Below are positions 1-64,000 of a DNA stretch of 64,000 bases, piece after piece; the first letter of the stretch is position 1, and each line of letters begins with the position of its first letter. The notes under the pieces are model-generated. The model was given only the letters and a program-made list of their open reading frames with translations. It had not been told where the DNA came from and searched no databases. The stretch is from an uncultured Burkholderiales bacterium. Lineage in GTDB: Bacteria > Pseudomonadota > Gammaproteobacteria > Burkholderiales > Burkholderiaceae_C. The position numbers were made by a program, and so were the translations under genes. The stretch lies in assembly GCA_945952065.1 (NCBI GenBank), contig CAMFGY010000004.1:186001-250000 (forward strand). Direction: 5' to 3'.

Positions 1-14
1 TCTTGGTCTGTCAT
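1..14 (-). CDS. 5' end of next gene in the lipid cluster (partial)
   Basis: An ATG at position 14 on the minus strand begins M-T-D-Q and runs off the window. A GGGAG Shine-Dalgarno-like sequence lies about nine bases upstream, and the frame follows the acyl carrier protein gene in the same direction after roughly 90 bases. In aryl polyene clusters a second acyl carrier protein or a small membrane protein often follows here, but too little is visible to name it. Confidence 0.35.
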
Positions 15-105
15 TGCTCACTACTCCCGGTGCGCTGCATGGGCTGCACCGTACTGCTGTTGGCAAGGCCCTCGCGGGGTCTGTGCCACAAAGCCGGTTT
101 GCGGC

Positions 106-378
106 TTATTTGCTGCGCTTTTCCGCCACGAACTGCGCCAAGGCACGGATGCTGGCGAAGTGTTTGCGGGTCTGTTCGGAATCCGCCGACATGCTCACCC
201 CATAGCGCTGCTGCAAAGCCAGGCCCAATTCCAAGGCATCAATCGAATCCAGGCCCAGGCCTTCCACGAACAGCGCCTGCTCGGGGTCAATGGCCTCGGG
301 GCTCAGGTCTTCCAGGTTCAGGCAGCTGATCAAAAGTTCTTTGATCTCGTGTTCGAGATCGAGTGCGACGGTGTTCAT
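106..378 (-). CDS. Acyl carrier protein (aryl polyene-type cluster)
   Basis: A 90-residue acyl carrier protein. The phosphopantetheine attachment site is visible as GLDSIDALEL, with the modified serine at residue 45, so the protein should carry acyl chains on a 4'-phosphopantetheine arm. The frame is open 53 codons further upstream, but that part lies inside the acyltransferase gene and reads as out-of-frame sequence. The ATG at 378 is chosen because it overlaps the acyltransferase stop in an ATGA arrangement (375-378), which suggests coupled translation. Position after a ketosynthase-like gene and a PlsC-type gene matches the dedicated carrier protein of aryl polyene clusters rather than housekeeping AcpP. 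Confidence 0.88.
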   Translation of the reverse strand: MNTVALDLEHEIKELLISCLNLEDLSPEAIDPEQALFVEGLGLDSIDALELGLALQQRYGVSMSADSEQTRKHFASIRALAQFVAEKRSK

Positions 379-1148
379 GTATGGGGTCCCTGATGCGAAA
401 AATAGGCCTGCAAATGGGCGGTCAGGCGGCGTGCCGCCAAGCCGGGTTCTTGCTGGGCTGAATCGAGAAATGGCTGGATCTGGATGTCCTCGCCCACACT
501 GATGTGGAAGTGCAGTGCTCGGTCGGCCACGCGCCACCAGGCTTGGCCCTTGGTCAAGCCAGGCGGCGTGCAGCGTATACGGATCGGCGTCACGGCCTGC
601 TGGGCGCGAATCGCGATCTGTGCCGCGCCTCTTTGCATTTTCAAGGCCTGGCCGGGACGACTGCGCGTACCCTCCGGAAATATGATGAGATTAGCGCCTT
701 GAGCCAGACTGTCCATACAGGATTGCAGCAATTCCGGGCCCTCGTTGTTGAGGACATAGCTGCAAGCGCGCACCGGCCCGAAGGTGAAGAGGTTGCGGGC
801 CAGCCCGGCCCGCACCACGCAGTCGGCGTTGCGGATCAGCGAAATCAAAAACACCACATCGATCAAGCTCGGGTGGTTGGCCAAGATCAACAGCCCCGGG
901 CGCTGCAAGCGCTCTAGATGCTCCAGCTCGTAGGTGATCAGACCCAGGCGCCGCATCAAGGCGATGAAGAGCGCAAAAGCACGGCTGACCACGGCGCGCG
1001 CATGGACTTGGCGGCGCAGTTGATGGCGCTGCAAGAGCAACAACAAGGGGAAGTACACCGAGCCCAGCAACAGGCCGCCGACGCCAAACACCAAAAAGGC
1101 CAGGGCTGTGGCGGCCACGCGGCCCAGCTTTTGCACCTCAGCCGGCAT
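375..1148 (-). CDS. PlsC-like 1-acyl-glycerol-3-phosphate acyltransferase
   Basis: A membrane acyltransferase of about 257 residues from the ATG at 1148. An N-terminal hydrophobic segment (about residues 10-40) precedes the catalytic motif NHPSLID (His about 92, Asp about 97), and FPEGTRSRPG follows at about 157-166, the acceptor-phosphate motif of the LPLAT family. It should transfer acyl groups from ACP or CoA onto a glycerol-phosphate or sugar acceptor in the inner membrane. The neighbouring ketosynthase-like and ACP genes point to attachment of an aryl polyene or similar specialised acyl chain. The start overlaps the upstream gene by about 11 bases and the stop overlaps the ACP start by 4. 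The frame continues upstream to 1262 inside the previous gene; that extension is not considered coding. Confidence 0.87.
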   Translation of the reverse strand: MPAEVQKLGRVAATALAFLVFGVGGLLLGSVYFPLLLLLQRHQLRRQVHARAVVSRAFALFIALMRRLGLITYELEHLERLQRPGLLILANHPSLIDVVFLISLIRNADCVVRAGLARNLFTFGPVRACSYVLNNEGPELLQSCMDSLAQGANLIIFPEGTRSRPGQALKMQRGAAQIAIRAQQAVTPIRIRCTPPGLTKGQAWWRVADRALHFHISVGEDIQIQPFLDSAQQEPGLAARRLTAHLQAYFSHQGPHT

Positions 1149-1869
1149 GGCGAGTCCAACGCCAGGGGCCGTGCTGCAGTTCAGCCTGCGGGCCCAGCAA
1201 AAATTCGAGCGTGCGCAAATCGGCTGGCAGATTCGAGGGCGCTGGCGCAGGGGCGGCTGCAATATCGGCTTGCAAGCTCAGCCCGCCTGCATGGCTCGCA
1301 TCCACGCGGCGCAACAAAGCGGCCCAAGCATGGATGAACTGCCACTCCCCTGCAGGGGAATACTGCGCGTAAACCTCGGGCAATGGCGCATCAAAACAAA
1401 CCAGCAGCACGGCGGGCGCGCCATCCGCCAGCAGGCCTTGGGCCTCGGCCACGCCTGCTTCGGCGGAATACTCACCGGCGCTGACCGCTGAGTAGTTGGA
1501 GCGATCTTGCCGTGCAATCGAATACAGCGCGCCAATGGCGTTGTGCACCGACAGGCTGAAGGCTGTGGGCGACAAAGGCTGAGCCTGGGCCAATTGCTCC
1601 AGCATGCCGACCGAACGCGCCAAGTCCCCCCAACGAGAGGCGAACACCATGGGGCAGGCTTCGGCAGGCTGCACCGCATAGGCGCTTTGCAGGGCAGCCC
1701 GCCCCAGCGGGTCCATGCGCCGACGCATCATGGCCGGCATGGCACTCAGGGCAGCGGTTTGGTCCCCGGTCAAGGGGCCCGGTTGCGCAAACCATGCCAA
1801 CCAATCGGCCTGGCTCTCCAGACCGGGCGCCCAAGCAGCCCATTGTTCAAGCGAGAAGCGTAAAGACAT
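1138..1869 (-). CDS. Beta-ketoacyl synthase-like chain length factor
   Basis: A 243-residue protein resembling the N-terminal half of a ketosynthase (beta-ketoacyl synthase chain-length-factor family). The conserved stretch SPTAFSLSVHNA at about residues 100-111 and VFASRWGDL at 75-83 support this. No ketosynthase Cys-His-His set is apparent, so it probably acts as a partner or gatekeeper of an active ketosynthase encoded further downstream. It is the first gene of the minus-strand cluster; the ATP synthase operon ends just upstream. The start at 1869 has only a weak purine-rich site. Gene order chain-length factor, acyltransferase, ACP is what aryl polyene clusters show. Confidence 0.8.
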   Translation of the reverse strand: MSLRFSLEQWAAWAPGLESQADWLAWFAQPGPLTGDQTAALSAMPAMMRRRMDPLGRAALQSAYAVQPAEACPMVFASRWGDLARSVGMLEQLAQAQPLSPTAFSLSVHNAIGALYSIARQDRSNYSAVSAGEYSAEAGVAEAQGLLADGAPAVLLVCFDAPLPEVYAQYSPAGEWQFIHAWAALLRRVDASHAGGLSLQADIAAAPAPAPSNLPADLRTLEFLLGPQAELQHGPWRWTRHAG

Positions 1870-1899
1870 GATGGCATTGAGGGCCCTCCGAAAACGGCT

Positions 1900-1921
1900 C
1901 CGCCGCGACGAGTCGCGGCGG
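1900..1921. repeat. Perfect GC-rich palindrome between atpC and the lipid cluster
   Basis: Arms CCGCCGCGAC (1900-1909) and GTCGCGGCGG (1912-1921) are perfect complements separated by two bases. A second palindrome, TCAGGCC-AA-GGCCTGA at 1981-1996, sits directly after the atpC stop. Either could fold at the 3' end of the ATP synthase mRNA, but neither is followed by a T-run, so intrinsic termination is uncertain. The first could equally be an operator for the downstream cluster. Confidence 0.5.
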
Positions 1922-1996
1922 ATGTTCGAGAGTCCGGTCCAGTCTAAAGAATGGTGAGGTCTCGCTTTACAAGGGCGGTCTCAGGCCAAGGCCTGA

Positions 1997-2413
1997 TCAG
2001 TTCTTGCGGAACTTGCGCAGTGCGGCGATCTGAGCCGCCATGGCGGCGAACTCGCCTTGCGCCTTGGCAAAGTCGATATCGCTCTTGGCGTTCTTCATCG
2101 CTTCTTCGGCCAAAGCACGTGCTTCCAGCGCCTTGGCTTCGTCCAGGTCCTTGCCGCGGATCGCGGTGTCGGCCAACACGGTCACCTTGCCGGGTTGCAC
2201 TTCCAACAAGCCGCCCGCCACGAAAACAAACTCTTCCTGGGCGTTGTCAGCGCGCTGGATGCGCACCGCACCGGGCTTGATACGGGTGATCAGCGGGGTG
2301 TGATTGGGCAGAATGCCCAGCTCACCGCTTTCACCCGGCAGCGCCACAAACTTAGCCTCGCCGGAGAAGATTTGCTCTTCGGCGGAGACCACATCGACGT
2401 GGATGGTTGCCAT
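1997..2413 (-). CDS. atpC: ATP synthase epsilon subunit
   Basis: A 138-residue epsilon subunit of the F1 sector, last gene of the operon. The N-terminal beta-sandwich carries the family signature [15 protein letters not shown] (about residues 27-41), and the C-terminal part (about 88-138) is alanine-rich and helical, as expected for the helix pair that couples rotation and can inhibit ATP hydrolysis. The length is normal. It lies 74 bases downstream of atpD and is followed by two GC-rich palindromes that may mark the transcript end. Confidence 0.97.
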
Positions 2414-2487
2414 CTTGAATCTTCCTTAGCGTTTGCCTTGAAAACTGTGCTGAAAAACAGGGAGAGCTGGCGCCCTCCCGGGTTTCA

Positions 2488-4841
<2,354 letters not shown>

Positions 4842-4903
4842 GATTTCTCCTGTTCAGATGGGGCGGTTCAGCGCAGAGTGCTTGGTCCGCCCCGTCATGG
4901 GCA

Positions 4904-6457
4904 TTAAGCGAAGGACTTCTTGAAGGAAGTGATCGCAGCGTTCAACTCGGCTTCGGCATCCTTGTCCATGGCCTTGTCGGCTTCCAGCTTGGCCAGCAAA
5001 GCGGCGTGGCTGGTCTTCAGGAACTGATGCAGGCCGTGTTCGAAAGCCAGAACCTTCTTCACGTCCAGGCTGTCCATAAAGCCCTTGTTCACTGCGTACA
5101 GTGTGGCGCCCATCAGGCTGATTGGCAGCGGCGAGTACTGAGCTTGCTTGAGCAACTCGGTCACGCGAGCACCGCGGTCCAGCTGCTTGCGGGTGGACTC
5201 GTCCAGATCCGAAGCGAACTGCGCAAAGGCGGCCAGTTCACGGTACTGCGCCAAGTCGGTACGGATACCGCCGGACAGGCCCTTCACCAGCTTGGTCTGA
5301 GCAGCGCCACCGACGCGCGACACCGAGATACCGGCGTTGATCGCAGGACGGATACCGGCGTTGAACAGATTGGTTTCCAGGAAGATCTGACCGTCAGTGA
5401 TCGAAATCACGTTGGTCGGCACGAAGGCGGACACGTCGCCGGCCTGGGTTTCGATGATAGGCAGCGCGGTCAGCGAACCGGTCTTGCCCTTCACTTCGCC
5501 CTTGGTGAAGGCTTCCACGTACTCGGCGTTGACGCGAGCCGCGCGCTCCAGCAGACGGCTGTGCAGATAGAACACGTCGCCAGGGTAGGCTTCACGGCCT
5601 GGAGGACGACGCAGCAGCAGCGACACTTGACGGTAAGCCACAGCCTGCTTGGACAGATCGTCATAAACGATCAGCGCGTCTTGACCGCGATCGCGGAAGT
5701 ACTCGCCCATCGTGCAGCCCGAGTAGGCCGAGACGTACTGCATCGCAGCCGATTCAGAAGCCGAGGCCGCCACGACGATGGTGTATTCCATCGCGCCATT
5801 GGCTTCCAGCGCACGCACCACGTTTTTGATCGACGAAGCCTTCTGGCCGATCGCAACGTAGATACAGGTCATGTTCTGACCCTTCTGGCTGATGATGGCG
5901 TCGATCGCGACGGCAGTCTTGCCGGTCTGACGGTCACCAATGATCAGCTCGCGCTGGCCACGGCCAACGGGCACCATGGAGTCGATGGACTTCAGACCGG
6001 TTTGCACAGGCTGGTCCACAGACTTACGGGCGATCACGCCGGGAGCGACCTTTTCGATCACGTCCGTCATCTTGGCGTTGATCGGGCCCTTGCCGTCGAT
6101 CGGCTGACCCAAGGCGTTGACCACGCGGCCCACCAGCTCAGGACCAACCGGCACTTCCAGAATGCGGCCCGTGCACTTGACGGTGTCGCCTTCGGAGATG
6201 TGCTCGTAAGCACCCAAGATCACGGCGCCGACAGAGTCGCGCTCGAGGTTCAGCGCCAGGCCGAAGCTCTGGCTGCCGTCGGCGGCGGCCGGGAACTCCA
6301 GCATTTCGCCTTGCATCACGTCGGACAGGCCGTGGATGCGAACGATACCGTCAGACACCGACACCACGGTGCCTTGGTTGCGGACGTCCGTCGAAGTGCC
6401 AAGGCCTTCAATGCGGCTCTTGATCAGTTCGGAAATTTCAGCAGGATTCAAATTCAT
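4904..6457 (-). CDS. atpA: ATP synthase alpha subunit
   Basis: The 517-residue non-catalytic nucleotide-binding subunit of F1. The P-loop GDRQTGKTA lies at about residues 169-177, and the signatures [16 protein letters not shown]-type (about 146-162) and [20 protein letters not shown] are intact. The ATG at 6457 ([11 protein letters not shown]) is chosen over an upstream ATG five codons earlier because it matches the family N terminus that contacts the delta subunit. It is separated from atpH by 91 bases. Confidence 0.98.
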
Positions 6458-6548
6458 TGCTATGGCTCCCATCTGGCCCGCCGTCTTTTTGCAAAGCGAT
6501 TGACACAGGGATGAACGGGTAGGGTGGCGTCGCGCTCGGGCCTGAAAA

Positions 6549-7082
6549 TCAGGCCGTGAGCGCCACTTTCATGCGTTCCAGACGGTACTTGACCGAGGTG
6601 TCCAGCACCTCATCGCCAACCACCGCCCGAATGCCGCCAATCAGCGAAGGTTCCAGCACGACTTGCGCTTCGAGCTTGCGAGCAAAACGCTTTTCCAGCG
6701 CCGCCTTGACGTCGGCCAGTTGGGCGGCGTCAATGGGGAAGGCGCTGTAGATCAAAGCGTCGGCAACGCCGGCTGCAGCATTGGCCAAGACATGGAATTG
6801 CGCGGCCACCGCAGGCAAGGCGCTCAGGCGCCCGTTGGCGATGACGGTGCGCAGGAAGTTCTGCACACCTTCAGCCAACTCGACCTTGGCGGTCTGCGTC
6901 GTGACGACATAGACCTGCTCAGGCGTTGCTTTGGGATGATCGGCAAACTGGCGCAGCTCAGGCGCCGCGGCCACTTGGGCCAGGGCGTCGAGTTGCTGGC
7001 CCCAAGCCTTGACGTCGTGCTGACGCGCTACTTGGTAGAGCGCTTCAGCGTACGGACGGGCAATGGTTGCGAGCTCGGCCAT
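6549..7082 (-). CDS. atpH: ATP synthase delta subunit
   Basis: A 177-residue delta subunit that joins the top of F1 to the b-subunit stalk. The N-terminal helical bundle begins [15 protein letters not shown] (residues 5-19), the usual family signature, and the C-terminal part has the typical [18 protein letters not shown] segment. It begins two bases after the atpF stop, consistent with coupled translation. Confidence 0.97.
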
Positions 7083-7084
7083 GC

Positions 7085-7555
7085 TTACAGCTCCGTCTTC
7101 AGGCGATTCAACAATTCGGCGTGCACGCTGGCGTTGACCTCGCGCTGCAGAATTTGCTCGGCACCCTTGACGGCCAAGGCGGCGACTTGCTCGCGCAAGG
7201 CTTCGCGGGCACGCATGGACTGCTGTTCGGCTTCGGCTTGCGCGTCAGCAACGATCTTGGCAGCCTTTTCTTCTGCTTGGCTCGCAGCAGCAGCCACGAT
7301 GGCTGCGGCGCGCTTTTCAGCATCAGCCAGCAGCTTGGTGGTTTCGCCACGGGTCAGCGCCAATTGCTCGTCAACCTTCTTGTTGGCACTGGCCAACTCG
7401 GCCTTGGCCTTGTCGGCCGCTGCCAGACCGTCAGCGATCTTGGCGGCGCGCTCGTCCAGGGCCTTCATCATTGGAGGCCAGATGAAGCGCATGGTGAACC
7501 AGACAAGGACCGCAAAAACGATCGCTTGCAGGAACAGTGTTGCGTTGATATTCAC
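7085..7555 (-). CDS. atpF: ATP synthase subunit b
   Basis: A 156-residue peripheral stalk subunit. One N-terminal membrane helix (about residues 5-25, including [16 protein letters not shown]-like sequence) is followed by a long, highly charged alanine-rich helix that dimerises as a coiled coil and binds delta. The sequence from [13 protein letters not shown] onward is characteristic. Length matches the proteobacterial family. Confidence 0.97.
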
Positions 7556-7593
7556 AGAGCTATCCTTTCAACTGTGAAAGGTTGAAGCATCAA

Positions 7594-8822
<1,229 letters not shown>

Positions 8823-8846
8823 CGTCAGTTTCCGTCCGCGTATTTA

Positions 8847-9347
8847 CTAAACTTTTCGAGCCCGGCCCTGCCACAGCAGCGCCAGCCAATTAACCTTCAA
8901 GCACCCGACCAAAGCCGCCAACAAAGCCAGCCAGCTCAAATCAGGCATTCCAACCGCAGTCACTGCCAAGATGGCAATGGCCGTCATGATCTTGATCAGC
9001 TCCCAGAACATGAAACCCAGCACGGCAGCGCCAGGAATCCCTCTGAACAGCCCGGTCATGCCCCACGCCATCAAGGCATTGGGCAAAACCACCGCAGCCG
9101 CCCCACACAGAGCCGACCACGCTGTTTTGCTTTGCCCGGTGAACAACCACCCCAACAGGGCGATCAACACCCCCACCACAGCCTGCATCACCACGATTCG
9201 CCAAGGCGAAATCGGCGGGTGCTTGGCTGACAAGGCCTGCGCTTCTTCTCGCGTCAGAGTCTTGAAAGGCAGCGCTTCAACCTCACCCTCCCAATCCAGG
9301 TCGTTTTGAGCAACTTTGGAAGCTCCATTGCGCTCGTTCGAACTCAT
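8847..9347 (-). CDS. atpI: ATP synthase subunit I
   Basis: A 166-residue accessory membrane protein at the head of the operon, thought to help assemble the c-ring. The first 50 or so residues are polar, followed by four hydrophobic segments (GIVVMQAVVGVLIALLGW-like through SWLALLAALVGCLKVNWLALL). The start at 9347 is chosen because the ATG ten codons earlier gives an atypical extension. Assignment rests on position directly before atpB, size and topology, since this family is poorly conserved. Confidence 0.88.
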   Translation of the reverse strand: MSSNERNGASKVAQNDLDWEGEVEALPFKTLTREEAQALSAKHPPISPWRIVVMQAVVGVLIALLGWLFTGQSKTAWSALCGAAAVVLPNALMAWGMTGLFRGIPGAAVLGFMFWELIKIMTAIAILAVTAVGMPDLSWLALLAALVGCLKVNWLALLWQGRARKV

Positions 9348-9379
9348 GTCGGTCAGATGGATGTCGGCAAAACCCAAAG

Positions 9380-9385
9380 ATTATA
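9380..9385 (-). promoter_or_regulatory. Candidate -10 element of the ATP synthase operon
   Basis: A perfect TATAAT on the minus strand, 33 bases upstream of the atpI start, in otherwise GC-rich DNA. A TTGTCG lies upstream, but its 20-base spacer is longer than ideal, so the -35 element is unclear. The stretch between here and the lactonase gene (9386-9606) holds no convincing gene. Confidence 0.42.
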
Positions 9386-9606
9386 TGTGGAAACCCGTAA
9401 GGCCCCGACAAGACCCCTGTTGAGCACCGGCAACGCCAGCGCCATCGGGCCGCTTGTCAGCCTCTGTGACTTCTGGCATGCGCCGTCAGCAGGGCCGCGG
9501 CGCCAGCAATCCAAGCCCTGCATTCCAGGGATCTGCGCCCGGGAGCGGCCCGCCAATGCCCGGCCGGCACCTCGGCCCGACCAGCCCGCGGCTTGCCCGC
9601 GCTGAA

Positions 9607-10527
9607 TCAAAGGCGCAGCAGATGCGCCGGCAGACCCGGCACTTCAACCCGCACACGCAGCACGCAACCCGCCCATGGCTGCTGCGCCAACTCTTCGGCC
9701 GGTCGTCCAGCACGGGCGGTGGTGATGTAGAGCGTGCGCAGATCGGCGTCACCAAAGGTCGGCATGGTCGGGCAGCGCACCGGCAGGCGCAACTCTTGCA
9801 AAACCTGCCCCTCGGGCGAGAGTCGCAGCAGGCGCTGGCCTTCAAACATGGCCACCCAATAGCAACCTTGGGCATCCACCGCCGCGCCATCGGGCCGACC
9901 GCCATAGGCCTCCAGCGGCTGATTTGCCGCACGGGCCGGGAAGCGGGCCAACAACTGGCGCTCACCCAAGCTGCCGCTGGCTGGGTCAAACGCAAAGCGA
10001 TAGATTTCATGCGCCTTGGTGTCCGACCAATACAGGGTGCGCTGATCCGGGCTCCAAGCCAAGCCGTTAGAGGTGACGATGTCTTTGGCCATCAATTGGA
10101 AGGCGCCGCGCTCATAACGATACAAACCAGCGTCAGGCAAGCGCGCATCGTCAATGGTCCCCACCCAAAGCCGCCCTTGCGCATCGGGCTTGCCGTCGTT
10201 GAAGCGCTGGCGGCCGGCGTCATACGGGGGCGCTGCGAGTGGCTGGCGAGAACCGTCTTGCGGATTCAAACGCCACAAGCCATTGCGCTGCGCCACGGCC
10301 AAGCCGCCGCCAGCGATCAACGCGATGCAGCCCGGCTCGCTGTCGAGCTGCCACTGGCGCAAGTCGCCGCTGGCCGGGTGCAGACGCAAAACTTGCTGCC
10401 CAGGGATGTCGACGTAGTAAAGCGCTTGTTCTTCCGCATGCCACAAGGGCGATTCGCCGAGAGCGGCGGCATGGGGGCCGGCAGGCTCAATGCGATACAG
10501 CGTGTCGGGGGTGTCGGTGGAGCTCAT
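9607..10527 (-). CDS. SMP-30/gluconolactonase family protein
   Basis: A 306-residue six-bladed beta-propeller lactonase of the SMP-30/regucalcin/LRE family, cytosolic (no signal peptide). Metal-site motifs are present: LGESPLWH with Glu24, RFNDGKPDAQGRLWVGT near residues 108-124, TSNGLAWSPD near 152-161 and GRPDGAAVDAQG near 209-220. Such enzymes hydrolyse sugar lactones, for example gluconolactone. No sugar dehydrogenase or transporter is adjacent, so the substrate is unknown. The ribosome binding site is weak. Confidence 0.87.
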   Translation of the reverse strand: MSSTDTPDTLYRIEPAGPHAAALGESPLWHAEEQALYYVDIPGQQVLRLHPASGDLRQWQLDSEPGCIALIAGGGLAVAQRNGLWRLNPQDGSRQPLAAPPYDAGRQRFNDGKPDAQGRLWVGTIDDARLPDAGLYRYERGAFQLMAKDIVTSNGLAWSPDQRTLYWSDTKAHEIYRFAFDPASGSLGERQLLARFPARAANQPLEAYGGRPDGAAVDAQGCYWVAMFEGQRLLRLSPEGQVLQELRLPVRCPTMPTFGDADLRTLYITTARAGRPAEELAQQPWAGCVLRVRVEVPGLPAHLLRL

Positions 10528-10590
10528 GGCGGGCTTGGGTGCTGAAAAGATGCCGCCATGCTATGCCGGTAACCCCATGAAACTCGCGCC

Positions 10591-11085
10591 TCAGGCCAGA
10601 TCGACCTTCAAATAGTGGGCGCCCGGGATGGGGTTGAAGTAGTAAGGCGGCACCGCCTCAAAGCCCAAGCTTTCATAAAGACCCCGGGCGGCTTCCATAT
10701 CATCCAAGGTGTCCAAGAGCATGGCTGAGTAGCCCGCCTGCACCGCGGCGTCGATCAAACGCTGCGCCAGGATGCGGCCGATGCCAAAGCGGCGAAACTC
10801 CGGGCGCACATACAGCCGCTTCATCTCGCAGGCATTGGCGTAATCAACATCGGGCAGCGCCCTGAAGCCCACGCAACCGGCCACTTGCCCGTCCACCAAG
10901 GCCAGCAACAACAGGCCAGACGGTGCCTCGTACTGGCCAGGCAGGGATTGCAACTCCGCCTCAAAGTCTTGAAAGCACAGGTCCACATTCAAGCTGGCCG
11001 CATAGTCGCGAAGGATTTTGCGCGTCGCCTCCCACAGCTCGGGGCTGTCGGGCGTGATCAATTGGATGTCGGGGCTGCTGTTCAT
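10591..11085 (-). CDS. GNAT family N-acetyltransferase
   Basis: A 164-residue stand-alone acetyltransferase. The acetyl-CoA loop reads VRPEFRRFGIGRILAQRL (about residues 92-109), preceded by the beta-strand EMKRLYV and followed by GYSAMLLDTLDDMEAARGLYESLGF, the usual motif B. The substrate is unknown; this subfamily includes many uncharacterised small-molecule acetylases. It is transcribed in the same direction as the lactonase but with separate spacing. Confidence 0.88.
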   Translation of the reverse strand: MNSSPDIQLITPDSPELWEATRKILRDYAASLNVDLCFQDFEAELQSLPGQYEAPSGLLLLALVDGQVAGCVGFRALPDVDYANACEMKRLYVRPEFRRFGIGRILAQRLIDAAVQAGYSAMLLDTLDDMEAARGLYESLGFEAVPPYYFNPIPGAHYLKVDLA

Positions 11086-11129
11086 TCATTCACGGCAAAT
11101 CAGACCTCAGTGTACCCAGCACCCAGCGC

Positions 11130-11819
11130 TCAGGCCGGCGCGAGGTTGACCAGAAGATACACCCCGGCCAAACAGGCCATCAGCAAGGTCAAGGCAAACA
11201 GCCGAGTCGCCCAAGAGTCCTGACTTGCAGGAATGGCCGCAGACAGTGCTTTGTCGCCACTGAGCATGGGGCCCAGCAAGTCTTTACGGTGCCGCACCCG
11301 ATAAAACACAATCGCGCCAACATGCAAAGCCACCAGGGCGAACAAACCCCATTGCCCATAGCTCTTGTGATAGGCCGTCCAGGCCAGACTGACTTCGCTG
11401 GACACAAAGGCGATCAAGGGGCCCGTTGTTGCGATTTCATCATCGGCAATCAAGCCCGAGGCCACCTGGGCCAACAACCAAGCGAGCATGGCCAAGACCG
11501 ACAAAGCGCCCAGGGGGTTGTGTCCCACATCGAAATGCTCATGGGGCAAGGCCTGACCCCGCAAATAGCGCAAGAACGCTGCCGGGGAATAGAAGAAACT
11601 GCTGAAGCGCGACCAACGCCCACCCACCAGCCCCCACAGAATGCGAAAGCCGACCAGGGCCAAGACCGCGTAACCCAGCCGCATATGCCAGACCATGGCA
11701 TTGCCGCCGAGTTTGGCGCTGAGCACCGAGCCCAGCACACAGACCACCAAGGCCCAGTGAAACACGCGGGTCGGCAAGTCCCAAACCCGGACCGGCTTCA
11801 ATTGCCCCAGCTGACTCAT
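11130..11819 (-). CDS. Cytochrome b561 / Ni,Fe-hydrogenase type cytochrome b
   Basis: A 229-residue di-haem membrane cytochrome b. The N-terminal VWDLPTRVFHWALV is the family signature, with His in the first helix; further candidate haem ligands lie in MVWHMRLGY and in VALHVGAIVFYRVRH. Four to five membrane helices are apparent. It probably passes electrons from quinol to a periplasmic acceptor. A cytochrome c' gene is divergently transcribed from the shared 173-base region, which suggests the two work together. The ATG at 11819 is preferred to the upstream in-frame ATG at 11945, which would give an arginine-rich extension. Confidence 0.88.
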   Translation of the reverse strand: MSQLGQLKPVRVWDLPTRVFHWALVVCVLGSVLSAKLGGNAMVWHMRLGYAVLALVGFRILWGLVGGRWSRFSSFFYSPAAFLRYLRGQALPHEHFDVGHNPLGALSVLAMLAWLLAQVASGLIADDEIATTGPLIAFVSSEVSLAWTAYHKSYGQWGLFALVALHVGAIVFYRVRHRKDLLGPMLSGDKALSAAIPASQDSWATRLFALTLLMACLAGVYLLVNLAPA

Positions 11820-11992
11820 ACCTGATGCTCCTTTGCCATGGCCGGGACGATAGCGCATGCGGCAAAAGCTGCAAAGATCAACACTCTTGCCTACACTGCG
11901 CCCAGCAAGCCGCCCTTGGACGGCTTGCCCCATTCGCACTCTCACTCAATGCTTTGCCCCTGGCTTGCCAGACCCTGATGAAGGATGCCCGC

Positions 11993-12457
11993 ATGAAGAA
12001 GATGAAATCTGTTTTGATCGCTTTGGCCAGTGTGGCCGGCCTCTGCAGCGCCCTGCCGGCCAGTGCGCAGTTTCAAAAGCCCGAAGACGCCGTCAAGTAC
12101 CGCAAGGCGGCCTTCACGGTGATGGGCACGCACTTTGGTCGCATTGGCGCCATGGTGCAGGGCAAGGCGCCATTTGACGGCGCTGCCGCTGCCGCCAATG
12201 CCGAGATCGTGGCCGACCTGGCCAAGCTGCCTTTCAGCGCCTTTGTTGAGGGCACCAGCGGCACCGACAAAGGCTCGCCCAAGGCCAGCGTCTGGAGTGA
12301 ACGCGCCAAATTCGACGAGGGCGCGCGCGCCATGCAAAGCGAGGTGGCCAAGCTGGCCGTCGCAGCCAAGGCCAACAATCTGGACACCCTGAAAGCGGCC
12401 TTTGGCAGCGCGGCCAAGACTTGCAAGTCCTGCCACGACACCTTCCGCAACGACTGA
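11993..12457 (+). CDS. Cytochrome c' family protein
   Basis: A periplasmic 154-residue cytochrome of the c' (class II) type. The signal peptide MKKMKSVLIALASVAGLCSALPASAQ spans about residues 1-26, given here as two parts: the basic start MKKMK and the cleavage region PASAQ. The haem motif CKSCH lies near the C terminus, the class II arrangement, and most of the chain is helical. An AAGGA site sits seven bases before the chosen ATG. Function may be electron transfer or nitric oxide binding. It is divergent from the cytochrome b gene and ends in a strong terminator. Confidence 0.88.
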   Translation: MKKMKSVLIALASVAGLCSALPASAQFQKPEDAVKYRKAAFTVMGTHFGRIGAMVQGKAPFDGAAAAANAEIVADLAKLPFSAFVEGTSGTDKGSPKASVWSERAKFDEGARAMQSEVAKLAVAAKANNLDTLKAAFGSAAKTCKSCHDTFRND

Positions 12458-12485
12458 TCGGCCGCTCGATCTGCCTTGCCTTCTC

Positions 12486-12512
12486 AAGGGCTGCCAGCCG
12501 GCAGCCCTTTTT
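12486..12512 (+). terminator. Rho-independent terminator of the cytochrome c' gene
   Basis: Arms AAGGGCTGCC (12486-12495) and GGCAGCCCTT (12500-12509) form a ten-base-pair stem with an AGCC loop, followed by a run of T. It lies 28 bases after the cytochrome c' stop. Confidence 0.85.
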
Positions 12513-12524
12513 GCTGACTGGGGT

Positions 12525-13145
12525 TCAGGCAAAGTTGAGCGCAAACTGCACAAAGCCCGGCCGCTGCGCCAAGCGCTCGCAGTAGGCCTCGATCTCGGGC
12601 CAATGCGGCCGCTCGGGCAAAGGCGCCATGCGCCAGCGCTGCACCGACACCCCCAGCACCACATCGGCCAAGGTGAAGGTCTCGCCGCAGATATAGGGGC
12701 CGCTCTGAGCCAGCGCCTGGGCCAGAATGCCCACATGGCGATGCCAGTTGGCGATGCCGGCCGCCAACAGCGCCGGGTCTTGATGGCTGGGGCTTTGTCT
12801 CACCAGGTTCATGAAGGCATAGCGCCAGGCGTTGTTGAATTCACCCGCCTGCCAGTCCATCCACTGCTCCACCCGCGCCCGCTCGCGCGGCGCGGTTGGC
12901 AGCAAGTCCGAGCGTTGCTCTCGACCGGCCAAGTAGCGGCAAATGCTGTTGGACTCCCAGAGCACGAAGTCCCCGTCCTGCAACACCGGCACCATGGCAT
13001 TGGGATTGAGCGCCAGGAACTCGGGCGTGTCGGTGGCCTTGAAGCCCGAGCCCCAATCCTCCTGCTCCGGCTGCAAGCCCAGTTCGGCACAGGTCCACAA
13101 GACCTTGCGCACATTGATCGACGATGTTTTCCCAAGAATCTTCAA
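12525..13145 (-). CDS. Glutathione S-transferase family protein
   Basis: A 206-residue protein with a thioredoxin-like N-terminal domain and an all-helical C-terminal domain. NVRKVLWTCAELGL (residues 11-24) and NPNAMVPVL...WESNSICRYLA (about 47-73) form the glutathione site; the cis-proline and the Glu-Ser pair are present. Last gene of the coupled minus-strand operon: its start overlaps the preceding stop by four bases (13142-13145). The likely role is detoxifying or isomerising an intermediate of that operon, but the substrate is not known. Confidence 0.88.
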   Translation of the reverse strand: MKILGKTSSINVRKVLWTCAELGLQPEQEDWGSGFKATDTPEFLALNPNAMVPVLQDGDFVLWESNSICRYLAGREQRSDLLPTAPRERARVEQWMDWQAGEFNNAWRYAFMNLVRQSPSHQDPALLAAGIANWHRHVGILAQALAQSGPYICGETFTLADVVLGVSVQRWRMAPLPERPHWPEIEAYCERLAQRPGFVQFALNFA

Positions 13146-13795
13146 TCACTCCACCTCAACAAGGGCAATGACACGGTGCCGCGCGGGGTTTGCAAACGCA
13201 CCTGCAAATCGGCTTCGCCCACGTCGGCCACCATGCCCGCCAAGAGCTCTGGCTGCGCAAGCATGGGCCGGAACTCCAGCAGATGAACCCCGCTGGGCGG
13301 CAAACTGTCACTCGGATGCACCTCGCCCCACTCGATCAACAAGGGCAGCACACCTTGCATCAGACGCGCACCATCGGGCCGCACGGCGATGCGCCAGCGC
13401 AGTTCCCCCGTGGGCGTCATCCGCGAAGCAGCCACCGCCGGACCCGCATCCCAACCTAGGGCGAGCCAATCGGCCTGGGTGGCCGCCACGTCTGTGCTGC
13501 GCGCAACCCAATGCACCAAGCCAGGCCCTTGGGCCAAGCGCGCATGCATCTGCGGCTGGTCCAAATCGAACCAGCGCGCCCGACCCGGGGGCGGCGCCTC
13601 CGGATCGATGGCAATGACTTCCAAATAGCAGCGCGGAAAGCCCGGCCCACTCAGTTGAAGCAGACGGTTATGCGTGCTCATCAAGCCATGCTTGCCGCCA
13701 CCGCTGGGCCGAACACCCAAGGCGGCCTCGCACCAGGCCTCGCCCTCGGCCAGGCTGGCTGCGGCGATCACCAAATGATCGAGCTGCAGGCTCAC
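13142..13795 (-). CDS. VOC / glyoxalase-like domain protein
   Basis: A 217-residue protein with the vicinal-oxygen-chelate fold: LDHLVIAAASLAEGEAW begins at residue 5, HGLMSTHNRLLQL and CYLEVIAID follow, and the second half (LIEWGEVHPSD, VHLLEFRP) forms another beta-alpha unit. It resembles the Glyoxalase_3 group, usually metal-dependent lyases, isomerases or dioxygenases. It overlaps both neighbours by four bases, showing tight coupling with PhzF and GST. Substrate unknown. Confidence 0.82.
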   Translation of the reverse strand: MSLQLDHLVIAAASLAEGEAWCEAALGVRPSGGGKHGLMSTHNRLLQLSGPGFPRCYLEVIAIDPEAPPPGRARWFDLDQPQMHARLAQGPGLVHWVARSTDVAATQADWLALGWDAGPAVAASRMTPTGELRWRIAVRPDGARLMQGVLPLLIEWGEVHPSDSLPPSGVHLLEFRPMLAQPELLAGMVADVGEADLQVRLQTPRGTVSLPLLRWSD

Positions 13796-14649
13796 AGCCG
13801 GAGTTCGCCTTCGACCAAGGTGCAGACCTCACCGCCGATCCACACATCGGCGCCCTCGCGCTGCACTTGGATGCGGCCAGCGCGGCCCAAGCTCTTGCCC
13901 TGCGAGACCACATAGCTGTCGGGGCACAGGCCACGCTCCAACATCCACAAGGCCAAACCGGCATTCAAGCTGCCGGTGACGGGGTCTTCGGGCACGCCCA
14001 TGCCGGGTACAAAGGCGCGTACTTCGAACTGCTGTTTAGCGCCGGGCGGGTATGCGCCAATAACGCCCAGCTCCAACCCTTGCATGGCGACATAGTCCGG
14101 CTGCAAGGCCAGCACCGCCTCCGCGCTTTGCAAACGCGCGGCAATCCAGGGCGGGCCGTTGTCCACCCACACCACATCCAAGACCTCGTCGGCGGATAGG
14201 CGCAGCGCCCGCAAGACCTGCGCATGCAACTCGGCCGACACCGGCCCGCCGCGCCGCAAGGCGGGTGCAGCAAAGGCCAAACGCTGCTTGCCGCTGCGCT
14301 CTTGCACCCGCTTGATGCGCACCAAGCCCAAGCCGCATTGCTGCCGCAACTCTCCTTTGAGCTTGGGCGACCCACCGGCGGCCAGCCAGCAATGGGCCGA
14401 GCCCAGCGTCGGATGCCCGGCAAAGGGCAATTCACCGCCGGGCGTGAAGATGCGCAAGCGGTAGTCCGCCTGCGGATCGGTGGGCGGCAGCAAGAAGGTG
14501 GTTTCGCTGAGGTTGGTCCAGCGTGCAAAGCTGGCCATGGCCGCGTCGCTGAGCCCTTCGGCGTCGATCACCACCGCCAAAGGGTTGCCCAGCAAGGGCA
14601 CGGCCGAGAACACATCGACCTGAGCGAAACGGCGCGACTGCAAACTCAT
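13792..14649 (-). CDS. PhzF family isomerase
   Basis: A 285-residue protein of the PhzF/diaminopimelate-epimerase fold. FAQVDVFSAVPLLGNPLAVV opens the protein, here noted as FAQVDVF (8-14) and GNPLAVV (21-27); LSETTFLLPP carries the catalytic glutamate equivalent to PhzF Glu45, and TPGGELPFAGHPTLGSAH and EDPVTGSLNAGLA are family signatures. PhzF catalyses proton shifts without cofactor. No other phenazine genes are present, so the substrate is something else. Four-base overlaps with both neighbours place it in the coupled operon. Confidence 0.9.
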   Translation of the reverse strand: MSLQSRRFAQVDVFSAVPLLGNPLAVVIDAEGLSDAAMASFARWTNLSETTFLLPPTDPQADYRLRIFTPGGELPFAGHPTLGSAHCWLAAGGSPKLKGELRQQCGLGLVRIKRVQERSGKQRLAFAAPALRRGGPVSAELHAQVLRALRLSADEVLDVVWVDNGPPWIAARLQSAEAVLALQPDYVAMQGLELGVIGAYPPGAKQQFEVRAFVPGMGVPEDPVTGSLNAGLALWMLERGLCPDSYVVSQGKSLGRAGRIQVQREGADVWIGGEVCTLVEGELRL

Positions 14650-15854
14650 GGGGTGATTTCAGCGCCCTGGGCCAGCGCTTCGCGCAACACCCGACCCAAG
14701 ATCGCCACGCCTTCGCCAATTTGCGCTGGCGTCAGCGTGACAAAGGACAAACGCAGGGTGCGAGGGTCCGGCTGGTGCGCATAAAACGCCGCCCCCGGCA
14801 CAAAGGCAATGCCGGCGTCCACCGCCTTGGGCAGCAATTCCATGGCATTGAGCCCCTCGGGCAGGCGAATCCAAAAGAACATGCCGCCTTGCGGCGTTTG
14901 CCACTCGCAACCTTCGGGCAGGTGCTGCTGAAGGCCTTCAGCCATGGCGTCGCGGTTGGCCTTGTAGCGGGCCCGGATCTTCGGGATGTGCTGATCCAAA
15001 AAGCCGTTTCGCACCACCTCGTACACCACGCGCTGATTGAAGCCCGGCGTGTGCAGATCGGCGGCCTGCTTGGCCTGCAGGAGCTTGGGGTAGAGCTCGG
15101 GCGGGGCGATCATGTAACCGAGGCGGAAGCCCGGCGTCAGCACCTTGCTGAAGGAGCCCAGGTAGATCGAGCCCTGCGGCCACAGCGAACTCAAAGAAGG
15201 CAGCGGCGGCTCGTCAAACCACAGGTCGCCATAGGGGTTGTCTTCCACAATCGGCACGCCCGCTTGCTGCGCCGCGGCCACCGCCGCTTGGCGACGCGCC
15301 AGCGGCATGACACGCCCCGTCGGGTTTTGGTAATTGGGCAAAAGGTAGGCAAAGCGGGTGCCAGGGGCATCATGCGGCAAGCGGGCGATCGCGGCCGGGT
15401 CCACGCCTTGGGCATCACTGGCCAAGCTGGTGAAGATGGGCTCATAAGGGGTGAAGGCCTGCAGCGCCCCCAGATAGGTCGGCGTCTCCACCGCCACCGG
15501 CGCCCCGGCATCGCACAAGACCTTGCCCACCAAGTCCAGGCCTTGCTGAGAGCCGCTGGTGATCAAGACCTGCTCTGGCCCCACCTGCATGCCCAAGGCA
15601 GACGCGCGTGCGGCCACCCATTCGCGCAGCGGCGCATAGCCCTCGCTGGCCGCGTATTGCAGGGCCTCTTTGGCGTTCTCGCTCAAAACGCGATCACAAG
15701 CAGCCTTCAACTCATCGACCGGAAAGGTATCCGAAGACGGCAGCCCGCCCGCCATGGACAAGATGCCGGGCTTTTCGGTCACCTTGAGGATCTCTCGAAT
15801 GATGGAAGGGTTCATGCGCGCGGCGCGGCGTGCTTGGGTCCAGACTGTGCTCAT
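14646..15854 (-). CDS. PLP-dependent aminotransferase (fold type I, LysN-like)
   Basis: A 402-residue class I aminotransferase. The Schiff-base lysine is in GSFSKVLTPGFRLGY, YQNPTGRVMP carries the substrate-carboxylate region, and the N terminus (MNPSIIREILKVTEKPGI) resembles 2-aminoadipate/LysN and MocR-type aminotransferase domains without the HTH. The ATG at 15854 is preferred; the frame stays open for 91 more codons into the racemase gene. It overlaps phzF by four bases. In context it probably interconverts an amino acid and a 2-oxo acid handled by the racemase and the exporter; specificity is not readable. Confidence 0.9.
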   Translation of the reverse strand: MSTVWTQARRAARMNPSIIREILKVTEKPGILSMAGGLPSSDTFPVDELKAACDRVLSENAKEALQYAASEGYAPLREWVAARASALGMQVGPEQVLITSGSQQGLDLVGKVLCDAGAPVAVETPTYLGALQAFTPYEPIFTSLASDAQGVDPAAIARLPHDAPGTRFAYLLPNYQNPTGRVMPLARRQAAVAAAQQAGVPIVEDNPYGDLWFDEPPLPSLSSLWPQGSIYLGSFSKVLTPGFRLGYMIAPPELYPKLLQAKQAADLHTPGFNQRVVYEVVRNGFLDQHIPKIRARYKANRDAMAEGLQQHLPEGCEWQTPQGGMFFWIRLPEGLNAMELLPKAVDAGIAFVPGAAFYAHQPDPRTLRLSFVTLTPAQIGEGVAILGRVLREALAQGAEITP

Positions 15855-15900
15855 ATCGTTGTCTCGCTTGATGGGGCGGCGAAAGACTTGGTTTCGCCGG

Positions 15901-16611
15901 CTAGACAGTGGTTGTACCACCGAGCATCCATGCCACCGCTGCTTGCGCATGCAAGCGGGTGCTGTCAAACAGAGGCAAAGCGGCGGGCGTCTCAGGGGCC
16001 AGCAGCAAGGCAATCTCGGTGCAAGCCAGGATGACCGCTTGCGCCCCCGCCTCGGCCAAATCCTGCACCGCCTGCAGGTAAATGGCCCTAGATTCGGCCC
16101 GGATCTGGCCCCGGCACAGCTCCTCAAAAATGATGCGATGCACCTCCAGACGCTGCGCCGGCGCGGGCGTCAGCGTTTCAATGCCATGCCGATTGCGCAT
16201 GCGCATGGCATAAAAATCTTCCTCCATCGTGTAGCGGGTGGCCAACAAACCGACGCGTTGCACCCCGGCCGCCTGCAAGGCCTGAGCGGTGACGTCCACG
16301 ATATGGATCAGCGGTAAGCCACTGAGCGCCTCGACCTCATCGGCGACTTTGTGCATGGTGTTGGTGGCGATCAGCAAGGCTTGCGCTCCTGCGGCCTTCA
16401 GCCCTGCCCCGGCAGCGCCCAGCTGGCGAGCCGCGCCCGCCCAATCACCTGCACGCTGCAAGGCTTCAATTTCGGCGAAGTTGACGCTGCGCAGCAGCAA
16501 GTCCGCGCTGCTGAGCCCGCCCAGGCGCGCCGCCACTTCACGATTCAAATGCTGGTACAGCAAGGCGGTGGACTCCCAACTCATGCCGCCCAAAATGCCT
16601 AATGTCTTCAT
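15901..16611 (-). CDS. Aspartate/glutamate racemase family protein (Thr/Cys type)
   Basis: A 236-residue cofactor-independent racemase. GILGGMSWEST (residues 5-15) is the family start. The two catalytic positions are Thr83 in ATNTMHK and Cys197 in ILACTEI. Most members have Cys at both; the Thr83/Cys197 pair is the one described for E. coli YgeA, which acts on L-Asp/L-Glu in one preferred direction. The same numbering here is striking. Gene lies 19 bases after the LysE gene and 46 before the aminotransferase, apparently one transcript. Confidence 0.9.
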   Translation of the reverse strand: MKTLGILGGMSWESTALLYQHLNREVAARLGGLSSADLLLRSVNFAEIEALQRAGDWAGAARQLGAAGAGLKAAGAQALLIATNTMHKVADEVEALSGLPLIHIVDVTAQALQAAGVQRVGLLATRYTMEEDFYAMRMRNRHGIETLTPAPAQRLEVHRIIFEELCRGQIRAESRAIYLQAVQDLAEAGAQAVILACTEIALLLAPETPAALPLFDSTRLHAQAAVAWMLGGTTTV

Positions 16612-16630
16612 CGCGAGGATCTTTATCTGC

Positions 16631-17239
16631 TTAAACCGTCAACATGGGCCAGACGCTGGCCAACAACATCGCCGCCATCAGGGCATTGAAGACCCGGCGA
16701 CGTTTGGGCTCGGCCAGCGCGCGGCTCATGCGCGCACCAGCCCAAGCCCACAAGCTTATGCAGGGCGCGTTCACCAGCCCGCACACCAGGGCCAGCACCA
16801 GCAGATCAGCGCCCGACGCATTGGGGCTCAAAAAGCCGGCCACCGCGCCGATGGCAATCAGCCAAGCCTTGGGATTGACCCATTGAAAAGCCGCCGCCCC
16901 CCAAAAGCCCATGCGCGGCGTCACCGACGAGCCAGCCTCGGCCTCGCTGGCCGGCGCCCCAGCACGCCAGAGTTGCCAGGCCAACATCACCATATACGCC
17001 ACGCCCAAGGCCTTCAAAGCCAGATACAACTGCGGCCACTGCGCCAGCAGGCTCCCCAAACCCAGGCCTGCCGCCATGAACAAGAGCATCAAGCCGGAGC
17101 TGATGCCCACGACATGGGGCAAGCTGGCGCGAAAACCGTGGTTGACGCCAGAGGCCAGCAACATCATGTTGTTGGGGCCGGGGGTGATGGAAGTCACCAG
17201 AGCGAATCCGACCACGGCGATGAGGGTATGAACATCCAT
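16631..17239 (-). CDS. LysE family amino acid exporter
   Basis: A 202-residue inner-membrane exporter with about six hydrophobic segments. The family motif ITPGPNNMMLLASGVNHG lies at about residues 19-36, and FQWVNPKAWLIAIGA at 121-135 is also typical of LysE/RhtB proteins. The ATG at 17239 has AGGAG seven bases upstream; the frame extends a further 45 codons into the promoter region and that part is rejected. First gene of the operon and divergent from a MocR regulator, so amino acid export under its control is inferred. Confidence 0.9.
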   Translation of the reverse strand: MDVHTLIAVVGFALVTSITPGPNNMMLLASGVNHGFRASLPHVVGISSGLMLLFMAAGLGLGSLLAQWPQLYLALKALGVAYMVMLAWQLWRAGAPASEAEAGSSVTPRMGFWGAAAFQWVNPKAWLIAIGAVAGFLSPNASGADLLVLALVCGLVNAPCISLWAWAGARMSRALAEPKRRRVFNALMAAMLLASVWPMLTV

Positions 17240-17314
17240 TCGAAACTCCTGCATGCTTGAGTTCATCGCGACGCCAACAGCGCGCCGCAGGCTTGCAGTA
17301 TCCGCGCCGACAAC

Positions 17315-17334
17315 AGTACAGTTGCAGTACAGTT
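17315..17334. promoter_or_regulatory. Tandem 9-bp repeat, candidate MocR binding site
   Basis: AGTACAGTT occurs twice (17315-17323 and 17326-17334), with an 11-base period, in the 140-base region between the divergent LysE and MocR genes. Direct repeats about one helical turn apart on one DNA face suit MocR-type regulators. Function inferred from position and repetition. Confidence 0.55.
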
Positions 17335-17354
17335 TCTTGATCAATTTCTGATGC

Positions 17355-17378
17355 TGTATTGGTAAAAAGGGCAATACA
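17355..17378. promoter_or_regulatory. Inverted repeat over the mocR start region
   Basis: TGTATTG (17355-17361) and CAATACA (17372-17378) are perfect inverted repeats, 17 bases centre to centre, ending one base before the mocR ATG at 17380. A protein bound here would block initiation of the regulator gene, so autoregulation is likely. Confidence 0.55.
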
Positions 17379-17379
17379 A

Positions 17380-18843
17380 ATGGTTTCAGCTTCGGCGCCT
17401 ACGGGCCCGGCCCGGCCGCTCTCGCGCGATGCCAACGTGCCGCTGGCACAGCAACTGGCGCAACGTTTCGCGGAGCGGATTCAACAGGGCTTGATCCTGC
17501 CGGGCGCCAAACTGCCCTCGGTGCGCGAGTGTGCTCGGCAGTACGGCGTGAGCCCCTTCACCGTGGTGGCGGCCTATGACCAGTTGCTCGCCAGCGGCCA
17601 GTTGGAGGCGCGCAAGCAGCGCGGCTTTTTCGTCCGAGACAGCCGCGCGCGCGCCCAAGCGCCGCATGCCGCCAAGCGCCATGCCTTGCAGGCCCAGCAG
17701 CTGCCCAAACCGCCCCCCATGGACGCCACCGCCCTGCTGCGCGGCATGTTTCAGTCCGACCCGCGCCGCTCGCCCGGCCTGGGCACCTTGCCCGCCGAAT
17801 GGTTGGATCTGCCAATGTTGCAAGGCGCCATGCGCCGCATGTTGAGCGCCAGCGGCAAGGGCTCAGACCCTTTGCTCTTGCACTACGGCGAGCCCGCCGG
17901 CGATGCGCAGCTGCGCCGTGCGCTGAGCCAGCGCTTGGCGGACTTGAGCATTGCCTGTCCGCCTGAGCAGCTGCTGAGCACGGTAGGTGCCACCCATGCC
18001 CTGGACCTGATCACCCGCAGTTTTTTGCAGCCCGGCGACACCGTGTTGGTCGATGACCCGGGTTGGGCGATTGAATACGCCCGCCTCAGCAATGCCGGCA
18101 TGCGCTTGGCACCGGTGCCGCGCGGCCCGGATGGCCCGGATCTAGCCGCGATGGTGCAGTTGGTGGCACAGCACCGACCGCGCATGTACGTCACTGTCTC
18201 GGTCTTGCACAACCCGACCGGCAACAGCCTGAGCTTGGCCAGCGCGCATCAGATTCTCAAGCTGGCGGAAGCGGCCGACTTCTTGGTGGTGGAAGACGAC
18301 ACCTACGCCTTTTTGGCCCCCACCCATGCGCCGCGGCTCTCGGCCTTGGACGGGCTCAAGCGCAGCATCTATGTTTCAGGCTTTTCAAAAATCCTCAGCC
18401 CAGCTTGGCGGGTGGGCTATCTGGCCGCCAGCCCGGAGCGGATCGAACGACTGACCCATCTGAAGCTGATCAGCACTTTGACAAGCAGCCCCATGGCGGA
18501 ACGGGCCCTGGCCTTGTGCCTGGAGCAAGGTCAGTTGCGACGTCATGCCGAACGCGTGCAAAGCAATCTGGACGCCGCCCGCCAGCGCACCCAAAGGCTG
18601 GCCGAAGCCGCAGACTGCCATTTTGTAACGCCGCCCCAAGGCCTGTTCGGCTGGCTGGATGTCGGGGTGGACACCGAACGACTGGCCCTCGCCCTGCTGG
18701 ATGAAGGCTGGACCACCGCGCCCGGCATGTTGTTCAGCGCCACCCGCCAGGCCAGCACCCTGATGCGAGTGAACTTCAGCACCTCCCAAAACCCAGCCTT
18801 TTGGCGCTGCCTGCAGCAGTTGCGCGAGCGGCAAAAAACCTGA
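17380..18843 (+). CDS. MocR-family (GntR-HTH plus aminotransferase) regulator
   Basis: A 487-residue PLP-binding transcription factor. The N-terminal GntR winged helix reads KLPSVRECARQYGVSPFTVV (about residues 44-63), then a linker, then a fold-type I aminotransferase domain with HNPTGNSL and the PLP lysine in VSGFSKILSPAWRVGY. Such proteins sense an amino-compound or PLP through the aminotransferase domain. The ATG at 17380 is used; an earlier in-frame ATG at 17359 lies within the inverted repeat. Divergent from the LysE-racemase-aminotransferase operon, which it probably controls. Confidence 0.92.
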   Translation: MVSASAPTGPARPLSRDANVPLAQQLAQRFAERIQQGLILPGAKLPSVRECARQYGVSPFTVVAAYDQLLASGQLEARKQRGFFVRDSRARAQAPHAAKRHALQAQQLPKPPPMDATALLRGMFQSDPRRSPGLGTLPAEWLDLPMLQGAMRRMLSASGKGSDPLLLHYGEPAGDAQLRRALSQRLADLSIACPPEQLLSTVGATHALDLITRSFLQPGDTVLVDDPGWAIEYARLSNAGMRLAPVPRGPDGPDLAAMVQLVAQHRPRMYVTVSVLHNPTGNSLSLASAHQILKLAEAADFLVVEDDTYAFLAPTHAPRLSALDGLKRSIYVSGFSKILSPAWRVGYLAASPERIERLTHLKLISTLTSSPMAERALALCLEQGQLRRHAERVQSNLDAARQRTQRLAEAADCHFVTPPQGLFGWLDVGVDTERLALALLDEGWTTAPGMLFSATRQASTLMRVNFSTSQNPAFWRCLQQLRERQKT

Positions 18844-18979
18844 TGCTTGCGGCAACCGCCAGACCCTCAAACAACACCCAGGCCTTGGGCACTCAAGCCC
18901 CAGTTTCACCATGGAGGAGCACGCACGGGTGATGCATACAGTTACCACGCATACAGAGGGTTATGTTTTGAGCTGCGTG
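18844..18979. other. Intergenic DNA after mocR
   Basis: No gene is seen. GCATACAG occurs twice (about 18934 and 18950), faintly resembling the ACAGTT repeats upstream of mocR. It leads into the large inverted repeat. Confidence 0.3.
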
Positions 18980-19603
18980 GCGGCAATGTGCCCGGAGCGG
19001 ACTCTCGTTGATGCTGTTGGGGCTGTTGCGGGGGAGGGGGCACGGCAGCCCGTGGCGTCGCCGGGCTCATGGCTCGGGGGTCGGCCCTGGCGGGCCGACT
19101 GCCTTGCGCTGCTCGCGACTTGGGGCCGGCACCGAACTCACTGCACTCGCTGCGCTCGTTCCGTTCAAACATGCGGTGCCAAGTCAGAAGTTGAAGCGCG
19201 CTGCGCGCGCGCCCCAAGTCGCTGCGCTGCTCAGCCCCTCACAAATCGCCCAGCAACGCCCCGGGCTACCGTGCGCTTGCATCGCGAAGGAACGGCTTCC
19301 ACCACCGCGCCAAACGCCCGACTCGCTTGGGCTCGGCCCGCCGACGGGCGATTTGTGACCGGCCGAGAGCGCAGCGGAGCGGGTCAGGCGCGCGCAGCGC
19401 GCATCAACTTCTGACTTGGCGGCACTTGTTTGAGCGCAGCGAGCATTGCTCGCGGAGCGAGTTTGCCGCCGCTGACCCGCGCAGTGAGCACCGAGGGCAG
19501 TCGGCTCGCCAGAGCCAACCCGGGCACCATGAGCCCGGCGGCGGGTCGAGCCCAAGTGCGCGCAAGAGCTGCCCAGCAATGTCCGCTCCGGGCACAAAGC
19601 CGC
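18980..19603. repeat. 620-bp imperfect inverted-repeat element
   Basis: Three pairs of complementary blocks share one centre near 19295: GTGCCCGGAGCGGAC at 18988-19002 with its complement at 19581-19595; a 33-base block at 19178-19210 matching 19388-19420 with one mismatch; and CACAAATCGCCC at 19240-19251 with its complement at 19346-19357. The whole element could extrude as a long hairpin with a loop of about 95 bases. Both arms read in frame as arginine/serine-rich peptides with LLTW and FERSE-like words, a pattern I associate with intergenic repeats in related genomes often misannotated as hypothetical proteins. No transposase is present. The remainder to 19707 shows no gene. Confidence 0.8.
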
Positions 19604-19707
19604 TCCCCAATGACTTGCACAGCACAGCGCGCGTTGAAGTGGTGAAACCGACTTTGAAGCTGCTCAAAACACCGAGCGCCTGAACGCGTCGCGGACGTCT
19701 TTTTTGC

Positions 19708-20763
19708 TCAATCGGGCTTGACCTTGGCGCGCGCCAGCACCGGTTTCCAGCGCTGCTGCTCCTGGGCGATGAAGGCAGCAAACTGCGCCGGTGTGTTGCC
19801 CACGGCTTCGGCGGCATCGGTGCTGAGTCGCTCCGTCGAGCCCTTGCTTTGAATCGCCTTGGCGGCCTCTTGCGCGAGTTTTTCCGCATGGGCCGACGCC
19901 AGATTGGCCGGCGCCATCAGGCCGTACCACTGAGTCATTTCAAAGCCCGGGAAGCCCTGCTCGGCCACCGTGGGCACATCGGGCAGTTGCGGCAAACGGT
20001 TTTTCGAGCCGGTGGCCAAGCAGCGCAGCTTGCCGGCCTTGATGAACTGCAGCACGGCGGGGGCGCCGACCGAAGCGGCGTCCAGGCGCCCGGCCAACAG
20101 ATCGGTCAGCTGGGGCCCGGTGCCGCGATAGGGCACGTGCACCATGAAGAGCTCGGCGGCCATCTTCAGATACTCCATGGCCAGATGCCCAGCGCTGCCA
20201 TTGCCGGCCGAGCCATAGTTGTAGCGGCCGGGCTTGCTGCGCACCAGGGCGACCAGCTCTTTCAGGCTTTTCACGGGCAAGTCGGGGTGCACCACATACA
20301 GGCTCGGCACCTTGGCCAACAAGGTGATGGGCTTGAAGTCCTTCACCGGGTCATAAGGCAGTTTGTCGTAGATGAAGGGGTTCACGGCCAAGGTGCCGAT
20401 ATGACCCAGCACCAGGGTGTGTTGGTCTTCGGCGCGGGCCACCTCGGCCATGGCGATATTGCCGCCACCGCCGGGCTTGTTCTCCACATAGACGGTTTGG
20501 CCCAGGGTTTTGCTCAGCTCAAAAGCAGTGGCGCGGGCCACGATTTCTGAGCTGCCGCCGGGCGCAAAAGGCACGACCAGCCGAATGCTGCGCTGCGGCC
20601 AAGCCGCTGCAGTTTGCGCCAACGCGGGCAGGCCCAGCAAAGCTGCGCCACCCGCCGCCAAACCCGACAAACCGGCGCGAAGAAGAAAGTCGCGGCGCTC
20701 AGCCGATGCGGGGTCGGCGTGCAAAGCAGCGTTCAAGGGCTGGCGGGGCAACAAGCGAGTCAT
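19708..20763 (-). CDS. Bug-family tricarboxylate-transporter substrate-binding protein
   Basis: A 351-residue periplasmic binding protein of the Bug/TctC family. It has a twin-arginine-like or long signal region (ERRDFLLRAGLSGLAAGGAALLG, shown here as ERRDFLLRAGL and the hydrophobic run after it) ending near PALAQ, then the family signature YDKLPYDPVKDFKPI and VPYRGTGPQLTDLLAGRLD. Such proteins bind carboxylates for TctAB transporters, though many in Burkholderiales are orphans as here: no TctA/TctB gene is adjacent. Start chosen at the ATG at 20763 where the positively charged signal begins. Confidence 0.92.
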   Translation of the reverse strand: MTRLLPRQPLNAALHADPASAERRDFLLRAGLSGLAAGGAALLGLPALAQTAAAWPQRSIRLVVPFAPGGSSEIVARATAFELSKTLGQTVYVENKPGGGGNIAMAEVARAEDQHTLVLGHIGTLAVNPFIYDKLPYDPVKDFKPITLLAKVPSLYVVHPDLPVKSLKELVALVRSKPGRYNYGSAGNGSAGHLAMEYLKMAAELFMVHVPYRGTGPQLTDLLAGRLDAASVGAPAVLQFIKAGKLRCLATGSKNRLPQLPDVPTVAEQGFPGFEMTQWYGLMAPANLASAHAEKLAQEAAKAIQSKGSTERLSTDAAEAVGNTPAQFAAFIAQEQQRWKPVLARAKVKPD

Positions 20764-20891
20764 GATGGTCTTCTCTTGGCGGGCTGAGGGGAGAGGAGGC
20801 GCTTGTTGCCAGTCTAGGGCTGGGCCAGCGCCGCCCGCTACGTGCTGACCACAAGCGGGTAAACCTGCAGGCAGGTGATCCAGGCCCGCGC

Positions 20892-21179
20892 TCAGCCGGG
20901 CTGGCTGCCGCCGCTGGGCTGGGTTTCTCGCTCCATCCACCCCAGCCAGCGCATGGCCTGCTCCCGGCTGTCTCCACACATCAGGGCCGAGGGTTGCAGC
21001 GAACTGCAAACGGCCGGGCGCTCGGGCAGGCCAAAAATCTTGCAGCGGTCGTGCTCATCCAGCTGAATGCAGCGCACCCCAGCCGGCTTGGCAATGCCAT
21101 TCACCACCGGCATGCCCGGGATGGGCGAGCTGATGGAAGGGGCGATGCAACAGGCGGCGCAATGATCTCGGCATTTCAT
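20892..21179 (-). CDS. YkgJ family cysteine cluster protein
   Basis: A 95-residue protein rich in cysteines: CRDHCAACC near the N terminus, then [16 protein letters not shown] and [13 protein letters not shown]. This is the zinc- or iron-chelating YkgJ pattern. Role unknown; members may carry an iron-sulfur cluster. The ATG at 21179 is used, since the longer frame lies in the mnmG promoter region. It is divergent from mnmG. Confidence 0.85.
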
Positions 21180-21218
21180 GGCGCAATTGTCCTTCGACAG
21201 CGGCTGCAATGCCCGCAC

Positions 21219-21227
21219 TTATCCACA
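21219..21227 (+). promoter_or_regulatory. DnaA box upstream of mnmG
   Basis: A perfect TTATCCACA, about 80 bases before the mnmG start, in the divergent space between ykgJ-like and mnmG. A single box suggests DnaA-linked control of mnmG transcription rather than an origin. Basis: sequence match and position only. Confidence 0.55.
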
Positions 21228-21306
21228 GGCCCGCGTAAAATTCAAGGTTTGCCCGCGCTGGAATTTCACAGACGCTGCGGCCCGTGTTTTCAAGGCGAAT
21301 CAGCTC

Positions 21307-23301
21307 ATGCAATACCCCAAGGAATTTGACGTCATCGTGGTCGGCGGTGGACATGCCGGCACCGAGGCCGCGCTGGCCGCTGCCCGCATGGGCTGCGCCA
21401 CCCTGCTGTTGACCCACAATATCGAAACCCTGGGTCAGATGAGCTGCAACCCCTCCATCGGCGGCATCGGCAAAGGCCATTTGGTCAAGGAAGTTGACGC
21501 CTTGGGGGGCGCCATGGCCGCCGCTACCGACGAGGCCGGCATTCAGTTCCGCATCTTGAACGGCTCCAAGGGCCCGGCCGTGCGTGCCACCCGCGCGCAG
21601 GCCGACCGGATTTTGTACAAGGCCGCCATCCGCCAACGCCTGGAAAACCAGCCCAATCTCTGGCTGTTCCAGCAAGCGGTGGACGACCTGCTGGTGGAGT
21701 CCGACGGCCAGGTCGAGCGCGTGGTGGGCGCCGTCACGCAGATGGGCTTGCAGTTCCGCGCCCGTGCGGTGGTACTGACCGCCGGTACGTTTTTGGATGG
21801 CCGCATCCACGTCGGCCTGCAAAACTACGCGGCCGGCCGCGCCGGTGATCCGCCGGCCGTCAGCCTGTCGGCACGGCTGAAGGAACTGAAGCTGCCGCAA
21901 GGTCGCCTCAAAACCGGCACCCCGCCGCGCATCGATGGCCGCTCGATTGATTTCTCCAAATGCGTGGAGCAAGACGGTGACCTGGACCCACTGCCAGTGT
22001 TCAGCTTCATGGGCCAGGCCTCGCAACATCCGCGCCAAGTGCCCTGCTGGATCACCCACACCTCAGAAACCACGCACGACATCATTCGCTCCGGCTTCGA
22101 CCGCAGCCCCATGTTCACCGGCGTGATCGAAGGCGTGGGCCCACGCTATTGCCCCAGCATCGAAGACAAGGTGAACCGCTTTGCCGACAAAGACAGCCAC
22201 CAGATCTTCCTGGAGCCCGAAGGCCTGACGACGCACGAGTACTACCCCAACGGCATCTCCACCTCCCTGCCCTTTGACATCCAGCTGGCTGCCGTGCGCT
22301 CGATTCCGGGCCTGGAGAACGCCCACATCATGCGGCCCGGCTATGCCATCGAGTACGACTACTTCGACCCGCGCGGTTTGAAGTCCAGCTTCGAGACCCG
22401 CGACATTGCCGGCCTGTTCTTCGCCGGCCAGATCAATGGCACCACCGGCTATGAAGAGGCCGCGGCCCAAGGCCTGTTCGCCGGCTTGAATGCAGCCCTG
22501 CAAGTGCGCGGCCAAGGCCCATGGTTGCCCCGGCGTGACCAAGCCTATTTGGGCGTGCTGGTGGATGACTTGATCACCAAGGGCGTGACCGAGCCTTACC
22601 GCATGTTCACCAGCCGTGCCGAATTCCGCCTGCAACTGCGTGAAAACAATGCCGATATGCGCTTGACTGAAACTGGCCGTGAATTGGGCTTGGTGGATGA
22701 TGCGCGCTGGGAGGCCTTCAACCGCAAACGCGATGCTGTTTCACGTGAAACAGAAAAGCTCAAGTCGACCTGGGTACACCCCAACATCCTGCCTGCAGCC
22801 GACGCCGAACGTCTGGTCGGCAAGGCCCTGGAACGCGAGTACAACTTCATCGACCTGCTGCGCCGCCCCGGCGTGGTCTACGACACCCTGGCCGAAGTCG
22901 CCAGCATCGCCCGCCCCAATGCCGGTGTTTCACGTGAAACATTGAAGGCCGAGCTTGGCGAGAGTCTGGCCGAGGCGGTGATCGAGCAGGTGGAAGTCAG
23001 CGTCAAATACGCCGGCTACATCAACAAGCAGACCGAAGACGTGGCCCGCGCCTCGCACTACGAGAACATGCGCCTGCCGGAAGACTTGGACTATTCCCAG
23101 GTCAGCGCCCTCTCCTTCGAAGCGCGCCAGAAACTGGCCAAGCACAAGCCCGAGACGCTTGGGCAGGCCTCGCGGATTTCCGGCGTCACCCCCGCCTCCA
23201 TCTCCTTGCTGCTGGTGCATTTGCGCAAACATCGCTTCAAGGGCTTTGGCACCGATGTCCAAACTCCCACCGAAACCGGCGCCCAAAACAAGGCCGCCTG
23301 A
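21307..23301 (+). CDS. mnmG: tRNA uridine-5-carboxymethylaminomethyl modification enzyme MnmG
   Basis: A 664-residue FAD protein that, with MnmE, installs cmnm5 at U34 of certain tRNAs. The dinucleotide motif [12 protein letters not shown] lies at about residues 11-22; [11 protein letters not shown] and the signature [16 protein letters not shown] are intact, and the C-terminal helical domain is complete. The ATG at 21307 starts the conserved [11 protein letters not shown]. Two perfect parS sites are embedded in its coding sequence at VSRET codons. It heads the mnmG-rsmG-parA group, the usual origin-proximal order. Confidence 0.98.
22737..22752. promoter_or_regulatory. parS: parS site 1 (within mnmG)
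   Basis: TGTTTCACGTGAAACA, a perfect 16-base match to the ParB-binding consensus, read in the mnmG frame as part of DAVSRETEK. ParB should load here and spread; see parA and parB. Confidence 0.92.
22926..22941. promoter_or_regulatory. parS: parS site 2 (within mnmG)
   Basis: A second perfect TGTTTCACGTGAAACA, 189 bases after the first, again over a VSRET codon run (AGVSRETLK). The codons chosen for VSRET are the same at both sites, which keeps the palindrome exact. Confidence 0.92.
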
Positions 23302-23343
23302 ACATCAGCAGCGCCACCGCGTCACCCACAAGAACAAACCCAG

Positions 23344-23997
23344 ATGACCGATCTTGCCCCCTTGCGTCAGCCCCTGGCCGATGCCGCCGCCCGCCTGCAA
23401 CTCGATTTGAGCGCCCAGCAGCAAGAGGCCTTGCTGGCCTATTTGGCGCTGATTGCCAAGTGGAACAAGGTGTACAACCTGACCTCGCTGCGCGACCCGC
23501 AAGCCATGCTGACCCATCACCTGATCGACAGCCTGAGCCTGCTGCCCGCGCTGAGCCGGCATGCAGCAGGCCGCCCGCTGCGCCTGATGGATGTGGGCAG
23601 CGGCGGCGGCTTGCCGGGCGTGGTCATTGCCATCTGCGAGCCCATTATCGACGTCACCTGCGTGGACGCCGTGGCCAAGAAAGCCACCTTCATCAAACAA
23701 GTGGCAGCCGAACTGCGCTTGCCCAATTTGCATGGCGAGCATTCACGGGTGGAAGCGCTGAAGACGGCCCCCTTCGACTTGATCACTTCGCGCGCCTTTG
23801 CCTCGCTCTTGGACTTCACCACCCTCACCCGCCAGCACCTGAAGCCGGACGCGATCTGGCTGGCCATGAAGGGCCAACACCCCGCCGACGAAATCGCCGC
23901 CCTGCCGGCCGACCTGGATGTGTTTCACGTGGAACAACTGGACGTCCCAAACCTGGATGCCCAGCGTTGTTTGATCTGGATTCGACCAAAAAACTGA
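23344..23997 (+). CDS. rsmG: 16S rRNA (guanine(527)-N7)-methyltransferase
   Basis: A 217-residue SAM-dependent methyltransferase that modifies G527 of 16S rRNA. WNKVYNLTSLRDP (about residues 40-52) and the SAM loop MDVGSGGGLPG (82-92) are diagnostic, and ITSRAFASLLDF follows. It begins 42 bases after mnmG. A near-perfect parS lies close to its 3' end. The ribosome binding site is poor, which may mean coupling or reinitiation from mnmG. Confidence 0.97.
   Translation: MTDLAPLRQPLADAAARLQLDLSAQQQEALLAYLALIAKWNKVYNLTSLRDPQAMLTHHLIDSLSLLPALSRHAAGRPLRLMDVGSGGGLPGVVIAICEPIIDVTCVDAVAKKATFIKQVAAELRLPNLHGEHSRVEALKTAPFDLITSRAFASLLDFTTLTRQHLKPDAIWLAMKGQHPADEIAALPADLDVFHVEQLDVPNLDAQRCLIWIRPKN
23921..23936. 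promoter_or_regulatory. parS: parS-like site 3 (within rsmG)
   Basis: TGTTTCACGTGGAACA matches the parS consensus at 15 of 16 positions, in the rsmG frame VFHVEQ. It lies 125 bases before the parA start. The mismatch breaks one half-site position, so binding may be weaker. Confidence 0.75.
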
Positions 23998-24060
23998 GCC
24001 GGCAACACGCCAGCCTCGCCCTCAGCGTTTAAGCTGTCGACGTTCATCTTTTCAGAGCAA

Positions 24061-24831
24061 ATGGCCAAGATTTTCTGCGTTGCAAATCAAAAAGGCGGGG
24101 TCGGCAAGACCACCACCACTGTCAACCTCGCTGCGGGTCTGGCCAAAATCGGCCAACGCGTCTTGGTGGTGGACCTGGACCCTCAGGGCAATGCCACCAT
24201 GGGTTCGGGCATCGATAAACGCCAGTTGGAGCTGAGCGTCTATGACGTGCTGCTGGAATCCAGCAGCGTGGCCGAAGCCAAGCAACACAGTGAAAAAGCC
24301 GGCTACGACGTCTTGGGTGCCAACCGCGAGTTGGCCGGTGCCGAGGTGGAGTTGGTGGACCTGGAGCGCCGCGAGCGGCGTTTGAAGACCGCGCTGGCCG
24401 CCGCCAAAGACGATTACGACTTCGTGCTGATCGACTGCCCGCCTTCGCTGTCGATGCTGACGCTGAACGGCCTGTGCTGCGCCCACGGGGTGGTCGTGCC
24501 CATGCAGTGCGAGTACTTTGCCCTTGAAGGTTTGTCGGACCTGGTCAACACCATCAAGCAGGTGCACGCCAATCTCAATCCAGACCTGCAAATCATTGGC
24601 CTGCTGCGGGTGATGTTCGATCCCCGCATCACGCTGCAAAACCAGGTCAGCGACCAGCTCAAGAACCACTTTGGCGACAAGGTGTTCGACACCGTCATCC
24701 CCCGCAATGTGCGCCTGGCCGAAGCGCCCAGCTATGGCTTGCCGGGCGTGGTGTTTGACCCCGCCTCCAAAGGCGCACATGCCTTCATCGACTTCGCACG
24801 TGAGATGGTGCGGCGCGTCGACAGCATGTGA
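24061..24831 (+). CDS. parA: Chromosome partitioning ATPase ParA
   Basis: A 256-residue ParA/Soj ATPase. The deviant Walker A motif KGGVGKTTT is at residues 11-19 and the Walker B region is FVLIDCPPSL; there is no N-terminal HTH, so it is the chromosomal (type Ib-like) form. It binds DNA non-specifically as an ATP dimer and moves ParB-parS complexes. It follows rsmG by 63 bases and is preceded by three parS sites. Unusually parB is not next to it but about 2.9 kb downstream. Confidence 0.97.
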   Translation: MAKIFCVANQKGGVGKTTTTVNLAAGLAKIGQRVLVVDLDPQGNATMGSGIDKRQLELSVYDVLLESSSVAEAKQHSEKAGYDVLGANRELAGAEVELVDLERRERRLKTALAAAKDDYDFVLIDCPPSLSMLTLNGLCCAHGVVVPMQCEYFALEGLSDLVNTIKQVHANLNPDLQIIGLLRVMFDPRITLQNQVSDQLKNHFGDKVFDTVIPRNVRLAEAPSYGLPGVVFDPASKGAHAFIDFAREMVRRVDSM

Positions 24832-25613
24832 GTGAGGAGCGCGGCGTGGTCGATGCAAACTTGGCGCGCCGCGCCGAAGAAGCCGGGCTGAATGCCAGCG
24901 CTCCGCCGCAGCAAAAAACTGTCGACGGCTGGTTGATCCGCCTCTCCCCAGGCAAGGCCAAACGCTCGCGCTGCATCAATGCACTGGCGCAGGGCAGCCT
25001 GCCCTTGGACGAATTGCTGGCGCGCAGCGCGGCGGCGTTCAAGGCAGCCCAATTGCCGCTGATCGTTCGCGTCACGCCCTACAGCCAACCGGCCAATCTG
25101 GATGCCCTGCTGGCCGCTAAAGGCTGGCAGGCTTTTGATGCGGCCGATGTCTGGGTGCTAGACCGCATCGACGGCCTGCCCAGCTTGGCCTCATCAGACC
25201 AGCACCTGGAAGCCCTGGAAGCACCCGCCTATGCCGCCTTGGTGGGCGCCCTGCGGGGCTCCTCCCCCACGGCGATTGCGGCCCACGCCGAGCGCATGCA
25301 GCAGTCCCCGGTGAACTACCGAGGCTTTGCCTTGCGCGACCCCCAAGGTGTATTGCTGGCCTGTGGCCAGTACGCGCGCGAGGGCGATCTCGTCGGGCTG
25401 TATGACATCTTCACCCCACCCGAGCAGCGCGGCCGAGGTCATGCCTTGCAACTCTGCCGCCAGTTGCTGCAAGCAGCCCAGGCCGAGGGAGCCCGTCAGG
25501 CCTATTTGCAAGTGGGAACCGATAACGTCGTGGCTCAACGGGTCTATGCCCGCCTCGGCTTTGTCTTTGCCTACCGCTACCACTACCGCAGCCCCGAGTC
25601 CGTGGTGGACTGA
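24828..25613 (+). CDS. Two-part GNAT N-acetyltransferase coupled to parA
   Basis: A protein of up to 261 residues with a GNAT domain in its C-terminal half: GLYDIFTPPEQRGRGHALQL contains the acetyl-CoA loop (RGRGHA) and DNVVAQRVYARLGFVFAYRY is motif B. The N-terminal half (about 1-140) resembles a degenerate second GNAT unit. The GTG at 24828 overlaps the parA stop (GTGA), but a second GTG at 24846 has an ideal GAGGAG six bases upstream and may be the true start. Coupling to parA is odd; whether it acts on ParA or merely shares the transcript is unknown. Confidence 0.8.
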   Translation: MSEERGVVDANLARRAEEAGLNASAPPQQKTVDGWLIRLSPGKAKRSRCINALAQGSLPLDELLARSAAAFKAAQLPLIVRVTPYSQPANLDALLAAKGWQAFDAADVWVLDRIDGLPSLASSDQHLEALEAPAYAALVGALRGSSPTAIAAHAERMQQSPVNYRGFALRDPQGVLLACGQYAREGDLVGLYDIFTPPEQRGRGHALQLCRQLLQAAQAEGARQAYLQVGTDNVVAQRVYARLGFVFAYRYHYRSPESVVD

Positions 25614-25683
25614 GGCCGGGGCCTCACTGCCACTTAACGCCACTCAGCGCCACTCAGCGCCGCCCCATACTGCGCAATGCCGC

Positions 25684-26124
25684 TCAGTCGCGCGGCTTCC
25701 AAGCCTTCAACAAGGTGTGGCGGGTGAAGCCCGGCACATAGTCGTGCACATGGGCGATGCAGACATAGCCCAGGTGCTCGTACATCTCCGCCGCCTCGTC
25801 CAACAAGGTTTCGATCAAAGCGTCCACGCAACCGCGTTGCAGGGCCTGGGCCTCCAGCTGCCGCAAGCACTTGCCCCCCAGCCCCTGGCCCCGGTGTTGG
25901 GCCTCAACCCACAGTTCTTTGATGTAGAGCCGCCCGAACTCGGTGTAGCCATGGGCGCCGGCCAGCAAACGCTCCCCTTGGTAGAGCGCGCAGGTTATGT
26001 CGCGCGCATCACTGCCCTGGGCTTGTTGACGACCGTACAACAGCACGCCCTCACGCACCGCATCCAGATCGGCCTGCGGCACCTCGGCATCGCGCCGCCA
26101 ACTCAAGGGCTGCTCGTCAGCCAC
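25684..26124 (-). CDS. GNAT family N-acetyltransferase
   Basis: A 146-residue single-domain acetyltransferase. IKELWVEAQHRGQGLGGKCL (about residues 69-88) holds the acetyl-CoA loop and EMYEHLGYVCIAHVHDYVPG is the C-terminal motif. Substrate unknown. It is convergent with the parA-linked GNAT and lies in the same direction as argC, 33 bases downstream of it. Confidence 0.87.
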   Translation of the reverse strand: MADEQPLSWRRDAEVPQADLDAVREGVLLYGRQQAQGSDARDITCALYQGERLLAGAHGYTEFGRLYIKELWVEAQHRGQGLGGKCLRQLEAQALQRGCVDALIETLLDEAAEMYEHLGYVCIAHVHDYVPGFTRHTLLKAWKPRD

Positions 26125-26157
26125 GGCAAGCCCAGGTTTTCAGCGCCCAGCCCGCCG

Positions 26158-27099
26158 TCAAAGACCCAGCCCTTCATCGAGCCCCAAGTGCACATTCATG
26201 GCCTGCACAGCGGCCCCGCTGGCGCCCTTGCCGAGGTTGTCCAAACGCGCCATCACCAGGACCTGGGTCTCGGAGCCGAACACGAACAAATCGACCCGGT
26301 TGCTGTCATTGCAGCCCTGCACATCGAAGAAGCCGCCGGCCAAGGTGTCGGCATCGCGCAGCGGCATCACGCGGATGAAGCGCTCGCCCTCGTAATGCGC
26401 GGACAGCGCGGCATGCACTTCTTCGGCACGGGTGCCAGCGCGCAGCTGGCTCAGGTGCAGCGGCACGGTGACCGCCAAGCCCTTGTAGAAATTGCCAACG
26501 ATGGGCATGAAGACCGGCGCGTTCTTCATGCCGGTGTGCGCCATCATCTCGGGCAGATGCTTGTGCGCCAGGCCCAGGGCATAAGGGCGCGGTGAGAGCA
26601 GCTTGGCGTTGCCGCCGGCCTCGTACTCGGCAATCATGCTCTTGCCGCCGCCCGAGTAGCCGGTGATGGACGTGGCCGACACGCAGGCCTCCGCGCTCAG
26701 CAAGCCGGCGTCCACCAAGGGGCGCAGGGCCAAGATAAAGGCCGAAGCATGGCAGCCCGGGTTGGCGATGCGCTTGGCGGCGCGCAGCTGTTCACGCTGC
26801 CCCTTGGCCAGCTCGGGCAAGCCAAAGGTCCAGCCAGGCACGGTGCGGTGCGCGGTGCTCGCGTCGATCAAGCAGGTCTTGGGGTTGTTGATCATGGCTG
26901 CGGCTTCCCGAGAGGCCGCATCGGGCAGGCACAAAAAGGCCACATCGGCAGCGTTCAGCAAGCGCGCGCGCTCTGCGGGGTCTTTGCGCTTGTCGGCATC
27001 GATGCGCAGCACTTCCACATCGCTGCGCGCGGCCAGATATTCGTGAATACGCAGCCCCGTCGTACCCTCTTGGCCATCCACAAAAACCGCGTAAGTCAT
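26158..27099 (-). CDS. argC: N-acetyl-gamma-glutamyl-phosphate reductase (short type)
   Basis: A 313-residue ArgC of the shorter, type 2 class. It reduces N-acetylglutamyl phosphate to the semialdehyde in arginine synthesis. The NADP loop begins [16 protein letters not shown] (residues 8-23), the catalytic cysteine lies in [10 protein letters not shown], and [10 protein letters not shown] and HKHLPEM follow. The ATG at 27099 is used. It sits on the minus strand between parA and parB, away from other arg genes. Confidence 0.95.
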
Positions 27100-27150
27100 G
27101 ATCTCTCCAGCACAATCAAATTCAAAGACATCGAAGCATAAGGCAAGCCC

Positions 27151-27690
27151 ATGAATCAACAGCAACGCGTGCTGCTCTTACCCGGTTGGTTGAACTCCGA
27201 TCCCGCCCATTGGCAAAGCCTTTGGGAGCAGCAATTCGGCCATGAGCGCGTCGAACAGGCCGACTGGGAATGGCCGCGCCGTGGCGATTGGATGGCGCGG
27301 CTGGACGAAGTGCTGCTCAGCGATGCCCGCCCGGCCCTGTTGGTGGCGCACTCGTTGGGCTGCCAATTGGTGGCCAGCTGGGCCGAGCATTCAGGCCACA
27401 CCGCGCGCGTGACCGGCGCGCTGCTGGTGGCGCCGCCCGACACCGAACGCGAGGACATGCCGCCTCAGCTGCACAACTGGCGGCCGATTCGGCGCAGCCA
27501 CCTGCCCTTTCGCAGCATTGCCGTCATCAGCAGTGACGACCCCTATTGCACGCCCGAGCGCGGCAGCGCCATGGCGGCCGGCTGGGGATCGCGGCTGGTG
27601 ATGGCCGGGCCGCGCGGGCATTTGAACAGTGCCTCGCAGCTGGGCGACTGGCCCGAGGCTCAGGCCTGGTTGGCCGAATTGAGCGCCTGA
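27151..27690 (+). CDS. RBBP9/YdeN family serine hydrolase
   Basis: A 179-residue alpha/beta hydrolase. [18 protein letters not shown] (about residues 9-26) is the family start; the nucleophile is the serine in [10 protein letters not shown], Asp lies in ISSDDPYC, and His in [10 protein letters not shown]. Such enzymes are intracellular esterases of unknown substrate. It is divergent from argC and ends 25 bases before parB, so it may share transcription with parB. Confidence 0.9.
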
Positions 27691-27715
27691 ACAAGGGTAA
27701 GAGACAATCGCGCCC

Positions 27716-28627
27716 ATGGTCACAAAAAAACCCAAAGGCCTCGGCCTCGGCCTTGAAGCATTGCTCGGCCCCAAAGTCAGCGATTCCGATGCAGCCGCCG
27801 CCCGCGAAGGCAGCCCCAGCGCCTTGCGCCTGGAACAAATGCAAGCCGGCAAGTACCAGCCGCGCACCCGCATGGACGAAGGCTCGCTTTATGAGCTGGC
27901 CGAAAGCATCAAGGGTCAGGGCATCATGCAGCCCATCTTGGTGCGCCCCATCAAGCCGCCCTCAGACCTCAGCGAAGTCCGCTACGAGATCATCGCCGGT
28001 GAGCGGCGCTTCCGCGCGGCCAAGCTGGCCGGCTTGCGCGAGGTGCCGGTGCTGGTCAAGGCCGTGCCCGACGAGGCCGCGGCCGCCATGGCCCTGATCG
28101 AAAACATCCAACGCGAAGACCTCAACCCTTTGGAAGAGGCCCAAGGCCTGCAACGCTTGGTGAACGAGTTTGGCCTGACCCACGAACAAGCCGCCCAAGC
28201 CGTGGGCCGCTCGCGCAGCGCCGCCAGCAATCTGCTGCGCTTGTTGCAACTGGTAGAGCCGGTGCAGAACATGCTGATGGCCGGCGACATCGATATGGGT
28301 CATGCGCGCGCCCTGCTGCCCTTGGACGGCGCCCACCAAATCACCTGCGCCACCGAGATCGCCGCCAAGAAACTCAGCGTGCGTGAAGCCGAGAAGCTGG
28401 TGTCGCGCCAAGGTGCCGGCCGGCAGGCGCCGCTGCTGCGCGTCAAGAGTGACAAGAGCCGCGATCTGTTGCGCTTAGAAGAAGAGTTATCTGATCTGCT
28501 GGCCGCCGTGGTTGAAGTGCGCGTCAAGAAGCGCACCAAGCGCGGTGAGCAGGGCGAGCTGTCCATTCAATTCGGCTCGCTGGATGAGTTGAACGGTCTG
28601 ATCGACCGCCTGCGCGGGCCGCAATAA
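27716..28627 (+). CDS. parB: Chromosome partitioning protein ParB
   Basis: A 303-residue ParB/Spo0J CTPase and parS-binding protein. The N-terminal basic patch (KKPKGLGLGLEALLG) is the ParA-contact region; GERRFRAAKLAG at residues 95-106 is the CTP-binding box; NIQREDLNPLEEA at 130-142 and the HTH (about 154-176, GLTHEQAAQAVGRSRSA) contact parS; the C-terminal 50 residues dimerise. All parts look intact. It is separated from parA by four unrelated genes. Confidence 0.97.
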   Translation: MVTKKPKGLGLGLEALLGPKVSDSDAAAAREGSPSALRLEQMQAGKYQPRTRMDEGSLYELAESIKGQGIMQPILVRPIKPPSDLSEVRYEIIAGERRFRAAKLAGLREVPVLVKAVPDEAAAAMALIENIQREDLNPLEEAQGLQRLVNEFGLTHEQAAQAVGRSRSAASNLLRLLQLVEPVQNMLMAGDIDMGHARALLPLDGAHQITCATEIAAKKLSVREAEKLVSRQGAGRQAPLLRVKSDKSRDLLRLEEELSDLLAAVVEVRVKKRTKRGEQGELSIQFGSLDELNGLIDRLRGPQ

Positions 28628-29037
28628 ACGCTGTTGTCTGCCAAAGCAGGGGCGCTTGAGACCAAGCGCTCCAATTTACACCCAACGCTGCCAGACCCTC
28701 AGGGTGCGGCGTGAATTGGCTGGATTCCGCGACAGGATTCACGGGTGTCAGGTCTTGCCCAAGCAAGCCCGAGCCAATCGGCGTAGCATCGCACCAAGAC
28801 TTGCCCACAAAGCCTTTTTGTACGAAGCTGAACCCAGGTCTATTCTTGGTTTCAAAAGAGGCTCAAGGGATCAAGCTCTGATCACGGTCTGACAGAGCCG
28901 CTCTCGGAAAGCTCTGATGACGCCCCTCTCCTTGCGGAGCCCCAACCGCTCCATCGGGACGCCATCAGAACTTCCCAGCCGGCACACAGCCACCTCACGT
29001 GCCTGTGTGTCGCCTGGGCCCAACCGGAGGCCAGAGC
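28628..29037. other. 410-bp leader region of prkA
   Basis: No gene is supported. It contains a good sigma70-like promoter at 28818-28846 and a GCGCTT-GAGACC-AAGCGC hairpin shortly after parB (about 28648-28665) without a T-run. The long 5' leader left after the promoter (about 185 bases) may hold regulation that I cannot identify. Confidence 0.4.
28818..28846 (+). promoter_or_regulatory. Candidate prkA promoter
   Basis: TTGTAC (28818-28823) and TATTCT (28841-28846) are separated by 17 bases and lie about 190 bases upstream of prkA. In enterobacteria the homologous yeaGH operon depends on stress sigma factors, so other promoters may exist. Confidence 0.4.
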
Positions 29038-30960
29038 ATGGACGTGATCAGCAGTTTCACCAAGCGCTATGAGCGCACCCGCGTCGAGGAAATGTCGCTG
29101 GAAGACTACCTCGCCGAATGCAAAAACAACCCCATCGCCTATGCCACCGCGGCCGAGCGCATGCTGCAGGCGATTGGCGAGCCCCAGATGATAGACACGC
29201 GCAACGATGTGCGCCTGTCGCGGCTGTTCGCCAACAAGACCATCAAAATCTACCCCGCCTTCGCCGAGTTCTACGGCCTGGAGGAAGCCATCGAGCAGGT
29301 GGTCAGTTACTTCCGCCACGCCGCTCAAGGCCTGGAAGAGAAGAAACAAATCCTGTACCTGCTGGGACCGGTGGGGGGCGGCAAGAGCTCCATCGCCGAG
29401 CGGCTCAAGCAGTTGATGGAACAAGTGCCTTTTTATGCGCTGGCCGGCTCGCCGGTGAATGAGTCGCCGTTGGGGCTTTTTGATCCCGCCGAAGACGGCC
29501 CCTTGCTGGAGAAGGAATACGGCATTCCGCGCCGCTACCTGAACCGCATCTTGAGCCCCTGGGCGGTCAAGCGCTTGGACGAGTTCGGGGGTGACATCCG
29601 CCAGTTCAAGGTCATCAAGCGCTACCCCAGCGTGCTCAAGCAAGTGGGCGTGGCCAAGACCGAGCCGGGCGACGAGAACAACCAAGACATCAGCTCCTTG
29701 GTGGGCAAGGTGGATATCCGCAAGCTCGAAACCTTTGCGCAAGATGACCCGGACGCCTACAGCTACTCGGGCGGCTTGTGCCTGGCCAATCAAGGCCTGC
29801 TTGAGTTCGTCGAAATGTTCAAGGCGCCCATCAAGGTCTTGCACCCGCTGCTGACGGCCACGCAAGAAGGCAATTACAAAGGCACCGAAGGCTTTGGCGC
29901 GATTCCCTTTGACGGCATCGTGCTGGCGCACTCGAACGAGAGCGAGTGGAAGAGCTTCCGCAACAACAAGAACAACGAAGCCTTCTTGGATCGCATCTAC
30001 ATCGTCAAAGTGCCCTACTGCTTGCGCGTGAGCGAAGAGGTCAAGATCTATGAGAAGCTGATCCGCAGTTCCTCGCTGGCGACCGCCAAATGCGCCCCCG
30101 GCACGCTGAAGATCATGAGCCAGTTCGCCGTGTTGACGCGCTTGAAGGAGCCCGAAAACTCCTCGCTGTACTCGAAGATGCAGGTTTACGACGGCGAAAG
30201 CCTGAAAGACACCGACCCCAAGGCCAAGAGCTATCAAGAGTACCGCGACTACGCCGGTGTCGATGAAGGCATGAGCGGCATCTCCACCCGCTTCGCCTAC
30301 AAGATCTTGTCCAAGGTCTTCAACTTCGACGCTTCCGAGGTCGCGGCCAATCCGGTGCATCTGATGTATGTGCTGGAACAGCAAATCGAACGCGAGCAGT
30401 TCCCCAGCGACATCGAGCAAAAGTACGTGGGCTTCATCAAAGAGCTGCTGGCGCCGCGCTATGCCGAGTTCATTGGCAAGGAAATCCAGACCGCTTATCT
30501 GGAAAGTTATAGCGAATATGGCCAGAACATCTTTGACCGCTACGTCACCTATGCCGACTACTGGATCCAAGACCAGGAGTACCGCGACACCGACACCGGC
30601 GAGGTCTTTGATCGCTCGGCCTTGAACGGCGAGTTGGAGAAGATCGAAAAGCCCGCCGGCATCAGCAACCCCAAAGACTTCCGCAACGAGATCGTCAATT
30701 TCGTGCTGCGCGCGCGCGCCAACAATGCGGGCAAAAACCCCGCTTGGACCAGCTATGAAAAGCTGCGCACGGTGATCGAGAAAAAAATGTTCTCCAACAC
30801 CGAGGAGTTGCTGCCGGTGATCAGCTTCAACGCCAAGGCCAGCACTGACGAAGCCAAGAAGCACGAGGACTTCGTCAACCGCATGGTCGGCAAGGGCTAC
30901 ACCGCCAAGCAAGTGCGCTTGCTCTGCGAGTGGTACCTGCGCGTGCGCAAGAGCTCTTGA
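29038..30960 (+). CDS. prkA: PrkA serine protein kinase (YeaG family)
   Basis: A 640-residue protein with an AAA+ PrkA domain and a C-terminal kinase-like domain. The P-loop LLGPVGGGKSSIAERL lies at about residues 108-123, and SNESEWKSFRNNKNNEAFLDRI is also conserved across the family, here noted from SNESEW to AFLDRI. In E. coli YeaG works with YeaH in adaptation to nitrogen starvation and other stress. Start chosen at ATG 29038 with CCGGAGG upstream. First gene of the prkA-yeaH-spoVR operon. Confidence 0.95.
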   Translation: MDVISSFTKRYERTRVEEMSLEDYLAECKNNPIAYATAAERMLQAIGEPQMIDTRNDVRLSRLFANKTIKIYPAFAEFYGLEEAIEQVVSYFRHAAQGLEEKKQILYLLGPVGGGKSSIAERLKQLMEQVPFYALAGSPVNESPLGLFDPAEDGPLLEKEYGIPRRYLNRILSPWAVKRLDEFGGDIRQFKVIKRYPSVLKQVGVAKTEPGDENNQDISSLVGKVDIRKLETFAQDDPDAYSYSGGLCLANQGLLEFVEMFKAPIKVLHPLLTATQEGNYKGTEGFGAIPFDGIVLAHSNESEWKSFRNNKNNEAFLDRIYIVKVPYCLRVSEEVKIYEKLIRSSSLATAKCAPGTLKIMSQFAVLTRLKEPENSSLYSKMQVYDGESLKDTDPKAKSYQEYRDYAGVDEGMSGISTRFAYKILSKVFNFDASEVAANPVHLMYVLEQQIEREQFPSDIEQKYVGFIKELLAPRYAEFIGKEIQTAYLESYSEYGQNIFDRYVTYADYWIQDQEYRDTDTGEVFDRSALNGELEKIEKPAGISNPKDFRNEIVNFVLRARANNAGKNPAWTSYEKLRTVIEKKMFSNTEELLPVISFNAKASTDEAKKHEDFVNRMVGKGYTAKQVRLLCEWYLRVRKSS

Positions 30961-31021
30961 GCAAGCCGTGCATTTTGTGACCGTGGGCGTGCCCGGCAAG
31001 GGGCCGCCACAAGCCGGCTGA

Positions 31022-31040
31022 CGCTCGCAAGCCGCGAGCG
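31022..31040 (+). other. Intercistronic hairpin between prkA and yeaH
   Basis: CGCTCGC (31022-31028) and GCGAGCG (31034-31040) form a stem with a five-base loop, extended weakly by flanking GCCGG bases. With no T-run it is more likely an mRNA stabiliser or processing site than a terminator. Confidence 0.45.
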
Positions 31041-31078
31041 GCCGGTCGGCACACCGCCGAGCGGGGGAAGGCATTCTC

Positions 31079-32362
31079 ATGCTGCAACAAATCATCGATC
31101 GCAGGCTCTCGGGCAAGAACAAGTCCATCGGCAACCGCGAGCGATTTCTGCAACGCCACAAGGAGCAGGTGCGCGAAGCGGTGCGCCGCGCAGTGGACGG
31201 CCGTGGCATCCGCGATATGGAGCGCGGCGAAGATGTCCACATCCCCAAAAAAGACTTGAGTGAGCCGGTCTTCGGCCATGGCGATGGCGGCGTGCGAGAA
31301 GTGGTGCGGCCCGGCAACACCGAGCATGTCAAAGGCGACCGCATCGCCAAGCCCAAGGGCGGCGGTCAAGGCCAAGGCGGTGGGCAGGCCAGTGATTCGG
31401 GCGAGGGCGAGGACGACTTCGTCTTCCACCTCAGCCGCGAAGAGTTCATGCAGGTGTTTTTTGAAGACCTGGCCCTGCCCAATCTGGAACGCACCCAACT
31501 GGCCGAAACACCCGAATGGAAAAGCCATCGGGCCGGCTTTGTGTCGGACGGCACGCCGACCAATCTGCATGTGGTGCGCTCCATGCGCGGAGCCCTGGGT
31601 CGACGCATCGCCCTGGGCACCAGCAAGCGGCGTGAATTGCATGAACTGGAGGAGCGTCTGGCGCTGCTACAAAAGCATGAGAACCCCGCCGACCCCGAAG
31701 TCAAACGCATGCTGGCCGAGACCGAGGAACGCATCGCCTTTCTGCGCGGACGCATCGCCGCCATTCCCTTCCTGGACCCCATCGATCTGCGCTTTCGCAA
31801 CCGCGTGCGCGTGCCGGTGCCGAGCAGCCGCGCGGTGATGTTTTGCCTGATGGATGTGTCGGGGTCCATGGACGAAAGCCGCAAGGATCTGGCCAAGCGC
31901 TTCTTCATCCTGCTCTACCTGTTTCTGACCCGGCATTACGACAAGATCGAGGTCGTCTTCATCCGCCACCACACCCAGGCGCAGGAGGTGGACGAACAGA
32001 ACTTCTTCCACGCCACCGAGACCGGCGGCACTGTGGTGTCCAGCGCCTTGGTGCTGATGGAAGAAATCATCCGCGCCCGCTACCCGCGCAATGAGTGGAA
32101 TATCTACGGCGCCCAGGCCAGCGACGGCGACAACTGGCACCACGACAGCGGCCGCTGCCGCGAACTGTTGTCACAACAAATCCTGCCGCTGTGCCGCTAT
32201 TTCGCCTATGTGCAGGTGGCGGAGGCGGAGCAAAACCTGTGGGAGGAATACAGCAAGCTCAGCGAAGAAGTCGGCCACTTTGCGATGCGCAAGGCCACCG
32301 AGGTTTCGCAGATCTATCCGGTCTTCCGCGAACTGTTCAAGAAAGAAGGGGCGCGAGCTTGA
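31079..32362 (+). CDS. yeaH: YeaH/DUF444 family VWA-like protein
   Basis: A 427-residue DUF444 protein. The N-terminal third is charged (a GGGQGQGGGQASDSG linker at about 97-111), a coiled-coil-like section follows (RRELHELEERLALLQKHE), and the C-terminal part is a von Willebrand A-like domain with a MIDAS-type DVSGSMDES. It forms the partner of PrkA in the conserved stress operon. Start at ATG 31079 follows GGGGGAAGG. Exact biochemical role is not established. Confidence 0.95.
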   Translation: MLQQIIDRRLSGKNKSIGNRERFLQRHKEQVREAVRRAVDGRGIRDMERGEDVHIPKKDLSEPVFGHGDGGVREVVRPGNTEHVKGDRIAKPKGGGQGQGGGQASDSGEGEDDFVFHLSREEFMQVFFEDLALPNLERTQLAETPEWKSHRAGFVSDGTPTNLHVVRSMRGALGRRIALGTSKRRELHELEERLALLQKHENPADPEVKRMLAETEERIAFLRGRIAAIPFLDPIDLRFRNRVRVPVPSSRAVMFCLMDVSGSMDESRKDLAKRFFILLYLFLTRHYDKIEVVFIRHHTQAQEVDEQNFFHATETGGTVVSSALVLMEEIIRARYPRNEWNIYGAQASDGDNWHHDSGRCRELLSQQILPLCRYFAYVQVAEAEQNLWEEYSKLSEEVGHFAMRKATEVSQIYPVFRELFKKEGARA

Positions 32363-32381
32363 AGCGCTTGGAGGTCTTGCC

Positions 32382-33980
32382 ATGACGAACCATGAAAACC
32401 GACGCCAACTCGGCATCGCGCCCATCACCGATGAATACGGCGGGCGGCGCTGCAAGCCGCCACTGCGCAGCCTCAAGCCGCTGGCAACGCGCCCCAGCCA
32501 GCCGCTGCCCTCGCCCAGCGACTGGACCTTTGAGTTGATTGACGACTATCACGAAGTGATCCGCGCCACCGCCGAGCGCTTCGGGCTGGACACCTATCCG
32601 AACCAGCTCGAAATCATCACCTCCGAGCAGATGATGGATGCCTACGCCTCGGTGGGCATGCCGGTCAATTACCGGCACTGGAGCTATGGCAAGGAGTTCA
32701 TCGCCACCGAGCGCAATTACAAGCGCGGCCAGATGGGCTTGGCCTATGAGATCGTCATCAACTCCGACCCCTGCATTGCCTACCTGATGGAAGAAAACAC
32801 CATGGCGATGCAGGCCTTGGTGATCGCCCATGCCTGCTATGGCCACAACAGCTTCTTCAAGGGCAACTATCTGTTCCGCATGTGGACCGATGCCTCCTCC
32901 ATCATCGATTACTTGGTCTACGCCAAGAAGTTTGTGGCCGATTGCGAAGAACGCCATGGTCTGGGCGAGGTCGAAAAAACGCTGGACTCCTGCCATGCCT
33001 TGATGAGCTATGGCGTTGACCGCTACCGCCGCCCCGCCAAGCTCTCGCTGAGCCAAGAACGCAGCCGCCAAGCCGACCGCGAGGCGCACGCCCAGCAGCA
33101 GATCAATGAACTCTGGCGCACCCTGCCCAAGCGCGCCGACGCGGCTGCTGAAGCCGCCGCAGCGCGGCGCTTCCCCGATGAACCGCAGGAGAACATTCTT
33201 TACTTCATCGAGAAGAACGCGCCGCTCTTGGAACCCTGGCAGCGCGAGATCGTGCGCATCGTGCGCAAGATCGCCCAGTACTTCTACCCGCAGCGCCAAA
33301 CCCAGGTGATGAACGAAGGCTGGGCCACCTTCTGGCACCACCGCCTGCTCAACCAGATGTACGACGATGGCTACTTGAGCGACGGCATGATGATCGAGTG
33401 GCTGAAGTCCCACACCAATGTGGTGGCGCAGCAGCCCATGGCCAATCTCAATCCCTATGCGCTGGGCTTTGCGATGTACACCGACATCAAGCGCATCTGC
33501 GAAAACCCCACCGAGGAAGACCGTCGTTGGTTCCCCGATATTGCCGGCGGCGACTGGTTGCCCACCATTGACCACGCGATGCGCAACTTCAAGGACGAGA
33601 GCTTCATCGGCCAGTACCTGAGCCCACACTTGATGCGCGAGTTCCGGCTCTTCTCCATCATCGATGATGAAAAACAGGCCGAGTACGAAATCTCCGCCAT
33701 CCATGACGAGAGCGGCTATCAGCATGTGCGCGAAGCGCTGTCACGCCAGTACGACCTGAGCACCCGCGAGCCCAACATCCAGGTCTGGAACGTCAATCTG
33801 CGCGGAGACCGCTCGCTGACGCTGCGCCACACCCAACATATGGGCCGCCCTTTGCATGAGAGCGCGCAGGAAGTGATCAAGCATGTGGCGCGGCTCTGGG
33901 GCTTTGGTGTCGAACTGGAGAGCGCCAATGATCGCGGTGAGATCACCAAACGTTGGTCAGTGCCTGCGCCATCCCATTGA
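32382..33980 (+). CDS. SpoVR family protein (YcgB-like)
   Basis: A 532-residue SpoVR protein. DWTFELIDDYHEVIRATAE (about residues 47-65), HACYGHNSFFKGNYLF and MNEGWATFWHH are strongly conserved, with His/Glu residues suggesting a metal site. In Bacillus SpoVR affects spore cortex; in proteobacteria it accompanies PrkA and YeaH, as here. The ATG at 32382, 19 bases after yeaH, is chosen; the frame runs back into yeaH but that part is an out-of-frame shadow. Confidence 0.95.
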   Translation: MTNHENRRQLGIAPITDEYGGRRCKPPLRSLKPLATRPSQPLPSPSDWTFELIDDYHEVIRATAERFGLDTYPNQLEIITSEQMMDAYASVGMPVNYRHWSYGKEFIATERNYKRGQMGLAYEIVINSDPCIAYLMEENTMAMQALVIAHACYGHNSFFKGNYLFRMWTDASSIIDYLVYAKKFVADCEERHGLGEVEKTLDSCHALMSYGVDRYRRPAKLSLSQERSRQADREAHAQQQINELWRTLPKRADAAAEAAAARRFPDEPQENILYFIEKNAPLLEPWQREIVRIVRKIAQYFYPQRQTQVMNEGWATFWHHRLLNQMYDDGYLSDGMMIEWLKSHTNVVAQQPMANLNPYALGFAMYTDIKRICENPTEEDRRWFPDIAGGDWLPTIDHAMRNFKDESFIGQYLSPHLMREFRLFSIIDDEKQAEYEISAIHDESGYQHVREALSRQYDLSTREPNIQVWNVNLRGDRSLTLRHTQHMGRPLHESAQEVIKHVARLWGFGVELESANDRGEITKRWSVPAPSH

Positions 33981-33987
33981 CGAGCAG

Positions 33988-34030
33988 GGGTCGGGCTGGT
34001 CCGGCTGTAAAAAGCCCCCAAGCCCGACCC
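33988..34030 (+). terminator. Hairpin after the prkA operon
   Basis: GGGTCGGGCT (33988-33997) pairs with AGCCCGACCC (34021-34030). No T-run follows the outer stem, but an inner GGCT...AGCC pairing is also possible. It lies just after the SpoVR stop and probably ends or protects the transcript. Confidence 0.5.
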
Positions 34031-34044
34031 ATATGGTTTGCAAC

Positions 34045-34111
34045 CACGGAGGCGCGCAGGCTCAGGGTGTTGCAGGACCTCGGGTCCGCCCTCCGCTTAC
34101 GCGCCTCCGTG
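34045..34111. repeat. 12-bp inverted repeat downstream of the FAD oxidase gene
   Basis: CACGGAGGCGCG (34045-34056) and CGCGCCTCCGTG (34100-34111) are perfect complements 43 bases apart. Lying between convergent genes, it may be a bidirectional 3' structure. Confidence 0.5.
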
Positions 34112-34144
34112 CTTGCTCTTGATGGGCGTCCCGCGCGACGACGT

Positions 34145-35545
34145 TCAAAGACTGAAGATCTTGCCGGGGTTCATGATGTTGTGCGGGTCCAGCGCCCGTT
34201 TGAGGCTGCGCATCATCGCCACGGCACCCTCGCCAGCCTCCTCGATCAAGAAGCCCTGCTTGTGCAAGCCAATGCCATGCTCGCCGGTGCAGGTGCCCCC
34301 CAACCGCAAGGCGCGTGCCACCATCTGATGGCTGAGCCGCTCCGCAGTCTCACGCTCGGCGGGCTGCGCCGGATCGATTAGATAGCCCATATGGAAATTG
34401 CCATCACCGACATGCCCGACGATGAAGAACAGCAGGCCCGCGGCCTCCACCTCCCGCACTGACTCATTGATGCTCTCGGCCAGCCGCGAGATCGGCACGC
34501 AGATGTCGGTGGTCACGCAGCGGCAACCCGGCCGAGTCTGCAGCGCCGACAAATACGCATGATGACGCGCCGCCCAAAGCCGGCTGCGCGCCTCGGGCGT
34601 GGTGGCCCAGTCGAAGTCTTGTGCCCCCCATTCCCGCGCCAAGGCTTGCACCGTCTGCGCCTGCTCGGCCACCGAGGCCGCGCTGCCATGAAACTCCATC
34701 AACAGCATGGGCGCTTCGCGCAGGCCCAGCTTGTCATGGGCATTGACGGCGCGGATCGCATGCGCATCCAACAACTCGCAGCGTGCAATCGGCACACCGA
34801 GTTGAATGATCTGCATCGCGGTTTGCACCGCCGCGTCAATGCTGGGAAAAAAGCACACCGCCGCAGACACTGCCTCGGGCAAGGGATAGACCCGCAGCGT
34901 CAACTCGGTGATCACGCCCAGCGTGCCTTCGCTGCCGACGAACAGCCGCGTCAAGTCATAGCCCGCGCTGCTCTTGCGCGCGCGGCTGCCGGTTTGAATC
35001 GATTCACCCTGCGCTGTCACCACCTTCAAACCGAGCACGTTCTCGCGCATGGTGCCGTAGCGCACCGCATTGGTTCCGCTGGCGCGGGTCGCGGCCATGC
35101 CGCCCAAGGTGGCGTCTGCGCCCGGGTCAATAGGGAAAAACAGGCCCGCGTGGCGCAGTTCGGCATTGAGTTGATGACGGGTCACGCCGGCCTGAACCGT
35201 CACCGTCAAATCCTGCGCATTCACCGCCAGGATTTGCTTCATGCGCGAGACATCCAGGCTGATACCGCCTTGCACCGCCAGCAAATGCCCTTCCAAGGAA
35301 GTGCCTGCGCCAAAAGGAATCACCGGCACATGGTGCGCATGGGCTTGGGCCAACACAAAAGCGATGTCCTCGCTCGACTCGGCAAACACCACGGCGGCGG
35401 GTGGCGCCACATCAAAGGGCGACTCGTCCCGACCATGTTGTTGCCGATGCGCCAAGGCCAGCGTCAACCGCTCGCCCAAACGTGTTTGCAAGGCTGACAA
35501 CAGACTTGAAGGCAGCGTGGTGATCGCTTCGGTTCGGTTCAGCAC
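34145..35545 (-). CDS. FAD-binding oxidase, D-lactate dehydrogenase (cytochrome)/GlcD type
   Basis: A 466-residue flavoprotein. The FAD PP-loop VIPFGAGTSLEGH, DPGADATLGGMAATRASGTNA, and the C-terminal FIVGHVGDGNFH and GTCTGEHGIGLHKQGFL are hallmarks of the D-LDH/glycolate oxidase family. It oxidises a 2-hydroxy acid such as D-lactate. The longest frame starts at a TTG (35611) without a ribosome site; a GTG at 35545 has GGAG seven bases upstream and gives a normal family N terminus, so it is used. Confidence 0.9.
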   Translation of the reverse strand: MLNRTEAITTLPSSLLSALQTRLGERLTLALAHRQQHGRDESPFDVAPPAAVVFAESSEDIAFVLAQAHAHHVPVIPFGAGTSLEGHLLAVQGGISLDVSRMKQILAVNAQDLTVTVQAGVTRHQLNAELRHAGLFFPIDPGADATLGGMAATRASGTNAVRYGTMRENVLGLKVVTAQGESIQTGSRARKSSAGYDLTRLFVGSEGTLGVITELTLRVYPLPEAVSAAVCFFPSIDAAVQTAMQIIQLGVPIARCELLDAHAIRAVNAHDKLGLREAPMLLMEFHGSAASVAEQAQTVQALAREWGAQDFDWATTPEARSRLWAARHHAYLSALQTRPGCRCVTTDICVPISRLAESINESVREVEAAGLLFFIVGHVGDGNFHMGYLIDPAQPAERETAERLSHQMVARALRLGGTCTGEHGIGLHKQGFLIEEAGEGAVAMMRSLKRALDPHNIMNPGKIFSL

Positions 35546-35799
35546 GGCGGCACTCCGCAAGGGTTTGGGAACTGCATGAACAAGACTTTCAGGTTTGAGC
35601 TCACGCGTCAAAAGAATGCAGCAAAGACTGCAAAACGACTAACACCAATCCGGCTACATGGTCTTCCAACCCGTGTTTTTACCTATGGAGAGTTTGCTCT
35701 AATTCGGGATTGTCACAACACTGCAATTCAGGCGCCCTCCTATCATGGCCTCACAACATTCGCCCCTTCGGGGGGTGACAGGACTACAACGGAGACCCT
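35546..35799. other. Divergent intergenic region before fadL
   Basis: No gene seen. It contains a CCCC-TTCG-GGGG tetraloop hairpin at about 35763-35774, 30 bases before fadL, which would sit in its 5' leader. Promoters for both divergent genes are expected but not clear. Confidence 0.3.
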
Positions 35800-37275
35800 A
35801 TGCAGTTCAAACTTTCCTCCCTCAGCCTGGCTCTCATTGGGGGCCTGATTTCCAGTGGTGCCATGGCCTCTGGCTACCACTTTGGTTCGCAGTCGGCCGC
35901 CTCGCAAGGCACGGCCAATGCCAATGCAGTTGAAGGTGATGATGCTTCAGGTTTGTTCTACAACCCGGCGGTCTCCAGCCGTTTGAAGGGTCTGCAAGCC
36001 ACCGGCGTGTTGAACGTGGTGGTGCCCACTGGTGAATACGAAGACCGCGGCAGCATCACCGCTTTGCGCACGCCCACCGGCGGTGGCAATGGCGGCACCT
36101 TCGTCAAGCCCACCGCCGTGCCTCATGCCTATATGTCGTATCAGCTGAACGATCAGCTGAGCATGGGTCTGGGCATGTTCGTGCCTTTTGGCTCCAAGAG
36201 CGAATTCGACAAAGACTGGGCGGGCCGCTTCAACACCATCGGCACCGAGCTCAAGACTTTTGCCCTGAACCCCTCCATTGCCTTCAAGGTCAATCCCACA
36301 CTGAGCGTGGGCGCCGGGGTGACGGCTCAATACATCCAAGGCGATTTGACCAAGGGGGCTGACTTTGGCTCGGGCGTGATCGGCTTGATCGTTCCCGGCC
36401 TGCCGCCGGCCCTGCAAGGCCCGCTGATGGCCGCATTGATTCCCAAGCTGGCAGCCAACCCGAACTCTTCGGGCGGTGTTGAGGTTTCCGGCAAGGACTG
36501 GGGTTATGGCTTCAATCTTGGCCTGATCCTGAACTATGACGAAAGCACCCGTTTCGGCGTGGCTTACCGCTCCAAGATTTCGCACACCCTGACGGGCGAC
36601 GCCAAGTGGCAGGTCAAAGACCAAGCCGCTTACATCGGCCAAGTGCTGGGTGCCATTCCTGCTTTGGCCGCCACCGGCACCGACAAAAAAGTCGTCGCTG
36701 CCCTGCTCGCCAAATACCAAGATGGCGGCGCCAGCCTGGATGTGATCACGCCCGAGTCGCTGTCCTTCTCGGTCTTCAAGCAACTCGACCCTCGCTTGGC
36801 CGTCATGGCCGACGCCACGCTGACGCGCCATTCGCGCTTCCAAGAGTTGCGCATCCACTTTGACCAGCCCACCTTGGCTGACTCCAACACCCCGCAGCGC
36901 TGGGTGAAAACCGTGCGCGCCTCCTTTGGTCTGAACTATCAGCTGAGCGACGCCATCAAACTGCGCGGTGGTTTGGCCTACGACCAATCACCGGTCAACG
37001 ACGCCAACCGCACGCCCTCGATTCCCGATGGCGACCGCAAATGGATCTCGGCGGGCATGAACTGGAAGCTGGACAAGCAGAGCTCGATGGACTTTGCCCT
37101 CAGCTACATCAGTGTCAACACCGGTCTGGTCAACAACTATGACAACGGTGGCATCACCAAGAACGGCGTGCCCAGCTGCGATGCCAACCTGAACACCTCC
37201 AGCTGCGCCACCATCAAGGGCAACTTCAAGGTCAGCTCTGGCCTCTTGGGTGTTCAGTACAACCGCCAGTTCTGA
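35800..37275 (+). CDS. FadL/OmpP1 family outer membrane transporter
   Basis: A 491-residue outer membrane beta-barrel. A signal peptide ends near GAMASG (about residue 23), followed by the FadL hatch motif SQGTANANAVEGDDASGLFYNPA, here given as ANAN...DDAS...NPA. Alternating strands end in the terminal phenylalanine (QYNRQF) required for barrel insertion. It imports long-chain fatty acids or other hydrophobic compounds. A CGGAGA site lies before the ATG. Confidence 0.93.
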   Translation: MQFKLSSLSLALIGGLISSGAMASGYHFGSQSAASQGTANANAVEGDDASGLFYNPAVSSRLKGLQATGVLNVVVPTGEYEDRGSITALRTPTGGGNGGTFVKPTAVPHAYMSYQLNDQLSMGLGMFVPFGSKSEFDKDWAGRFNTIGTELKTFALNPSIAFKVNPTLSVGAGVTAQYIQGDLTKGADFGSGVIGLIVPGLPPALQGPLMAALIPKLAANPNSSGGVEVSGKDWGYGFNLGLILNYDESTRFGVAYRSKISHTLTGDAKWQVKDQAAYIGQVLGAIPALAATGTDKKVVAALLAKYQDGGASLDVITPESLSFSVFKQLDPRLAVMADATLTRHSRFQELRIHFDQPTLADSNTPQRWVKTVRASFGLNYQLSDAIKLRGGLAYDQSPVNDANRTPSIPDGDRKWISAGMNWKLDKQSSMDFALSYISVNTGLVNNYDNGGITKNGVPSCDANLNTSSCATIKGNFKVSSGLLGVQYNRQF

Positions 37276-37294
37276 GGCGCTCAAGCCTGAAACA

Positions 37295-37339
37295 CACCGC
37301 AGCTTGATCCAAAGCACTTGTCTTTGACTCGCTGCGGTG
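37295..37339. other. Inverted repeat after fadL
   Basis: CACCGCAGC (37295-37303) and GCTGCGGTG (37331-37339) are perfect complements separated by 27 bases, 20 bases after the fadL stop and before the ribosome site of the next small gene. Possible 3' stabiliser; no T-run. Confidence 0.4.
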
Positions 37340-37375
37340 CGAGCATGAAGCATCCCCACGCACAAGGAGAAGCTC

Positions 37376-37633
37376 ATGTTCGGATTGGATCTCGGCTGGT
37401 TGGCCCTGGGCTTGGTGCTGCTCTTGGCCATCGCTGGCGTGATGCGCTGGGACCTGCTGCGAGCCATGGGGCGAGAGGCGCTGAGCAAGCCGCTGAATCC
37501 GCCCACAACCCTGGCCGCAGGAGGCGCTGAGCCGCAGCACGGTCACGCCCCGCTGGACCTGAATCACGCCGAACAACAGCATCGGCCCACCCACCCGAAG
37601 CCCGAGATCCATCGCTCGGGCAAGCGCCACTGA
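37376..37633 (+). CDS. Small single-pass membrane protein, unknown
   Basis: An 85-residue protein with one N-terminal membrane helix (about residues 6-24, WLALGLVLLLAIAGVM) and a histidine-rich hydrophilic tail (about nine His in residues 54-85). I do not recognise the family. It is taken as real because a perfect AAGGAG lies seven bases before the ATG and the composition is that of a protein. The His-rich tail could bind metal, but that is a guess. It lies 100 bases after fadL. Confidence 0.6.
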   Translation: MFGLDLGWLALGLVLLLAIAGVMRWDLLRAMGREALSKPLNPPTTLAAGGAEPQHGHAPLDLNHAEQQHRPTHPKPEIHRSGKRH

Positions 37634-37733
37634 AGCCACCACCCAGGCCTATTGCATCACCGCTCAGCCTTTGGGGCTGATCGATTTCGGGCAAGATGCA
37701 GGTCTTCTCAGACCATCGCACGAACAGCCCCTT

Positions 37734-38315
37734 ATGGCCAACCGACTCTCACAAATAGCGACCCGAACCGGCGACGACGGCAGCACCGGCCTTGGCGATG
37801 GCAGCCGTGTGCCCAAAGACCATCTGCGCGTGCAAGCGATGGGCGATGTGGACGAGCTGAACTCCAATCTCGGCGTGCTGCTGGCCGAGCCGCTGCCCGA
37901 CGAGGTGCGCGAGTTGCTGATCACCATTCAGCATGAGCTCTTCAACTTGGGTGGTGAGTTGTGCATGCCCGGCTATGAATTGCTCAAAAGCGATGCCGTC
38001 TTGCGCCTCGATGAAGCACTGGCGCATTTCAATGCCGAACTGCCGCGCTTGAAGGAATTCATCTTGCCCGCCGGTACCCGCAGCGCAGCCATTTCGCATG
38101 TCTGCCGCACGGTGGCGCGTCGCGCCGAACGCGCGGTGGTGACGCTGGCCGCCAGTGAAACCATCAACGCCGCGCCGCGCCAGTACCTGAACCGGCTGTC
38201 CGACCTGCTGTTTGTGCTGGCCCGCGTTTTGAACCGCGCCAATCTGGACGGCCTGGGCGGCGATGACGTCTACTGGCACAGTGAGCGTTTGCAAAAGCTG
38301 CAAGCCGAAGGCTGA
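37734..38315 (+). CDS. Cob(I)yrinic acid a,c-diamide adenosyltransferase (PduO type)
   Basis: A 193-residue ATP:cobalamin adenosyltransferase that makes adenosylcobalamin. The N-terminal ATP loop TRTGDDGSTGLGDGSRV (about 10-26), GDVDELNSNLG, and the C-terminal YLNRLSDLLFVLAR and RRAERAV are diagnostic. The ATG at 37734 fits the family start. No cobalamin synthesis genes or cobalamin riboswitch were seen nearby. Confidence 0.94.
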   Translation: MANRLSQIATRTGDDGSTGLGDGSRVPKDHLRVQAMGDVDELNSNLGVLLAEPLPDEVRELLITIQHELFNLGGELCMPGYELLKSDAVLRLDEALAHFNAELPRLKEFILPAGTRSAAISHVCRTVARRAERAVVTLAASETINAAPRQYLNRLSDLLFVLARVLNRANLDGLGGDDVYWHSERLQKLQAEG

Positions 38316-38476
38316 GCCGATCAAGGCCCATCCCCTAAATCCCTAGTTCAGCGGTATGCAAGCCGCAGCGGAAGGTCACAATGCTGACGCCAAGTCTGGA
38401 CAGACTGGGCTGGCTCAGCCGCTTTGGCCATTCGCGCCGAATGCTGAAACCTCAGCAACTCAGGGAGAAATCAAGA

Positions 38477-38881
38477 ATGGGCATGTTCAGCAATATCCTC
38501 AGCAAGCTCGGCTTCGGCCCCAAGCCTGCCGCACCGGTCGAAGCGCCGGTGCTTGAAGCAGCAACCGCCAGCGCCACCCCGGCCGAAGTGGCGGCTGCTC
38601 CGGCGCCCATCGCGATCTCGGTCGTTGACGTGGTGTCGCAACTGGAAGGCTTGGCCGCCAAGCATGCCGAAAAGCTCAACTGGAAGGTTTCCATCGTTGA
38701 CCTCATGAAGCTGCTCGATCTGGACAGCAGCTTGGCTTCGCGCAAAGAGCTGGCCACCGAGCTGGGCTGCCCCGCTGAAAAAATGGGCGACTCGGCCCAG
38801 ATGAATATGTGGCTGCACAAGACCGTGCTGCAAAAGCTGGCCGACAACGGCGGCAATGTGCCGGCCGATCTGATTGCCTGA
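38477..38881 (+). CDS. DUF3597 family protein
   Basis: A 134-residue protein. A short N-terminal segment (MGMFSNILSKLGFG) and an alanine/proline-rich linker (about 15-55) precede the conserved domain: DVVSQLEGLAAKHAEKLNW, SIVDLMKLLDLDSSLASRKEL and MNMWLHKTVLQKLADNGG. Function unknown. Start chosen at 38477 after GGGAG; an ATG two codons later is also possible. Confidence 0.9.
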   Translation: MGMFSNILSKLGFGPKPAAPVEAPVLEAATASATPAEVAAAPAPIAISVVDVVSQLEGLAAKHAEKLNWKVSIVDLMKLLDLDSSLASRKELATELGCPAEKMGDSAQMNMWLHKTVLQKLADNGGNVPADLIA

Positions 38882-38889
38882 ATGTTTTC

Positions 38890-38936
38890 AGGCCTTGAAG
38901 CCCGCACTCGTTTGATCAAGCCAGGGCTTCAAGCCT
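38890..38936. terminator. Bidirectional hairpin between convergent genes
   Basis: AGGCCTTGAAGCCC (38890-38903) pairs with GGGCTTCAAGCCT (38924-38936) apart from one bulged C. It lies between the DUF3597 gene and the convergent WYL regulator, overlapping the last codons of the latter, and could end both transcripts. Confidence 0.5.
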
Positions 38937-39924
38937 CCAACTGAGCGACGGCTTCGCGCAGCCGCTTGGCATATGCCGCCCGCAAGTCTGCGGGCGCTTT
39001 CACTTCCACCTGCCCGGCATGGCGCAGCAAGTCCATCAGCAACTCGGTGGCGTCAACAAAGGGCACTTTCAAGCGCCAGCGACCATCCTCCAGCCATTCG
39101 CTTTGCTGTGCCGGGTGCCACTCCTCCTTGGACACCCACTGCGCCGCCTCCGCGCTGAAGACCAAATGGGCCTGCTTGGGGCTGGCGCCGGCAAAGATGC
39201 CATAGCCTTGATCCAGCTCGGCCTCCAATTGCGCGCTGGGCACATGCTTGGCCTTTTCATCCAAAAGCTCGGCGCCTTCCATCGCATCCAGCGCAAAGCG
39301 CCTGAATCCATCGCTTTGATGACACCAAGCATCCAAGTACCAGGTGTTTCGGTAATGCACCAAACGCTGGGGTGACACCACCCGCGGCGCAGCCTGAGCC
39401 GCACGCTTCGCGGCCTCACCACGCCCCCGGCTGCGGTACAGCAAACGCAGGCGCCGGCGTTTCACCACCGCGCTGCCCACCGTCTCGAAATACTCCGACG
39501 CCACCCGCCGCTTGGCCGTGCTGATCAGCTTGATGCGCCGGGTCAATTCCTGCGCCTCGCCCTCGTCCACACCCAACATGCCGGTGAGCTTGTCAAACAT
39601 CGGCGTCAAGTGCCGACTCAAGATGCCTTGGTCGTCCAGACTCGCCAACATTTGGTGCATGGTCAGCAAGGCATGCAGCTCTTTCTCGCTGAACCACACA
39701 CCGGGCAACTCATGCTGGCGTCCGCGCCATTGCTGGCCAAAGCGGTAGCCATTGGCCATGGCGTCGTACTCAATCGGCGCGTCCATGCGTTCGCGCAGGT
39801 ATTGCAAGTCACGCTTCAAGGTGGCGGGCGACACCTCCAAGGCCTCCAGCAGGGTGGCAAAGCTGACGCACTCGCGGGAGCGAATCAGCATCTCGATTTT
39901 GTAGAAGCGCTCAGTCCGGTCCAT
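38929..39924 (-). CDS. WYL-domain transcriptional regulator (YafY-like)
   Basis: A 331-residue regulator. The N-terminal winged helix reads RFYKIEMLIRSRECVSFATL and SPATLKRDLQYLRERM (residues 6-47); the WYL domain lies at about 175-240 (PQRLVHYRNTWYLDAWCHQS), and a C-terminal WCX-like part follows. WYL domains sense nucleic-acid-type ligands, and several control phage defence. It is divergent from the HNH-like gene, with 185 bases between the starts, and may regulate it. Confidence 0.92.
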   Translation of the reverse strand: MDRTERFYKIEMLIRSRECVSFATLLEALEVSPATLKRDLQYLRERMDAPIEYDAMANGYRFGQQWRGRQHELPGVWFSEKELHALLTMHQMLASLDDQGILSRHLTPMFDKLTGMLGVDEGEAQELTRRIKLISTAKRRVASEYFETVGSAVVKRRRLRLLYRSRGRGEAAKRAAQAAPRVVSPQRLVHYRNTWYLDAWCHQSDGFRRFALDAMEGAELLDEKAKHVPSAQLEAELDQGYGIFAGASPKQAHLVFSAEAAQWVSKEEWHPAQQSEWLEDGRWRLKVPFVDATELLMDLLRHAGQVEVKAPADLRAAYAKRLREAVAQLEA

Positions 39925-40109
39925 GCCGAATTTCTTTCTGGATTTTTGTCGCTGAAATTGACTGGCTCACGCAATGAGCCAGCTGCCGCCGAGACTGTGC
40001 CACAAGCTTGAACGAAATCCTTCGCAACAAGCGATTTTCCGCCTCAACCGTCACAACGCAGCGGCAGCAGCAACAACAACAGCAAACGGCCGCAACACCG
40101 GAGCATTCC

Positions 40110-41297
40110 ATGGCACAGATCGCAATCACAGCAACAGCCGCCCATGACACCGCTCAGTGCAAGCGCACTTTGCTCGGACAAATGGCATTCGAAGACTTGG
40201 ATCAGGGCTTCAACACCCTGGACAAGCCGAGCCAAGAAACGCCCAGTTCCCTGCCTGCCAACCAAAGCCTGGGCTTCGCCCTCGGCTGGGACTATGCCCA
40301 CCATGGCCTGACGCCCCCTGCCCTGCACCTGTTCGCGGCTTCACCGCTGCGCCAGGGTTACCAAGCCGGTTGCGCCACATTTGGCCACCGCACTTTGCGT
40401 GCCCATCGCCACACCCAACTCTGGCTGGCCTTGCGCACCCATGCCTGGACGCGCGGCCGCAGTTTCGAAGACGTGCAGCTCACGCCCAACTATCTGCAGC
40501 AAATCGAAGTCAGCCACTGCCCCATCACCCGCCAGCGGCTGGATGATTTCCCCGGCAGCAGCAAGCAACGCAGCATCGACCGGGTGCGCAACGACGCCGG
40601 CTACGCCGCCGGCAATCTGGTCATGATGAGCCGCGCCGCCAATCTCGCCAAAGCTGAACATGGCTGGGCACAAGCGCTGGAGGTGGCGCGCAGCGTCGAA
40701 GCCGGCCCGATCCAGCGCATTGCCAGCCTGGGTCCCGCCGAATGGCAGCGCGTGGCGGTGCTGTGTTCCTTTGTCACCGAGCTGAGCCATGAAGAAGCGG
40801 CTGCCGTACCGCTGCTGGTGCTACCGCCAAATCGGCTGCGCCTGTTCAACCCGATCCAGGCCTTGCAAGCCCTGGTCACCCGGCAACTGGCCACGCCGGG
40901 CTGGAGCGCCCGTCTGGCGCGTCTTGAAGCCCTCTTGCCCAGTGAGGCCGCCAAGGCAGATTTCAATCGCTTCCTGATGGCTTTGGCACCGCGCGTGCTG
41001 GCCGTGCAAGACCTGAGCCAAGAGCCTCAAATCCGCTGGGCTCTGGAGGATGCGTGGCAGCAGCCCTTGCTGCAAAAGCGCTGGCTGCGTTTTGCCCTTC
41101 ATTTGAGCGCAGAACAAACCGAAGCCTTGGTGCAACGAGCCGCCGCCAAACGCTTGATCAGCTGCATGCATGTGCATCAACACACCCAACCCAGCGCCAC
41201 CGAAGGCTGGGCCCTGGAACGCAAAGGTTTTTGTGCGCCTGGCGTACAGATGTCGGCTGGCGAATCAAAAACGAACCCCCTGTTCACGGGGTCATGA
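40110..41297 (+). CDS. HNH-endonuclease-like protein of unknown function
   Basis: A 395-residue protein that I do not recognise as a named family. Residues about 137-181 look like a degenerate HNH nuclease: a CPIT start, then SIDRVRNDAGYAAGNLVMM and ANLAK, the order seen in HNH proteins, but the usual CxxC zinc pairs are missing. The remainder is helical and leucine-rich. The ATG at 40110 follows a GGAG; upstream, in the same frame, lies a CAG/CAA-repeat stretch (about 40060-40090) that would code for polyglutamine, probably untranslated. Divergent from the WYL regulator. Confidence 0.75.
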   Translation: MAQIAITATAAHDTAQCKRTLLGQMAFEDLDQGFNTLDKPSQETPSSLPANQSLGFALGWDYAHHGLTPPALHLFAASPLRQGYQAGCATFGHRTLRAHRHTQLWLALRTHAWTRGRSFEDVQLTPNYLQQIEVSHCPITRQRLDDFPGSSKQRSIDRVRNDAGYAAGNLVMMSRAANLAKAEHGWAQALEVARSVEAGPIQRIASLGPAEWQRVAVLCSFVTELSHEEAAAVPLLVLPPNRLRLFNPIQALQALVTRQLATPGWSARLARLEALLPSEAAKADFNRFLMALAPRVLAVQDLSQEPQIRWALEDAWQQPLLQKRWLRFALHLSAEQTEALVQRAAAKRLISCMHVHQHTQPSATEGWALERKGFCAPGVQMSAGESKTNPLFTGS

Positions 41298-41493
41298 GCC
41301 GAACAGCCATGGGGTTTTCATGGAGCAGTCATCACCCGGGCCCACAGTCCTCCCAACACCACCGGCGCTTGCGAGGGGAGGACTGGCCCGAGTTTGGCAA
41401 AGGGGTGAAAAAGAGCGCAAACGCTTGCGTGCGTCTGCATTCTTCAGTTTTGACTGAACCTAACTTCCTTCTTCCAAACCTCTGGAGTACCTC

Positions 41494-42306
41494 ATGCAAA
41501 AAAAGACTCTGCTCGCACTGGCCTTGGCCGCAGCTGCAATCGCCCCGGCTCATGCGGCTTTGAGCATCACTGACGAAGCCTTCAACTACACCCAAACCTT
41601 TGACAGCCTGGCCAATGCCGGCACTGCGCCCGTCACCTGGGCCAATGACTCGACCATTGAAGGCTGGAGCCTCTTTATCAAGAACGGCACAGCAGCGCCG
41701 AACTATGTCGTGAACAATGGCAGCACTTCTGTTTCATCGTTCCAAAGCTTTGGTTCGACAAACAGCACAGATCGCGCCTTGGGTGCCCAAGTCAACAACA
41801 GCACCTACTTCGGCGCAGCCTCGGGCGACATCGCCGGCTGGATCGCGTTGTCGGTGAAGAACAACGGCTCTGAGCGCACTGGCTTCAACATCAAATATGA
41901 CGGTGAGCAATGGCGTGTCAACGGCAACACAGCCGCTCAGTCCATGGAATTTGAATACGGTTTTGGTGCCACGTTTGCAGCCGTCTCGAACTGGACCAAG
42001 CCCGGTGCTGCGTTCAACTGGACCTCGGTGGTGAACACTTCTTCTCAAGCCGCAGTTGATGGCAACGTCGCGGGCAAGGTGGCCAATCGTGGCGGCGACA
42101 TCACCACGACTTGGGCCGCTGGTGAAACCTTGTGGCTGCGTTGGAACGACAAGAATGACAGCGGCAACGACCACGCTCTTGCCATCGACAATGTGACCTT
42201 GAGCGTTGCCGCCGTGTCCGCCGTCCCCGAACCACAAACCTACGCCATGCTGCTGGCTGGCCTGGGTGCGGTGGGCTTCGTGGCACGTCGCCGCGCTGCC
42301 AAGTAA
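41494..42306 (+). CDS. PEP-CTERM sorting domain protein
   Basis: A 270-residue exported protein. Signal peptide at residues 1-21 (ends AHA). The C terminus has the exosortase signal VPEPQTYAMLLAGLG...RRR: PEP motif, membrane helix and arginine cluster. The middle is rich in Asn, Ser and Thr, with no catalytic motif seen; it resembles extracellular matrix PEP-CTERM proteins. Processing by EpsH-type exosortase encoded elsewhere is inferred. An ordinary GGAG lies upstream. Confidence 0.92.
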   Translation: MQKKTLLALALAAAAIAPAHAALSITDEAFNYTQTFDSLANAGTAPVTWANDSTIEGWSLFIKNGTAAPNYVVNNGSTSVSSFQSFGSTNSTDRALGAQVNNSTYFGAASGDIAGWIALSVKNNGSERTGFNIKYDGEQWRVNGNTAAQSMEFEYGFGATFAAVSNWTKPGAAFNWTSVVNTSSQAAVDGNVAGKVANRGGDITTTWAAGETLWLRWNDKNDSGNDHALAIDNVTLSVAAVSAVPEPQTYAMLLAGLGAVGFVARRRAAK

Positions 42307-42342
42307 TCAGCGATAGAAGTCAAACGGCCTGCCTGGCCCTCA

Positions 42343-42633
42343 TCAACCCGGCAGGCCGACGCTGAAGCGTTGCAATTCGCCGTACTGGTCTTGAAGGGCG
42401 ACGTGGTAGCCCAAAGCACCGAACCAATTGGCCCATTGTTGGGCCAATTTTTTTGTCGGCAGCCAAGGGCCGGTCTTGTCCACATGCACCCGGTTGGCGC
42501 GGCGCTCGTAAAACACGACACGCCACATGCCTGTTGAAATCGCCGGCTGATTGAAGCCGTTGCTATTGATCATTTCGCTCGCCGTCCCACCGGAGGCGAA
42601 ATCTACCAGAGCCGAGCCAACGAAATGGCTCAA
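42343..42633 (-). CDS. Small protein downstream of PIN toxin, unknown
   Basis: Up to 96 residues. It begins at a TTG overlapping the PIN gene stop (TTGA), but an ATG at 42573 is another possible start. The more protein-like part is the last 60 residues (MWRVVFYERRANRVHVDKTG and KKLAQQWANWFGALGYHV). A strong plus-strand terminator hairpin lies inside the frame (42426-42454). Family not recognised; it could be a third component of the toxin-antitoxin-like operon or a non-coding shadow. Confidence 0.45.
   Translation of the reverse strand: MSHFVGSALVDFASGGTASEMINSNGFNQPAISTGMWRVVFYERRANRVHVDKTGPWLPTKKLAQQWANWFGALGYHVALQDQYGELQRFSVGLPG
42426..42454 (+). terminator. Rho-independent terminator after the PEP-CTERM gene
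   Basis: AATTGGCCCA (42426-42435) and TGGGCCAATT (42440-42449) form a perfect ten-pair stem with a four-base loop, followed by five more T. It lies 120 bases after the PEP-CTERM stop and inside the opposite small frame. Confidence 0.75.
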
Positions 42634-43094
42634 GGCCTAGGCAAGCTTGCCAAAAATTCCGCCGAATTCAGCAACTGACACGCACCCAAGCGCGCTTTCA
42701 CAAAGGCGCTGCGCACCTTGCTGCATTCGCTCACCAAACAGTCTGCCCCAGCCGCCTTGGCAAGCTTCAACACGGGCGAATTCAGCACCGGCGGGCGCGA
42801 CGCCGTTGGCGTTTTCACCACTTCGGCGTAGGGCAAAAAATCAGCCAGCAACTCGCGCTGCTGCGCCGCATCCAGCCCAAAGTCTGGATAGGCCAAAGCC
42901 TTGATCAAGACTTGCGCCCCTTCGGCCGCAATCACCGGTCGGCATTGCCCACTCTGCCACGCCTGCCGCAACGTTTGAGCGGAACGTTCGCTGCCCAGCA
43001 AGGCGCGCAAGAGCACCGCCGTGTCCAGCGCCACGCGCGGCGGCTTGGGGCTGACAGCTGCTGGCTTGGTTTTATTCCGCACCGTGGCACTCAT
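42630..43094 (-). CDS. PIN-domain protein, putative toxin
   Basis: A 154-residue PIN-like RNase of the VapC/COG1569 type. The first acidic residue is Asp24 in VALDTAVLLRALLG; LGSERSAQTLRQAWQSG and the later ADCLVSECSKV region follow the PIN pattern, though the last acidic site differs from the usual TxD. It follows the AbrB-type gene with a four-base overlap (43091-43094), the order antitoxin then toxin. Cleavage of RNA is inferred from the family. Confidence 0.72.
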   Translation of the reverse strand: MSATVRNKTKPAAVSPKPPRVALDTAVLLRALLGSERSAQTLRQAWQSGQCRPVIAAEGAQVLIKALAYPDFGLDAAQQRELLADFLPYAEVVKTPTASRPPVLNSPVLKLAKAAGADCLVSECSKVRSAFVKARLGACQLLNSAEFLASLPRP

Positions 43095-43600
43095 GTGGAC
43101 TTCGCCTGCTGCGGGCGACTCGATGCTTTTCTGTTCTCACCGCTTTTCGTCACCGTTTTTTTGCTCGGCGTTTTTTTCGCTGCCAGCGGCGTTTTGGATG
43201 CTGATTTCTTTTCGGTCGTTTTTTCGGCCGTTTTTTCGACGGTTTTGGCTCTCCGTGGTTTTGCTGACGGCTTTGGGGCCGCCGCTTTTTCCGTCACGGT
43301 TTTTTGCCCCGCTGTTTTTTTGGCTGGCGTTTTTTTGAGCGGAGCTTTTTTATCAGCCTCAGCCCAGCTCAAGGCGGACTCAATGGTTTTTTCGTCGATG
43401 GCCAGCTCGGCGAGCTTGGCGCGCAGCGCGTCACCCCGTTGAATTTTGACGGGGGTCAGGATGATTTGCCCGGCCTTGGTTTGCACCTCGAAGTACTGCA
43501 CGGGTCCGAGGGCTTGGGTCACGCTTTTGGGCAGCGTCAATTGGTTCTTGGAAGTCAGCTTGGCCAGCACTTGAGAGAGATTCAGAAAGTAAGGATTCAT
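43091..43600 (-). CDS. AbrB-type antitoxin with histone-H1-like tail
   Basis: A 169-residue protein of two unlike parts. Residues about 10-55 (LAKLTSKNQLTLPKSVTQAL) are a SpoVT-AbrB swapped-hairpin DNA-binding domain, usual for antitoxins. From about residue 82 the chain is a Lys/Ala/Thr/Pro tail with repeated KKTP, KKTA and EKTAEKTTEKK words, like the H1-like proteins of betaproteobacteria. Such tails bind DNA non-specifically. The ATG at 43600 is used; a TTG at 43621 is also open. Length is about twice that of usual AbrB antitoxins. Two T-rich arms over the start form a likely operator. Confidence 0.78.
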   Translation of the reverse strand: MNPYFLNLSQVLAKLTSKNQLTLPKSVTQALGPVQYFEVQTKAGQIILTPVKIQRGDALRAKLAELAIDEKTIESALSWAEADKKAPLKKTPAKKTAGQKTVTEKAAAPKPSAKPRRAKTVEKTAEKTTEKKSASKTPLAAKKTPSKKTVTKSGENRKASSRPQQAKST

Positions 43601-43643
43601 TACTTTAGCGTGACAAGGCAAAGCGCCCTGCGCGAAAGTAATG
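43598..43643. promoter_or_regulatory. Inverted repeat over the antitoxin start
   Basis: CATTACTTT (43598-43606) and AAAGTAATG (43635-43643) are perfect complements; the first contains the antitoxin start codon. Toxin-antitoxin operons are commonly autorepressed, so this is a likely AbrB operator. Confidence 0.5.
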
Positions 43644-43723
43644 CCCTGTGTCGAAAAGCGGGGGTCAGGTCTTGCCTCACACGACTACACCGCGATGTGC
43701 GGCTCATGTGTTCTTTGAGGACG

Positions 43724-43754
43724 AAAAAAAACCGTGAGGCCCAGGGGCTCACGG
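43724..43754 (-). terminator. Rho-independent terminator of the GNAT gene
   Basis: On the minus strand CCGTGAG (43754-43748) pairs with CTCACGG (43738-43732) and is followed by eight T (43731-43724). It ends the minus-strand transcript about 55 bases after the acetyltransferase stop. Confidence 0.78.
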
Positions 43755-43807
43755 CTTCTTTGGCGGCGCTGTGATCAGCCCTGTTCAATGGGCTGAAGCA
43801 AAGAGCA

Positions 43808-44326
43808 TCACACCAGCGAACGGTGCAAGCGCAACTCTTCCAAACGGCTGCCTGCCACTTCGGTGGTCTTGGCGCTGCCCAGCTCGCGCTTGAAGCCCGC
43901 CAATTCAAAGAAGCGCAGGGCGCGCTCGTTGCGCAGATAGGTCCACAAAGTGACCTTGGTGCAACCTTCTTCTTGCAGGCCGTCGCGCGCGGCATCCCAC
44001 AGCGCCAGACCCACGCCTTTGTCCCAATGAATCGGGTTGGCATACATGGCCCAGATCTCACCCGTGCTGGAGGGCGTGCCCTTGTCGCGTGAGCGATCAA
44101 AACCCACAAAGCCCATCACTTCATTGTCGAGATGCGCCACCATCACCTGAGGCTCACAAAACTCAATCGCTTCACGCCAGAAAGCCTGGCGCTTTTGAAC
44201 CGACAGCGCGTCCAGCGCGGAGTCGGGCAACAAACCCTTGTAGGCGTCTTGCCAAGCCGCGACATGAATTTCTGCGATGACTTTGGCATCACGCAGTGTG
44301 GCGGGGCGAACCTGAATACTCGACAT
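43808..44326 (-). CDS. GNAT family N-acetyltransferase
   Basis: A 172-residue acetyltransferase. VRPATLRDAKVIAEIHVAAWQDAYKG begins the fold (given as RPATLRDA and HVAAWQDAYKG), MYANPIHWDKGVGLALWDAA is the acetyl-CoA region and NERALRFFELAGF is motif B. The sequence resembles the common small-molecule GNAT group next to nothing informative. Single-gene transcript with its own terminator. Confidence 0.9.
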   Translation of the reverse strand: MSSIQVRPATLRDAKVIAEIHVAAWQDAYKGLLPDSALDALSVQKRQAFWREAIEFCEPQVMVAHLDNEVMGFVGFDRSRDKGTPSSTGEIWAMYANPIHWDKGVGLALWDAARDGLQEEGCTKVTLWTYLRNERALRFFELAGFKRELGSAKTTEVAGSRLEELRLHRSLV

Positions 44327-44481
44327 ACAAAGAAACTCTATGGGGACACGAACGGAAGGGCGGTATTTTGCGCGTCAAAGCGGCCTGCATCAGCGCTTGA
44401 CAGGGCGATATTTTGCGCACCCGGATCGGGCGCAAGCCGCACCGCAGGAGGCCCAGGCTCTAGGTCCCTGAGCCTTTCATC
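44327..44481. promoter_or_regulatory. Direct repeat upstream of the GNAT gene
   Basis: GGGCGGTATTTTGCGC (44358-44373) and GGGCGATATTTTGCGC (44403-44418) differ at one base and are 45 apart. The space separates two minus-strand genes, so the repeats may bind a regulator of the GNAT gene. No coding sequence seen. Confidence 0.4.
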
Positions 44482-44829
44482 TCAGGCTTGGCGCGGTGTC
44501 GGTGCAGGGTGTTTGATGGCATTCAAGGCGAGCTTGCGTTCCAAAGCGGCTTGAAGATCCACGCTGCAGTGATCGGCAATCTGCAAAAGGTAAAGCATCA
44601 CATCGGCAATTTCCTCGCCCAGATGTTGATGCTTGGCCGGGTTGCCTTTCAGTTGCTGAGATTCTTCCGGCGTCAGCCACTGAAAGATCTCCACCAACTC
44701 TGCCGCCTCCACCACCATGGCCATGGCCAGATTTTTGGGCGTTTGATAAGGCTGCCAGTTGCGCTCGGCAGCGAACTCACGCAGCTGCTTTTGCAGGTTC
44801 TCGATGTCCATGGGGCGCAAGTGTGGCAT
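44482..44829 (-). CDS. MazG-like nucleotide pyrophosphohydrolase
   Basis: A 115-residue all-alpha NTP pyrophosphatase of the MazG/dCTPase group. The metal-binding motif is split into EAAELVEIFQW (residues 41-51) and EEIADVMLYLL (72-82). It hydrolyses a nucleoside triphosphate to the monophosphate and pyrophosphate, cleaning non-standard nucleotides. A second start, six codons in, is possible. It lies directly left of the first DnaA-box element. Confidence 0.92.
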   Translation of the reverse strand: MPHLRPMDIENLQKQLREFAAERNWQPYQTPKNLAMAMVVEAAELVEIFQWLTPEESQQLKGNPAKHQHLGEEIADVMLYLLQIADHCSVDLQAALERKLALNAIKHPAPTPRQA

Positions 44830-44880
44830 GCCTCAAGCGCTTGCGGACCCAAGTGTGCAGTTTCAAAAAAAGTGCTCCGC

Positions 44881-45097
44881 TTTCTTATTCATAGCAATGT
44901 AATTTTTTAAATTGGTAGTCTTAGTAGAGCTCGCACTTTGCTGTGGATAAGTCGATTTTTTCGTTTTGCTTCAATCACTTGAGTCTGAGACAAGCATGTG
45001 GGCGGAACCCGGGTTTGCCAAAGGCTGAACCGATAACAAGTCCGAAGTCTGGCCTGTGCCTGTGGATAAGGCCCTGCTTGTACTTTTTTTATCCACA
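44881..45097. other. DnaA-box element A (AT-rich stretch plus three boxes)
   Basis: A 50-base AT-rich stretch (44881-44930) precedes three perfect DnaA boxes: TGTGGATAA at 44942-44950 and 45061-45069, and TTATCCACA at 45089-45097. The same layout recurs in element B 7 kb away, including the words CGTTTT, CACTTG and GCATGTGGG after the first box. It could be a replication origin or a DnaA-titrating site. No protein gene is supported in 44830-45252. Confidence 0.75.
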
Positions 45098-45180
45098 GCC
45101 TTGTTCCTTGACAGCGCATGACGTCTGTGCAGGCCTTTGGTGTTGAGGCCCTTTGAGGCTCTTTCCGGCTTTTTCCGGCG

Positions 45181-45206
45181 AAAAAAAGGGGAGCCCTTGG
45201 CTCCCC
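45181..45206 (-). terminator. Rho-independent terminator of the PhoD gene
   Basis: GGGGAGCC (45188-45195) and GGCTCCCC (45199-45206) form a stem, followed on the minus strand by seven T. It lies about 45 bases after the phosphatase stop. Confidence 0.85.
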
Positions 45207-45252
45207 TGCTGTTTCAATGGCCTTTGCAGGCCTGAAAACCCGCTGTGCTGCG

Positions 45253-47577
45253 TCAGCCCACGGTGACCTGGGCCGACCCCACCGGCACGCGCACGCGTTT
45301 GACGGAGGCGATAGGCGTGGTGGGCGCCACGCCAGCGCTGAGCGGCGCGATCTTGTTGAAGTCGCAGATCAGTTCCGTCTTGCTCAGGCTCACCACTGCA
45401 TAGCCCTGGGCATTGGAGTCCGCATGGCGGATCCAGGGGTTGTTGACGGCGGGCGGCACGCCTGTTGTGGGGTTGGCAAAGGGGTTCATGCGCTTGACCA
45501 CTTCAGACGCCGGCACCGCGGCCACCGGAATCCCGAGGGCCGTGGCCAGGTTTTGCGCAATCAGGCCGTACAAGGTCATGGCGGGTACGGACTTTTTGGC
45601 GGCGGCCAAAGCGGCATTGGTGGCGGCAATGGTGTTGCCCATATTGCCCATCAGTGTTTCGTCAAACGTGTTGATGGGCGCACTGCTCAAGCCGGCCGTG
45701 GCGCTGACCGCCGCCGCTGGGATCTTGCCGGCCCCAATGGCGCCCATCACTGCGGCTTGCACGGCTGCCGTGTTGCTGAGATCGGTGACCCCTGCAGCCA
45801 TGGCGATCGCGGCCGACAACATTTGGATGGCAATGGCTTCAGCCGCCACTTCATTGATCACCACCAAGGGCTTCACCGGCGCAAACGTGGGGTTGGCTGC
45901 GGCGCCGACAAAGTAGCTGAAGAAAGAGTTGCTGGACACACCGGCGGTGACCAGATCCACCATCACCGGGGTGGGCGTGGCGGCGGCATAGTCGTCCATC
46001 ACCTCGCCAGCAAAGAAGGCATGCAAGTCGCCGGTGATGGCGACCACATTGCTGATCTTGTTGCTGCTCAGGTGCGCCATCAAGTCCTTGCGCTCGCCGT
46101 TGTAGCCGTCCCATTGGTCGGCGTTCAGGATGAAGCGGGTTTTCAAATCCGCCGGGGCGGTGGGCAAGGCGGCGCCGTTCACGCTCATCTTCAGCAGCGA
46201 GGTTTCATTGCCCCAAATCTTCCACAAGGCGGTGGAGGACTTCATGGTGTCTTTCCACCAAGCGCGCTGGCTGGTGCCGAGCATGCTGACCAGGGTCAGC
46301 TTGTCGGCCAGGGCAAACGATGTGGCCACATCGATCTTTTGCTTTTCAACAGCGGCCAAGCTGGCCTCGGGCACCATATAGCGCGAGCCAATTTCGCCCA
46401 GTGGCAATCCGGTGGAGGGGTTGGGCGCGGCTTCGGGAATCAAGTGGTCGGCACGGTAGAGGCGCTCGTCCGTCATCACCAAATGCATCAGCTTGCCGAA
46501 CTTCAGGTCGCGGTAGATGCGAATGTTGTTGATGCCTGACGCGGCGTCCAGGCTGAAGCTGACCTCGGCCGGCATGAATTCAAACCAGGCTTGGCTGGCC
46601 GAGCGGCGACGGCTGGGCTGGGCCACATTGTCACCGCCGGTAGCGGCGCTGTAGCTGCCGTTGTCATAGGTCTCGCGGTCTTGCCAGCAGTCGTCAGAGA
46701 ACTCGTGGTCGTCCCAGATGGCCACAAAGGCAAAGCGCTCGTGCAAGGCTTGCAAACGCGGGTCGCTGCGATAGCGCTTGTACAGATAGCGGTAGTCCAC
46801 CAAGGTGTTCGCGTACTTGCCGCCGCTGGGCAGGGCCACGCCATTGGGCAAGACCAGCGGGCTGTGGGCCGCTTCCACCGCGCCGGCCTGATAGCTGGCC
46901 CCCACGGCTTCGTAGATGTAGTCGCCCAGGTGAACGATGAAGTCCAGGTCTTCCTTGGCCAGGCTGCTCATGCCGGCCCAGTGGTTGACGCTCCAGTCCT
47001 GGCAGGTCATGAAGGCGAACTTCAGCTTGTCGATGTCGGCATCTGCGGCTGGCGCGGTTTTGAAGCGGCCCACCTTGGAGCGACTGTCGCCCGCGATGAA
47101 CTGGTAGTAGTAGACCGTGGCGGGTTTGAGGCCGCTGATCTTGTGACGCACCGTGTTGTCGTAGAAGGCATAGACCGGCACATCGACCTCGCTGTCGATG
47201 CTGCCGCCCAAGGCGGTGTTGCTGCCCAGCAGGGCCGCGTTGTCGGCACTGCTGACGCGCAGCTTGACCTGGAAGTTGGCGTCGGTCGCGGCCGTGGCCA
47301 CATCGTCGGCCGAGGCCGGCACGATACGCGCCCAGAGCAATGCGCCGTCGCTCTTGGGGTCACCCGCGGCCACGCTTTGCGGGAACTTGAAGCTGCCGGC
47401 GGCGGGCGGTGTGTCGGGCAAAGCGGTGCTGCTGCCCGGGAAGGTGGGAGGCAAGGGCTCAATGCCCGAACCGTTGTCATTGCTCATGCAACCGCTCAGC
47501 CCAGTGAGCGCTGACGAAGCGGTGATCAGGGCGCCGGTTTGAATGACCGATTTGCGCAAAAAGCTGCGTCTATCCAT
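45253..47577 (-). CDS. PhoD-like alkaline phosphatase (Tat-exported)
   Basis: A 774-residue metallophosphatase. The N terminus MDRRSFLRKS is a twin-arginine signal, followed by a hydrophobic stretch and a lipobox-like LSGC. Metal-binding motifs of the PhoD family are visible: LGDYIYE, WDDHEFSDD and ITGDLHAFF. The second half holds an alanine/methionine-rich insertion (about residues 560-700), so the protein is longer than the usual 500-600. Start at ATG 47577 with AGGAG seven bases upstream. Divergent from the SGNH lipoprotein. Confidence 0.9.
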   Translation of the reverse strand: MDRRSFLRKSVIQTGALITASSALTGLSGCMSNDNGSGIEPLPPTFPGSSTALPDTPPAAGSFKFPQSVAAGDPKSDGALLWARIVPASADDVATAATDANFQVKLRVSSADNAALLGSNTALGGSIDSEVDVPVYAFYDNTVRHKISGLKPATVYYYQFIAGDSRSKVGRFKTAPAADADIDKLKFAFMTCQDWSVNHWAGMSSLAKEDLDFIVHLGDYIYEAVGASYQAGAVEAAHSPLVLPNGVALPSGGKYANTLVDYRYLYKRYRSDPRLQALHERFAFVAIWDDHEFSDDCWQDRETYDNGSYSAATGGDNVAQPSRRRSASQAWFEFMPAEVSFSLDAASGINNIRIYRDLKFGKLMHLVMTDERLYRADHLIPEAAPNPSTGLPLGEIGSRYMVPEASLAAVEKQKIDVATSFALADKLTLVSMLGTSQRAWWKDTMKSSTALWKIWGNETSLLKMSVNGAALPTAPADLKTRFILNADQWDGYNGERKDLMAHLSSNKISNVVAITGDLHAFFAGEVMDDYAAATPTPVMVDLVTAGVSSNSFFSYFVGAAANPTFAPVKPLVVINEVAAEAIAIQMLSAAIAMAAGVTDLSNTAAVQAAVMGAIGAGKIPAAAVSATAGLSSAPINTFDETLMGNMGNTIAATNAALAAAKKSVPAMTLYGLIAQNLATALGIPVAAVPASEVVKRMNPFANPTTGVPPAVNNPWIRHADSNAQGYAVVSLSKTELICDFNKIAPLSAGVAPTTPIASVKRVRVPVGSAQVTVG

Positions 47578-48009
47578 GAGGTGTCTCCTTTTTTTCAAAT
47601 TTGTGCGAACTGCGGGTCTTGCCGGAGTCGTGCATCAATAGCGCTGAACTCGCGCGATTGATTGTGCAAACAGATGGCGACAAGCCCCCCCGTGAAAGCC
47701 TTGAGCTTGTCGTCTGCCGCCGACGAATCGCAAGTCATTAGAGTCCCGCGCCTAGAAAAAAGATAGCGTTTCCTAGAGTTTTGAGCAGGGCTTGAGACTT
47801 CCCTGCAGCGCATGCGTCGCGCCTCTTGAATGAACTTGTCACCTAGGTGACAAGAACGGTGTTTGCCTGTCGTCAAATCGTCACAAAGCTGCTCGGCATT
47901 TCACGTCATCTCGGGCAAACCACCATGCTTGCGCACAGTCCTGATGGCTAGATTGAGAAGCCGGTCAAAGACAAAAGCCTCGATGAAGGCCATCAGCAGG
48001 AGACAAACC
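47578..48009. other. Divergent regulatory region, phoD/SGNH
   Basis: No gene seen in 430 bases. It contains a perfect 20-base palindrome (47835-47854) and a weak Pho-box-like sequence CTGTCGT...TCGTCAC (47867-47884). AT-rich patches at 47755-47785 may hold the phoD promoter. Confidence 0.35.
47835..47854. promoter_or_regulatory. Perfect 20-bp palindrome, candidate operator
   Basis: CTTGTCACCTAGGTGACAAG reads identically on both strands. It lies 155 bases before the SGNH gene and 257 before phoD. Two-fold symmetry suggests a dimeric regulator; its identity is unknown. Confidence 0.55.
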
Positions 48010-49155
48010 ATGAAGCAGTTCAGAATCACGATGGCGGCCCTCGCAAGCAGCTTGCTTGTGGTCGCCTGTGGCGGCGGTAGCAGCGCCGACACCACGCCCC
48101 CGATCGAAGTCGGCACCGTCAAAGTGTTTGGCGACAGCCTTGCCGATTCCGGCACCTTTGGGCTCAAGTTCACTGTGCAAAGCGCAGACACCCAGATCTA
48201 CCCCGAACGCATCGCTGCCGCCTATGGCAAGACCTTGTGCAACTTTTTTGCGTTTACCGGCAGCACTTTTGTGCCCAATTCAAAAGCAGGCTGCAGCAAT
48301 TTTGCGATTGGCGGCGGCGTGATCAACTCGGCAACGCTGCTTGCCGCCGATCCACGCCGCGTGCCGGTGCAGTTGGCCACCGCGGCATCGCTTGGCGCTT
48401 ACAACGCCAGCGACTTGGTGGTCATCGACGGGGGCGGCAATGACGCCGCCGATCTGGTCGGCGCCTACCTTGCCATTCCCAAAGACAAAGGCGCTTCCTT
48501 CATGAAGCTGCTGGGCACTTTGCTGACGCCAGCGCAAGTCGGCGCCATCATGGCCGGCGGCGCCAGCACCATTGCTGCCGGCGGCGTGACCTATATGCAG
48601 GCCTTGGCGGACAGCTTTCAGGCCAGCATCAAAACCCATGTGCTGGACAAATCGGCTCAACGTGTGGTGATTCTGAACATGCCCAGCATCACCAACACAC
48701 CGCGCTTCCAAATGGTCTTGGACGGCATTGCTGCGGCCTCCGGCGGCGGCACCGCTGGCGCCACCGCGCGTGCGCAATCAGAAGCCTTGTTCCGTTCTTG
48801 GATGGAAGGTTTCAACAAGCAGTTGGAAGCCAAGTTCACCGGTGAAAGCCGGGTGGCGATTGCCGACTTCTACACCGCCTTCAATGACCAGGTCTCCATG
48901 CCGGCTCAATTTGCTTTAAGCAATGTGAAGACGCCGGCCTGCCCGGTCACCGGCATGGGCAGCGATGGCTTGCCGACCTACACCTTTGCCACCTGCACCG
49001 CCACGGCCCTGAGTGCCGCGCCACCTGCGGGCGTCAGCGGCGCCGATTGGTGGAAGAGCTATGCCTTCTCCGACGGCTTCCACCCAACGCCCTATGGTCA
49101 TCAATTGCTTGGGCAGTTGATCTCCAAGACCCTCACCGTCAAGGGCTGGCTGTAA
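48010..49155 (+). CDS. SGNH/GDSL hydrolase lipoprotein
   Basis: A 381-residue exported esterase. Signal peptide with lipobox VVAC, Cys20 to be lipidated, and a GGGSSADTTPP spacer. The nucleophile is Ser43 in FGDSLADSG; DGGGNDAADL is the block III region and FSDGFHPTPYGHQ carries the Asp-His pair. It should hydrolyse acyl or acetyl esters at the outer membrane. AGGAG precedes the ATG. Followed by the OmpW-like gene after 30 bases, probably one operon. Confidence 0.93.
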   Translation: MKQFRITMAALASSLLVVACGGGSSADTTPPIEVGTVKVFGDSLADSGTFGLKFTVQSADTQIYPERIAAAYGKTLCNFFAFTGSTFVPNSKAGCSNFAIGGGVINSATLLAADPRRVPVQLATAASLGAYNASDLVVIDGGGNDAADLVGAYLAIPKDKGASFMKLLGTLLTPAQVGAIMAGGASTIAAGGVTYMQALADSFQASIKTHVLDKSAQRVVILNMPSITNTPRFQMVLDGIAAASGGGTAGATARAQSEALFRSWMEGFNKQLEAKFTGESRVAIADFYTAFNDQVSMPAQFALSNVKTPACPVTGMGSDGLPTYTFATCTATALSAAPPAGVSGADWWKSYAFSDGFHPTPYGHQLLGQLISKTLTVKGWL

Positions 49156-49185
49156 AGCCGGGCTAAGCACAGGAGCAATCGCATC

Positions 49186-49860
49186 ATGATGACGAAACAG
49201 CAACTCTTCTGTCTTGCCCTGATGGCCTTGGCTGCCGCGGGCAATGCCCAGGCTCAAGCGACGGGCAGCCTGACGGTTCGACTTGGCGCCACCACCATCA
49301 AGCCCGATGTCAGCAGCGGCAACTTGAGTGCGCCCAGCTTGGTGGGCACCCAGGTTGACATCAAAGACGCCAGCCAAATCACCGGCGGCATCTTCTACAT
49401 GCTGACCGAGAACATCGCCATCGATGTGCCGATTGGTTTGCCCTTCAAACACGATGTGATGGGGGCGGGTGCGATTCAGGGTTCAGGCAAGCTGGCGGAT
49501 GTCAAAGCCTTGCCGATCACCGTCACCGCGCAGTACCGCTTGGGTTCACCCAGCAGCATGCTCCGGCCCTTTGTTGGTGCGGGCCTGACTTATGCCGTGT
49601 TTTCCAATGCCAAAGCCACCTCCGCGCTGTCGGGTCTGACCGGCGGCAGCCCCACCAACCCCACCACCATGTCGATGAAGAACGCCTATGGTCCAACGGT
49701 ACAACTGGGCTTGGACATGAAACTGGGGGATCGTTGGTCGCTCAACGGTTCGGTCACCAAGGTCTTGTTGAAGACCACCGGCACCTTGTCCACCGGCCAA
49801 ACCATTGAAGCCGAGCTGAACCCCTTGGCCTTGTCGTTTGGTATTGGCTATACCTTCTGA
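49186..49860 (+). CDS. OmpW family outer membrane protein
   Basis: A 224-residue beta-barrel. Signal peptide ends at AQAQA (about residue 25). Family features include VRLGATTIKP, GIFYMLTENIAIDVPIGLPFKHD, LPITVTAQY and the terminal IGYTF with final Phe. OmpW proteins pass small hydrophobic compounds and respond to stress. The start may be either of two adjacent ATGs after AGGAG. Probable partner of the SGNH lipoprotein. Confidence 0.92.
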   Translation: MMTKQQLFCLALMALAAAGNAQAQATGSLTVRLGATTIKPDVSSGNLSAPSLVGTQVDIKDASQITGGIFYMLTENIAIDVPIGLPFKHDVMGAGAIQGSGKLADVKALPITVTAQYRLGSPSSMLRPFVGAGLTYAVFSNAKATSALSGLTGGSPTNPTTMSMKNAYGPTVQLGLDMKLGDRWSLNGSVTKVLLKTTGTLSTGQTIEAELNPLALSFGIGYTF

Positions 49861-49890
49861 GCTCAAAGCAGTTCGCAGCGCAGCGAAAAC

Positions 49891-49922
49891 AAAAAAGGGG
49901 AGCGTCATGCTCCCCTTTTTTT
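49891..49922. terminator. Bidirectional rho-independent terminator
   Basis: AAAAAAGGGGAGC (49891-49903) and GCTCCCCTTTTTT (49909-49921) form a long stem with a five-base loop and T-runs in both directions. It separates the OmpW gene from the convergent queE. Confidence 0.88.
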
Positions 49923-49969
49923 GGGTCAATACCGTCGTTCAGTTGTTGCACGCAGCCAAGCTGCAGACC

Positions 49970-50605
49970 TCAAGCGATGCCAATCACTTTGTGCATCTGC
50001 ACCGACAAGCGCCATTGCGGATGGGCCATGCAGTAGGCCACCGCCTCGCGGGTGTGCTGCGACTTCAACACGCTGTCCATGGGTTGCAAAAAGAAATGTT
50101 GGAAGTCCAGGGCGGCAAAACGCTCGGGTCGCGCCAAGGGCTGCGGGAACACCAGCTTCAATTCATGGCCGCGCGTCAGCACGATCTCGGCATCGGCCTT
50201 GGGGCTGACGCAAATCCAGTCCAAACCCTCGGGCGCAGGCTGGGTGCCATTGGTCTCGACAGCAATCTCAAAACCTTTTGCATGCAAGGCGTCGATCAAG
50301 GCCTTGTCCAATTGCAGCAGCGGTTCACCGCCTGTGCACACCACATAGGGCTTGCCGGGCAGGCCCTGCGGCCATAGGCTGGCAATCGCCGTGGCCAGGC
50401 TTTCAGCGTCCGCAAATTTGCCGCCGCCCACGCCATCGGTGCCGACGAAATCGGTGTCGCAGAAATTGCAGACGGCGCTGGCGCGGTCTTCTTCACGGCC
50501 GTTCCACAAATTGCAACCGGCAAAGCGGCAAAACACCGAGGCCCGGCCGGCCTGGGCGCCCTCGCCTTGCAAGGTGTAGAACATTTCCTTGACGGCGTAA
50601 GTCAT
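49970..50605 (-). CDS. queE: 7-carboxy-7-deazaguanine synthase
   Basis: A 211-residue radical SAM enzyme in queuosine/deazaguanine synthesis; it converts 6-carboxytetrahydropterin to CDG. The cluster cysteines are C31, C46 and C49 (CNLWNGREED...CNFCDTDF), the C-x14-C-x2-C spacing of the Burkholderia type rather than CX3CX2C. TGGEPLLQ is the SAM region. Its start overlaps the stop of the queD-like gene by four bases. Confidence 0.95.
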   Translation of the reverse strand: MTYAVKEMFYTLQGEGAQAGRASVFCRFAGCNLWNGREEDRASAVCNFCDTDFVGTDGVGGGKFADAESLATAIASLWPQGLPGKPYVVCTGGEPLLQLDKALIDALHAKGFEIAVETNGTQPAPEGLDWICVSPKADAEIVLTRGHELKLVFPQPLARPERFAALDFQHFFLQPMDSVLKSQHTREAVAYCMAHPQWRLSVQMHKVIGIA

Positions 50606-51723
50606 ACGGGAATCACCGGCCCTTCCATATCGGCGCAGACGATGGCCCCACAGCCGCGGGTTTCATACATATCCACGCGGTCCAGCTGAGGCAACACGGC
50701 GCGGCCCTTGGCCAAGACCCAGGCCGAGAGACTCGCGGTATCGCCATCGGGCAGATCGGCAATCTCAAACAAAGGCCGGTGATCAATCGCCTTGAAGATG
50801 GGATCGAACTGTGTTTTGACGTCACCAAAGTCCACCGTCCAGCCCATCAATTGGTCCAGCGGGGCGCTCAGATGCAGGCGCAAGGTGTAGGTGTGGCCGT
50901 GAATGCCACGCAGGGGATGTTCGCTGGGCGCGCGCTTGAGCTGAATGGCGCTGTCCAGCGTCAACTCTTTCCAGATGCGGTAGTGCTGGCCATCGAAATT
51001 GGCGCCGCAAGAGCCGGTTTCATACACGGTCAGCCATGACAACTCGGGCAGCTGCGGCTTCATCCGCTCCCACAACCAGGCCGAGATCACTTCGCTGGTG
51101 GGGTTGCTCAGGCCTTCGATCTCGTTCAGGCAGTGGTAGTTCAGCTGCATGTGGAAAGGAGCCCAGACTTCGTCCAGATGGTCGTAGTCCACGCTCAGAT
51201 CGCGCTCGCCCAGATCCTGGTTGGCATGCACGATCACTTCAAAACCGTGGCCATGCATGCGACCACATTTATGGCCGGCGGGCACATGAGGCAGGCGGTG
51301 CGCGGCTTGAAAACGGTAACGCCGCCAGACATGGGCCATGCCATCGGCATCCAGGTCCACGCCCGAATGTTGGGTGCTTTGAATGCCCACTTGCTGAATG
51401 CCGGGCACGTCAAATTCATGTTCCAGGCGCTGGCGAATCCAGCGTGCAATGTTCTCGTCGGTGGGCTCGGCGATGGCCGTATTCAGCAGGGCGTGGTCGA
51501 GTGGCGCCACGCAGGCTTCCAAGCGGCGGCGCAGTTCTTCCACCTCAGCGCCCGGAAACGGTGCCCAGCCCTGCGGCAAATGCGCGCGAATGGTGGCGAA
51601 ATAGCTGTGGCCATGCAGGCCGCGGCTGCGGTGGCCTTCGGGCAGCGCCGAGATCTGGCAGGCAGACTCAAAGCCGCAAGAGGCAGAGTAAATCGTGGAG
51701 GGGGGGGTGGTGCTTGTCTTCAA
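50602..51723 (-). CDS. Triple-repeat 6-carboxytetrahydropterin synthase (QueD-like)
   Basis: A 373-residue protein made of three T-fold repeats; ordinary QueD has about 120 residues. Repeat 2 (about 133-250) keeps the zinc histidines H142, H157, H159, catalytic Cys153 and Glu235, but the Asp-His pair is Asn195-Tyr196. Repeat 3 (about 252-373) lacks Cys and the first His but has D314-H315 and E354. Repeat 1 (about 10-130) has H37, H39 and D76-H77. The frame starts at a TTG (51723) with no clear ribosome site and no in-frame ATG nearby; the true start is unsure. Overlaps queE, so it makes QueE's substrate. Confidence 0.88.
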   Translation of the reverse strand: MKTSTTPPSTIYSASCGFESACQISALPEGHRSRGLHGHSYFATIRAHLPQGWAPFPGAEVEELRRRLEACVAPLDHALLNTAIAEPTDENIARWIRQRLEHEFDVPGIQQVGIQSTQHSGVDLDADGMAHVWRRYRFQAAHRLPHVPAGHKCGRMHGHGFEVIVHANQDLGERDLSVDYDHLDEVWAPFHMQLNYHCLNEIEGLSNPTSEVISAWLWERMKPQLPELSWLTVYETGSCGANFDGQHYRIWKELTLDSAIQLKRAPSEHPLRGIHGHTYTLRLHLSAPLDQLMGWTVDFGDVKTQFDPIFKAIDHRPLFEIADLPDGDTASLSAWVLAKGRAVLPQLDRVDMYETRGCGAIVCADMEGPVIPV

Positions 51724-51842
51724 AGGGTGCCAACACCGGCATCAGGCGGGTGCGTGGGGCAAGAGTGTGACATGAAGCGCGCACTTCGTGCGCAGCCCTG
51801 TTGCGCGAGGCCTTTGAAGCCCAAGGTTCTTGAAAACCTCTC

Positions 51843-52073
51843 TTGTACTCTTCTTGATGGATTTAATGTTTTAAGAATAGTCGTTGTAATAGGGTCGCGC
51901 GCTCGCTGTGGACAAGCCCCAATTTCGTTTTCATTTCAAGCACTTGCCGTGCCTGAAAGCATGTGGGCCACAGGCCTTGAACTTGCTGCAGCGAATAGAA
52001 CAAGTTTCAGCCTTCGTCGGCGCCTGTGGACAAGCGGCTACTTATTCAAAAACCATCCACAAACTTATACACA
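51843..52073. other. DnaA-box element B (AT-rich stretch plus boxes)
   Basis: Diverged second copy of element A. An AT-rich stretch (51843-51895) is followed by TGTGGACAA at 51907-51915 and 52025-52033 (each one mismatch from consensus), CCATCCACA at 52053-52061 and TTATACACA at 52065-52073, a perfect TTATnCACA. The first two boxes are 118 bases apart, against 119 in element A. No gene is supported in 51724-52083. Confidence 0.72.
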
Positions 52074-52083
52074 GCCTGGCGCC

Positions 52084-52800
52084 TCAACAACGATGAATCT
52101 GGCCCGTGTGGCTGCGGCTGAAGTGCAGCAGGCGGCCTTTGTAGGCCAGGGCTTCGGCGCTGGCCGCGGTTTTGATGGGGCTGTCTTGCAGGCTGTAGCC
52201 TAGTGCGGCCATGCGCTTGCTGAAGGCGGCGCGGTTGCCACGGTCCGGGTCGATGATCAGCACTTGGCTGGCGGGCAAAGCGTGTTTGGCGATGAAGGCG
52301 GCCAACAAGCCCTCATCATCGCGTTCGTACAGCACATCACTGCCCATGATCAGATCAAAGCGGCCTTGCACCAGCGGCACGCGGCCGCTGAGGGCTTGGC
52401 CGGGTACCGGCGGCGCCCAATTGCCGTGGCAGTAGCGCAGCGGTGGTAAGTCATTCAGACGCAGGTTTTCCAGCAAAAAGCTACCCGCCAAGGGATGGCA
52501 ATCACTGGCCGTCACCAAACCACCGCGTCTATGGCTGACCAAGCTGGCCAGCCCCAAGCCGCAGCCAATCTCCAAAATGCTTTCATCCGCCACCAGCGGC
52601 CGCTTGGCCATCACCGCTGCCAAATGCAGACCCGAGGGCCAAAGCTGGCCGAACAAGGGCCAGGTGGCGGAAGAAATGCCCAAGGCTGCGGCTTCGCCCA
52701 AGGGGTCCGCAAATTGCTGTTTGTCCAGCAGCGAACGGATCATCAAGTCAGCGGCACCGTCAATGGCGATGCGCTCTTGTTTGAAGAGGTATCCAGGCAT
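52084..52800 (-). CDS. Class I SAM-dependent methyltransferase
   Basis: A 238-residue methyltransferase of the Methyltransferase_16-like group. The SAM loop ILEIGCGLGLASL is at residues 75-87, acidic motif II TASDCHPLAG at about 97-106 and GSDVLYERDD at about 152-161. GQLWPSG before the loop also fits protein-lysine methyltransferases of this group. The target is unknown. It lies between DnaA element B and the helicase gene. Confidence 0.88.
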   Translation of the reverse strand: MPGYLFKQERIAIDGAADLMIRSLLDKQQFADPLGEAAALGISSATWPLFGQLWPSGLHLAAVMAKRPLVADESILEIGCGLGLASLVSHRRGGLVTASDCHPLAGSFLLENLRLNDLPPLRYCHGNWAPPVPGQALSGRVPLVQGRFDLIMGSDVLYERDDEGLLAAFIAKHALPASQVLIIDPDRGNRAAFSKRMAALGYSLQDSPIKTAASAEALAYKGRLLHFSRSHTGQIHRC

Positions 52801-52998
52801 GCGTGTTCATTCCCTTGCGGGTTCCCACGCTCGCAGCGGCAAGCTTGGAGCGGGGTCCTTCGATCGGCGCGATGCGGCACGGGAATGGTCGGGTGTTGCG
52901 CGCGAAGGCGTGAACACGGGAGGCATGCTCGGAGGCAAGACGGGCTGGCGAGCGGCTTTCAAGGCACCGCTCGCTGCGGCCCAGTGTAGGGCCTGGGC
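52801..52998. other. Intergenic region between helicase and methyltransferase
   Basis: GCGAGCGG (52948-52955) and CCGCTCGC (52967-52974) form a hairpin 25 bases after the helicase stop, without a T-run. CGTGTTCA near 52801 recurs as TGAACACG near 52910. No gene seen. Confidence 0.35.
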
Positions 52999-55230
52999 TC
53001 AGCGTCTGCCGCCGCGTGTTTGCCACAGCGGCTTTTTGCCCTTGAGGTGGCGCTCGATGCCATCGTTCAGGCGGCTGCGCAAATCCACCACCGCGTCGAC
53101 CTGACCATAGACGCCGGGAAAGCGCAGATCCAGCCACAGCCACAAAGTGCAGGAGCGCAGCGCTTGTTCCATGCGGTCGAGTCGGCTGTGTTCGTCCACA
53201 TCTTGTAGGAACCAGGGCGAGCCAGCGCTGCCGCTCAGGGCGTGGCGGTGCGTCCAGTCCAAGAACTCCTGCAGCTGCGCATCGGTGCGGGTGTCCACCG
53301 GCGCCTGTGCACAAATGAAGCGCTGCTTCAGCGTCAGGCCCTTGGCGCTGCGGTCCAACGCAGCCGCCAGCTCCAACATTTGCTCCAACTCCGCCACCGC
53401 GAAGTGGGCATCATCCAAGCGTAGTTGCTCCATGAACACGCCCAGCACGGCGCGCAACTGCGTCAGACCCAGGCGCTCGGCAATCGTACTGACATGCCAC
53501 CAATTGGGCGCCACCGCAGCCTTGAAGTCACGCGGCGCGCGCGGTGTTTTGGGCAGCAGCTCCTTGAGCGTGCGGGCCGCCTTGGCCTCGGCCTCACGCA
53601 GCACGCCGCAAAAGCCCTCGTCGTGCATGCCATAACGCCCGGCCCGACCGGCAATTTGGTGCACCTCGGAGACGCTCAGGTCGCGGTCGCCCTGGCCGTC
53701 GAATTTGCTCATGGTGCTGAACAAGACCCGTCGGATCGGCAGGTTCAAACCCATGCCGATGGCATCGGTGGCCACCAGGATTTGGCTGGCGCCATTGGCA
53801 AAACGCTCGGCTTCGCGGCGCCGCACCTCGGGCGGCAAGGCGCCGTAAATCACCGAGACCGGGTGCCCCGCGGCAGCAATTTGATCGCGCAGCATCAAGA
53901 CCTCGCGGCGACTGAAAGCCACCACCGCATCGCCTTTTTTCAGGCTGGCAATCGGCACAGGTGCCGGTAGCAGCTGCACCTCTTGCTTGCGCTCGAAATG
54001 CCTGACCGTGCAGCGCTCACCGCACAAGCCCAAGAGGTTTTCAATCGCCGGCACCGCGTAGGCCGAGCAAATGATGATCAGCTCATTGGCCGGCACCGCC
54101 ACGATGGCCTGGGTCCAGGCCCAGCCGCGGTACAGGTCGAACAGCATCTGCGCTTCATCGATCACCGCCACGTCAATGGGCTGGGTGGTGTTGACCATCT
54201 CGATGGTGCTGGAGACCACCCGCGCGCCCTCGGCGGGCACATTCTCTTCGCCGGTCAGCAGCGAACAAGGCACGCCGCGGCCGACCAGACGGTCGCGCCC
54301 TTCCAAGGCCAGCAGGCGCAGCGGTGCCAAGTAGGCGCCATCATGCGCTTGGGCCAGTCGCTCAAAGGCTGCATGGGTCTTGCCGCTGTTGGGCGGGCCG
54401 ACGTACAGCGTCACCGAGCGCTGCAAATTGCGCGCGGTGTCAAAGGTGTCGGGGTAGCCCTGGAAGGCCAGCTCATGGTTCAGCCCGGCCAGGGCATTGA
54501 GCTCGGCCACGCGGCGTTCCCAGCGGTCTTGAGCGCGGGTGCAGCCGGCCTTGAGTTCTGCCAAGGCTTGCGGCGTGGCGCACTCGGCCTGCAAACGCGG
54601 CAGCAACGACGCCAGATGCTCGCTGTGGCCCGAAGCGCTGCGCGCCAGCAATTGATCCAAGTGGCGCTGCAACTCGTCGGCATGGGCATAAGGCGGCTGT
54701 GGGCCGAGGGCGGCCAACAAGGCTTCTTTGTTCCCGTCGCGGAAGAAGTCCCAAACCGGGCCGGCGTCCACGGCCACCCGATAAGCCACCGGAACGGCCC
54801 AGCCAGCTTGCGAGAGCTTCAGGCTGTGGCTGCACAAGCGTTCCCAGCGTAGCCCGAAGCGGCTGATGCCGGCCGCTTCGAGTTGGCCCAAGCGTTGCTG
54901 CATCAAGGCGCGAACCGCAGGCGCGGTGCCAATCACATCCAAGTGGCGCAGGGCCACTTCGATCAAGTCGGGCGCGATCCAGCGGCTGGGCCGCGCGCCC
55001 GGCACGGCTTTTTGCAAGAGGATCAGGCCGAGCTTGTCCAGCCGCTCTTCTTGGCGCTTGAGGTCTTTGTCCTCGTCATCAAAGTCTTCCGGGGTGCAGA
55101 CTTGCGGCAGCTGATAGGCGGCTTGGCGCACGCGCAGCAGCATGTCGGCGTCCACCCCGGCGGGCAGACGTTGCAGGTGGCGGGGGTTGGGCAGAGCCGG
55201 CACAGGTTTGGGAGCGGCCGTCGGGCTCAT
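52999..55230 (-). CDS. Suv3-like RNA helicase
   Basis: A 743-residue superfamily 2 helicase of the Suv3 type. Motif I is GPPNSGKT at about residues 278-285, motif II DEAQ at 358-361, then VAFSRREVLML, VIYGALPPEVRRREAERF, VATDAIGMGLNLP and HQIAGRAGRYG (motif VI). The first 260 residues are a family-poor helical extension. Suv3 unwinds structured RNA with exoribonuclease partners in mitochondria; a bacterial degradosome role is inferred. The ATG at 55230 is used; an earlier start at 55275 is possible. Confidence 0.9.
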   Translation of the reverse strand: MSPTAAPKPVPALPNPRHLQRLPAGVDADMLLRVRQAAYQLPQVCTPEDFDDEDKDLKRQEERLDKLGLILLQKAVPGARPSRWIAPDLIEVALRHLDVIGTAPAVRALMQQRLGQLEAAGISRFGLRWERLCSHSLKLSQAGWAVPVAYRVAVDAGPVWDFFRDGNKEALLAALGPQPPYAHADELQRHLDQLLARSASGHSEHLASLLPRLQAECATPQALAELKAGCTRAQDRWERRVAELNALAGLNHELAFQGYPDTFDTARNLQRSVTLYVGPPNSGKTHAAFERLAQAHDGAYLAPLRLLALEGRDRLVGRGVPCSLLTGEENVPAEGARVVSSTIEMVNTTQPIDVAVIDEAQMLFDLYRGWAWTQAIVAVPANELIIICSAYAVPAIENLLGLCGERCTVRHFERKQEVQLLPAPVPIASLKKGDAVVAFSRREVLMLRDQIAAAGHPVSVIYGALPPEVRRREAERFANGASQILVATDAIGMGLNLPIRRVLFSTMSKFDGQGDRDLSVSEVHQIAGRAGRYGMHDEGFCGVLREAEAKAARTLKELLPKTPRAPRDFKAAVAPNWWHVSTIAERLGLTQLRAVLGVFMEQLRLDDAHFAVAELEQMLELAAALDRSAKGLTLKQRFICAQAPVDTRTDAQLQEFLDWTHRHALSGSAGSPWFLQDVDEHSRLDRMEQALRSCTLWLWLDLRFPGVYGQVDAVVDLRSRLNDGIERHLKGKKPLWQTRGGRR

Positions 55231-55462
55231 GGGTGTTTCTTTTTTTGATTCGTTCACACCCGAAGTGGACCACATCTGGCTGGGCGATCTGTGTCAGCTC
55301 GTCAGGAGCCGATTGACTTGAGTCATTGACCTTTCGCGCCAGATCGGCGGAAATAGCGCCTGCCCACAAGGCCTAAGCCTGAAATTCAGCGCAATCAAGC
55401 GTTGAGCTGCAATGATCCAGGCGAGCTTGCCGGGCCAACAAAACAAAAGGAAGGACCTGGCG

Positions 55463-56416
55463 ATGCGACAGCCCAAAATTGTCATCATCGGCGCCGGCTT
55501 GGTAGGCGGCTCCGCGGCTTTGTTTTGCGCACAGGCGCTACCGAGCGCGCAAATTGTGCTGGTCGATATGGAGAAAGTGCGCTCCGAAGGTCAGGCCATG
55601 GACCTCTCGCATGCCGCTGCGTTTTGGGGTCATGACCGCTTCATTGCCGGTGACTATGCCGACGCAAGGGACGCAGACATTGTGGTCATCACCGCAGGCG
55701 CGGGCGTGAAGCCAGGGCAGACGCGGCTCGATTTGATCGAGGTGAACGCCCGCATCATGGCCGATATCGTGGACCAAGTGGCACCACTGGCTCCGCAGGC
55801 CATCTATGTCGTGGCCGCCAATCCTTGTGATGTGCTGGCCCATGTGGCCCTGGTGCGCGCGGGCGTGCCGCGGGAGCGCGTCATCAGCACCGGCACGGCT
55901 TTGGACACCGCGCGTTTTCGCACGCTGCTGGCTGACCGACTCAATATCGTCGCCACGGCCATCCATGCCTATGTGATTGGTGAGCATGGCGAGTCGGCGC
56001 TGATCCATTGGTCGGGCGCCACCGTGGCTGGCATGCCCTTGGCCGACTTTCTGCAGCGCACCGGGCGTGAGATGGGCTCGGCCAGCCGCGACCTCTTGCT
56101 GCGCTCGGTGCATGAGTCCGCCAAGCAAATCAAGGAAGGCAAAGGCGCCACGCACTACGGCATTGCCAGCGGCATTGGCCGCATCTGCCATGCCCTGGTG
56201 ACCAACAGCAACCAAATTCTCTCGGTGGGCACGGTGCTGGATGATGTGGAAGGCGTGAACGAGGTCTGCCTCTCCCTGCCCATGGTGATCAATGGCCGCG
56301 GTGCCCAATTGCTGGCCTATCCGATGTTGGATGAGGTCGAGCGACAGGCCTTGCGGCGCAGCGCCGACATTGTCAAAGCCGCCACCGAGACCGCCTTGCG
56401 TGCTTTGCAACGCTGA
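55463..56416 (+). CDS. L-lactate/malate dehydrogenase family protein
   Basis: A 317-residue NAD-dependent 2-hydroxyacid dehydrogenase. NAD loop GAGLVGGSAAL at residues 10-20; catalytic set Arg88, Asn120, Asp148, Arg151 and His175 (GEHGES) matches the family. The specificity loop reads GAGVKPGQTR: the position that is Gln in LDH and Arg in MDH is Val82, so the substrate side chain is probably not simple. GGAAGGA precedes the ATG. Followed 47 bases later by a DASS transporter, suggesting uptake and oxidation of the same acid. Confidence 0.88.
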   Translation: MRQPKIVIIGAGLVGGSAALFCAQALPSAQIVLVDMEKVRSEGQAMDLSHAAAFWGHDRFIAGDYADARDADIVVITAGAGVKPGQTRLDLIEVNARIMADIVDQVAPLAPQAIYVVAANPCDVLAHVALVRAGVPRERVISTGTALDTARFRTLLADRLNIVATAIHAYVIGEHGESALIHWSGATVAGMPLADFLQRTGREMGSASRDLLLRSVHESAKQIKEGKGATHYGIASGIGRICHALVTNSNQILSVGTVLDDVEGVNEVCLSLPMVINGRGAQLLAYPMLDEVERQALRRSADIVKAATETALRALQR

Positions 56417-56463
56417 GCTTTTAGCGCCGATTGATCGTTCAGTTCATCAATGGAAAGCAAACC

Positions 56464-57966
56464 ATGAGTGCAAATCAGCAGCCTTCGGCAGCAGCCCCTG
56501 CTGCGGCCCCTGCCCCCGCCAAACCCTTCCCCGTGGCCGTGCTGGTCGCGCTGGCGGTGGCTTTGGTGATCGGGCTTTTACCCACGCCTGAGGGCTTGAA
56601 TCCTTCCGGTCAAAGAACCCTGGCGATTCTGTCCTTTGCGGTCATCGTCTGGCTCACAGAAGCCTTGGACTACGCCACCTCCTCGGTCTTGATCGTGGCC
56701 TTGATGGCGCTGGCCTTGGGCAGTGTGCCCATGGGTGCCAGCGGTGATGCCATGGGGCATGCCAAGGCCTTGGGGCTGGGTCTCTCGGGCTTTGCCAATT
56801 CGGCCCTGGCCCTGGTGGCGGCGGCGCTGTTTTTGTCTGTGGCCATGACGGCCACCGGCTTGGATCGGCGCATCGCCTTTTTGACACTCAATCGGGTGGG
56901 CACCAGCGCCAAAGGGGTCTTGATTGGCGCCATTGTGGTGACCATTATTCTGTCGATGATGGTGCCCTCGGCCACGGCGCGGGTGGCCTGCGTGGTGCCC
57001 ATCATGCTGGGCATCATCAATGCGTTCGGCGTGGACAAACGCTCCATGTTTGCGGCCTCCACCATGGTGGTGGTGGCGCAAGGCACCAGCATTTGGAACA
57101 TCGGCATCATGACCGCAGCGGCCCAGAACATGCTGACCCTGGGCTTTATGCAAAAGGCCTTGAAGGATGCGCCGTCCTGGGGTGAGTGGTTGCTGGCGGG
57201 GGCGCCTTATGCGATTGCCATGTCGGTGGTCATGTTTGTGGTGGTGCGTTGGTTGATGCCACCCGAGAAAGAAAACATCGAAGGCGGCAAGGAAGCGGTG
57301 CGCAAAGCGATTGCTGAGATGGGCCCGATGAGTGGGCCAGAGTGGCGGGTGCTGGCCGTGGTGCTGGGGCTGGTGGGCTTTTGGATGACGGAGAAAAACC
57401 TGCACGACATTGACACCACCACCGTCACCATCGTGGGCTTGGCTTTGCTGCTCTTGCCCAAGGTCGGCGTGATGACTTGGGCTCAGGTGCAAAAGCTGGT
57501 GCCCTGGGGGACCATCGTGGTCTTCGGCGTTGGCATCAGCTTGGGCACCGCCTTGCTCGACACCAAGGCCGCCATGTGGCTGGCCGACTATGTGGTGAAG
57601 GCCTTGCACCTGGAAAGCCTGGGGCCTTTTGGCATTTTTGCGGGTCTGTCGCTGTTCTTGATTCTGATTCACGTCGGCTTCGCCTCGGCCACTTCGCTGA
57701 CCTCGGCGCTGATCCCGATTTTGATTGCCGTGCTGCAACGTCTGGGCGGCGACCTCAACGTCATGGGCCTGACCATGCTGCTGGGATTTGTCGTCAGCTT
57801 TGGTTTCATCTTGCCCATCAATGCGCCGCAGAACATGGTGTGCCTGGGCACCGAAACCTTCACCAGCAAGCAGTTCACCAAGGTGGGCATCTGGCTGACC
57901 GTGATTGGCTATGCCTTGCTGCTGCTGTTTGCGCTGACGTGGTGGAAGTACCTGGGCTATGTTTGA
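56464..57966 (+). CDS. DASS (SLC13) family anion:sodium symporter
   Basis: A 500-residue membrane protein with about 12 segments. After an alanine/proline-rich N terminus, WLTEALDYATSSVLIV, MMVPSATARVACVVPI and SFGFILPINAPQNMVCLGTE are typical of the DASS family (the two SNT-like motifs are SATARVA and NAPQNMV). Members carry dicarboxylates, tricarboxylates or sulfate with sodium. With the upstream dehydrogenase it likely takes up malate or a related hydroxy acid. Confidence 0.9.
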   Translation: MSANQQPSAAAPAAAPAPAKPFPVAVLVALAVALVIGLLPTPEGLNPSGQRTLAILSFAVIVWLTEALDYATSSVLIVALMALALGSVPMGASGDAMGHAKALGLGLSGFANSALALVAAALFLSVAMTATGLDRRIAFLTLNRVGTSAKGVLIGAIVVTIILSMMVPSATARVACVVPIMLGIINAFGVDKRSMFAASTMVVVAQGTSIWNIGIMTAAAQNMLTLGFMQKALKDAPSWGEWLLAGAPYAIAMSVVMFVVVRWLMPPEKENIEGGKEAVRKAIAEMGPMSGPEWRVLAVVLGLVGFWMTEKNLHDIDTTTVTIVGLALLLLPKVGVMTWAQVQKLVPWGTIVVFGVGISLGTALLDTKAAMWLADYVVKALHLESLGPFGIFAGLSLFLILIHVGFASATSLTSALIPILIAVLQRLGGDLNVMGLTMLLGFVVSFGFILPINAPQNMVCLGTETFTSKQFTKVGIWLTVIGYALLLLFALTWWKYLGYV

Positions 57967-58054
57967 GCGCTGGCCGCTTCTTCGTTCCTAGGGATGTTGG
58001 CCGGCACGGCTTGTCCGCACACTCGCAGCACCAAGCCTCCAAAGGACAAGCCTC

Positions 58055-58852
58055 ATGCTGTTTCCCGGACACACCATCAAGGCGGGCGAAGCCGATGCAA
58101 CCGTCGTCAAGGCGCTCAAGGCCCAGTTGAACCGGGTCTTGAACCTGGCTCAAGAGCCGAGTTTGCGCCTGGATGAAAACGAAGGCACCTTTGGCGCCAA
58201 GATGCGTCAAGTGGTCAAGCTTTTTCAGGCCCGCCATGTGGACCCCGAGGGCCGTCCTCTGAAGCAAGATGGTGAGGTGGGGGCCATCACCTGGTCGGTG
58301 CTGTTCGGCCAGCAAAGCGTGCCCCAGGCCGGCAGCGCCATCGATCCGCTGTTGGCCGCGGTGATCCAGGTCGCCCAAGGGGAACTGGCTCGCCGGGTGC
58401 GCGAACAGCCGCCCAATTCCAATCGCGGCCCAGACGTGGAGAAATACCTCGCCAGTGTGGGCTTGGACGGGGGCTATTCCTGGTGTTGCGCCTTCACTTA
58501 CTGGTGCTTCCAACAGGCGGCCACCCAGCTGCGGCGTCGCAACCCCATGGTTCGAACCGGCGGCTGCCTCAAGCATTGGCAAGATGCACCGAGCCAAGGC
58601 GCTCAGCTGATTTCAGCGGCTGCCGCGCAGGCCAATCCGGCGCTGCTGCGCCCCGGCATGTTGTTCATCATGGACCATGGCAAGGGCCTGGGGCACACCG
58701 GCCTGATCGTCAATGTCAATGGCGGCCTGCTCAACACCATTGAAGGCAATACCGATGCCAGCCGCACCCGCGAAGGCGGTGGGGTGTACGCCTTGGTGCG
58801 CAAGCTCAGCGAAATCAACAAGGGCTATATCAACTACGCCGGCTTGGCCTGA
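58055..58852 (+). CDS. Peptidoglycan-binding / CHAP domain amidase
   Basis: A 265-residue protein with an N-terminal peptidoglycan-binding_1 domain (about residues 10-85: LDENEGTFGAKMRQVVKLFQ) and a C-terminal CHAP-like domain (about 105-260). Likely catalytic Cys144/145 in SWCCAFTYWC, His214 in GLGHTGLIV and Glu230/Asn232 in IEGNT. No signal peptide is obvious, so how it reaches the wall is unclear. It would cut peptide bonds of peptidoglycan. Confidence 0.85.
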   Translation: MLFPGHTIKAGEADATVVKALKAQLNRVLNLAQEPSLRLDENEGTFGAKMRQVVKLFQARHVDPEGRPLKQDGEVGAITWSVLFGQQSVPQAGSAIDPLLAAVIQVAQGELARRVREQPPNSNRGPDVEKYLASVGLDGGYSWCCAFTYWCFQQAATQLRRRNPMVRTGGCLKHWQDAPSQGAQLISAAAAQANPALLRPGMLFIMDHGKGLGHTGLIVNVNGGLLNTIEGNTDASRTREGGGVYALVRKLSEINKGYINYAGLA

Positions 58853-58866
58853 GTGGCCCCAGCGCC

Positions 58867-59121
58867 TCAAGGCAGGGCTTTGTTGACGCTGTTGCTGCTG
58901 GTGTCGATGCCTTGCTTCAGTTGCTGGCGGCGCTTTTCGTAGTCTTCATAGCGCTCGCTGTTGCGCTTCATGCAGGCATTGCGGTCGCTCATGGACTGCA
59001 GCTTCTCGCATTGGCTGTGCGCGTTTTCCTGCCCGATGTCATAAAACACCGAGCAGCCGCTCAGCTGCGCGGCAAGGCCGGCAGACAAGGCCAGCAAAAA
59101 AAGGCTTGGGTTGGGTTTCAT
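58867..59121 (-). CDS. Small lipoprotein, unknown
   Basis: An 84-residue protein with a lipoprotein signal (LALSAGLAAQLSGC; lipidated Cys at about residue 23). The mature part is charged with two further cysteines (HSQCEKL, RNACMKR) and a coiled-coil-like end. Function unknown. Start at ATG 59121 with AGGA upstream. The longer frame to 59292 runs antisense into the GNAT gene and is rejected. Confidence 0.75.
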   Translation of the reverse strand: MKPNPSLFLLALSAGLAAQLSGCSVFYDIGQENAHSQCEKLQSMSDRNACMKRNSERYEDYEKRRQQLKQGIDTSSNSVNKALP

Positions 59122-59173
59122 GAGACAGATCCTGGCTGAATCGATGAGGCCAGCAAGTATGGCAGTGCGCGGC

Positions 59174-59650
59174 TCAGCCCCTGCGGTCGAGGCGCTTTTC
59201 CATCCGTGCATTGCGCATGGCTTGGCCGCGAAAGAAAAACACTTGTTGCTCTTGCAGGCTGAAGCCGCAGCGTTGATAAAAACCTTGGGCACTCAGGCTG
59301 ACATCGGAGAACAGTTGCTCGATGCCGCGTTCTTTGGCACTGGCATGAATGCGCGCCATCAGCGCCGTGGCCACGCCGATGCGTTGCGCCCGCGCCGACA
59401 CAAAAAAATGGTCGATGTAGCCGCTGTCTTGCAGATCGGCGTAGCCCACGATGTCGCCCTCGCGCAGCGCCACAAAGGGCTGGATGCCTTGGATGCGCTC
59501 GGCCCAGCGTTGTGGGTCGGTATCGCGCGGCGCCCAGGCCTCGATCACCTCTGGGCTGTAATGGGCCGAAGCGACTTCATGGACCGCGGAAAAAAACACC
59601 GGGAAGGTGGCGGCCTCGTCGCCCGATTGAAAGTCGCGGACTGTGATCAT
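59174..59650 (-). CDS. GNAT family N-acetyltransferase (YafP-like)
   Basis: A 158-residue acetyltransferase. ITVRDFQSGDEAATFPVFF starts the fold, IDHFFVSARAQRIGVATAL is the acetyl-CoA region and AQGFYQRCGFSLQEQQV is motif B. It resembles YafP-type stress GNATs, whose substrate is not settled. 52 bases before the lipoprotein gene in the same direction. Confidence 0.88.
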   Translation of the reverse strand: MITVRDFQSGDEAATFPVFFSAVHEVASAHYSPEVIEAWAPRDTDPQRWAERIQGIQPFVALREGDIVGYADLQDSGYIDHFFVSARAQRIGVATALMARIHASAKERGIEQLFSDVSLSAQGFYQRCGFSLQEQQVFFFRGQAMRNARMEKRLDRRG

Positions 59651-59770
59651 GGCGCTGCTGCTGACTCCAAGCGGGCTGTTCTTGTTGGCCCTATTTTGTT
59701 GGCGCTATTGTGTGCAGCGGTTGCGAGCGGCACCAAAAGTCACCCAGGGCCTTGGCTCGGGCGGGGCGCT

Positions 59771-60370
59771 TTACTTATCCGCCGCGCGCTCGCTCACCAA
59801 GCGCTGCATCAGCGCAAAGAAGCGGTCATAGAAAGCACCTGCGGGAATGGTCTCCGAGGCCACTTTCACCAAGGCTTCGTCGGAGGAAGACAGCGGCAGC
59901 GAGATCGAGCCAATGGCACTGACGCCGATGCTGGTCGAGTTGGGGCTCTTCTTCAGCGAGTAGCGGTCTTGCAGCGCGGAGACAAAGGCCGTGGTCAAGC
60001 GGTCGCCCTGGCCGTCGGGCACACACACCACATTGAAGTTGATTTCCACATGCACCTCGCCTTCGGGTTGGAAGCGCTTGCGGCCGTTGACGCGGCTTTT
60101 GTCCGGCAGGTCGCTGATCAAATAGCCCTGACTCAGCAAGGCGCGCCGAGCCGCTTCACAGGTCTCTTCGACATTGCCGTCAAACAGCCGGGAAAAAGTC
60201 TCCTCCGCCTGGAAGTTCTCGCGCAGATACACCTGCGACTTTGGCGGGGCCTTGTCATCGCTGGCAAACGGGGTGCGCAAACTCGAGCAGGCACTCAACA
60301 TCAGCAGCACGGCGGCCAAGCTGCCAAGGCGTTTCAAAACAGGGGAGATTTGGGCGGATCCGGTCGTCAT
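59771..60370 (-). CDS. DUF2242 lipoprotein
   Basis: A 199-residue DUF2242 protein. Signal with lipobox LMLSAC gives an outer-membrane lipoprotein. The body has RLFDGNVEETCEAARRALLSQGYLI and VHVEINFNVVCVPDGQGDR, conserved in Burkholderiales. Function unknown. The ATG at 60370 gives a normal signal peptide; the frame is open a further 21 codons. Confidence 0.85.
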   Translation of the reverse strand: MTTGSAQISPVLKRLGSLAAVLLMLSACSSLRTPFASDDKAPPKSQVYLRENFQAEETFSRLFDGNVEETCEAARRALLSQGYLISDLPDKSRVNGRKRFQPEGEVHVEINFNVVCVPDGQGDRLTTAFVSALQDRYSLKKSPNSTSIGVSAIGSISLPLSSSDEALVKVASETIPAGAFYDRFFALMQRLVSERAADK

Positions 60371-60534
60371 GGTCAGAAGGTCGGCTGCCACGGGGGCATC
60401 TGGGCGACCCGCGTGGCGCAGGCCGTCAGTCAAGGAACTGGTGGAACGGCATTATCGAGCCAAGCGTTGACTTGCTATGCTTGGGGCCACTTGCCGCGCG
60501 CCCAGCACTTCATTTTTCCGGACGGAGTTCCCGT

Positions 60535-61032
60535 ATGAAGCCTCTTGCGTTCAAGACCTTGATGGTGTTTTTGCTTTTGTGTGGACGCTGGGACTCGCCA
60601 TCGGCCAACGAGCGCAAAAGCACCGCGGAAGAGGCCGTGGCCTTGATGAAAAAAGCCCAGGACTATCTCAAGACCCATGGGCTGGAAAAGGCGGTGCTGG
60701 AGTTCAATAATCCAGCCAGCCCCTTCAACAGCAAGAGCGATATCAATCGCAATGGCGATCTGTATTTGTATTCGGTGGACCCGAAGGGCTTTCAAGTCAT
60801 CCACGGCATCAATCCGCGCATTCGTGGCACCAATAAATACGATATGCGCGATGTGGATGGCGTCTATCTGATTCGGGAATTTGTCCGCGTGTGTTTCGCC
60901 ACCCCAGAAGGCAAGGGCTGGGTCAATTACCGCTGGCCAAATCCGGTCAGCAAGCAGATGGAAGACAAGGCCGGTTATCTGGAGCGGGTGCCCGGCACCG
61001 ATCTTTGTTTGGGCACCGGCATTTACAAATAG
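60535..61032 (+). CDS. Exported single Cache-domain protein
   Basis: A 165-residue secreted protein with a signal peptide (about 1-24) and one Cache domain: AVALMKKAQDYLKTHG, RNGDLYLYSVDPKGFQVIHG and GKGWVNYRWPNPVSKQMEDK, with the final LCLGTGIY. Such proteins bind small ligands in the periplasm. It is convergent with, and 10 bases from, the large sensor kinase, so a signalling link is possible. Confidence 0.88.
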   Translation: MKPLAFKTLMVFLLLCGRWDSPSANERKSTAEEAVALMKKAQDYLKTHGLEKAVLEFNNPASPFNSKSDINRNGDLYLYSVDPKGFQVIHGINPRIRGTNKYDMRDVDGVYLIREFVRVCFATPEGKGWVNYRWPNPVSKQMEDKAGYLERVPGTDLCLGTGIYK

Positions 61033-61042
61033 CGCCCGGCCT

Positions 61043-63274
61043 TCAGTCGTTGCTGGCACCCATGACCGGTGCTTTGAGGGGGAGCGTCAGCCGCAGCCGG
61101 GTGCCGCTGCCCACGGTGCTGGACAAAGAAATGCTGCCGCCCAGAACGCCGGTCACCAAGTTGTAGACGATGCTCATGCCCAGGCCGGAGCCGCCTTGGC
61201 CCAGCTTGGTGGTGAAAAAGGGCTCGAACACATGGTCCAGGTCTTCGGGCGGAATCCCCCGCCCGTTGTCGCTGAAGACAATCTCCACCTGCTCTTCCGC
61301 CATCAAGCGACTGCTGATGCGCATCTCACCGTGCTCACCTTCGGCAAAGGCGTGGGCCACCGCATTGCTGATGAAATTGGTCAGCACCTGGGTCAAGGCG
61401 CCGGGATAGCTGTCCATTTGCACATCCACACTCAAGTCCAGCAGCACCTGGTGCTTGTTGCGGTACATCGATTCCAGCATCAACACCAACTCGGTGATGG
61501 TGTCTTTCAGGTCAAAGCTGCGCCGCTGGTCACTGGATTGGTCCACCGCCACATGTTTGAAGCTGGAGATCAAGGTGGCCGCGCGGTCCAGGCTGCGCAC
61601 CAAGAGGTCGGCGCCTTGCTGAATCGCCGCCAACACTGGCTCGATGCGTGAACGCCGAGGGCGCTCGGAGGCAAACTCTTGCAGCAAGGCGCGGCTTTGG
61701 GCCTCGATGGTGCTGGCCATGGTGACGCCGTTGCCGATGGGCGTGTTCAGCTCATGGGCGATGCCTGCGACCAGGGAACCCAGTGCCGCCATTTTCTCGG
61801 AGCGCACCAATTCGCCTTGCATGCTTTTGACCGTGGCCAAGGCCTCCTCCAAGTGACAGGTGCGCTCTGAAACCCTTTGCTCCAACTGGGCGTTGAGTTC
61901 GCGAATGTCCTGTTCAACCTGACGCTGACGGCTGATGTCGATGACCGACATGATGCTGACCCAACGGTCCTGGGCTTCAATGCGCCGGGTTGACAGCTGG
62001 CAGGTGAAGGTCTGGCCATCGCGGCGCTTGAGCACGGCTTCAAAGCCGTCGATCTCCTCAGCCTGCGTCAGCTGGGCCAGATAGGCCGCCCGCACTTGCG
62101 GGTCCTGCCAGTGCTGGGGGTCCAGCGGTGAGTGCGCGTTCAGGTCTTGGCGACTGAGGCCAAACTGCTGCAAGAGCGCGTCGTTCGCCTCCAGCGTTTG
62201 CTGGCTCTGCACCAGCAGCAAAGCCAGCGGGACGGGCGAGCATTGAAACAGATCAACGAACTTGGCCTCGCTGGCACGCAACAGCGATTCGGATTGCTGC
62301 AATCGCCGCATGTGCAAGAGCAACACATAGGTCAGCAGCAAGTGCAAGGCGATGAAGACGCCGGAGAACGCCACCCGATCCCAGGCGCGTTGACGCCATG
62401 TGGCCAAGATGTCGTCATAGTCGCGACCCAGCCCCACCACCAGCGGGAAGTCGCTGATCTTGCGGTAGCTGAGCAAGCGAGAGACGCCGTCCACCAAGAG
62501 CGTGTGGTCTTGCAGGGAGCCCTCTTCGGGGCCGGCTTGCAAGAGCTTCATGGCCGGGCTTTTGCTCAGATCGATAGCCGCCATTCGTTCGTCCTCCGGC
62601 GCACGGGCCACGACGAAGCCGGCTTCGGAAAACAACTGCACCACCGCATGATTGTTCTTGGCCACATTGGCGTAGATGCCGCTGAAATACGCCACATTCA
62701 CCTCGGAGCTGATCAGGCCGATATGGCGCCCTCCGCGTTCATAGAGATTGCGCGCCATGGGCAAGACCAATTCGCCATCGATAAAGCGCTTGAACGGTCG
62801 CCCCAGGACCAGGTCGCGATGATCGGGGCGCTTCAGCAAAAAGGGAATGAACTCGCGTTCCTCCAGCGCGAACACAAAGGCCGGAAAGTCCGTCATGCTG
62901 GCCCAGCGCTGTCCTTGGCGATTGACAAACTGCAAGGCACTGGCCATGCGACTGGTTTTGAGCTGATCTTCGATCACCTGGCGAACCTGCCCGTCCACCT
63001 CGTCCTCATTCATGGTGCCCATGGCGGCAATCGAGGCGATCACTTCCAGGCGGCTGGCGGCGGCCTTGAGTTGCTGGGCCGCATGCTCTTCCAGCAGGCG
63101 CGCGGTGACGAGGCCGCTCTGACGTTCCGCCTCCAAGCTCAGCTCGCGATCCTGCCGAATCGCCCAGGCGGTCTGCGCCACGATGGCAGCCGAGGTCAAG
63201 CCAACAAAAACGCCCAGGATGGCGCCTGCATGGCCCCATGCCAACGCGCGATGAAGCAGAGACTTGCCGATCAA
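61043..63274 (-). CDS. Sensor histidine kinase (dCache-PAS-HisKA-HATPase)
   Basis: A 743-residue membrane kinase. One transmembrane helix at about 15-37, a periplasmic double-Cache-like domain (about 40-300), a second helix (304-320), a PAS domain (about 335-450), a coiled coil (453-490), then the H-box AGIAHELNTPIGN with His507. Catalytic motifs are NFISNAVAHAF (N), DNGRGIP (G1) and GQGGSGLGMSIVYNL (G2). No response regulator is adjacent. The ligand is unknown; the small Cache protein next to it may share the signal. Confidence 0.93.
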   Translation of the reverse strand: MIGKSLLHRALAWGHAGAILGVFVGLTSAAIVAQTAWAIRQDRELSLEAERQSGLVTARLLEEHAAQQLKAAASRLEVIASIAAMGTMNEDEVDGQVRQVIEDQLKTSRMASALQFVNRQGQRWASMTDFPAFVFALEEREFIPFLLKRPDHRDLVLGRPFKRFIDGELVLPMARNLYERGGRHIGLISSEVNVAYFSGIYANVAKNNHAVVQLFSEAGFVVARAPEDERMAAIDLSKSPAMKLLQAGPEEGSLQDHTLLVDGVSRLLSYRKISDFPLVVGLGRDYDDILATWRQRAWDRVAFSGVFIALHLLLTYVLLLHMRRLQQSESLLRASEAKFVDLFQCSPVPLALLLVQSQQTLEANDALLQQFGLSRQDLNAHSPLDPQHWQDPQVRAAYLAQLTQAEEIDGFEAVLKRRDGQTFTCQLSTRRIEAQDRWVSIMSVIDISRQRQVEQDIRELNAQLEQRVSERTCHLEEALATVKSMQGELVRSEKMAALGSLVAGIAHELNTPIGNGVTMASTIEAQSRALLQEFASERPRRSRIEPVLAAIQQGADLLVRSLDRAATLISSFKHVAVDQSSDQRRSFDLKDTITELVLMLESMYRNKHQVLLDLSVDVQMDSYPGALTQVLTNFISNAVAHAFAEGEHGEMRISSRLMAEEQVEIVFSDNGRGIPPEDLDHVFEPFFTTKLGQGGSGLGMSIVYNLVTGVLGGSISLSSTVGSGTRLRLTLPLKAPVMGASND

Positions 63275-63387
63275 GAGAAGCCTTGTTGTGTGCCGGAAGG
63301 GGGGCCAAAGTGGCCGGCTTGACGATAGCAGAAGCCGGCTTGTCTGGACTCAGGCGCTAGCATGGCGCTTGAACTTTTTGCGTCCCT

Positions 63388-64000
63388 ATGAAAAACCAAG
63401 TCAAGAACAAGAAGGCTTTTGCTGTGCGTCTGGGTCTGCTGGCCATGGTGTCGCTCAGCGCAGGATTCGCCCTGCCCGCTTTGGCGGCTGAGCCCATGGC
63501 CTCGGTGGCCCCACAGTCTCAAGCGGCAGCCCGGCCTGCTGATGCCCAGTTTGAGGCCGAACTTGAGGCCTTTTTGCAAGACTACTGGCATCTGGTCCCA
63601 GAAGCTGCGGTGGCTGCCGGCCAGTTCGAGGCGGCGGCCCGTTTGCCCTTGCCTGGCGAACAGCGGCGCCAAGCTTTGCTCGCTTTTTGCGATGCATGGT
63701 TGGCGCGGCTGGCGGCCTTGCCGACCCGTTTGCAGGCCAAGGGTCAGCCCGCCTTGACCCCCGCCCAACAGGGTGATTTGGCCTTGTTGGACAACCATTT
63801 GCGCGCCATGCGCTGGAGTTGGAGCGAGCTGCGCAGCGGCCAATGGGACGCCAGCGAGTACAACGTGGCCGACCCCTTGGCCCAATTGCTGAACAAGCCC
63901 GACTATGCGCCAGCGGCCCAGCGGCTGGCCTGGATTGACCAGCGCCTGCAGCAGGTGCCCGCCTATTACCGAGCGGCGTTTCAACAACTGAAGAACCCCA
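63388..64000 (+). CDS. DUF885 family protein (partial)
   Basis: The first 204 codons of a larger gene cut by the window end. After a signal peptide (about residues 1-33, ending PALAA) comes a helical segment with FLQDYWHLVPEAAVAAGQF, then LLDNHLRAMRWSWSELR and DASEYNVADPLAQLL, typical of the DUF885 proteins (about 580-600 residues, likely metallopeptidase-like). The chosen ATG has no strong ribosome site but begins the signal sequence. Confidence 0.85.
   Translation, partial: MKNQVKNKKAFAVRLGLLAMVSLSAGFALPALAAEPMASVAPQSQAAARPADAQFEAELEAFLQDYWHLVPEAAVAAGQFEAAARLPLPGEQRRQALLAFCDAWLARLAALPTRLQAKGQPALTPAQQGDLALLDNHLRAMRWSWSELRSGQWDASEYNVADPLAQLLNKPDYAPAAQRLAWIDQRLQQVPAYYRAAFQQLKNP

Follow-up and report, generated by a model that had tools for sequence, protein, structure and literature searches.

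The window, by which we mean the whole 64-kb stretch of DNA analysed here, carries two homologous modules on the same strand, A and B, each made up of an AT-rich stretch of very low duplex stability, a run resembling a DnaA-trio, several DnaA boxes and an IHF-like site. We lean towards the view that both are oriC modules, with A as the main start of replication and B as an auxiliary or alternative one. They are read as oriC modules because the GC-skew minimum lies here, as it does in a complete congener, and because parS sites are found about 21 kb away. A preliminary description of this DNA had proposed that the layout fits a replication origin, and this proposal is now supported by the agreement of the GC-skew switch, the duplex-unwinding element (DUE)/trio/box anatomy, the parS sites and conservation.

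Local alignment of A and B gave a score of 52, compared with 17.7 ± 2.2 (maximum 26) for 1000 shuffles of B, which confirms the homology of the two elements that had been pointed out at these places. A scan of the 64 kb in 250-bp tiles, moved in 50-bp steps along both strands, gave scores of 40–52 against A for tiles lying over B and at most 28 for all others. B was detected by such direct alignment and by profile, and not by BLAST with A, which recovered A itself and matches of 15–23 bases in the whole genome but not B. The finer features given in the preliminary description were also reproduced: the first and second boxes lie 119 bp apart in A (positions 44942 and 45061) and 118 bp apart in B (51907 and 52025), the words CGTTTT, CACTTG, GCATGTGGG and CAGCCTKG are common to both, and the three boxes of A are perfect copies of TTATCCACA. 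The 64 kb contain nine DnaA boxes with at most one mismatch, where shuffles give 4.2 ± 2.1; six of the nine lie inside A and B, and three such boxes within 160 bp occurred in 0 of 200 shuffles. Nearest-neighbour calculation ranks the AT-rich stretches of A and B first and second in instability among all 50-mers of the 64 kb, whose mean is −78.4 kcal/mol with a standard deviation of 4.5.

Table 1 Positions of the two modules, their parts and neighbouring features in the window
Feature	Position	Strand	Remark
oriC module A, whole	44869..45118	+	model R2 match, E 2e-50
A: AT-rich duplex-unwinding element (DUE)	44880..44929		least stable 50-mer of window, −56.8 kcal/mol
A: DnaA-trio-like run TAGTCTTAGTAG	44916..44927	+	14 nt before box 1
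A: DnaA box 1, TTATCCACA	44942..44950	-	perfect
A: IHF-like CAANNNNTTR site (putative)	44972..44981	+	between boxes 1 and 2
A: weak DnaA-box-like site (TGTGGG)	44997..45005	-	TGTGKG in 16/16 A copies
A: DnaA box 2, TTATCCACA	45061..45069	-	perfect
A: DnaA box 3, TTATCCACA	45089..45097	+	same sequence in 16/16 A copies
oriC module B, whole	51836..52079	+	model R2 match, E 6.2e-39
B: AT-rich DUE	51842..51891		second least stable 50-mer of window, −57.5
B: DnaA-trio-like run TAGTCGTTGTAATAG	51878..51892	+	14 nt before box 1
B: DnaA box 1, TTGTCCACA	51907..51915	-	one mismatch
B: IHF-like CAAGCACTTG (putative)	51937..51946	+	CAANNNNTTR in 12/12 B copies
B: DnaA box 2, TTGTCCACA	52025..52033	-	one mismatch
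B: DnaA box 3-like CCATCCACA	52053..52061	+	two mismatches
B: DnaA box 4, TTATACACA	52065..52073	+	one mismatch; B only
Three parS sites (22737, 22926, 23921)	22737..23936		about 21 kb away
MazG-like gene, left neighbour of A	44482..44829	-	PF12643
queE-queD, between A and B	49970..51723	-	TIGR04508, TIGR03367

Copies of both modules were compared within the genus (Roseateles/Paucibacter). With the DnaA-trio as defined in the part of PMC6669920 available to us, the trio-like columns are conserved in both A and B, and among 16 A copies 9 of the 12 columns of the run are invariant and 11 of the 12 reach at least 94%. The IHF-like pattern recurs at A's position in 14 of 16 A copies, and IHF binding is predicted from this short pattern; the TGTGGG site of A may be a weak DnaA box. 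The boxes of B had been described as partly decayed. They comprise three one-mismatch boxes (TTGTCCACA twice and TTATACACA) and one two-mismatch box, and all 12 aligned B copies share the TGTGG...AA cores at boxes 1 and 2, which speaks against simple decay. Perfect matches are rarer in B than in A at box 1 (1/12 vs 12/16 copies), box 2 (6/12 vs 15/16) and box 3 (1/12 vs 16/16), and the site corresponding to box 4 has a terminal CACA in 11 of 12 B copies versus 0 of 16 A copies.

The GC-skew minimum, computed over 302 of the 308 kb of contig C4, lies at window position 43154, 1.7 kb from A, and that of the complete congener (G005) at 4324873, between its B (4324063–4324300) and A (4329658–4329905); skew therefore does not place the origin far from the modules. 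Among 13 genomes, the flanks switch in skew sign in 11 (weakly in 4), and the skew minimum of the stretch falls between or within 2 kb of the modules in 8, 5–7 kb off in 2 and far off in 3. Of the par, gid and atp genes reported earlier for the region, those for a ParA-type ATPase, ParB and RsmG (gidB) and the atp genes were recovered, together with the three parS sites, and dnaA is 45 kb from one module and 38 kb from the other. In all 11 genus genomes with both modules on one stretch, A and B keep the same strand and order, the MazG-like gene adjoins A, and the gene order with the queD start just left of B is retained.

By model search, 13 of the 18 genus genomes have both modules, and all 13 are among the 16 with a completeness of at least 90% (the window's genome included), so that the pair is indeed present in relatives, and DNA search with A gave matches in 16 of 18, again including our own. 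Twelve genus genomes, the window's among them, supplied the B profile and are matched by it; the model additionally detected B in G002 and G004 and the only copy in G016, all outside the fetched sequences, so the B alignment has 12 rows. A and B are 1.7–7.0 kb apart in the genus, and in every one of the 11 genomes that carry both on a single stretch the DUE ranks 1–2 in instability for A and 1–3 for B. In the tree, all 16 A copies group in a single clade (support 92) that contains no B copy, and the 12 B copies do not form one clade. B is missing from one three-species clade (G013, G015 and G017), as is the methyltransferase gene neighbouring B, and queD is retained there; A can therefore suffice, and B is apparently dispensable in these species.

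We also analysed skew between the modules as a clue to which one fires. Pooled over 11 genus genomes, raw skew was −0.050 left of A, −0.006 in the A–B interval (−0.030 to +0.043 in single genomes) and +0.024 right of B. The near-zero interval skew at first suggested alternating use of A and B, but it was dropped as evidence, since the gene-corrected fit did not bear it out clearly and the B-less control spoke against it. In the genus, the gene-corrected fit, which relied on our own simple ORF caller, set the interval apart from the left flank but not clearly from the right (bootstrap 0.875). Nine genomes from other genera showed the opposite pattern, with a separation from the right flank and an unclear one from the left (0.898); the near-zero interval skew of G021 and G221 was separable from neither flank. 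In the three genomes that lack B, raw skew ranged from −0.012 to −0.018 over the first 5 kb to the right of A, and gene correction gave −0.069 (0–5 kb) and −0.034 (5–10 kb); skew on this side of A was no more positive in these genomes. Given the gene-corrected fit and the B-less clade, skew does not show that B fires.

Duplication of such elements had been regarded as unusual, but two or three modules, 0.3–29 kb apart, were present in 21 of 42 one-contig family genomes (39 plus G287 and G288 from the family search, and G005). G287 has one module and G288 two, both genomes being detached from dnaA; the second match of G276 overlaps the first and was excluded from the count, and G249, whose dnaA distance is uncorrected for circularity, is detached either way, judging from its rounded genome size. 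In 14 of the 42, dnaA and a module are separated by at most 3 kb, and at least two modules occur in 3 of 14 dnaA-attached versus 18 of 28 detached genomes (Fisher P = 0.020, phylogeny not corrected for). Under stricter filters, at least two matches were counted by eye, overlaps left in, in 95 of 299 family genomes. A loose trio pattern was found in 21 of 41 modules from 19 one-contig family genomes, so the presence of a trio in every duplicate is demonstrated for the genus only. Searching the whole order gave matches in 35 of 150 genomes; 30 of these lie outside the family, with mostly weak matches, which indicates that the module model is largely family-specific. Around the MazG-like gene, 20 fetched Burkholderiales loci contained two modules in 9 cases, one in 4 and none in 7, and in the last the gene may lie away from the origin.

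If A and B both serve as oriC modules, DnaA bound at box 1 would in each case be loaded on the neighbouring trio and unwind the AT-rich stretch, assisted by the remaining boxes and probably by an IHF bend between boxes 1 and 2. A, whose boxes are perfect, would be the main site of initiation; B, whose boxes are weaker and whose DUE and trio are conserved, would be auxiliary or alternative, and would be expected to fire less often or only at high active DnaA. The weaker boxes of B and its absence from one clade would suit a sole origin at A, with B a datA- or DARS-like titration or nucleotide-exchange site derived from an old oriC copy. We regard this reading, whose titration part had also been raised in the preliminary description, as unlikely, as the unstable DUE in B (11/11 genomes) and the trio-like run would be superfluous for pure titration. 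It is likewise improbable that the two form a single bipartite origin in which A is unwound and B, as its partner, loads DnaA and has to contact A by looping. Two clusters of DnaA boxes with genes in between, constant in strand and order in 11 of 11 genomes, agree with such an arrangement, but both modules carry a DUE and a trio-like run, whereas the divided origins described in the accessible part of PMC4285127 have a DUE in one subregion only and span up to about 2 kb, compared with spacings of 1.7–7.0 kb in the genus and 0.3–29 kb in the family; the three genus genomes without B further argue against a need for B in that clade.

The one-mismatch boxes of B, and its loss together with the neighbouring methyltransferase gene from G013, G015 and G017, could mark B as a decaying relic of a duplicated origin, yet we hold this to be highly improbable. 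Invariant columns of B are concentrated in the motifs (26/40 vs 34/203 in the rest of the module, Fisher P = 2e-9), nearly as in A (29/40 vs 42/205), and identity is 0.71 in the B core versus 0.65–0.66 in the partly coding flanks. B is thus unlike a relic, since both modules persist in 13 of 16 near-complete genomes, its motif columns are nearly as conserved as A's, and its instability is kept in 11 of 11. A role of the elements as DnaA-regulated mazG and queDE promoters rather than origins is scarcely credible: A adjoins the mazG start and B the queD start in 11 of 11 genomes, but the skew switch is located at the elements, homologous modules lie no more than 3 kb from dnaA in 14 of 42 one-contig genomes, and queD is kept in the B-less clade.

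Bacteria are usually thought to have a single replication start site per chromosome. Tentatively, and with less confidence than in the roles assigned to A and B, we suggest that many Burkholderiaceae may have two to three independently competent DnaA-dependent origins at one locus, in alternate or joint use, and that duplication accompanied departure from dnaA; if true, the one-origin rule would fail as a stable, inherited state in a large family. Our literature search listed no description of this arrangement, and the natural exceptions it returned, as far as the consulted parts of the sources go, are divided origins with one unwinding site or single bioinformatic cases (PMC4285127, PMC4403523). 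In the present case, two modules are retained next to each other through a genus and recur in half of the 42 one-contig family genomes, with single-copy relatives as natural controls. With this system, direct tests can address whether a single bacterial chromosome is able to maintain and coordinate two oriCs, whether the additional module acts as backup, regulator or co-origin, and what makes duplication more frequent in genomes whose oriC has left dnaA.

The oriC of E. coli has a DUE, a first box, an IHF-type site and further boxes, an order that both modules share, but it is single-copy, and the IHF assignment here is a sequence pattern only. The datA and DARS-like sites combine DnaA boxes and an IHF site without an unwinding element, unlike B, which has a DUE. 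For E. coli oriC, an IHF loop-back model is given in the available part of PMC10225481. Each module resembles an oriC with a basal unwinding system (BUS) in its unstable AT-rich stretch, its TAG-type trio-like run and the 14-nt spacer between this run and the box (up to 16 nt was allowed in the published BUS search, according to the accessible text of PMC8287927), but unlike the BUS type, two modules occupy one locus away from dnaA. The bipartite oriCs of Bacillus subtilis and Helicobacter pylori, both halves of which are essential in vivo according to the parts of PMC6669920 and PMC4285127 available to us, similarly have two DnaA-box clusters with genes between; compared with what these parts describe, both modules here carry a DUE and a trio-like run, the spacing is larger and variable, and one clade has no B. 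Two origin-like elements on one chromosome are also known from Pseudomonas aeruginosa, which has two autonomously replicating chromosomal origins, only one of them reported as essential in laboratory conditions (Gao 2015, PMC4403523). The same work lists putative double origins in four chromosomes (Acidaminococcus fermentans, Dehalobacter sp. CF, Ralstonia pickettii 12D and Ochrobactrum anthropi), side by side or 150–882 kb apart; these cases resemble ours in having two candidate oriCs per chromosome, whereas the pair described here lies kilobases apart, is kept across a genus and recurs across the family.

The two origin-like elements A and B, which the preliminary description had taken for diverged copies of one element, were borne out as related: their local alignment scored 52, compared with a maximum of 26 when B was shuffled 1000 times, and none of the 250-bp tiles scored against A exceeded 28 except those over B. 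A and B are thus homologous elements, hereafter modules. When A was compared by BLAST with its entire genome (5.27 Mb, 74 contigs) at E values up to 10, only A itself and matches of 15–23 bases came back, B being too diverged for such a search; the A+B profile (combined model), whose underlying alignment includes both modules, matched the genome at exactly two places when E was limited to ≤ 0.001, namely at A (2e-50) and at B (6e-39). On the + strand, both share a layout in which an AT-rich stretch is followed by a trio-like run, a 14-nt spacer, DnaA box 1 (−), a CAANNNNTTR site, a weak box-like TGTGGG, box 2 (−) and box 3 (+), with a fourth box in B only. The third least stable 50-mer of the 64 kb stands at −61.1, and the mean at −78.4 (sd 4.5). 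The accessible part of PMC6669920 describes the DnaA-trio as a repeating 3'-GAT-5' element beside DnaA boxes, a description that the runs of A and B fit. A loose trio pattern matched 21 and missed 20 of 41 modules from 19 one-contig genomes of the family Burkholderiaceae_C, with clean TAGTAGTAGTAGTA runs in 5 of the 21, and the trio is therefore firm for the genus Roseateles/Paucibacter and, judged by that pattern, uneven outside it. The CAANNNNTTR site, which matches the right-hand portion of the consensus for IHF, occupies one fixed place in 14/16 A copies and 12/12 B copies and is a predicted site of IHF binding.

Features of the A–B region (window, G000:C4:186001-250000, unless another contig or genome is named) and of related loci
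Feature	Location	Strand	Remark
Lone perfect DnaA box	21219		within ORF 21178-23301, distant from A and B
parS sites	22.7-23.9 kb		three
PrkA kinase and SpoVR-family genes	28999-33980	+	origin region, downstream of parB
Cumulative GC-skew minimum	43154		1.7 kb left of A; plateau to ~55 kb
Module A	44869-45118		same strand as B
Least stable 50-mer	44880		−56.8
queD	50602-51723	−	373-aa product, three PTPS stretches by Pfam; looks like a multi-domain fusion
Module B	51836-52079		same strand as A
Second least stable 50-mer	51842		−57.5
dnaA	C4:276193		~45 kb to right of A
G005, B	4324063-4324300		one-contig genus genome
G005, fine skew minimum	4324873		between B and A
G005, A	4329658-4329905		
G021:C1, three modules	40052, 49266, 69320		same strand, spanning 29 kb; near-zero GC skew over 9 kb between first two, positive beyond
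G297:C1, two modules	98480, 118968	+, −	opposite orientation, 20 kb apart
G264:C1, two modules	2357451, 2386112	−, +	opposite orientation, 29 kb apart; one adjoins dnaA
G362:C1, three weaker matches	1853643-1855263		different family of the order; same strand, within 1.7 kb

That the A–B region is the chromosome's replication origin is supported by a GC-skew switch, three parS sites (0.02 expected) and the ParA-type ATPase, ParB, RsmG and atp genes that the window also encodes. The skew on the window's contig covers 302 of 308 kb. In G005, 20 samples of 20 kb round the chromosome had a uniform skew sign within each arm, with the sign changes located at 4.18–4.42 Mb and at 1.84–2.08 Mb, and the fine minimum came from 320 kb, of which 3 kb were unread. 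Flanks of 20 kb passed from negative to positive in 11/13 genomes (exceptions, G264 and G020), four of these switches being weak, with one or both flanks at most 1.5 standard errors from zero (G297, G081, G248, G289). The skew minimum of the stretch fell between the modules or within 2 kb of them in 8/13 genomes; its distance from them was 5–7 kb in G081 and G248 and large in G297, G264 and G020. A single perfect DnaA box lies 0.6 kb upstream of the match to the AAA+ domain of dnaA.

With the combined model, both modules were found in 13/18 genus genomes, own included (13/16 at completeness of at least 90%), on separate contigs in G002 and G004; one module only was found in G012 and G016 (completeness 76% and 79%) and in G013, G015 and G017. 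Strand and order were identical in all 11 genomes with both on one fetched stretch (own included), in the gene order gnat, mazG, A, queE, queD, B, methyltransferase, suv3 helicase, with phoD, GDSL and ompW variably present between A and queE. B immediately followed queD in 11/11 genomes, and the methyltransferase match lay 2–8 kb farther on in 4/11. In G013, G015 and G017 (loci L099, L101 and L102), a gap of 34 bp separates the queD match from that of suv3, and it contains no B and no methyltransferase match; because their A copies nest within the genus (support 96, with G001, G003, G008 and G010), we read the absence of B as a loss. These three genomes constitute a natural single-module control, and their clade, lacking B, indicates that A can suffice there on its own. 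In a midpoint-rooted tree of 67 modules from a short alignment, the 16 genus A copies formed one clade (support 92) with no B within, so that the split between A and B seems to predate the genus. Eight modules of relatives joined the A clade (93), six being the MazG-side or sole module of their locus, and the 12 B copies split into three clades (89, 100, 96), one of them placed closer to A than the other two (83). The MazG-side module of R. asaccharophilus clustered with far modules of other species, and two further genera (G021, G221; G081, G248) had two separately conserved paralogue sets (83 each). Both copies of each genome paired together in G147, G297, G264 and R. subflavus (82–100), a sign of recent duplication or conversion.

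Beyond the genus, the A-copy profile (A model) matched in 285/299 family genomes, ~95 of them (counted by eye) with two or three matches, and the combined model found a module in 42/42 one-contig family genomes, with two or three distinct ones in 21. Two modules were present on the fetched stretch of several named relatives, among them P. oligotrophus, R. asaccharophilus, R. subflavus, R. aquatilis and Mitsuaria sp. PDC51; among 20 Burkholderiales loci examined within the fetched stretch, 9 had two modules, 4 one and 7 none. Start-to-start spacing in the family ranged from 270 bp to 29 kb, and each of the 27 modules of 12 genomes (at least 80 kb read) contained a place that ranked in the lowest 12 for stability on its stretch. 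A module lay within 3 kb of dnaA in 14/42 genomes, of which 3 were multi-module, versus 18 of the 28 detached genomes (Fisher P = 0.020, uncorrected for relatedness); a single module next to dnaA is plausibly the older layout.

Our preferred reading, held with modest confidence, is that A is the main origin and B an auxiliary or alternative origin. The conserved AT-rich duplex-unwinding element (DUE) of B, which ranks in the top three of its stretch for instability in 11/11 genomes (stretch of 64 kb in the window genome, 20 kb in others), and its trio-like run argue for candidate unwinding at B. A near-zero interval skew, suggestive at first as a sign of B firing, failed its control. It is doubtful that B is instead a regulatory site, a reading to be weighed against that candidate unwinding and alongside the box counts: perfect boxes 1, 2 and 3 occur in 1/12, 6/12 and 1/12 B copies, versus 12/16, 15/16 and 16/16 A copies, which may represent a maintained strength difference, not decay. 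Marginally less probable is a bipartite single origin formed by A and B together; divided origins, in the accessible part of PMC4285127, have two DnaA-box subregions with a DUE in one and are up to ~2 kb long, and B. subtilis and H. pylori need both subregions in vivo (PMC6669920, in part); here the A–B spacing is 1.7–7.0 kb across the 11 genus genomes. That B is a relic is improbable, since B is, by its conservation pattern, apparently under selection: the motif columns of the combined alignment (trio, box 1, IHF-like site, box 2) were invariant in 26/40 versus 34/203 elsewhere in B (Fisher P = 2e-9) and in 29/40 versus 42/205 in A (P = 4e-10). Mean between-genome identity was 0.71 in the B core, 0.65–0.66 in its partly coding flanks and 0.58 in shuffled sequence, and 0.75 in the A core, 0.74–0.81 in its coding left flank and 0.60 in its right flank. 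That A and B are promoters is scarcely credible.

No description of the paired-module arrangement was found among the matches listed, judged by title and abstract start in a coverage outside which most subscription journals fall, nor any paper on Paucibacter and replication origin or on Roseateles and oriC. Searches for the basal unwinding system (DUE, DnaA-trio, DnaA boxes) and oriC are described in PMC8287927 and PMC10225481, whose accessible parts hold no mention of paired modules in the family. Elsewhere, Gao 2015 listed putative double origins for four chromosomes in a table and also mentioned the two P. aeruginosa elements (PMC4403523).
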